A stretch of 35,574 bases of DNA from Desulfobulbaceae bacterium. Its GTDB lineage: Bacteria; Desulfobacterota; Desulfobulbia; Desulfobulbales; Desulfobulbaceae. Made by a program: the position numbers and the translations under genes. Shown piece after piece: positions 1 through 35,574 of the stretch; positions within the stretch are counted from its first letter, which is position 1, and every line of letters begins with the position of its first letter. The stretch lies in contig JABMJC010000008.1 in the NCBI GenBank assembly GCA_013201405.1, positions 1 through 35,574 on the forward strand, read 5' to 3'. The notes beneath the pieces were generated by a model, which did no database searches, was not told the origin of the DNA, and was given only the letters and a program-made list of their open reading frames with translations.

Positions 1-328
1 GAATGCGGCCCTTGGAAATCTTGCCGCCTTTTTCAAAGGGAATATCACCAAACCAACTGTCAACACCCCTTGCCGCCCATTCAGTGGCCTCCCGCACCTC
101 CTTGCGGGACTCCTCCAGTATGGCAATGTCTTTATCCTCAGCCTCCCCTTGCTGAAAAGTGTCTTCTTCAGGGCCCTCAGAAGAGGCAGCCTGGGAGGGC
201 TGGGCAGCGGCTTCAGAGGCCCCATGGGCCTTGTTAGCCAGTCCTGACAAAACATCCGTACCCAGCAGGACACTAACCAGCACAAAAACCCATATTAACC
301 GGCATCTGGGAAAAAAATCTGCTCTCAT
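1..328 (-). CDS. N-terminal part of a secreted or periplasmic protein of unknown function, truncated by the left window edge
   Basis: Manual - strand translation from ATG at 328: MRADFFPRCRLIWVFVLVSVLLGTDVLSGLANKAHGASEAAAQ...EESRKEVREATEWAARGVDSWFGDIPFEKGGKISKGRI; signal-peptide-like start and no stop before the window edge. Not in the ORF track because it is open-ended. Confidence 0.65.
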   Translation of the reverse strand, partial: MRADFFPRCRLIWVFVLVSVLLGTDVLSGLANKAHGASEAAAQPSQAASSEGPEEDTFQQGEAEDKDIAILEESRKEVREATEWAARGVDSWFGDIPFEKGGKISKGRI

Positions 329-591
329 TTTGCAAAGCACCGTAGCATAGTTTTATTTTAGTGATACCGCATTATTTTTTGCATCATTTGCTTATACATT
401 CCAAGCAGACCGCACTGAAATATGCCTTATGTTTTGCTATTTTTCCATGGCAAAGCTGCGCACAAGCAGGCACTATGGACAAAACATATCGTTTCTCTGG
501 AAAAAAACCAAGCCACGCCTGCCACTTTTTTTAATACATGCAGGCATGTAAGCTCCTTATTCCTCACTGTTAATTTTATTCCATTTTTTCT

Positions 592-1512
592 ATGCAAGCC
601 ATCCTTCTTGCCGCAGGTTTCGGCACTCGGCTCAGACCTTACAGTACCCTGCGTCCCAAACCACTTTTCCCAGTCCTCAACCAACCGCTTTTACACCTGC
701 TGCTTGCGCGCCTTACAAGCAGTGGCTTTACAAACATTACCGTCAATGCCCACCACCTGGCCGGGCAAATAGAGACAACCCTGGCAAGCTGGCCGCAGGC
801 CCGCCTGCAGTTCGAACCGGAAATACTGGGTACCGGCGGCAGCCTGCGCCGCGCCCTGCCCTTTCTGCGTAAACAACCAGTGTTGGTGGCTAATGGCGAT
901 GTATATCACGATATCCCCCTGCAGGCACTCTATACCCACCACCTACAAAGCGGCAATGACGTTACCCTGGCCATGCACGACTTGCCCCGCTTCAACACCG
1001 TGCACACAATGGGTGACCGGGTACTGGCCTTTGGCGCCGCTCCCGGTGACAACACCAACAATAAGAATCAATGTCTGGCCTTCACCGGCCTGCAGGTGGT
1101 CAATCCGGAGCTCATTGCGCACATTCCAGCGCAGGGTTTTTTTCATATCATTGATCTGTATCAACAACTGGCGCCCTCGGGCCGCATCGGACTTATGCGG
1201 GTAGATGGCTGCTTCTGGCAAGACATTGGCACCCCGGCAGACTACCTCCTCTTGCACAAGGCCCTTTTACCGCAGCAACAGCGCTGGCTCATCGAGCCCA
1301 GCGCCCAGATTGGCCAAGATGTACAACTGCATGGCTGGGGCTGCATCGGTGCCGGCGCAGTTGTGGCCAGGGAAGCAGAGTTGCACGACTGTGTGGTTTG
1401 GGATGGAGCACAGGTACCGGCCGGGGGAAAACACCAATTTCGCATTCTCACCGGGAACAAAGATCTTGATATGGAGCAAAATCAGGACAAAACTACCAAG
1501 GAGCTGCCCTGA
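592..1512 (+). CDS. Sugar-1-phosphate nucleotidyltransferase (MurU / mannose-1-P guanylyltransferase-like) with C-terminal hexapeptide-like extension
   Basis: MQAILLAAGFGTRLRPYSTLRPKPLFPVLNQPLL NTP-transferase signature; VANGDVYHDI metal-binding region; C-terminal AQIGQDVQLHGWGCIGAGAVVAREAEL repeat-like segment. Confidence 0.9.
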   Translation: MQAILLAAGFGTRLRPYSTLRPKPLFPVLNQPLLHLLLARLTSSGFTNITVNAHHLAGQIETTLASWPQARLQFEPEILGTGGSLRRALPFLRKQPVLVANGDVYHDIPLQALYTHHLQSGNDVTLAMHDLPRFNTVHTMGDRVLAFGAAPGDNTNNKNQCLAFTGLQVVNPELIAHIPAQGFFHIIDLYQQLAPSGRIGLMRVDGCFWQDIGTPADYLLLHKALLPQQQRWLIEPSAQIGQDVQLHGWGCIGAGAVVAREAELHDCVVWDGAQVPAGGKHQFRILTGNKDLDMEQNQDKTTKELP

Positions 1513-2576
1513 TGAAAATTGATGCGCTGCTTGCCCAAGTTGCCAATCTGCTGGGTAATGAAAACAGGGCCTGGTTGAGCGAACTCCGGGTGGAAATACT
1601 TAGTGCAGATGGCTCTTCTCGCCGTTTTTATCGCCTCTCCACTCGATCCGGCAGCCAATCCGGTTGCCAACCCCGCTCTCTTTTGGCCATTTTACCCCCA
1701 CCACAGGCAAAGGACAAAGAAATGGCCGAAGCAGCCAGCGTGGCCAAGATTGGCCGGCATCTCCATGCACTGGGTGCCCCTACGCCCGCAATATATGCCT
1801 GGAATGCGACCAATGGTTTGGTGCTGTGCGAAGATTTTGGCGACAAACGGCTGCACAACAGCGCCACTGGACCTGGCCAGCAACTCTCACGTATGCGCCT
1901 GTACGAAGAGAGCCTGCAAGCCCTGGCCCGCATGCAGGTGCGGGCAGCCCAAGGCTTTGATCCTTCCTGGTGCTGGGATAATCCCTGCTTTGACGCGTCC
2001 TTTATGCAGGAGCGTGAATCCGGCTACTTCCTACGCGCCTGCTGTCGCGACCTGCTCAACATATCTTTTGATGACCAAACCCTTGCCGAAGAATGCCGTC
2101 ATTTGGCAGAGCAGGCGGCCCAAGCTCCAGCGCACTACTTTCTGCATCGGGATTTCCAGAGCCGCAACATCATGTTGCCCCAGGGGCGGCCCGCCTTTAT
2201 TGATTTCCAGGGAGGACGCTTAGGCCCACTGGCTTACGACGTGGCCTCACTGCTTATCGATCCCTACGCTGCCCTGCCCGCCTCCATGCAGGCAGAATTA
2301 TTGAATGTCTACCTCAAGGCCCTAAACCGGGAAACCAGCTATGATCCACAACAATTTTACCACGAATACCTGCTTTTGGCCGCACACCGCAACATGCAAA
2401 TCCTGGGTGCCTTTGCCTTTTTAAGTCAGGTGAAGGGTAAACCTTTTTTTACCCGCTATCTCCGTCCAGCAGCAGTTTCACTTGCCACCCTGCTTGCCAA
2501 GGCCGAGTTTGCCCGTTATGCTGGCCTGCGCCAACTCAGCCGCCAATGTTGTCAACAGCTGGATACCCTGTTATGA
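1512..2576 (+). CDS. Aminoglycoside phosphotransferase-fold kinase (AmgK-like sugar kinase)
   Basis: HYFLHRDFQSRNIMLPQGRPAFIDFQGGRLGPLAYDVASLL matches the APH catalytic HxDxxxxN and D(F) motifs; start overlaps the upstream stop (TGATG). Confidence 0.88.
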   Translation: MKIDALLAQVANLLGNENRAWLSELRVEILSADGSSRRFYRLSTRSGSQSGCQPRSLLAILPPPQAKDKEMAEAASVAKIGRHLHALGAPTPAIYAWNATNGLVLCEDFGDKRLHNSATGPGQQLSRMRLYEESLQALARMQVRAAQGFDPSWCWDNPCFDASFMQERESGYFLRACCRDLLNISFDDQTLAEECRHLAEQAAQAPAHYFLHRDFQSRNIMLPQGRPAFIDFQGGRLGPLAYDVASLLIDPYAALPASMQAELLNVYLKALNRETSYDPQQFYHEYLLLAAHRNMQILGAFAFLSQVKGKPFFTRYLRPAAVSLATLLAKAEFARYAGLRQLSRQCCQQLDTLL

Positions 2577-3913
2577 GCTCCGCAAACACGCTAATCGCCC
2601 TGATCGGCCGCCCCAACGTGGGCAAATCTACCTTATTCAACCGCCTAACCAGGCGGCGCGATGCCCTGGTCGATCCCACTCCCGGTGTTACCCGCGACCG
2701 ACACTATGCCCAGATCGAATGGGAAGGGCACGCCTTCACCCTGGTGGACACCGGCGGCATCGAAGGCGATGATGACGCCATGGGCAGCCATATTCGTGAG
2801 CAGGCCATGCTGGCCGTTGAGGAGGCGGATATCATCTTCTTTCTCATGGATGGCCGCGAAGGGGTGCTGCCCGGCGATGTGGAGATAGCCGCGATTTTGC
2901 GCCGCTCGCAAAAGACTGTATTTTATATTGTCAACAAGATCGACAGTGCCGCCCAGGAGGAGACACTCTTAAGCCCTTTCTGGGAATTGGGTGCCGAGCA
3001 ACTGTGGCCACTTTCCGCCGACCATGGCCACGGTTTCGACAGGCTGATGAGCGCGCTGCCGCCGCATCTGAACCAGGAAGCCGAGCACGATCCTCTGCCG
3101 GAAAACACCCTGCGCGTGGCCTTTCTTGGTCGGCCAAATGTGGGGAAATCGTCGCTGATCAACGCCATTATCGGCGAAACCCGTATGCTGGTCTCGGATG
3201 TGCCCGGCACCACCCGCGATGCCGTGGATACCCGCCTCAGCTATGGTCAATACTCTTACCTGCTCATCGATACCGCCGGTATCCGCCGCAAGGGTAAAAC
3301 CAGGGATAAACTGGAAAAATTTTCAGTGCTCAAAACCCTGCGGGCAATTGGTCGCTGCGACATTGCCCTGGTGCTCCTAGATGCAGCCGAAGGCATCACT
3401 GATCAGGATGCCAAGGTGATCTCCTACACACAGGAACAGGGTCGAGCCCTGATGGTGCTAATCAACAAGTGGGATTTGCTCGAAAATGATCGCAAACGCC
3501 AACTGCAACTCCTAGATGAGGTACGCATGGCGCTGAGGTTCATCCCTTTTGCCCCGGTGCTCAAGGTCTCGGCCCACACAGGCATCGGTATCAAACGCCT
3601 GTTTCCCGAAATGGGCAAGGTGCAGCGCCAGTTTCATCAACGTTTTCCCACCGCAGCCCTCAACCGCCTGCTTACCGAAGCCGTGGCACAGCACGAACCA
3701 CCTTTTCACCGTGGACGTCGTCTCAAATTCTACTATACCAGCCAACTGGCCACAGCTCCGCCCCGCTTTGTGGTGGTGACCAACGATCCCAAGGGAATCC
3801 ATTTTTCCTACCAACGTTACCTGATCAACTGCTTTCGCGAAGGCTTGGGGTTGGATCGGGTGCCGGTGCAACTCTTCTTTCGGGAACGCAGCGGCCGCAG
3901 AGGCAAAAAATAA
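2573..3913 (+). CDS. der: Ribosome biogenesis GTPase Der (EngA)
   Basis: Two tandem G domains (GRPNVGKSTLFN and GRPNVGKSSLINA, DTGG, DTAG, NKID, NKWD) plus C-terminal KH-like region. Start chosen at the ATGA overlap (2573) instead of the ORF-track ATG at 2546. Confidence 0.97.
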   Translation: MSSANTLIALIGRPNVGKSTLFNRLTRRRDALVDPTPGVTRDRHYAQIEWEGHAFTLVDTGGIEGDDDAMGSHIREQAMLAVEEADIIFFLMDGREGVLPGDVEIAAILRRSQKTVFYIVNKIDSAAQEETLLSPFWELGAEQLWPLSADHGHGFDRLMSALPPHLNQEAEHDPLPENTLRVAFLGRPNVGKSSLINAIIGETRMLVSDVPGTTRDAVDTRLSYGQYSYLLIDTAGIRRKGKTRDKLEKFSVLKTLRAIGRCDIALVLLDAAEGITDQDAKVISYTQEQGRALMVLINKWDLLENDRKRQLQLLDEVRMALRFIPFAPVLKVSAHTGIGIKRLFPEMGKVQRQFHQRFPTAALNRLLTEAVAQHEPPFHRGRRLKFYYTSQLATAPPRFVVVTNDPKGIHFSYQRYLINCFREGLGLDRVPVQLFFRERSGRRGKK

Positions 3914-3916
3914 AAA

Positions 3917-3954
3917 AACGGCCATTGCCAGGCAAAATGCTGGCAATGACCGTT
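3917..3954 (-). terminator. Intrinsic terminator downstream of the - strand acetate transporter; also lies just after der on the + strand
   Basis: Inverted repeat AACGGCCATTGCCAG-gcaaaatg-CTGGCAATGACCGTT; on the - strand the stem is followed by TTTTTTTATTTTTT. Confidence 0.8.
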
Positions 3955-3988
3955 CGCAGGCCATCACTCCAGATAAAAACAGCTGGAT

Positions 3989-4594
3989 TTACTTGATGAA
4001 CGGGCCAGGCAACGGCAAGATTATCCTACCGAAAACCGTATTATTGACAATGGCCCCCACCGTGTAAACACCAAGCCATCCGCAGCCAATCAGCAAGTAG
4101 GCAACGATTGGCCGGTAGGAAGGACCGACAATACCCATGTCAAGCAGCACGATGATCCACAAAACAATGTCCAGTCCGATAACGATCAAAGTCAGGGGTA
4201 TGGGTGCCTTGAAATAGGCTGGGGTAACAATGGTCAAAAAGGCTGCCCCTGCCATCCAACACCATCCCTCCACCATGACCAGCGGCTGGATTGCCTCGCC
4301 AAAAGTCCCGGTCAGCATCAAAAACTTAGCCAGTACACTGAGCGCTGCACCAAACATAAAAAATGCGGAGAAAAACAAAAAGACGTTGCCACCGGTAATG
4401 TTGTGATCCTTCAGCTCAATCACCGCAGTGGTATACTGTACGATCCCACCGCCGATCAGCCATGCTGCCAAGATCGGTAGTCCCCCCAAGCCAACTTTAT
4501 CCAGAAAAACAGCACCGAAACCAAAACAAGCGACGGCCAGGGCACCGAGTCCTGCCGGTGCAGGGGTTACGAAAGCGTGTTGATGCTCAGACAT
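3989..4594 (-). CDS. GPR1/FUN34/YaaH (AceTr/SatP-like) acetate transporter
   Basis: About six hydrophobic helices; APAGLGALAVACFGFGAVFLDKVGLGGLPILAAWLIGGGIVQYTTAVIELKDHNITGGNVFLFFSAFFMFGA resembles AceTr family motifs. Confidence 0.8.
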   Translation of the reverse strand: MSEHQHAFVTPAPAGLGALAVACFGFGAVFLDKVGLGGLPILAAWLIGGGIVQYTTAVIELKDHNITGGNVFLFFSAFFMFGAALSVLAKFLMLTGTFGEAIQPLVMVEGWCWMAGAAFLTIVTPAYFKAPIPLTLIVIGLDIVLWIIVLLDMGIVGPSYRPIVAYLLIGCGWLGVYTVGAIVNNTVFGRIILPLPGPFIK

Positions 4595-4762
4595 GTTTCC
4601 TCCATGGCTCAGTTTGAGACAGCCCTGCAGCCGAAGAACCGCAGGGGGGCAGGAGCGCGTACCGTCTGATACTCACGGCGCTGCGCGCCCCTGCACACCC
4701 TGGCCAAGCTCTTCTCCAGGCCTGTATGTAAAGGGAATGTCCGTTTTATTTCAGAACCATCC

Positions 4763-5731
4763 CTATTTGCTTGCGTTTATCTTTTCCGTTAGAACCGGAA
4801 TAAAATCAAGAATATCTGCAACGATTCCAACGTCTGCAGCCTGGAAGATAGGGGCATTTTTATTTTTGTTTACTGCCACGATAAAAGGAGAGCCCTTTAT
4901 GCCGCCTATATGCTGAAAGGAGCCGCTGATGCCAAGGGCAAGGTAGACCTTAGGGCTGACGGTTTGTCCCGAGGTGCCCACCTGCCTTGATTTTTCCAGC
5001 CATTTGGCGTCAACAACGGGCCGGGAACAGGCCACATCAGCCCCCATGGCCGTGGCCAGTTCATGCACCAAGTCCAGATTGTCTTCTTCCTCGATACCCC
5101 GGCCAACAGCAACAAGAATCTCTGATTTGGTGATGTCAACATCACCAACTTCAGCGGCAATCACCTCGACGAATTGACGTTTGCTGGACAGATCGCCCAG
5201 ATCCGCTGACTTATCCACCACTGCGCCCTGCGCACCAGCTTCTGGCGCCTTGAAAGAACCAGCACGCACACTGATAATCGCACCATTTTCCAGACTGCAG
5301 GTAGAACGGGAAGATACCGCACCACCGTGTTCCTGGCGCGCCAACTGCAAGGTATCGTCTTGGATTCCCTCAAAGGCCACCACATCAGAGGCAAAGGCCG
5401 CATCGAGTACAATGGAAAGACCTGGGGCCAAATCCATGGAAAAGGAATCATGGTTCAAAAGGAGCAGAGCTTTGGCCGGTAGCAGGCTGGCCAGCACTTT
5501 TCGCTGCACCTCTGCATTGGGATACTGGAGCGCATCGTGGCTTGCGGTGATCACCTCAGAGTAATACGGTGCAACCTGACTGGCGACTTGCTCCACATCA
5601 GCGCTACTGCCAAGCACAATGGCGCTTGGCGCGGCAGCCGCATCAATAGCCTTTGCAGCGCTGGCCAGTTCAAAGGCAGTGTCATCAGCTTCTCCATTTT
5701 TATGGGTAATGTACACAAATATGGCAGCCAT
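4763..5731 (-). CDS. etfA: Electron transfer flavoprotein alpha subunit
   Basis: C-terminal FAD domain VGTSGQTVSPKVYLALGISGSFQHIGGIKGSPFIVAVNKNKNAPIFQAADVGIVADI; adjacent to etfB. Confidence 0.95.
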   Translation of the reverse strand: MAAIFVYITHKNGEADDTAFELASAAKAIDAAAAPSAIVLGSSADVEQVASQVAPYYSEVITASHDALQYPNAEVQRKVLASLLPAKALLLLNHDSFSMDLAPGLSIVLDAAFASDVVAFEGIQDDTLQLARQEHGGAVSSRSTCSLENGAIISVRAGSFKAPEAGAQGAVVDKSADLGDLSSKRQFVEVIAAEVGDVDITKSEILVAVGRGIEEEDNLDLVHELATAMGADVACSRPVVDAKWLEKSRQVGTSGQTVSPKVYLALGISGSFQHIGGIKGSPFIVAVNKNKNAPIFQAADVGIVADILDFIPVLTEKINASK

Positions 5732-6507
5732 TATTTTATACCTCCCTTTGCCTGCAACAATTCAACCAATTTATCTGCCAGCTCTTCCTCGCTCCCTTCA
5801 AGCATTTCCGCACCTTCTCCCAACTCGGGCTGAAAGTATTCCAGCTTGTTCAAACGCAGAGGCACATCGGTAAAGCCGATGTCTGCCGCGCCAAGGGTGG
5901 GAATTTCCACCGAGGCCACCTTGCGGATTCCCCGAATGCTGACATAACGGGGCTCGTTGATGCCGGTTTGGATGGAGAGTACGCAGGGCAACTCGATTTC
6001 ACTGATTTCCTGGCTCCCTCCTTCAATCTCCCGGCCGATTTTCAACTTGTTGTCGTCCAACACCTCGATCATGTTGACCAAAGCGGCGTAGGGCTTGTCC
6101 TGCATGGCAGCGAGCATGCCGCCCACCTGGGCTCCGCCCTCGTCTGCCTGGGCTCCACACAGAACAAGATCAAAGTTGTTCTTGCTGATATACGCGCTGA
6201 GGATGGCTGCCAGCTTGCGGCCGTCGGCCTCCTCAAAAAGCGGGTCGCTCAGCAGTACGCCTGTTTCTGCACCCATGGCCATTTCCCGACGGAGGATCTC
6301 CTCGTTCTCCTCTGTACCAATGCTCACCACCGTGACCGAGCCGCCGACCTTGTCAACCAGTTGGATAGCCTCTTCAACCGCGTAGTTGTCCCATTCATTG
6401 ACCGCGTAGACCAAGTCATCCGTGTCAATGTCGTTTCCCTCCCGATTCAGCCGGATTTCATTTTCAGAAGAATCGGGAACCCGTTTGACGCAAACAAGAA
6501 TATTCAT
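5731..6507 (-). CDS. etfB: Electron transfer flavoprotein beta subunit
   Basis: MNILVCVKRVPDSSENEIRLNREG...YAVNEWDNYAVEEAIQL...DLVLCGAQADEGGAQVGGMLA; 1-nt overlap with etfA. Confidence 0.95.
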   Translation of the reverse strand: MNILVCVKRVPDSSENEIRLNREGNDIDTDDLVYAVNEWDNYAVEEAIQLVDKVGGSVTVVSIGTEENEEILRREMAMGAETGVLLSDPLFEEADGRKLAAILSAYISKNNFDLVLCGAQADEGGAQVGGMLAAMQDKPYAALVNMIEVLDDNKLKIGREIEGGSQEISEIELPCVLSIQTGINEPRYVSIRGIRKVASVEIPTLGAADIGFTDVPLRLNKLEYFQPELGEGAEMLEGSEEELADKLVELLQAKGGIK

Positions 6508-6605
6508 CCAGTTTTTCCTCCTTTACTCTCCATAGACAGGGTACGCTGCTTTTTCCGCAGCAAAAATTTTGCCATCCAGCCACGCACAGGCAAGAAAAGC
6601 GTCCC

Positions 6606-8687
6606 TTATACCGCTGCAGCTACAGTCGGAACAAACTCCACCTGCTCTGCAAAAAGCTCGGTCAAATCAATAACTTTTAACTCGTTTTCCAGGCCAGCAA
6701 TCTTGACCGCATCCTCCATGTTGATCAAACAGAAGGGACAGGCTGTCACCAATACATCGGCACCTGCCTCCCGGGCCATTTGGACCCGAACAACCCCCAT
6801 GCGGGTTTCCTCTTCGGGTTCGTAGAAAAGGGCCAATCCACCGCCGCTACAGCAGAAGGAACGGTCTCTGTGCTTTTCCATTTCCACCCGTTTCATACCT
6901 GGCAAGGCATCCAAAAGCTGCCTTGGCTCATCGTAGAGTAGGTTGTGGCGGCCCAGATAGCAGGGATCGTGGTAGGTGTACACCAAATCTTTTTCCTCCA
7001 ACGGACGGAGGCTGAATTTCCCCTGTGCCAGCCCTTCCACCAATACCTGGCTGATATGGCGGACAGGCGGCAAGCCTTCATAATCCCTGCACAGGGTATT
7101 GAAAGTATGCGGATCAGTAGTGACAATTTCCTGGGGAGCCACTTCCAGAATCGCTTCGGTGTTGTGCTCCTTTATTTCCTGAAAAAGCATCTCCTCGCCA
7201 AAACGTCGTATCTCGTTGCCAGCGTCCTTTTCCTGTTCGCCAAGGATACCGAAATCCTTGTCCATGTGGTGGAGAAGCTGCGCGGCTTTCCGGTTGATTT
7301 CTATGATCCGGTCATCGTAGGAGCCAACACTGTCGACAAAAAAGAGAGTATCCGCAGTTTCACCGCCTTGCAGCAGTTTCACGGGCACAGCCTGGGCAAA
7401 CTCTTCCTCCTCGATCCATTTACCACGCTGTTTTGCCGTCTTGCCATAGGGGTTGCCCCGTCTTTCCAAGGCATTGAGCGGCTTTTGCAGGGATTGAGGT
7501 ACCATACCCTCATCAATCAAACCCCGGCGCAGATCAACTATTTTGTCAATGTACTCAATCGCCAGGGGGCATTCCTCTTCACAGGCACCACAGGTCGTGC
7601 ACGACCAAATTTCGTCTTCCGTATAGATACCGCCGATCAAAGCCGGGGCCTCTTGGGGTTGCCCCCAAACAGGAAAGGTCTTGAACAGCAGATCCCTTGC
7701 CTTGATCGTGATGAAGCGTGGCGACAGAGGACGCTTGACAGCATTGGCAGGGCACTGGTCAGAACAGCGGCCGCAATCGGCACAGCTGTAAAAATCCAGC
7801 ATGTGTTTCCAGGTGAAATCTTCAAGCTTCTTGACCCCAAAAGACTCCAGCTCATCCAGTTCTTCCTTCGCCAATCCGTAGCGCACAGGCTTGACCTTCC
7901 CCCGGTCGAGCCGCATAAACAGCACGTTGAAAAAAGAAGTCAGCACATGGAAGTGTTTGCCAAAGGGCAGAAAGCAGAGGAAATAAAAGAAGGTCAGGTC
8001 ATGCACATAGTACGAAACAATGTGGATGCCCTGCAACAGCTCCGTAGAACTTCCCCTGAGCATGCCCGTAAAAAACCACGCCAAGCTCAAAGGCGCGGCA
8101 AAATGCCCGGCCTCTCCGCCTGTAGCCAGTTTGCTGGCATCAAACAGGCTTTCAGAAATCATCAAGAGAGAGATAAGCGCCAGCACGAAAACAGCTTCGC
8201 CGGTATGGTCCTTACCATACTGTTCAGGAACAGCATAGCGGGGAGGCTTGACGACACCCCGGCGGATACCGGCGATCACACAGGCAACAAGCACCACGGT
8301 CGCCGCATAATCCTTGGCGATCGTATAGCCAACCCCTAGGGAACCACCAAGAAAGGGCCACTGGAAGTCGTCCTGAAAGCCGATGAAAACCAAGGCAATG
8401 GAGCGGAGCATGAGCACTAAAAAGCCAAAGAAAATGGCCATGTGCAGCACGCCAGCCAGCATATAGCGGGGTTGCTTGACCTGCAGGAGCCAAAGCGACC
8501 ATATCTGGGCCAGCCGCTCACCGAACCTGTTGAACCGTTCATCCTGGGCTGCCCTGCGCAGGGGGATCAATCGTTTGCTGATGATATAGGCAAACAGAAC
8601 AAGGGCAACAACAGGAATGAGTATGGAAAAAATTTGCGTTTTAATGCCCAGAACAACGAATTGCGCGGGCCCAACAATATCCATCAT
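6606..8687 (-). CDS. Membrane-bound FeS oxidoreductase (NarI-like helices + [4Fe-4S] + CCG domains), likely ETF:(mena)quinone oxidoreductase (EMO type)
   Basis: N-terminal transmembrane region; CADCGRCSDQCP and CTTCGACEEECP clusters; C-terminal CCG domain (YHDPCYLGRHN...CCSGGG...TACPFCLINMED); sits between etfB and acyl-CoA dehydrogenase. Confidence 0.88.
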   Translation of the reverse strand: MMDIVGPAQFVVLGIKTQIFSILIPVVALVLFAYIISKRLIPLRRAAQDERFNRFGERLAQIWSLWLLQVKQPRYMLAGVLHMAIFFGFLVLMLRSIALVFIGFQDDFQWPFLGGSLGVGYTIAKDYAATVVLVACVIAGIRRGVVKPPRYAVPEQYGKDHTGEAVFVLALISLLMISESLFDASKLATGGEAGHFAAPLSLAWFFTGMLRGSSTELLQGIHIVSYYVHDLTFFYFLCFLPFGKHFHVLTSFFNVLFMRLDRGKVKPVRYGLAKEELDELESFGVKKLEDFTWKHMLDFYSCADCGRCSDQCPANAVKRPLSPRFITIKARDLLFKTFPVWGQPQEAPALIGGIYTEDEIWSCTTCGACEEECPLAIEYIDKIVDLRRGLIDEGMVPQSLQKPLNALERRGNPYGKTAKQRGKWIEEEEFAQAVPVKLLQGGETADTLFFVDSVGSYDDRIIEINRKAAQLLHHMDKDFGILGEQEKDAGNEIRRFGEEMLFQEIKEHNTEAILEVAPQEIVTTDPHTFNTLCRDYEGLPPVRHISQVLVEGLAQGKFSLRPLEEKDLVYTYHDPCYLGRHNLLYDEPRQLLDALPGMKRVEMEKHRDRSFCCSGGGLALFYEPEEETRMGVVRVQMAREAGADVLVTACPFCLINMEDAVKIAGLENELKVIDLTELFAEQVEFVPTVAAAV

Positions 8688-8813
8688 GTTCTCCTTTGCA
8701 ACAAATGCGGTTTCTACGGTATGCCCACCTGTCCTCCACCAGGATGGTTACAAACAGGCAGGCAACCGACTGGCATGGCCATCCGCTTTTTTGCGGTTTT
8801 CAGGCTGACAGAT

Positions 8814-9959
8814 TTATCTGCCCTTTTTCAACAGCTCCCGGGCTATAACATGCCGCTGTATCTGGTTGGTGCCTTCGTAGATGGTGAGGATGCGGGCATC
8901 TCGATAAAAGCGCTCCACCGGATACTCTTTAATGTACCCGTAGCCGCCGTGAATTTGTACGGCATGGGCGGTTACCCTGTTGGCCATTTCCGAGGCAAAG
9001 CACTTAGCCATGGATGCTGCCATGGTGCAATTTTCACCCCGATCTTTCATGGCCGCGGCATTCAAAACCAACAGGCGGGCAGCTTCGATATCCATGGCCA
9101 TGTCGGCAAGCATCCACTGCAGACCCTGAAACCTGGCTATTTCCTGCCCAAACTGCTTGCGCTGTTTAGCATACTTCAGGGCCTCATCCATGGCCGCCTG
9201 GGCAACACCCAAAGACAGGGAGGCAATGCCGATCCGTCCTGCATCAAGACCAGACATGGCCACGGTAAAGCCTTTGCCCTCTTCGCCAAGAACCCGTGAA
9301 ACCGGAACCTTGCAATCGGTGAAAACCAGATCCACGGTGTCTGAAGCGCACTGGCCCATCTTGTCTTCCACCTTGTCCACCTTGAAACCAGGCATATCAG
9401 GGGTGACGAGAAAGGCAGTAATGGCATCAGATCCCGTTTCCTTGGTACGGGCCAAAAGGATAGTAACCCCGCCATTTTTGCCCGAGGTGATAAAGCGTTT
9501 GGTGCCATTGATCAGGTAGTGATCTCCTTCCTTGACAGCGCTGCATTCGATGGCCTGGGCATCAGAACCAGCCTCTGGTTCTGTCAGGGCAAAGGCCCCG
9601 ATGATTTTGCCTTCGGTCATGGGCACAAGAAATTCCTGCTTCTGCTCTTCTGTACCAAAACGCTCGATGCTGCCGCAGCAGATGGAGTTGTGAACCGACA
9701 TGATAACAGCGGTTGAAGCACAGGCTGCCGCAATCTCGCTGAGTGCCAGGGCATAAGACACTGTGCCCATGTCTTCCCCGCCGTACTTTTCGGAAACCAG
9801 CATACCCAACAGGCCGAGCTCTCCCATTTTTTTCAGGCTATCCGCCGGATAGAGATGCTTTTCATCCCTTTCAGCAGCAAGTGGAGCCAACTCTTTCCGG
9901 GCAAAATCCCGAGCCATTTTCTGGATCATCAACTGTTCTTTACTCAGTTCGAAGCTCAT
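8814..9959 (-). CDS. Short-chain acyl-CoA dehydrogenase (butyryl-CoA dehydrogenase-like)
   Basis: FALTEPEAGSDAQAIEC, AVQIHGGYGYIKEYPVERFYRDARILTIYEGTNQIQR with the catalytic-Glu context of short-chain acyl-CoA dehydrogenases. Confidence 0.95.
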   Translation of the reverse strand: MSFELSKEQLMIQKMARDFARKELAPLAAERDEKHLYPADSLKKMGELGLLGMLVSEKYGGEDMGTVSYALALSEIAAACASTAVIMSVHNSICCGSIERFGTEEQKQEFLVPMTEGKIIGAFALTEPEAGSDAQAIECSAVKEGDHYLINGTKRFITSGKNGGVTILLARTKETGSDAITAFLVTPDMPGFKVDKVEDKMGQCASDTVDLVFTDCKVPVSRVLGEEGKGFTVAMSGLDAGRIGIASLSLGVAQAAMDEALKYAKQRKQFGQEIARFQGLQWMLADMAMDIEAARLLVLNAAAMKDRGENCTMAASMAKCFASEMANRVTAHAVQIHGGYGYIKEYPVERFYRDARILTIYEGTNQIQRHVIARELLKKGR

Positions 9960-10291
9960 ACCTCATCCTCACTCTGCATAGTTATCAATTGGCGTTGCCG
10001 CCTCCAACTTCCAGAATATCAATCACTTGGCAGCCATACTTACAGCGTTGCCCCTAGACTGATGACAGTGCTCTTTGAATATGGGGGCATTTACTATGAT
10101 GCAGGAGAAGCTACACACCTCTTGCGACCAGACAAAAAGCCAGCCACAATGCTCAATAACCAGCCTCCCTACACTGTTTGCCTGCACGCCCCCTTTAATG
10201 CTCCTATTGTATGCTTGTGTATTCAGGATTCACGATGGCAGCAGGCTGCCTCCATGTTTATACATGAAGGCAGCACCGTGATCCCATGATA

Positions 10292-11074
10292 TTATTTGTT
10301 TTGAAACACAGGTTTTCGTTTTTCCAGAAAGGCGCTCATCCCCTCTGCCCGGTCAAGGGTTGCAAAGGCAATGGCAAAGAGTTCCGCCTCATAGGCGCAG
10401 CCCCTGTCCATATCCATTTCCAGCCCCCTGTTTACCGCCTCCTTGCAGAAACGAACTGCAAGCGGGCCCTTACCAGCAATTTTTTCCGCCATCTCCATAG
10501 CGCTTTCCAAGTGTTTCCCGGGTTCCACCACCTTGTTCACCAGGCCAATAGCATGCGCCCTCTGGGCGTCAATGATATCACCGGTAAACAGTAGTTCTTT
10601 GGCAATCCCCTTACCAACCAGCCGCGGCAGCCGCTGCGTTCCGGCAAAGCCCGGCAAAACCCCGAGGTTGACCTCTGGCTGACCGAATTTGGCGTTTTCA
10701 CTGGCAATGCGGATGTCGCAGGCCATGGCCAACTCACAACCTCCTCCCAAGGCAAAACCGCCGATTGCGGCAATAACCGGCTTGGCTACCGCCTCAATGG
10801 TGGCAAGCATCTGCTGTCCCTTGTAGGCAAAGGCCCGCGCAGCAAGGGGATCCAAATCCCGCATGGCCGCAATATCGGCTCCAGCAACAAAGGCCTTTTC
10901 CCCTGCACCAGTCAGAATGAGCACCTTGAGTGCCTCGTCAGCTCCCATGGCGGTAAAGGCGCGCTGAAGTTCTTCAATAGTCTCAGCATTAAGCGCATTT
11001 AAAGCCTTGGGCCGGTTAACTGTAATAATACCAACAGCCCCCCTGACCTCAACCATCACGTTTGTATATTCCAT
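10292..11074 (-). CDS. Enoyl-CoA hydratase (crotonase)
   Basis: VGIITVNRPKALNALN, AGADIAAM, IGGFALGGGCELAMACDIRIAS, LPGFAGTQRLPRLVG crotonase signatures. Confidence 0.95.
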   Translation of the reverse strand: MEYTNVMVEVRGAVGIITVNRPKALNALNAETIEELQRAFTAMGADEALKVLILTGAGEKAFVAGADIAAMRDLDPLAARAFAYKGQQMLATIEAVAKPVIAAIGGFALGGGCELAMACDIRIASENAKFGQPEVNLGVLPGFAGTQRLPRLVGKGIAKELLFTGDIIDAQRAHAIGLVNKVVEPGKHLESAMEMAEKIAGKGPLAVRFCKEAVNRGLEMDMDRGCAYEAELFAIAFATLDRAEGMSAFLEKRKPVFQNK

Positions 11075-11140
11075 ACGATCCTCTTTGTGAATGTCACAAG
11101 CCTAGTTACACACGAACATGCTGATATGCTGCCACAGCAC

Positions 11141-11962
11141 TCAAGACGTGGGCTTGTTCTTGGGGATAAAAATCTCATCCGGATCAAGCACCTCATGGAT
11201 GATGTGTAGCTCCTCGCGGGTAGGAGGAAGGGTTTCTCCCTGCACCCGGGACACATCAAGGTCGAACTGGCACAGTGCTTTGACCTCTTCCACGGTCTTA
11301 CCCGGATGGTAGGTATCAAGATACATGTACCCCTCTTCCTCATCGAAGCGGAAGACTCCAGCGGTACTGATCACTGCCGAAGGACCACCCTGGTAGGCTG
11401 CTCCGTACAGTTCGCGCCTGTGCACCCATTCACCGCCAGGCCATTTTTTTACCCGCCAGCCCGGGCTGGTAATATAGCTGACCTGTTCGACAAAGCGTCT
11501 TTTTTCATGGACCATGATAAAAACGGTTCGCTTGGACCAGGAATTGATGTCCGGATTGCCGCCACTGCCGGTCAGCCGCAATTCCGGCTCAAGATAGTTG
11601 CCAATGCAGGTGGTGTTGACATTGCCGTACAGGTCGATCTCCGCTCCGCCGAGATATCCCAAGTCAACCAGGCCCCGCTGGGCAATGGAGAAGGCGTCGT
11701 TAAGACCAGATGATCTGGATGCCCCGGTTTCACAGCGGGCATCGCCAACCGAGGTGGGCAATTCCGGTGGTCGACCGTCCAAAGTGCCTGCCTCGAAAAT
11801 AAGCTTGAGGTTCGGTGCATGGGTTTTCTGGCCCAACATGATGGCCACCATAGGAAGCCCAGTACCTGCAAAAACGATTTCATTGTCCCTTACTTCGCGG
11901 GACGCAGCGCAACAGAGCAGATCCGCCAAGTTATATTCTTCAGGAGTAGCATACTTACTCAT
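11141..11962 (-). CDS. CoA-transferase beta subunit (glutaconate CoA-transferase B-like)
   Basis: MSKYATPEEYNLADLLCCAASREVRDNEIVFAGTGLPMVAIMLGQK; start at 11962 preferred because of an upstream GGGAGGT ribosome-binding site, instead of the ORF-track start at 12079. Confidence 0.9.
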   Translation of the reverse strand: MSKYATPEEYNLADLLCCAASREVRDNEIVFAGTGLPMVAIMLGQKTHAPNLKLIFEAGTLDGRPPELPTSVGDARCETGASRSSGLNDAFSIAQRGLVDLGYLGGAEIDLYGNVNTTCIGNYLEPELRLTGSGGNPDINSWSKRTVFIMVHEKRRFVEQVSYITSPGWRVKKWPGGEWVHRRELYGAAYQGGPSAVISTAGVFRFDEEEGYMYLDTYHPGKTVEEVKALCQFDLDVSRVQGETLPPTREELHIIHEVLDPDEIFIPKNKPTS

Positions 11963-11973
11963 ATCGACCTCCC

Positions 11974-12927
11974 TTACCGTCGAGGACTGTAGTTGAGTGC
12001 AGTGTTCGCCCGCAGTTTCAACATCCTGGACCAGCCCAACTTTTCCAGATAGCTGATGTGGTCCTGTCCAAAAATCCATTCCTTGGCAAAGGCATCAAAA
12101 CCTTCCTGGGTACGGGTTTTGGAATAAAAATCCTTAAGAAAGGCACCGTCCACGTCGTACCTGCCAAACATGCCGGTGGGATGCGCACCATAGGGGCATT
12201 CGACAATATAATCGACCTCAAAACTGGGGATGGTATTTTGGTCGGCGTGCCGGCGCAAATACGACTCGGGCACAATCTCCTCAGCAACCACGATCGTGAT
12301 ATCCGCGGCCCGGCAGGCCTCGGGATCCGAGTAGTACTGGCCAGCAATACGCACTGTGCCCTCTTCGCCTACCTGCTGCACACACAACACTGCCACATCG
12401 ACTTTTACCGCAGGAACAAGGACGATTTGCCCTGCATCGTAGAAGGGGTCTTCGGTAAAGATGTATTTGTGCTTGGCAATACGTTTGCCGTCGCGCTTGC
12501 CCGCCCGACCCAGCATGTCATATTCAGGATTGTGGATATCTGTGCCCAATGCTGCCTGGGTGGCAGCATAGGGAGCGCCTGATGCAGCAGCGCTGAAACG
12601 AAACATCATCTCAGCATGGCTGTAGTCTTCCACAACAATTTCTTTGGCCCCCACCTTGCGGGAAAGGTTGGCACCGTATTTGCCGTAGAGTTCATGACCA
12701 ACCCAGCAGGATTCCCATACATCCACACAGCCCGCGCCCACCAGCAATTCGGTGTGCGAGCCACCATTGACCTCAATGAGATGGAGTCCGGACTTTTTCT
12801 GCCGGATCAATTCAAAGACAAAAGCAATGGGCCTACGCCAGATGGTAAACCCGGAAAAAGTGATACTGGAGCCATTTTTGACGAGTTCAACAGCCTCTTG
12901 CATAGTAATTTTCTTGCCGTTGCCCAT
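11974..12927 (-). CDS. CoA-transferase alpha subunit (glutaconate CoA-transferase A-like)
   Basis: MGNGKKITMQEAVELVKNGSSITFSGFTIWRRPIAFVFELIRQKKSGLHLIEVNGG; 11 bp upstream of the beta subunit. Confidence 0.9.
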   Translation of the reverse strand: MGNGKKITMQEAVELVKNGSSITFSGFTIWRRPIAFVFELIRQKKSGLHLIEVNGGSHTELLVGAGCVDVWESCWVGHELYGKYGANLSRKVGAKEIVVEDYSHAEMMFRFSAAASGAPYAATQAALGTDIHNPEYDMLGRAGKRDGKRIAKHKYIFTEDPFYDAGQIVLVPAVKVDVAVLCVQQVGEEGTVRIAGQYYSDPEACRAADITIVVAEEIVPESYLRRHADQNTIPSFEVDYIVECPYGAHPTGMFGRYDVDGAFLKDFYSKTRTQEGFDAFAKEWIFGQDHISYLEKLGWSRMLKLRANTALNYSPRR

Positions 12928-13051
12928 AAATATTCCCCCTGTCTATTATGGCTTACCCCAGGTATTCAGCCTCTCGGCTAAATAACACAGGCCTGGGAAA
13001 AAAGGAGAAGAGCTTGGAGCGAAATCCCCTTCAAGCATCTCCTCCGGCGTC

Positions 13052-14227
13052 TTAACGTTTGACGATCATTGCCACGGCTTCTCCACCCCCCAGACACAGG
13101 GAGACAAGTCCCTTTTTCTTGTCTTGGCGGACCATCTCATGCAAAAGGGTCACCAGCAGGCGACAGCCGCTTGCCCCAATCGGATGCCCCAAGGCGACAC
13201 TGCCACCGTTGACATTGACCTTGGCTGGATCCAACTCAAGGGTTCTCAGGGCAGCCACAGTCGAGCCGCTAAAGGCCTCGTTGATCTCGTAAAGATCAAT
13301 GTCGTCTTTGCTGATGCCCTCTTTTTTCAGGCATTTGGGTACCGCCCAAATGGGGGCGACCAGAACATATTTCATATCAATGCCGTAGGAAGCCTGGGCA
13401 CCGATGGTCGCCATGATGGTACAACCAAGTTCTTCGGCCTTTTTCCTGCTCATGACCACCACAGCGGCAGCACCGTCACTGATAATCGACGCATTGCCAG
13501 CAGTGGTAATGCCGTCTTTCTTGAAGGCCGGCCGCATTTTAGCAAGCTGCTCATAGGTGGTTTCCTGCGGACACTCGTCTTTAGCAAACTGCAACGGATC
13601 CTTTCTGCGCTGGGGCACCATAACAGGCATAATTTCCTGGTCAAACTTGCCAGCAGCCTGTGCGGCTAAGGTGCGGCGGTAGGATTCGGCGGCATAGCGA
13701 TCCTGGTCTTCCCGGCTCACCTGGTAGCGTTCGGAGCACAGCTCGTTGGATATCCCCATATGAAAATCATTAACCTGATCCCAGAGCCCGTCATGTACCA
13801 TATGATCATGGATCTTTTCTTCCCCCATGCGGTAGCCAAAGCGGGCTTTCTTCAAGAAATAAGGCGCCATGCTCATGTTCTCCATGCCACCGGCAACAAC
13901 TACCTCGGCATCGCCGCACTGAATCGCCTGGGCAGCGAGCATCACCGACTTAAGCCCGGAGCCGCACACCTTGTTCACCGTCAGGGCCTCCACTTCTTCG
14001 GGCATGTCGGCCAAGACTGCAGCCTGTTTGGCAGGGTTCTGCCCATACCCGCAGGGCAGCACCATGCCCATGATCACCTCATCGACCAGTTCCTTCTTAA
14101 TTCCGGCCCGCTGCACAGCTTCTTCAATCACAAGCGCCCCGAGTTTGGTAGCTCCGATACTTCCCAACGAACCGTTAAAACCGCCCAGAGGTGTCCTGAC
14201 CGCACTGACAATGACAGCTTCCTGCAT
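13052..14227 (-). CDS. Acetyl-CoA C-acetyltransferase (thiolase)
   Basis: TVNKVCGSGLKSVMLAAQAI, NVNGGSVALGHPIGASGCRLLVTLLHEM, SLCLGGGEAVAMIVKR thiolase motifs; GGGGG ribosome-binding site upstream. Confidence 0.96.
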   Translation of the reverse strand: MQEAVIVSAVRTPLGGFNGSLGSIGATKLGALVIEEAVQRAGIKKELVDEVIMGMVLPCGYGQNPAKQAAVLADMPEEVEALTVNKVCGSGLKSVMLAAQAIQCGDAEVVVAGGMENMSMAPYFLKKARFGYRMGEEKIHDHMVHDGLWDQVNDFHMGISNELCSERYQVSREDQDRYAAESYRRTLAAQAAGKFDQEIMPVMVPQRRKDPLQFAKDECPQETTYEQLAKMRPAFKKDGITTAGNASIISDGAAAVVVMSRKKAEELGCTIMATIGAQASYGIDMKYVLVAPIWAVPKCLKKEGISKDDIDLYEINEAFSGSTVAALRTLELDPAKVNVNGGSVALGHPIGASGCRLLVTLLHEMVRQDKKKGLVSLCLGGGEAVAMIVKR

Positions 14228-14331
14228 ATTAATCCCCCACTAAAAAGTGCACGTGTTGCGCTGATAGGCATACATGGATTTCATACCCACTTATACCCAC
14301 TCTGCCGGAAAAGACCTTCTATATTTCTGTT

Positions 14332-14348
14332 CGCAAATTACATTTGCG
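14332..14348. promoter_or_regulatory. Candidate operator upstream of the acyl-CoA oxidation cluster
   Basis: Perfect inverted repeat CGCAAAT-TAC-ATTTGCG about 105 bp upstream of the thiolase start; a TATAGA (-10-like) sequence lies just downstream on the - strand. Confidence 0.4.
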
Positions 14349-14806
14349 TAAGATCGTGTAATTTCTGCCGCCCTTTGTGTGCGGCAGAGGTGCAACCAAT
14401 CAAACAATGACAGGCCATCAAAAACAAGAGCACACGTAATTTATGTGCATGAATTGAACCAAATAGAAAGATAGCAAACATTTAATTGAGGTATCAATGC
14501 TTTTCTTTCCGCTGTAGGAAAAAATTGACCACAAAAAACAAACAGCATCCTGCCGTACCGGAACAAGCTCATGGGTTTTGCGAAAAAATACTCAAAAACA
14601 ACCAAAAAACAAATTATTAACTAATACACCATGTTTGCTGCACAGGGAATGGGACAGATCGTAATTCCCATGAAACAAATGATGTTCGACAAAAAAAACG
14701 TACCCTCTGTGCCAGCTCTCGGAATGAGCCGCCCTGGCCCGCTGGGATTAAGAACAGGCCGATTCTTTTCAGCAAGCTCCCCATGCACCCATAAATGTGC
14801 TGCCAA

Positions 14807-15721
14807 CTATACAGGAGAAGATGCCGGTCCTGGAGAAAAAAGAGGGTTCGTGCCGCTTCTTAAGTAACCATCCTCGGCCATGCGCAGATCAAGGGCCAGG
14901 GTGGCCAAATCATCGGCCAACGGTTCCAATTCCGGCTCCTGTTCCTGATACATAACTTTGATATAACTGCGACAAGTCAAACAGAGCTCGGCGCGCACAT
15001 GCTCCAGCAGGCCCTGCACAGTGCAATAGCTGAGCCCCTGGCTGCCACCGCAGTGGCTGCACTTGGAACGCACCACGTGCCAGCCTGAACCGCACAAACC
15101 GCAATGGAGATAACGCAAACCCTTGCTGGGTCCAGCTGCCACAATCACCCCGGCCACGGGCTGGCCACCGCAGAGGGGACAGACTGCACTTTCCTCGTGC
15201 CTGGGTGGTAGGGTTTGCGCACATAAACGCACTTGCCTGGTCCAGGCCACTTGTAACGCGGCCGCAGTCAGCGGAGCAGTTGCCACGACCACCCCAGCCG
15301 CCGCAGGCAAATGGCCTGCGAGCAGCGCGTCGACCTGTTCTGTGAACCATGGTTCTGCTCTTTCAGGCAAAGCGCCAAAGAGATGGCGCTGCGCAGACGG
15401 CAAGGTATCCGCCAATGTCGTCCCCAAACGGCGTACCAGGGTCCAGAGCTGGGGAAGCACCGGAGAAGCGACAAAGGACCGTTGCCCGGTTGCCTCATCA
15501 CAGCGTGCAACTGCAATGGAATCCTGCAACTCCTCGTGTTGCAGCGCACACAGCCGTGCTACAAAGTGCAGATATGCCGCCAGCATATTGCCTTGCCGGG
15601 CAAGCTGACGGCACCGTTTTTCGCGGCGGAGAAACAGGTCGACCGCAGGCACGTGCCACTCGGCAATGGCTCCCCGCGCCTCTTCCAGCTCACCTGGTTG
15701 CAGGATGTTTGAGCGGCTCAT
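14807..15721 (-). CDS. fdhE: Formate dehydrogenase accessory protein FdhE
   Basis: Cys-rich motifs CPLCGGQPVAGVI, LRYLHCGLCGSGWHVVRSKCSHCGGSQGLSY; last gene of the formate dehydrogenase operon. Confidence 0.92.
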   Translation of the reverse strand: MSRSNILQPGELEEARGAIAEWHVPAVDLFLRREKRCRQLARQGNMLAAYLHFVARLCALQHEELQDSIAVARCDEATGQRSFVASPVLPQLWTLVRRLGTTLADTLPSAQRHLFGALPERAEPWFTEQVDALLAGHLPAAAGVVVATAPLTAAALQVAWTRQVRLCAQTLPPRHEESAVCPLCGGQPVAGVIVAAGPSKGLRYLHCGLCGSGWHVVRSKCSHCGGSQGLSYCTVQGLLEHVRAELCLTCRSYIKVMYQEQEPELEPLADDLATLALDLRMAEDGYLRSGTNPLFSPGPASSPV

Positions 15722-16392
15722 CAGCCTGCCGCTTTTTCGCCGAAAGCAGAAGATGCCTGCGCATCATGTGCAACCTGCATTTTCTCCTCATACCACAAGC
15801 GGTTGTGGTACCGTGCCCAGGCAGTGGACACCCGCCCCAGCACCATGCCAGACACTGCACCCTTTGTCCAGATGGCAGCATAGACATGGACAATCAGACT
15901 GAGCACTGCAACAAAGGCGGCAATGCTGTGGGTCAACACTGCTATCCGCCGCGAGAAAACACTAAATGCATCGGCAAACAGTGGCTGCCAAATCACCACC
16001 CCGGTGAGCAAGAGCAGGAGGATGAGCACCAGTTGAGTACGGGCTAGCATTTTTTGGCCAAAATTGTACTTGCCACTGGGGGGCACCTTGTCCATGCGGT
16101 TGCGCAACATATCCGGAATATGTACCGCCCACTTGCGGTCTGCGGTAGTAAAACGCAGATACTTCCAGATACGGATCATCCACACAAGAAAGACTACTAC
16201 CATCACCACGGCAAAGTAGGGATGGAGAATGCGCGCCCAAGTACCACCGCCAAAAAGATTGGTCAGCCAGCACAAACCCGGATGGAAAAACCCCAAACCT
16301 GAAAGGGCGGTAAGAATGAAGCTGAGGGCAAGGAGCCAGTGATTGCAACGCTCACTGCCTGTGTATCGGCGAATAACCTGTTCCCTGTTCAT
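15721..16392 (-). CDS. fdnI: Formate dehydrogenase cytochrome b (gamma) subunit
   Basis: [38 protein letters not shown]...[23 protein letters not shown]; start trimmed from 16509 to 16392 because it overlaps the upstream beta-subunit stop. Confidence 0.92.
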
Positions 16393-17258
16393 GCGACCTC
16401 CTCCTCTTCGTGCTCCTTGTTGGGGCCTTGGCTCACATAGTGGAAAAAAGCGGCCAGCACCGCCGCTGCCAAACCGGCGTTCATGACCGTCTTGGCAAAT
16501 CCCTTCCACAAACCCACCAGGGGGCTCAGCATTGGCTCCCTGGGCAAGCCGCTGTACAATTCCGGCTTGTCGGCGTGGTGGAGCACATACATGACATGGG
16601 TACCCTCCACACCAGGTGGGTCATAAAGACCGGCCTGGGCAAAACCGCGCTCCTTCAAATCAAGAATACGCTCTGCAGCATGCTGGTGCATATCCTTTTT
16701 ACTGCCAAAGACAATGGCCCCGGTCGGGCAAACCTTGGCGCAGGCAGGCTCTGTACCGACCGCAACCCGGTCCGAGCAGAGCGTACACTTGTAGGCCTTG
16801 CCGTCTTCTGCCGAAATTCTGGGGATATTGAAGGGACAGCCGATGATGCAGTAACCGCAGCCCGTGCAGTTTTCCTGGTGGAAATCAACAATGCCATTGC
16901 TGTATTTAACAATAGCTCCAGGTGCCGGGCAGGAGGCAAGACAGCCAGGGTCGCTGCAGTGCATGCAGCCATCCTTGCGGATGAGCCACTGCAGCTTGCC
17001 CGGTGCAGGCTCCACCTCGGCATAACGCATTATGGTCCAGGATTGGGCGGTCAGGTCAGCTGGGTTGTCGTATACACCCACATTGCGGCCCACAGTATCG
17101 CGCAGGTCGTTCCACTCCTGGCAAGCCACCTGGCAGGCCTTGCAGCCAATGCATTTGGAAATATCGATGAGTTTGGCCAGCTCAACGGTCTTGCGCGCCT
17201 GGGGCGCAGGCGTAGTCGTGGCGGAGCGGGCGCTGATATCAAGTGATTGCAGTGCCAT
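16389..17258 (-). CDS. fdnH: Formate dehydrogenase iron-sulfur (beta) subunit
   Basis: Multiple 4Fe-4S motifs ([73 protein letters not shown]) and a C-terminal hydrophobic helix; start trimmed to MALQSLD. Confidence 0.95.
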
Positions 17259-17271
17259 GGCATTACCCTCC

Positions 17272-20200
17272 TTACACCTTCTCAACTTGAACGAGAAAGG
17301 CCTTAAATTCCGGGGTGTTGGTGTTGGCGTCGCCCACAAATGGAGTGAGGGTGTTGGCCAGGTAACCATTTTTAGCCACTCCGAGAAAACCCCAGTGCAG
17401 CGGCACCCCCACCGTGTGCACCTTCTTGCCCGCTATGTCCAGTTGCCGGATGCGCTTGGTCACCACCGCCATGGCCACGATAAAGCCGCGCTTGGAAGTA
17501 ACGCGCACCGTGTCGCCAGCCTTGATGCCCTTTTCCATGGCCAGTTCCTCGCCGAGTTCAACAAACTGTTCTGGCTGGATAATGGCATTGAGGCGGGCAT
17601 GCTTGGTCCAAAAATGAAAATGCTCGGTCAGGCGGTAGGTGGTGCACACATAGGGAAACTCCTCGGCACGACCAAAGCTGTCACTGTCGCTGGCAAAAAT
17701 ACGCGCAGCCGGATTGAAGCGCGCAGCCTCGTTACCATTACTCAACGGGTTGAACGCCAGTGGTGATTCCACCGGTTCATAGTGCTCCGGGAAGGGGCCT
17801 TCTGCCATCTTGTCCACGGCAAAGAGTCGACCCACACCCTCGGGATTCATGATAAAAGGCCCCATACCATCTGCAGGGGATGAGGTGGCGTTGAAATCCG
17901 GCACATCTGAGCCGACCCAGCGTGCCCTGGTCGCATCCCAGTAAATGAGACGACGACTGGCATCAAAGGGTTTGCCCTCCACGTCGCAGGAGGCCCGGTT
18001 GTAGAGTATGCGCCGATTGGCAGGCCAGGAGAAGGCCCAATTCAGGGTTTGGCCAATGCCGTAGGGATCACTGTTGTCACGCCGGGCCATGAGGTTGCCC
18101 TGTTCCGACCAGCAGCCGGCAAAAATCCAGCAACCACAGGAGGTGGAACCATCATCGCGCAGTTCGCCAAAACCGTTCAACTGCTGTCCGGCCCTGACCA
18201 GCACCCTGTCCGGGTCAGCCGGGTCAGTGACATCGCGCAAAGCCTTGCCCGAAAACTCGCGCGCCAGTTCTTCCGGGCTTGGTGCATGCGGCCTGAGATA
18301 TGGCCAGTGCAGGTTCAAGATCGGGTCTGGAAAGGCGCCGCCATCCTTGGCGTACATCTCGCGCAACTTTAAAAAGATGCCCGCCATGATTGCCTGGTCG
18401 CCTTTGGCCTCGCCCGGTGGATCCGCAGCCTGCCAATGCCACTGCAGCCAGCGAGACGAGTTGACCAAAGAGCCATCCTCTTCGGCAAAGCAGGTGGAGG
18501 GCAGACGAAACACCTCGGTTTGAATGCTAGCGGGATCCACATCGTTGTACTCGCCATGATCCTGCCAGAATTCAGAGGTCTCGGTGGCCAGCGGATCGAT
18601 CACCACCAGGTATTTCAGCTTGGCAAGCGCACTCGACACCTTGATCTTACAGGGTGCCGAGGCCAGCGGATTGAAGCCCTGGCAGAAATAGCCATTCATC
18701 TCGCCATTGTTCATATTTTCGAACACTTGCAAGATGTCGTACTGTTTGTCCAACTTGGGCAACCATTCAAAGCACCAACCATTTTCTTCAGTGGCGGCAT
18801 CTCCATACCAGGCCTTCATGGTGCTGACGAAAAAACGGCCAAAATGCTGCCAGTAGCTCATCTGGTTGGGCCTGAGCGGCTTGAGAGAGGAGCGGGCAAT
18901 GTAGGCGGCAACACTCTCACGGGCATCCACCGGCAGGCTGGACTGCATGGGCTGCTCAGGCGAATCAGTACCCGCCTGGGGCTGCACCGGTTTGCTTTCG
19001 CCCGGCAGGTTCAGGTAACCAGGTAAAAGGTTGCTTAGCAGGCCCAAATCGGTCAACCCCTGGATATTGGAATGGCCGCGCAGGGCATTGACACCGCCAC
19101 CCGCCATACCAACGTTACCTAAAAGCAGCTGGATCATGCAGATGGTGCGGATATTCTGCGAACCTTTGGAATGCTGTGTCCAGCCCAGGGCATAGAGTGC
19201 GCTCAAGGTTTTGTCTGGTGCTGCGGTCTCGGCGATCAGTTTGCAGATGGCCAGAAAGTCCTCCTTAGGCGTACCGCAAAGGGTGGCGACCATCTCGGGT
19301 GTGTAACGGGCATAGTGTTTTTTCAGAAGCTGGTACACACAGTATGGATGCTGCAGGGTCGGATCGGTCAGCACATAGCCATCCGGTCCAAGCTGGTAGT
19401 TCCAGGTTTTCTTGTCATAGCTCCGTGTTGCCGGATCATAGCCGCTGAACAGACCGTCTTGGAAAGAAAAACCTTCATCCACCAAAAAGGTAAAATCAGT
19501 ATAGGCCCTGACATAGGCGCGATTGATTGCATCCGTACTGAGCAGGTAATTGAGTACACCGCCAAGAAAAACGATGTCACTGCCAGGGCGGATTGGGGCG
19601 TACATATCCGCCACCGCAGCCGAACGCGTAAAGCGTGGATCCACCACAATCAGCTTGGCGCCGTTGTGGGCCTTGGCTTCAGTCACCCACTTGAAACCGC
19701 AGGGATGGGCTTCGGCGGCATTACCGCCCATGATGAGGATGAGATTTGCATTCTTGATATCGACCCAATGATTGGTCATTGCGCCGCGGCCAAACGTGGG
19801 GGCAAGACTTGCCACCGTGGGGCCGTGTCAGACCCGGGCCTGATTGTCAAAGGCAAGCATGCCCAAACTGCGGGCAATCTTGTGGGTGAGGTAACCGGTT
19901 TCGTTACTGGAGGCCGATGCCGCGAGAAAGCCGGTCGATACCCAGCGATTGACCGTTTCTCCATGCTGGTTTTTGCTGATGAAATTGGCATCCCTGTCTT
20001 CTTTCATCAGGGTGGCGATGCGGGTGAAGGCCTCGTCCCAGGAAATGCGCTGCCACTTTGTGGAGCCGGGTTGCCGGTATTCTGGATATTGCAGACGGCT
20101 TTCACTGTGAATGAAATCGAGCAGACCGGCTCCCTTGGGACAGAGCGTGCCCCGGTTCACCGGATGGTCCGGATCGCCTTCAATGTGGATGATCCTGGCC

Positions 20201-20418
20201 TTGGTGTTGAGCGAACCGTCTCCCTGGCTGTAGATGAGCAAACCACAGCCCACCGAACAGTAGGGACAGGTATTACGCACCTCGCTTGCCCGCAGCAACT
20301 TGTACTGACGAACCTCGGCCAAAGCCTCCCTGGTGGGCCCCAAGCCAAGCGCAGCCACGCTGGAGCCGGCAAGCCCCGCTGCACTGATCTTCATAAACTG
20401 ACGTCGCGTGTAGTGCAT
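17272..20418 (-). CDS. fdnG: Selenocysteine-containing formate dehydrogenase major subunit (TAT-exported, molybdopterin family); ORF track splits it at the Sec codon
   Basis: N-terminus [27 protein letters not shown] (TAT motif), [13 protein letters not shown] FeS motif, and continuous frame AFDNQARV-[TGA][28 protein letters not shown] across the two ORFs (19828..20439 and 17272..19815), matching the Sec context of FdnG/FdoG. Confidence 0.96.
19798..19827 (-). promoter_or_regulatory. Candidate bacterial SECIS element
   Basis: mRNA immediately 3' of UGA: CACGGCCCCACGGUGGCAAGUCUUGCCCCC; apical stem GGCAA-GUC-UUGCC at 19813..19801, loop about 19 nt after the UGA. Confidence 0.8.
19828..19830 (-). 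other. UGA codon recoded as selenocysteine
   Basis: In-frame TGA (plus-strand tca) between DNQARV and [21 protein letters not shown], the known Sec position in formate dehydrogenase N/O. Confidence 0.95.
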
Positions 20419-20576
20419 AGCATTCCCCCTTGGGCACATTGTCGGTCAAAGACCGGGTACAACAACAGCACAAAAAGTACCACATTGTATCCGGCACCCA
20501 CTTGCACCATACCAACCATTTCCTGGAAAACCCAGGGGAAAAACATAACCTCCAAAACCCTTGACTAATGACGAAA

Positions 20577-21482
20577 TTAGCGCCCTATCTCCTCTTTCTG
20601 TACCCGTTCCATCACCCGACAAGAACAGAGCTGGCCAAGGGGTACCACCTCGAGGTTGCGCGTACAGATAGCAACAAAAATGTGTTCCAGTTCACGTTGC
20701 CACAATCTGATAAATTCTCGCCCATCTGCCCCACCTTTTTGGGGTGCAACATCATGCAACAAAACAATATCCCCTGGTCGCAGTTTTTTAAGAATCCGCG
20801 CCGCCAGCCCTGCCACCCGGCGGTTACCCAGATCCCGTGCCCTGCAGCTGAAATTTACCGCTTGCAGCCCACTTTGGTGCAAGGCCTCGGTATAGGCTGG
20901 CACATGTATCCCCACAGGTGGCCGAAAAAGAGCAGGTACGACCCCATGCCGGGCCAAAACCCGCTGGGTGAGCATTATTTCCCGCAAGATCCGGGCCGGG
21001 CTGCGGAACATGATGCAAGCCTCGTGGCTGTAGCTATGGTTGCCCAGTTCATGCCCCTGGGCAAGGATGGCCTCCACCAAAAACGGATATTGCCGAGCCT
21101 TTTTGCCATTGACAAAAAAAGTGGCGCAGAAACCATACTGCTGCAACAGGGCAAGGAGTGTGGGTGTAGTCAGTGGGTCTGGACCATCGTCAAAGCTCAG
21201 GCTGATCTGCGGACGATCCCTGCGGCCATGGCTAAAAACCCGGTAAAAAAAAGACCAACCCGAAAAAAAAGGGGCGCCCATGCAGGCCAGAACAAAAAGG
21301 ACCAAGGGCAGGGCCGCAAGCTGGGGCGCGCCGCTGCCCAAAAACAGGGCTGCAGTGCCCAGGGCAAGCATGCCGCTCCTTTCGGCAGGGGAAAAGGGGC
21401 GTCCACTACTGCGCAGGAAAAAACCTCGTTCCTGGGCAAGAATCTGCGGGCCGCGTGTTTTGCACCCTGCCACCTTGTCCAT
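20577..21482 (-). CDS. Polysaccharide deacetylase (NodB homology) with N-terminal membrane helices
   Basis: ISLSFDDGPDPLTTPTLLALL, HELGNHSYSHEA, FRPPVG motifs; two hydrophobic segments near the N-terminus; start at 21482 gives a TGATG overlap with the upstream gene. Confidence 0.9.
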   Translation of the reverse strand: MDKVAGCKTRGPQILAQERGFFLRSSGRPFSPAERSGMLALGTAALFLGSGAPQLAALPLVLFVLACMGAPFFSGWSFFYRVFSHGRRDRPQISLSFDDGPDPLTTPTLLALLQQYGFCATFFVNGKKARQYPFLVEAILAQGHELGNHSYSHEACIMFRSPARILREIMLTQRVLARHGVVPALFRPPVGIHVPAYTEALHQSGLQAVNFSCRARDLGNRRVAGLAARILKKLRPGDIVLLHDVAPQKGGADGREFIRLWQRELEHIFVAICTRNLEVVPLGQLCSCRVMERVQKEEIGR

Positions 21483-22282
21483 CAATGCACCAGCCACTCA
21501 AGCCAGCCCAGCCCCCAAAGACCTGCTCCGGTAAGGGCCACCAGGTGCAAAGCGATCAGGGGCCAACGGTAGCGATGGTACCACAGGTCAAATTGCTGTA
21601 AGGTGATCAGGCCGCCGCAGAGCCGCCGCATCCGATCCAGCGGCAAATACACATCATTGTCAGAAGGAGAATCACCTTGAAAGGCCATGGCCGGATAGGC
21701 GAGGTACATGCGGTCGCTGCGCAAATCGCGCAAAAAATCATCATAGGCGACCCCATGCCAGGGATGCTGCTGGCTGATGGTTGCGGCAAATTCATGGGTA
21801 ATGGCATAGGCATGGGCCAGGCTGCGATAGTGGATACGCGCCACAGGAATGTCCGGCAGTTTGTGGCAGGCCCGCACCATGCAACCTAAAAACAGCATAT
21901 CCCAAGAGCAATGCGTGCGCAGAAAATACACCAACTGCGCCAGACGCTGGGGTGAAAAATGTAAAAAAACCACATCGTCTTCAAAAATCAGCATCCGCCG
22001 CGCACCGCTGGCCAGCCCCTTATCCATACAGAGCAGGTGCGAAGTGTAAATTCCCTGTTCCGGGTTATCCTCCTGTTTTTCCACCAACACAAACTCAACC
22101 CGTTCCCCCAAACCCACCCGGGCGAATTGTGCCCGGGCTTCCCGCCGGCGGTCTTTCCGATTCACCAGGGAAATGCAGTAAATCCGGTCGAAAAAAGACC
22201 AATCTGCCACCTTGTCGTTGCAAGAAGCAGCTATGTTCTTCTTGATGCTTGCGCAGACAAAACCGTTTTTGCTAGGATGCAT
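21482..22282 (-). CDS. Glycosyltransferase family 25 (LPS biosynthesis-type) protein
   Basis: FDRIYCISLVNRKDRRREARAQFARVGL..., ARRMLIFEDDVVFLHFSPQRLAQL (EDD motif); start at MHPSKNG (22282) preferred over 22474, which overlaps the divergent gene. Confidence 0.85.
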   Translation of the reverse strand: MHPSKNGFVCASIKKNIAASCNDKVADWSFFDRIYCISLVNRKDRRREARAQFARVGLGERVEFVLVEKQEDNPEQGIYTSHLLCMDKGLASGARRMLIFEDDVVFLHFSPQRLAQLVYFLRTHCSWDMLFLGCMVRACHKLPDIPVARIHYRSLAHAYAITHEFAATISQQHPWHGVAYDDFLRDLRSDRMYLAYPAMAFQGDSPSDNDVYLPLDRMRRLCGGLITLQQFDLWYHRYRWPLIALHLVALTGAGLWGLGWLEWLVH

Positions 22283-22370
22283 AACCGACTTGAGGGTGTT
22301 CAAAAAAGAGTGTTCAAAAAATATTGCCCGAACAACGCATATCCAACCCCTTGCCTTTCTCCAGAAACCT

Positions 22371-23804
22371 GTGAACATTACCCTTGTCCACCCGGCTGGC
22401 TCCAACTGGATGCCCGGCAAAAAAGACATCAGCCCCATCGCCAACCGCATGGCCCCCATCGGCCTGCTCTCCATGGCCGCCTATCTCGAGCAGAGGGGAC
22501 ACAGGGTTCAAGTGCTCGACTGCCTGGGCCCGCATCCTGTCAAAAACGCGGCAGAGGCTGCCCAGCGCATCTGCGCCGGCCGGCCGGATCTGATTGGCTT
22601 TACCGCCACCACCTCTAGCTTTCTCGATGGTTACGAGATTGCGGCCCTGCTCAAGACCATGGAGCCGCACCGCCGCATTGTTTTTGGCGGTGTGCACGCC
22701 TCTGCCCTGGGCGGTACGCTGCTTGCGCAGTATCCCTGTATTGATTTTCTCTGCCTGGGCGAGGGGGAGCAAACCCTGAGTGAACTGGCCGAAGGAAAGG
22801 ATCCAGCCACCATCTGCGGGCTGGTCTGGCGGGATGGTGACACGGTGTGCACCAATCCACCACGTCAGCACCTGGCCGAGCTCGATGCCCTCCCCTTCCC
22901 TGCATACGAAAAACTCGCTGGTTTCCCCCGCCAGTACCACCTGCCCCTGTTCAGTTATGTGCGCACACCCGGCGCCACCATGATCACCAGCCGCGGTTGC
23001 CCCTACCAGTGCTCCTACTGCGACCGCTCTGTGTTCCAACGGGGATACCGCGCCAACTCGCCAGAATACATCTACGAACACCTCAAGTACCTGCGCCAGC
23101 GCTTTGCAGTGCGCCATATCAATATCTACGACGACCTTTTTACCTTAAACCGTCCACGCATCGAAGCGCTCTCTGCCATGCTCGTCGCAAAACCTTTGGG
23201 CATACAGTTCAACTGCGCTGTCCGAGTAGGCCATACCGATGACGAGTTGCTGGGGCTGCTGCGGGCAGCAGGCTGCCTGATGGTTTCTCTGGGTATTGAA
23301 AGCGGTGAGCCTGCCCTTCTGGATGTACATAAACCCGGAGTATACTTAAACGAGGTGCGGGATACAGTGGCCCGCATTCAGCAGGCCGGCTTGCGGGTCA
23401 AAGGGCTTTTCATGATGGGCCTGCCCGGGGAAACTGTGGCTTCGGTACAAAAAACAAGTGATTTGGCACTTTCGCTTGGCCTGGATGACATGAACATGAC
23501 CAAATTCACCCCATTCCACGGAGCACCCATTTGGCGCGAGATTCCAACACTGGGCGAGTTCAAGGAAGACTGGCGGTTGATGAATTGCCTGAACTTTGTT
23601 TTTCTGCCCAAGGACATTGATTCGTGGCACACCCTGGAGTTGCTCTACAACACCCATGTCCAACGCTTTTACTCCGACCCGGGCTGGCGCAAACGTTTGC
23701 GCTCCCGCCTCTGGCAGCATCGCCACAGCCTCTATCGCCTCGTGCGGCATCTACCGGCTTTCTTCCTGGCCATGCGCGCCTTTGCGCCTAAAAAACCAAG
23801 CTGA
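22371..23804 (+). CDS. B12-binding domain radical SAM protein
   Basis: GTG start: VNITLVHPAGSNWMPGKKDISPIANRMAPIGLLSMAAYLEQRGH; GGVHASALGGTLL cobalamin-binding-like domain; SRGCPYQCSYCDRSVFQRGYRANSPE CxxxCxxC radical SAM motif. Confidence 0.92.
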   Translation: MNITLVHPAGSNWMPGKKDISPIANRMAPIGLLSMAAYLEQRGHRVQVLDCLGPHPVKNAAEAAQRICAGRPDLIGFTATTSSFLDGYEIAALLKTMEPHRRIVFGGVHASALGGTLLAQYPCIDFLCLGEGEQTLSELAEGKDPATICGLVWRDGDTVCTNPPRQHLAELDALPFPAYEKLAGFPRQYHLPLFSYVRTPGATMITSRGCPYQCSYCDRSVFQRGYRANSPEYIYEHLKYLRQRFAVRHINIYDDLFTLNRPRIEALSAMLVAKPLGIQFNCAVRVGHTDDELLGLLRAAGCLMVSLGIESGEPALLDVHKPGVYLNEVRDTVARIQQAGLRVKGLFMMGLPGETVASVQKTSDLALSLGLDDMNMTKFTPFHGAPIWREIPTLGEFKEDWRLMNCLNFVFLPKDIDSWHTLELLYNTHVQRFYSDPGWRKRLRSRLWQHRHSLYRLVRHLPAFFLAMRAFAPKKPS

Positions 23805-23834
23805 GCAAAACGTTTCACCGGCAAAGCGCAGGGA

Positions 23835-24305
23835 TTACCGCTTTTCCCAGCTGCAATACGGATAACGGCTGAGCATGGCGTTCGTGTACCGCGGATCATG
23901 GCTCACCTCTTCCCCCACCCAATCGGGTTTAACCACTTCCTGCGTCGCACAGGCGAGCTCCACCTCAATCACCACCAAACCGGCATTGTCACCGTAAAAC
24001 TCATCCACCTCCCAGATAAACCCATTATAGGCAATGCGGTGGCGTTTTTTTTCAATAAGCGGCCCAGAACACAAAGCAAACAAGGCCGTAGCATCTGCTA
24101 AAGGAATAACGTATTCAAATTCTGCCCGGCTGATGCCCTGGGTCTGCCCCTTGATGGTGAGAAAAGCCTGGTCACCGGCAAGACGCACCCGCACTGTGCG
24201 TTCAGGACTGGCACAGAGATAGCCCTGCCGATACATGATGCCTGGCGCTAAGCCCCGCCAGCCATCATGGGCGGGCAGATATTTACGCTCGATTTCCTGC
24301 GCCAC
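23835..24305 (-). CDS. CYTH domain protein (triphosphate tunnel metalloenzyme family)
   Basis: GTG start gives (V/M)AQEIERKYLPAHDGW with the ExExK motif; RVRLAGDQAFLTIKG, EKKRHRIAYNGFIWEVDEFYGDNAGLVVIEVEL. Confidence 0.88.
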   Translation of the reverse strand: MAQEIERKYLPAHDGWRGLAPGIMYRQGYLCASPERTVRVRLAGDQAFLTIKGQTQGISRAEFEYVIPLADATALFALCSGPLIEKKRHRIAYNGFIWEVDEFYGDNAGLVVIEVELACATQEVVKPDWVGEEVSHDPRYTNAMLSRYPYCSWEKR

Positions 24306-24330
24306 AGATGCGTCCTTCTGCCATTTTCCC

Positions 24331-25755
24331 TTATTTCCCTTCTGCTTCGGTTCGACTCCTGAGCTGTTTTTCCAGCCGGTTGAGAAGCAAACTGCTGGTT
24401 TCTCCAGGTATGATCTCCTCTGGTGCATGGAAAAGAACAGTGGCACATTGCAGATGTTCCCCATTAAAGCCACAGTGCACCTTTTGCAGGGCCTCTATGC
24501 GGTCCAGCACTACCTGAAAATGTGGCTTGCCGGTTTGGGGCAAGAGCAGCCACACCATATCCTGCTGGAAACGGGAGAGTAAATCCACTTTGCGGATATG
24601 CTGGCTGACACGGTAGACAAAGGTATCCAGAAGCTCCATTCTGGCCCGGTTAGCATCGGTATTCGTCTGGGAGGTAAAATGCAGTCTGATACCGATGGCT
24701 GTGAAGGTTTCGCAGGTGTTGCGGGCGCAAAAATCCAGCAACCAATTGATCATATTGATAAAAAAATGCGGGCTCACTACGTTGTTCTCGTTGAGCCCAA
24801 GGGAGGGGTACAGCGACAGGTCAGACTTGAGGGCTGTAACGCCTGCTTCGGTCAGTGCGTAATTATAAATCTGCCGTACCAAGAGCCGCTCCACCTGTGC
24901 CTGGTTGTTGCAACGCAGACAATGGGCCTGTGCCTCGGGCTGGCCAAAGGTGTTGCCGCAACTGTGGCAGATGAAACTCCCCTGCACCCAGTCGTAATCT
25001 GTCTTAATTTGCCGCAGTACACTTTTGCATTGGCTGCACTGCAGGTTCTCACCGCTTGCAAAGCTCTCCTCTGTGCCAACATGGCCGCAGAGGAGGCAAT
25101 GCACAAAAGGAGCCTCTTCGATATCCGTTCCCTTGCACCGTGGACAATGATCCACCAAGTTGAGCTGCAGGCTGCTGCACACGGGACAGTGACTGGTGCG
25201 GTCGATCAGATCCCGCCGTTGCAAATAATTCCATTCGCAGAGGGTGGCCAGGCGAGCTGCGACCAGATGTGCCGAGCCCAGCATGGCTTCGAGCAGGGTA
25301 TAAGCATAGGCGTATTCGTCCAGCCATACCCGGTGCGGAACGAGTTGCTTGTCTGGCCGGGAATACAACAGGGCGAGGATGCGCAGATAATCGCTGGCAT
25401 CAACATGAAAAACCGAAGCACTTAACTCCGCCAGACGGTACAGTATTAGCTCAGCCTCTGATCGCACCTCTTCAAGAGAAAGTTCGACGCCATCGGTGAG
25501 CAGATCCAGCGGCTTGCCAAAGCTCTTCATACTGTACAACGGTTGCAGACCGGTACGCGGATCTTGTCGAAGAATATGCACCAGTCTGGCTGCAGCCTTG
25601 CCATTGTTGTGGGCAAGGATAAAAACACTTTCACGCTGTTCGTCAAAGGAGATGTCGTCAACACCTGTACAGAGTTGCACATTCTCTCCCGCATACTCCT
25701 CGGTATAACTTGCCAGGTCTTCCTGTGGCACAAAACAGATGAGCTTCATAGGCAC
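24331..25755 (-). CDS. Multi-zinc-ribbon signalling-type protein resembling TackOD1, with degenerate GGDEF-like C-terminus
   Basis: Three CxxC...CxxC pairs (CPVC...CPRC, CLLC...CSQC, CHSC...CLRC); C-terminal GIRLHFTSQTNTDANRARMELLDTFVYRVSQHIRKVDLLSRFQQDMVWLLLPQTGKPHFQVVLDRIEAL resembles a nucleotide-cyclase fold without the GGDEF motif. Confidence 0.7.
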   Translation of the reverse strand: MPMKLICFVPQEDLASYTEEYAGENVQLCTGVDDISFDEQRESVFILAHNNGKAAARLVHILRQDPRTGLQPLYSMKSFGKPLDLLTDGVELSLEEVRSEAELILYRLAELSASVFHVDASDYLRILALLYSRPDKQLVPHRVWLDEYAYAYTLLEAMLGSAHLVAARLATLCEWNYLQRRDLIDRTSHCPVCSSLQLNLVDHCPRCKGTDIEEAPFVHCLLCGHVGTEESFASGENLQCSQCKSVLRQIKTDYDWVQGSFICHSCGNTFGQPEAQAHCLRCNNQAQVERLLVRQIYNYALTEAGVTALKSDLSLYPSLGLNENNVVSPHFFINMINWLLDFCARNTCETFTAIGIRLHFTSQTNTDANRARMELLDTFVYRVSQHIRKVDLLSRFQQDMVWLLLPQTGKPHFQVVLDRIEALQKVHCGFNGEHLQCATVLFHAPEEIIPGETSSLLLNRLEKQLRSRTEAEGK

Positions 25756-26035
25756 AGCGCTTCCGGAAAACGAAAAGCGCTTTTCTCTTTTGTTTTTTCT
25801 TTGTAAGGCTACCGTTGATGCGGTAATAAAATAGCGTACCTTTCCTTGCGTTGCTTCAACCTAAAAAAAGCCTGGCAAAGGCGCAAGGAGAATATGTCCG
25901 CCCACGAGCCCCTCCAGGCGCACAACCCTGCACACCATCTTGGTGTTGCAAAAATCCACGCGACCATCTACAACAAGGGGCAAAAGAGAGCTGGAACCTA
26001 GTCTGTGGCAAGAAAAATAATCCTGGAGGGAGGCA

Positions 26036-26860
26036 ATGGACAACGAATTACGCAGCCTTCTGCAAGAAATCGCCAAAAAACACGGAAAAATAACGGTACT
26101 GACGGGTGCAGGCATCTCGGCTGAAAGCGGCATCCCCACCTTCCGGGGTCCGGATGGCTATTGGACTGTAGGCTCCACCGTCTATCAGCCCCAGGAAATG
26201 TCTTCCTTTGCCATGTTCTCCCACGCGCCCGATGAAGTGTGGAAATGGTTCCTCTATCGTATGGGCGTATGCCGCCAGGCTGAACCCAATCCAGGACATT
26301 ATGCCCTGGTGGACATGGAGCACCATTTGGGCGAACGCTTCACCCTCATTACCCAAAATGTCGACGGTCTGCACCTGCGCGCCGGCAACACCCTTGAACG
26401 CACCCTGCAAATCCACGGTAATGTGCACCACATGCGCTGCTCGTTGGAATGCACGGGAGAAGTCTACCCCATACCAGAGGAAGTGGAGCCCATAAGCAGG
26501 GAAGGCCAACTGACAGAAAATGACCGCAAGTTTCTGTGCTGTCCGCATTGCGGTGCCAGGTCACGGCCGCATGTGCTTTTATTCGATGAAAGCTACAACG
26601 AAGAACACTACTATTTTTACAGCGCCTTGAATGCTGCAAAAAATACCGACCTGCTCATTGTGGTCGGCACTGCCGGTGCCACCAACCTGCCCAACCAGGT
26701 TGCCGGGCAAGTGTTCCGCCAGGGTGGCGTCATTGTGGATGTCAATATCGAGATGAACCCCTTTGCCCAGTTGGCCCAACAAAGCGAGCGTGGCTTTTTT
26801 TATCAGGCCCCCAGCGCCAGCGCTCTGCCGGCCATGGCCGAAGTGCTGATTGAGGACTGA
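26036..26860 (+). CDS. Sir2-family NAD-dependent protein deacylase
   Basis: VLTGAGISAESGIPTFRGPDGYW, TQNVDGLHLRAGN, LQIHGNVHHMRC, CCPHCGARSRPHVLLFDE, VVGTAGATNLP. Confidence 0.94.
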   Translation: MDNELRSLLQEIAKKHGKITVLTGAGISAESGIPTFRGPDGYWTVGSTVYQPQEMSSFAMFSHAPDEVWKWFLYRMGVCRQAEPNPGHYALVDMEHHLGERFTLITQNVDGLHLRAGNTLERTLQIHGNVHHMRCSLECTGEVYPIPEEVEPISREGQLTENDRKFLCCPHCGARSRPHVLLFDESYNEEHYYFYSALNAAKNTDLLIVVGTAGATNLPNQVAGQVFRQGGVIVDVNIEMNPFAQLAQQSERGFFYQAPSASALPAMAEVLIED

Positions 26861-26909
26861 GCCCTGCTGATTGCCTGTTTTTCCTTCTTGCTGTACGTGA
26901 TTTGCTTCC

Positions 26910-27557
26910 ATGGATATTAGTGCCTTCCGTCAAGACTACCAAAACACACCCCTGACCCGGGATCTGTTGCACAGCGATCCGATTCAGCAATTTGCTCTCT
27001 GGTTTCAGCAGGCCTGCGACGCCGGTATCTGTGAACCCAATGCCATGAGCCTTGCCACCACAGACACCCTTGGTCAACCCAGTCTGCGCACGGTGCTGCT
27101 CAAACTCGTCGATGCACAGGGCTTTGTCTTTTACACCAACTTTGGCAGCCGCAAGGCCAAAGAAATAGCTGCCAACCCGCGGGTTGCCCTGCTCTTCCCG
27201 TGGGTAAGTTTGGCGCGGCAGGTAATGGTTACTGGTGTGGCCGGGCGAATAAGTGCAGCTGAGTCGGCCCGTTATTTTGCCAGCCGTCCCCGGGACAGCC
27301 AGTTGGGCGCCTGGATTTCCCGACAAAGCGAGGTTATTTCCTCTCGTCAGTTGCTGTTGCAGGAGTTTGACAAGGCAAAAAAAAAATTTTTCCAAGGAAA
27401 AATTCCTCTTCCAGATTTCTGGGGAGGATACCGGGTCGTGCCGGAAAGCATAGAATTCTGGCAGGGACAAACCAGCCGCCTGCATGACCGCTTCTGCTAC
27501 CGCCACCTGAAGAGCGGTGATGGCAGCAGCTGGATACTTGAACGCTTGGCCCCTTGA
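26910..27557 (+). CDS. pdxH: Pyridoxamine 5'-phosphate oxidase
   Basis: PNAMSLATTDTLGQPSLRTVLLKLVDAQGFVFYTNFGSRKAKEIAANPRVALLFPW; C-terminal WGGYRVVPESIEFWQGQTSRLHDRFCYR...WILERLAP. Confidence 0.96.
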   Translation: MDISAFRQDYQNTPLTRDLLHSDPIQQFALWFQQACDAGICEPNAMSLATTDTLGQPSLRTVLLKLVDAQGFVFYTNFGSRKAKEIAANPRVALLFPWVSLARQVMVTGVAGRISAAESARYFASRPRDSQLGAWISRQSEVISSRQLLLQEFDKAKKKFFQGKIPLPDFWGGYRVVPESIEFWQGQTSRLHDRFCYRHLKSGDGSSWILERLAP

Positions 27558-27615
27558 TCCGGCCTTCCCCGGCGGCTACTAACCGCTCGCCTTTTTCTTC
27601 CTTTTTCTACTATTC

Positions 27616-29403
27616 ATGTTGACATACACCCTTCGAGTTCTGATCTGCTGCCTTTTTTTATGCTGTATTCCTGGCCAGCTGCTGCTGGCAAGCAGTGCCC
27701 CCATTTCAACTCCCACAAGTCAGGACAGCAACCAGCTGCAACCGGTTGACCGGAAAGGAAAAACAGAAGAGGCTGGCGCCAGTGGTGAAAGAATATTTTT
27801 AGGATTCCGATCCACCTTGAGCAGCGAGTTGCAAACACCGGTCGACAAGACTCCTGAAGAAAAGCTCGCTATGCTCAACGCCCTGCTCAAACAGGGTAAA
27901 AGTCTGCGCCAGGATGCGAGTCAGGTGGAACAGTCCCTGCAACGCAGTTCCACCACCGCAGATACTTCTGAACTCGAAGCGCAGCTCAAAATCCTGGCAC
28001 AGCAGCTAAACGAGACCAGCACTGACTTTGAACGCATTGCCACCGGGGTGGAGCTTTCGATTTTTAATCCGCCGCAGGAAAAACAGTTTAACTGGAAGGA
28101 AGAACTCTCTGCCCTGCTGGATCCCATTATCAAAGAACTGCAGGCCGTTACCGCCACAACCAAACAGCGGGCCGATTTGAAGGAGAGTACCGCTGCCCTC
28201 AAAAAACAGGCGGGTGCAGCTGCCCAGGCAGTGCACAATCTGGAGGGACTGATCCAGGTCAGCCCGAACAAAGACATGACCAGACAACTCAACGAGTTGC
28301 TGAACACCTGGAAAAATGAACAGGAGCGCATCAAAGGCAAGCTGGAACTGGCGCAGATGAAGCTGCAGTCGTTGACCACGCAAGACGGCTCCATGCTGGA
28401 GAGTACCACCAAACGCCTGAGTTCCTTTTTCAAAACCCGTGGCCTCTATCTGCTCCTTGCTGTGTTGGCCTTTAGCGCCACCTTATTCTTGTTGCGCTAC
28501 CTGAGCCGCTTGCTGCTGCGCCACCTGCCCACAGACAAACACGGCCGGCAACCCATGTATGCCCGCCTCATTACCGTGTTTTCCCATATTGTGTCGCTCG
28601 TTTTTGCCCTGGTCGCCCTGATAGCCGTATTTTACATCGTGGCAGACTGGTTCATGCTCAGCCTGGTTATTCTGTTCACTATCGGCCTGTTGTGGGCGGC
28701 ACGCCAAACCTTGCCGCGCCAATGGAAGCAATCCATCCTCATGCTGAATATGGGCGCAGTGCGAGAAGGTGAGCGGCTGTTTCTGGATGGCGTGCCGTGG
28801 CGGGTGGACAGCCTCGGGATGTACTGTCGCCTCTCCAATCCAACCCTTGGTCAGGTACGGCGCATGCCCATTGAGAGCATACTGGGGGAAATTTCACGAC
28901 CCTATGATCTGGATGAACCTTGGTTTCCCTGTAAAAAGGGTGACTATATCAAGCTGAGCGGTAACAATGTAGTCCAGGTAACCAGCCTCTCGCACGAACA
29001 AGTGGAGGTGATGCGCGCCGGCCTGTCCACCGTATACCCCACGGCTACTTTTCTCGGCCTGGCAGCGGGCAATATGTCACAAAAATTCACGGTCAGCACT
29101 GCCCTAGGCCTTTCCTATGGCCTACAAACCGAAATCACCGAGCGTATTCCTCAAGTACTGCACTCCTACCTGCAAAACAAACTTGACGAAGAAGGTTACA
29201 GTTCCAAATGTTTGGGTATTACCTGCGAATTCAGCCTGATGAACAGTTCCAGCCTGGATGTCTTGGCCGTTCTCGAATTTCAGGGAGATATGGCCAGTCT
29301 GTATTACCGGTTGAACCGTTCGCTGCAACGCTGGTGTTTGGAATGCTGCACCGAAAACCAGTGGGAAATCCCCTTCAACCAGCTCACCGTGCATACTGGC
29401 TAA
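27616..29403 (+). CDS. Membrane protein with periplasmic coiled-coil region and divergent MscS-like C-terminus
   Basis: Signal-like N-terminus, long helical region (LEAQLKILAQQLNETSTDFER...), transmembrane cluster LYLLLAVLAFSATLFLLRYLSRLLLRHL, then GERLFLDGVPWRVDSLGMYCRLSNPTLGQVRRMPIESILG resembling an MscS beta domain. Confidence 0.65.
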   Translation: MLTYTLRVLICCLFLCCIPGQLLLASSAPISTPTSQDSNQLQPVDRKGKTEEAGASGERIFLGFRSTLSSELQTPVDKTPEEKLAMLNALLKQGKSLRQDASQVEQSLQRSSTTADTSELEAQLKILAQQLNETSTDFERIATGVELSIFNPPQEKQFNWKEELSALLDPIIKELQAVTATTKQRADLKESTAALKKQAGAAAQAVHNLEGLIQVSPNKDMTRQLNELLNTWKNEQERIKGKLELAQMKLQSLTTQDGSMLESTTKRLSSFFKTRGLYLLLAVLAFSATLFLLRYLSRLLLRHLPTDKHGRQPMYARLITVFSHIVSLVFALVALIAVFYIVADWFMLSLVILFTIGLLWAARQTLPRQWKQSILMLNMGAVREGERLFLDGVPWRVDSLGMYCRLSNPTLGQVRRMPIESILGEISRPYDLDEPWFPCKKGDYIKLSGNNVVQVTSLSHEQVEVMRAGLSTVYPTATFLGLAAGNMSQKFTVSTALGLSYGLQTEITERIPQVLHSYLQNKLDEEGYSSKCLGITCEFSLMNSSSLDVLAVLEFQGDMASLYYRLNRSLQRWCLECCTENQWEIPFNQLTVHTG

Positions 29404-29410
29404 TACCAAG

Positions 29411-30841
29411 ATGACCAAGATGAGCATGCTGAACGAACGCCATCTCCAAGCCCTGCGCGACATTGTGGGCACCGAGCATGTGGCGAGCAGCCGCACCGAC
29501 CGGCTCACCCATTCCTTTGATGCCACCCAACAGCATTGCATGCCGGATGTGGTGGTACACCCTAAAAGTACGGAAGAAATCGCTGCCATCGTGCAACTGG
29601 CTGCCAAACACCGCCTACCCCTGCTGCCCCGGGGTGCGGGCAGCGGTTTCTCCGGCGGCGCCTTGCCGGTACAGGGCGGGATCGTTTTGGTACTCACCCG
29701 CATGAACCGTATTCTTGAAATCGATACCAGCAACCTCATTGCCGTAGTGGAACCCGGGGTAGTTACCGCCAGGCTGCAGGAGGCGGTGGAACGGCTTGGC
29801 CTCTTTTATCCACCGGATCCAGCCTCCAAGGAATTCAGCACCCTGGGCGGCAATGTCGCCGAATGCGCAGGTGGACCACGCTGCGTCAAGTACGGGGTAA
29901 CCCGTGATTATGTCCTTGGCCTGACAGTGGTCACGCCAACCGGTGAGATCATCCGTACCGGCGGCCGCACCATAAAAAATGTGGTTGGCTACGATTTGAC
30001 CAGGCTCTTTGTTGGCTCGGAGGGCACCTTGGGCATAGTCACTGAAATTATCCTGCGCCTCTTGCCCAAGCCCGCGGCCAAACGCACCATGCTGGCCACC
30101 TTCACCCAAATTGACGGGGCCGCCGAAGCGGTCTCTGCCATTATTCGCGGCAAAATCATCCCCACCACCCTGGAATTTATGGATGCTGGTGCCATCGGCT
30201 GTGTGCGCGATCTGCCTGGCATCGATTTACCGGCAGATTGCCAGGCCCTGCTCATTATTGAGGTGGATGGTGAACCAGCACAACTCGAACCACAGCTGGA
30301 GCGAATCATCGAGCTGATGCAACCCCTGGGCCTGCTGGCAACGACCATTGCCCAAGATGCAGCCGCAGCCGAGGCACTCTGGCGGGTGCGCCGCAGCGTC
30401 AGCCCCAGCCTGCGCAAACTTGGCCCCAACAAGTTCAATGAAGATATTGTCGTGCCCCGCGCCAAGGTGCCGGAGATGATCCGCGCCCTTGAAGCTCTTT
30501 CCCAGCGGCTTGCTCTGCCCATCATCAACTTTGGTCATGCCGGCGATGGCAATATCCATGTGAATCTCATGGTCGACTTACAGGAGCCGGGCATGGAGGC
30601 CAAGGTGCAAACGGCCTTGACGGAAATCTTCCGCACCACGGTTTCCCTGGGTGGTTCGGTGAGCGGTGAACACGGCATTGGACTGGCCAAGCAGCCCTAT
30701 ATTGGCCTGGAATTGGATCAACCCACCTTGGCAGTCATGCAGGCGATCAAGGCAGCGCTCGACCCTCTGGGCATCATGAACCCGGGCAAGATCTTCCCGG
30801 CTGAAAGCCGCCTTGCCCTGGCGCAAGGTGAAACGGTTTAG
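29411..30841 (+). CDS. glcD: FAD-linked oxidase, GlcD-like (glycolate oxidase / D-lactate dehydrogenase family)
   Basis: PRGAGSGFSGGALPVQGGIVLVLTRMNRILEID, GGNVAECAGGPRCVKYGVTRDYVLGL, FGHAGDGNIHVNL, SGEHGIGLAKQPYI. Confidence 0.93.
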   Translation: MTKMSMLNERHLQALRDIVGTEHVASSRTDRLTHSFDATQQHCMPDVVVHPKSTEEIAAIVQLAAKHRLPLLPRGAGSGFSGGALPVQGGIVLVLTRMNRILEIDTSNLIAVVEPGVVTARLQEAVERLGLFYPPDPASKEFSTLGGNVAECAGGPRCVKYGVTRDYVLGLTVVTPTGEIIRTGGRTIKNVVGYDLTRLFVGSEGTLGIVTEIILRLLPKPAAKRTMLATFTQIDGAAEAVSAIIRGKIIPTTLEFMDAGAIGCVRDLPGIDLPADCQALLIIEVDGEPAQLEPQLERIIELMQPLGLLATTIAQDAAAAEALWRVRRSVSPSLRKLGPNKFNEDIVVPRAKVPEMIRALEALSQRLALPIINFGHAGDGNIHVNLMVDLQEPGMEAKVQTALTEIFRTTVSLGGSVSGEHGIGLAKQPYIGLELDQPTLAVMQAIKAALDPLGIMNPGKIFPAESRLALAQGETV

Positions 30842-30844
30842 GCT

Positions 30845-32161
30845 TTGATGAGCATCCATAAAGAGCTGAGCGCTTACCGTCAGGAGCTGAGCGCCTGTGT
30901 GCGCTGCGGTGCCTGCCAGGCGCAGTGTCCGACCTACCTGGCAACCAGCAAGGAAGGGGCTGCAGCCCGGGGTAACCTTGTTCTGGCAACGGAGCTGCTG
31001 GCTGGCAGGGCTGAACTGGACGCAGAGGCCGTGCGCGATCTCTCCCTGTGCCTGCTGTGCGGGGCCTGTGTGCACAGCTGTCCCAACCAGGTACCCACCG
31101 ATGCCATAGTCAGTGTACTGCGCCGCGAGATCAGTAAAAAAAAAGGACTAGGCCTCCTGGGCAAGGGAGTGGCTGCCCTCACCGGCAACCCGCGCCTGCT
31201 GGGCAGCCTGATGCGCGGGGCCGGACTGTTTTCTTCCCTGTTTTTTGAAAAAATTCCTGAAACTAGCGGCCTGCGCTTGCGCTTTTCTCCGCACACCCTG
31301 CAAGACCGCGTGTTTCCGCCACTGCCCCGGCAAAACATGTTCGCCCGCCTGCCCCAAAAGCTGCCAGGTCGTCCCGACAAGCCTACACTTGCCTTTTTTG
31401 CCGGCTGCACCATCAGCTATCTCTATCCGGAAATAGCTGAGGCCACGGTGCGTGTACTCCAACATCTCGGCTACACCGTGCTGGTGCCACGCCAACAGGG
31501 ATGTTGCGGCATGCCCGCCCTTTCCTCGGGCAATGGCGAATTGCTCAAGCAGCTTGTCCGTGCCAACACCGCTGCCTTTGCCAACCTGGCGGTTGACCAT
31601 ATCATTACCGCCTGCGCTTCATGCGGAGCAGCGCTCCACCAAGTGCACCAGGCGCAACACGTCCAACCCGGCGAAACCGGGCAGGATTGTACAAGCTTTG
31701 CAAACAAGGTCATGGATATCCATGTCTTTCTTGAAAAAGAGGGTTGTCTGCATACCCTGGCTGACCTTTTGACAACAACGACAGCGACAAGCCAGCGTAT
31801 CAAGGTTTGCTATCACGACCCCTGCCATTTGAAAAATCATGGTGTTACCAGGGAGCCACGTGCTTTGCTGCGTACCCTGCCCATGGTGGACTATGTGGAA
31901 ATGGATGGTGCAGCTCTGTGTTGCGGCCTGGGCGGCACCTTTTCGGCCAGTCAGCCCGACCTGAGCAGAACCATTGCCGACCGCAAGATCGAGGGCCTGG
32001 CCGCAAGTGGTGCTGAACTCGTAGCCAGTGGCTGTCCGGGCTGTATCTTGCAACTAACAGACATTATCCACCGGGCCGGCCTGCCCATGCAAGCTGTACA
32101 CACCATGACTCTGGCCCTGGCTGCCCTTGAACAGGCCCTTGCCACCAAGGAAGAGATGTAA
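30845..32161 (+). CDS. glcF: GlcF-like iron-sulfur subunit (two 4Fe-4S + CCG domains)
   Basis: CVRCGACQAQCPTY, CLLCGACVHSCPNQVP, FFAGCTISYLYPE...QQGCCGMPALSSG, CYHDPCHLKNHG...CCGLGGTFS. Confidence 0.93.
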   Translation: MMSIHKELSAYRQELSACVRCGACQAQCPTYLATSKEGAAARGNLVLATELLAGRAELDAEAVRDLSLCLLCGACVHSCPNQVPTDAIVSVLRREISKKKGLGLLGKGVAALTGNPRLLGSLMRGAGLFSSLFFEKIPETSGLRLRFSPHTLQDRVFPPLPRQNMFARLPQKLPGRPDKPTLAFFAGCTISYLYPEIAEATVRVLQHLGYTVLVPRQQGCCGMPALSSGNGELLKQLVRANTAAFANLAVDHIITACASCGAALHQVHQAQHVQPGETGQDCTSFANKVMDIHVFLEKEGCLHTLADLLTTTTATSQRIKVCYHDPCHLKNHGVTREPRALLRTLPMVDYVEMDGAALCCGLGGTFSASQPDLSRTIADRKIEGLAASGAELVASGCPGCILQLTDIIHRAGLPMQAVHTMTLALAALEQALATKEEM

Positions 32162-32232
32162 CCCTGGAATCGCCGAACCGGCAGTACGTCCCTCTCCCAT
32201 CCCATAAACTGGATTTTCCTTTTCCCGCGCCC

Positions 32233-33591
32233 ATGACTGCCAAACAAAAAAATTCTCTCATAGAACTCCTTGCCTCAGTGCAACTGGCCCTGTTTCTCCT
32301 GTTTCTTTTGTCCACCACCGCCATTATCGGTACCCTCATTCCCCAGCATGCCCAACCCGCCCTGTATAGCCAACAATACGGCCCCGCAGCTGCCCGCTTT
32401 ATCCAGCTGCTCGACATCGACGACATGTACAATTCCTGGTGGTTTCTGAGCCTGCTTACGCTCTTTGCCATCAACCTGATTGTGTGCAGTGCAGACCGCC
32501 TTCCCAGGCTGATCCGTCTGCTCAAACGGGACAATTTGGCCACCACCAGGGAGCAGTTGGAGCGTTTCAGTTTGCAGCGAGCCATGGACAGCCCCCTGCC
32601 CTGCGACGAACAACTCGGCCACCTGCAGAGCATCTTCAAAGAGCATGGCTGGAAGGCCCAGGAACGCCGCACTGAAAGTGGTGCAGTGCTCCTCTTTGCC
32701 CAAAAAGCACCATGGTCCCGCTTTGGTGTCTACCTGGTGCATGCCTCCATCCTCATCATCCTGGTCGGAGCGGTAGTGGGTTCCCCGGCCTTTGCCAGAA
32801 AGGTTCTCAAAAACAGTGACTTTGCCTACAAAGGTTTTGTCATGTTGCCGGAACGGGCCTTCACCGACCATGTGGTTGCCATCCGGCAAAACCAGCCCAT
32901 CAACCTGGGCTTTATGCTTCGGTGCGATCAGTTCCACATTGAATTTTACGACAACGGTATGCCCAAGACCTATCGGTCACAGGTGACGGTGCTGGAACAG
33001 GGCCAGGAGGTGTTACGCACTGAGATCGAAGTCAACAAGCCGCTCAGGTACAAGGGGGTGACCTTCTATCAATCCAGCTACCAACCCTATCAAAACTATG
33101 AGATACAGCTGAAAAAACAGCCCGATGGTGTAACCAGCACGCAAATAATCCCTCCGGCCCAGGAAACCCACTGGGAAGCGGGCGGCATCAGCTACGGTAT
33201 CATCAACCGAGAACGCCAGGGTGAAGTAACCAGACGGGTGAAGCTCTGGCTGCATGACGGAGAGGGAGAAGCCTCGCAGCTCTGGGTGGAGATGGGAAAA
33301 GAAGTGGTGATCGAGCGGCCCAGCGGACAATACCTGCTCAATATCAAACAGATGTATGCCACCGGCCTGCAGGCTGCCAAGGATCCTGGGGTCTGGCTGG
33401 TGTACCTGGGCTGCCTGCTCATGCTGACCGGCCTCTATGCCGCCTTCTTTCTCTCCCACCGCAAGCTCTTTGCCCATGTGCAAGAAAACGGCCCAGGCTG
33501 CCGCCTGCTTTTCGCTGGTACGGCCAATAAAAACAAAGTACAGTTTGGCCATGTCTTCACCCGTATGGCCGACAAACTACAACAACGTTAA
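32233..33591 (+). CDS. resB: Cytochrome c biogenesis protein ResB
   Basis: LLASVQLALFLLFLLSTTAIIGTLIPQ, SWWFLSLLTLFAINLIVCSADRLPR, NKPLRYKGVTFYQSSYQP; followed by ccsB. Confidence 0.93.
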   Translation: MTAKQKNSLIELLASVQLALFLLFLLSTTAIIGTLIPQHAQPALYSQQYGPAAARFIQLLDIDDMYNSWWFLSLLTLFAINLIVCSADRLPRLIRLLKRDNLATTREQLERFSLQRAMDSPLPCDEQLGHLQSIFKEHGWKAQERRTESGAVLLFAQKAPWSRFGVYLVHASILIILVGAVVGSPAFARKVLKNSDFAYKGFVMLPERAFTDHVVAIRQNQPINLGFMLRCDQFHIEFYDNGMPKTYRSQVTVLEQGQEVLRTEIEVNKPLRYKGVTFYQSSYQPYQNYEIQLKKQPDGVTSTQIIPPAQETHWEAGGISYGIINRERQGEVTRRVKLWLHDGEGEASQLWVEMGKEVVIERPSGQYLLNIKQMYATGLQAAKDPGVWLVYLGCLLMLTGLYAAFFLSHRKLFAHVQENGPGCRLLFAGTANKNKVQFGHVFTRMADKLQQR

Positions 33592-33618
33592 CAGACATTT
33601 TTCCCAGAAGGACAACCC

Positions 33619-34455
33619 ATGGACAGTTCCCTGTTGTTCGGTTTCAGCATGATTGCCTATATCCTTGCCTCGGCCATGTACCTGGCCGGGCTGCTCTTCA
33701 AGGCACCCCGTTTCAACCTGGCCGGCACTTGCCTGACCATTGGCGGCGTGGCCATGCACAGCCTGGCTACACTCCTGCGCTGGCAAGAGACGCACCAGGT
33801 CGGCTCTGGGCATGCTCCCCTGACCAACATGTATGAATCACTGGTCTTTTTTGCTCTGTGCACTGCCCTGCTCTATCTTTTTCTCGAATACCGCTACAAA
33901 ATGCGGGGGCTGGGCGCCTTTATCTTGCCGATAGCCGCCCTGATCATGGCCTATGCCTCCTTCTCGCCCCGCATTGATGACAGCATCAAGCCTCTTATTC
34001 CGGCCCTGCAATCCAACTGGCTCATCGCCCATGTGGTCACCTGCTTTATCGGCTATGGCGCCTTTGCCATTGCCGGTGCACTGGGCTTGATGTATCTGCT
34101 CAAAAAACGGGGGGCCCAGCAACGAGAAAACGGTCTGCTCCCCAGTTTGGCCAGTATTGATGAGCTCACCTACAAAACCTTGATCTTTGGTTTTCTCTGG
34201 CTGAGCGCGGGCATCATTACCGGGGCCATCTGGGCAAACGAGGCCTGGGGTACCTACTGGAGTTGGGATCCCAAGGAGACCTGGTCAATCATCACCTGGT
34301 TCCTCTATGCCCTGACCCTGCATGCCCGCTTCACCCGTGGCTGGAGCGGCACCCGCATTGCCTGGCTCTCCATTGTCGGCTTTGTCGCGGTGCTTTTTAC
34401 CTATTTCGGCGTGAACTTTTTTCTTTCCGGGCTGCACAGCTACGGGGCGAGTTGA
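33619..34455 (+). CDS. ccsB: Cytochrome c biogenesis protein CcsB/ResC (CcsA family, heme handling)
   Basis: GSGHAPLTNMYESLVFFA, ANEAWGTYWSWDPKETWSIITWFLYALTLHAR tryptophan-rich WWD-type motif. Confidence 0.95.
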   Translation: MDSSLLFGFSMIAYILASAMYLAGLLFKAPRFNLAGTCLTIGGVAMHSLATLLRWQETHQVGSGHAPLTNMYESLVFFALCTALLYLFLEYRYKMRGLGAFILPIAALIMAYASFSPRIDDSIKPLIPALQSNWLIAHVVTCFIGYGAFAIAGALGLMYLLKKRGAQQRENGLLPSLASIDELTYKTLIFGFLWLSAGIITGAIWANEAWGTYWSWDPKETWSIITWFLYALTLHARFTRGWSGTRIAWLSIVGFVAVLFTYFGVNFFLSGLHSYGAS

Positions 34456-34623
34456 CCCGCATTGCAGCCAGCGCAGCCGGCAGTGAACAAATACTTGAGT
34501 AACAACTGCCAAATGTGAAACAATTGTGAGCTTTTCCCTTACCGCAACTCACCACTGCAATCTACCGCTAATGACACGGATGCACATTGTTCCAGGGTGT
34601 TGCAATCCACTTGCACTCTCTTG

Positions 34624-34652
34624 TTTACCCGCACTCATCAATACGGCATAAT
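34624..34652 (+). promoter_or_regulatory. Candidate sigma70-type promoter for the TauE/SafE gene
   Basis: TTTACC - 17 bp - CATAAT, about 30 bp upstream of the ATG at 34682, inside a 226-bp intergenic gap. Confidence 0.35.
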
Positions 34653-34681
34653 GCATGCTCGTTAGCTTGTGAGCTGATCAT

Positions 34682-35428
34682 ATGTCCACTGTCAGCATGG
34701 TCTTCTTTCTTGCTGCCTGGTTTCTTGCCGGCTTTGTTAACGGACTTGCCGGCATGGGCGCAGCCATGGTGGCCCTGCCCCTGGTGGCTGCGCTCATTGA
34801 ACCGGCAGCCTTGGTGCCGAGCACCTGCCTTGTCGTTACGGTCCTCACCATCTACATGGCCTGGGCATACTGGCGGGATTTTTATTTTTCCGATATAGTT
34901 CCGCTACTGGTAGGATGTTTACCTGGCACTGCGGCCGGTCTTTTAATTCTGCTCATTCTTCCGCCTATCGCCTTGCAACTCATCATCGGCTTGGCCATGG
35001 TGAGCTTTGTTGCCTGGCAAATTTTCTATAAACAAAAAAAAATTCATGCCCCCACCTGGCCTGCGGGATTGGTGGCTGGAGGCGCTACAGGGTTGATGAA
35101 CACTGCCACTTCCTTTGTCAATCCACCCATTGCCATGTATGCGCTCCACGTTGGCTGGAACAAGGAAAGCACGATTGGAAACATGAACGTGTTGGCCCTG
35201 GCCTCCTGCCTGATTACCTGCGCCGCACAGGCCAGCGCTGGGCTATATACCCCAGAGGTACTCTGGGCAGCGCTGTGGGCTGCTCCTATTTCCCTCGCGG
35301 GCCAGATAAGTGCAAGCCCATTGCTGCGCCGGGTTAATGTGCTCTTCTTCCGAAAAATAGTGCTGGTGGTAATTGCCTGTGGTGGGCTCTTATCCGTTAT
35401 CCGCTCGCTGCGCATACTGCTTAGCTGA
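34682..35428 (+). CDS. TauE/SafE family sulfite exporter-like permease
   Basis: WFLAGFVNGLAGMGAAMVALPLVAALI, LVVTVLTIYMAWAYWRDF, ATGLMNTATSFVNPPIAMYALH; multiple hydrophobic helices. Confidence 0.88.
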   Translation: MSTVSMVFFLAAWFLAGFVNGLAGMGAAMVALPLVAALIEPAALVPSTCLVVTVLTIYMAWAYWRDFYFSDIVPLLVGCLPGTAAGLLILLILPPIALQLIIGLAMVSFVAWQIFYKQKKIHAPTWPAGLVAGGATGLMNTATSFVNPPIAMYALHVGWNKESTIGNMNVLALASCLITCAAQASAGLYTPEVLWAALWAAPISLAGQISASPLLRRVNVLFFRKIVLVVIACGGLLSVIRSLRILLS

Positions 35429-35574
35429 GCATTGCTGCTTTCTTTTCTACCCGATAACTATGGGCATCTCGCAGCAAAACATCTTGTCACACCGCAGCCC
35501 AGCGGCTAAAGAGCTTGTGAGATGTGGTCTCCATTTTCCGACAGTTTGGCGGCAAGTTTAAGGTGGGTTCAAAT

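Follow-up and report, generated by a model that had tools for sequence, protein, structure and literature searches.

A predicted selenocysteine formate dehydrogenase-N operon in a Desulfobulbaceae bacterium from a genus in which FdhD was not found

Among solved structures, the best match to the formate dehydrogenase described here is FdnG of Escherichia coli (PDB 1kqf). In that organism active formate dehydrogenases require FdhD, which delivers IscS-derived sulfur to the cofactor (PMC10609526, PMC6239281); fdhD-less organisms have been mentioned as a caveat in a review. In vitro, sulfide plus a reductant activated a Rhodobacter formate dehydrogenase that had been produced in the absence of FdhD and of its own FdsC (PMC12140954). 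Co-transfer of fdhA with a selABC cluster has also been described (PMC1794560). Against this background, the selenocysteine (Sec) gene reported below is itself textbook; the points that go beyond it are the apparent genus-wide lack of FdhD and the separation of the operon from its usual selA-selB neighbors.

We analyzed a window of 35,574 nucleotides (positions 1 to 35,574 of the forward strand of contig JABMJC010000008.1) from Desulfobulbaceae bacterium GCA_013201405.1. The genome comprises 2.46 Mb in 185 contigs, is 99.99% complete, and has its relatives in Desulfobulbus/Desulfobulbaceae. The following features were delimited in the window:

17272..20418, minus strand: fdnG, predicted formate dehydrogenase-N-type alpha subunit, Sec-containing, with an N-terminal Tat signal; TIGR01553, 1479 bits
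19828..19830, minus strand: predicted selenocysteine codon, in-frame UGA; aligned with X of 1kqf_A, with TGA at this site in all 77 homologues where it was located
19775..19833, minus strand: SECIS element (Rfam SECIS_3), 82.7 bits against a gathering score of 63; begins just 5′ of the UGA
16389..17258, minus strand: fdnH, beta subunit carrying 4Fe-4S domains and, at its C-terminus, a membrane anchor (PF09163); TIGR01582, 441.8 bits
15721..16392, minus strand: fdnI, gamma subunit, cytochrome b; TIGR01583, 160.5 bits, cut-off 115.85
14807..15721, minus strand: fdhE, accessory protein for periplasmic formate dehydrogenases; TIGR01562, 204.7 bits, cut-off 187.65

The minus-strand open reading frames 19828..20439 and 17272..19815 share one frame, which is open from 20439 to 17272 apart from a single TGA and yields 1,055 residues when that codon is read as Sec. 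An earlier note on this DNA had described two such frames joined by one TGA, and its coordinates for the gene proved right, their end falling on the ATG at 20418. This ATG, preceded by AAGGGGG, is the likely start and gives 1,048 residues; a second in-frame ATG lies upstream at 20439. A start at the GTG at 19815 was rejected, being merely the first GTG past the TGA and an artefact of ORF calling. The joined product matched TIGR01553 over 1,044 residues (1479 bits; cut-off 814) and gave a full-length alignment with E. coli FdnG (1kqf_A; 1543 bits), and the twin-arginine motif TRRQFMK could be read at its N-terminus.

Downstream, we infer the start of fdnH near 17258 (MALQSLDIS) from relatives, within a frame open up to 17369, and also that of fdnI, whose frame is open up to 16509. 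The FdhE sequence carries four CXXC motifs, as described for its family (PMC10609526). All four genes exceed their NCBI cut-offs (TIGR01553, TIGR01582, TIGR01583, TIGR01562), including those for the membrane-anchored beta subunit (TIGR01582, PF09163) and the cytochrome b gamma subunit (TIGR01583). A promoter scan returned four sites, about what chance would give (3.6). On the combined sequence evidence, we predict with high confidence that the fdnGHI-fdhE operon is intact and encodes a membrane-bound formate dehydrogenase that faces the periplasm and depends on Sec and molybdopterin (Mo or W).

The following course of readthrough, catalysis, topology and electron transfer is what we infer for this operon. 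At the UGA, SelB carrying Sec-tRNA-Sec would bind the SECIS hairpin, and the Sec inserted would serve as the metal ligand. FdhE would be co-produced with the enzyme and help its assembly or Tat export. The mature enzyme would oxidize formate and pass electrons through the FeS beta subunit and cytochrome b to the quinone pool.

FdnG is the sole frame found in the genome that passes a formate dehydrogenase model. Four further molybdoenzyme frames were considered as additional formate dehydrogenases and rejected, all falling below every NCBIfam cut-off listed; three scored best as thiosulfate reductase PhsA, and the remaining one scored best with an Fdh-alpha model (228 bits against a cut-off of 666).

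Other genes were noticed in the window. A same-strand gene run at 3989-14227 (minus), judged mostly by eye, resembles a cluster for acyl-CoA oxidation: it includes two adjacent electron-transfer flavoprotein-like subunits, a CCG-domain FeS oxidoreductase, an acyl-CoA dehydrogenase-like protein, an enoyl-CoA-hydratase-like protein, two CoA-transferase subunits and a thiolase. At 22212-23804 (plus) lies a gene for a B12-binding radical SAM protein; its neighbors encode a polysaccharide deacetylase and a weakly family-25-like glycosyltransferase, and the relative L023 has similar genes. A TackOD1 domain (“Thaumarchaeal output domain 1”, PF18551; 160.6 bits) is encoded at 24331-25755 (minus), in a bacterium, next to a CYTH-domain protein at 23835-24473, and a similar pair is present in L023.

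The operon had previously been called complete. This description stands for the beta subunit, the gamma subunit and FdhE, all over their cut-offs, and does not extend to FdhD, which was not found in the source genome with TIGR00129 or PF02634. In the genus (24 genomes, of which four are assembled as single contigs), a profile built from ten same-family FdhDs likewise returned nothing better than E 0.26. As a control, PF02634 detected FdhD in 30 of the 59 genomes from the same family (E below 1e-25) and in 8 of 14 reference genomes. Eleven of the 24 genus genomes hold an FdnG homologue at E below 1e-100: seven, including the source genome and the single-contig G046, at 76% identity or more to the window's FdnG, three at about 45%, and one as a partial match. 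When the 20 genomes with close FdnG homologues were surveyed, FdhD was not found in 14, a count on which their unreported completeness bears. Four of these 14 (L023, L024, L025, L031) come from the genus or its closest relatives, and FdhD was not found in 10 of the 16 others. Among relatives, FdhD was seen beside the operon in L101 only.

As a separate observation, six genomes of another genus in the family, g14 (G018, G027, G034, G040, G052, G055), carry long frames (about 1,370-1,390 aa) that each contain a single TGA and are 36-39% identical to the N-terminal part of the window's FdnG; FdhD was also not found there.

Since FdhD is required in E. coli and was not found in this genome, the enzyme might be inactive, a reading that gene conservation across the genus counts against. 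Given that FdhD is missing genus-wide, the sulfido ligand is probably supplied by cytoplasmic sulfide or another sulfur carrier. We give a nearly even chance, though somewhat short of it, to the cofactor being sulfurated by an FdhD that has diverged beyond the reach of the models or by a substitute unrelated to it. The enzyme is kept in seven genus genomes at 76% identity or higher and is presumably matured somehow, and the sulfur donor for Nap is likewise unknown (PMC10609526). However, three different models find nothing, although the same search recovers FdhD in 30 of 59 family genomes, and no replacement sulfurtransferase stood out by inspection of the ORFs in five FdhD-less loci.

More tentatively, the genus and several sulfur-oxidizing lineages that hold the closest enzymes may mature a Sec formate dehydrogenase without FdhD, the sulfido ligand of the Mo/W cofactor being loaded from free sulfide in a sulfidic cytoplasm and FdhD having become dispensable; the main alternative to this proposal is the unseen substitute or a general sulfur carrier. 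The FdhD-less carriers include relatives of sulfate reducers and purple sulfur or sulfur-oxidizing bacteria, and this, together with the in vitro activation by sulfide, makes direct sulfuration in a sulfide-rich cell plausible. Counting against loading from sulfide, FdhD is kept in many same-family genomes, and Desulfotalea psychrophila is the source of an FdhD structure (PMC10609526). As a natural FdhD-less gene set, these operons offer a way to ask whether FdhD is always needed or only where sulfide is scarce, a question relevant to the heterologous production of CO2-reducing formate dehydrogenases.

The relatives of the operon also speak to its origin. In L023, FdnG is 88% identical and is flanked on both sides by similar genes in a similar order. 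The enzymes closest to FdnG from beyond the genus reach 75% identity and belong to beta- and gammaproteobacteria, many of which are sulfur oxidizers by name; for homologues from the family's other genera, identity is only about 42-50%. In the phylogenetic tree (midpoint root), the genus forms a clade of 11 rows (SH-aLRT 98) inside a 22-row group that otherwise contains Pseudomonadota only. At most beta- and gammaproteobacterial loci the operon extends into selA-selB, which tRNA-Sec follows in L026, whereas neither selA nor selB adjoins it at the Desulfobulbus loci, and the machinery of the source genome is dispersed.

These patterns suggest that the selenoprotein operon entered, by lateral transfer, a host already decoding Sec; it looks like an operon that moved without its decoding genes. 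As the tree is rooted at its midpoint, the direction of transfer is presumptive. SelA of the genome is 45-56% identical to the beta/gamma versions, compared with 62-80% between L026 SelA and the others; for SelB the ranges are 35-50% and 49-77%. Because FdnI and FdhE likewise stand further from their beta/gamma counterparts than FdnG does, this divergence is suggestive only. Vertical inheritance within the Desulfobulbaceae, with no lateral acquisition, could draw on the same divergence of FdnI and FdhE and on the midpoint root, but we consider it unlikely in view of the position of the well-supported genus clade among Pseudomonadota and the low identity of the homologues elsewhere in the family.

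The decoding genes themselves were recovered. The earlier note had predicted selA, selB, selC and selD elsewhere in the genome, and all four are there, each over its cut-off (tRNA-Sec, 71 bits; SelA, 609; SelB, 374; SelD, 362); the bacterial Sec-decoding trait (selA, selB, selC, selD) is complete. The selD gene (locus L018, G000:C19:14992-15939, minus strand) has an in-frame TGA of its own (VKAAG-U-AAKLG), at what we take to be the position of the catalytic Cys of E. coli SelD. For this TGA, no Rfam SECIS match above the gathering score was obtained in L018. Judged by its in-frame TGA, the selenium donor enzyme SelD itself appears to be a selenoprotein, and Sec-containing SelD is a known kind (PMC1794560).

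The fdnG TGA aligns with the non-standard (X) residue of 1kqf_A, and TGA occupies the site in all 77 homologues in which it could be located. The SECIS_3 match at 19833-19775 (E 2.4e-18) is the sole one found in the genome. Across 40 aligned homologues (33 distinct), 89% of the cells in its hairpin are paired, versus 30-51% when the structure is slid along the alignment. Two-sided changes occur at just two pairs, a number reached in 188 of 500 shuffles, so covariation adds little, as would be expected where the protein fixes the bases. Together, the X residue, the conserved TGA and the SECIS_3 element bear out the assignment of this codon to the known Sec position of FdnG/FdoG. Readthrough of the predicted Sec codon is very well supported, and fdnG is, judged by its sequence, an intact and ordinary Sec formate dehydrogenase gene of the kind that a plain ORF caller splits. 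The opposite reading, in which the UGA is a real stop and fdnG a pseudogene or two separate proteins, has the stop codon in the ORF track in its favor and nothing beyond, and was rejected as extremely improbable given one stop only, at the catalytic position and with a SECIS, its retention as TGA in every homologue located, and the full decoding set in the genome.

Compared with known systems, the locus resembles E. coli FdnGHI (PDB 1kqf) and FdoGHI in its subunits and their order, the Sec position, the SECIS family, the Tat signal and the presence of FdhE, and differs from them in that no FdhD was found, the selenocysteine genes are dispersed and the host is Desulfobulbus-like. The Desulfovibrio-type Sec formate dehydrogenase (PDB 6sdr) has a homologous Sec alpha subunit but scores far lower against the window's FdnG (about 873 bits versus 1543 for E. 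coli FdnG); the roughly 45% identical relatives elsewhere in the genus and family may belong to this type. The fdnGHI-fdhE-selA-selB operons of beta- and gammaproteobacteria (L026 Hydrogenophilaceae, L037 Thiobacillus, L048 Collimonas and others) share the same fdnG-H-I-fdhE order; they mostly run on into selA-selB, whereas in the source genome selA and selB lie elsewhere.
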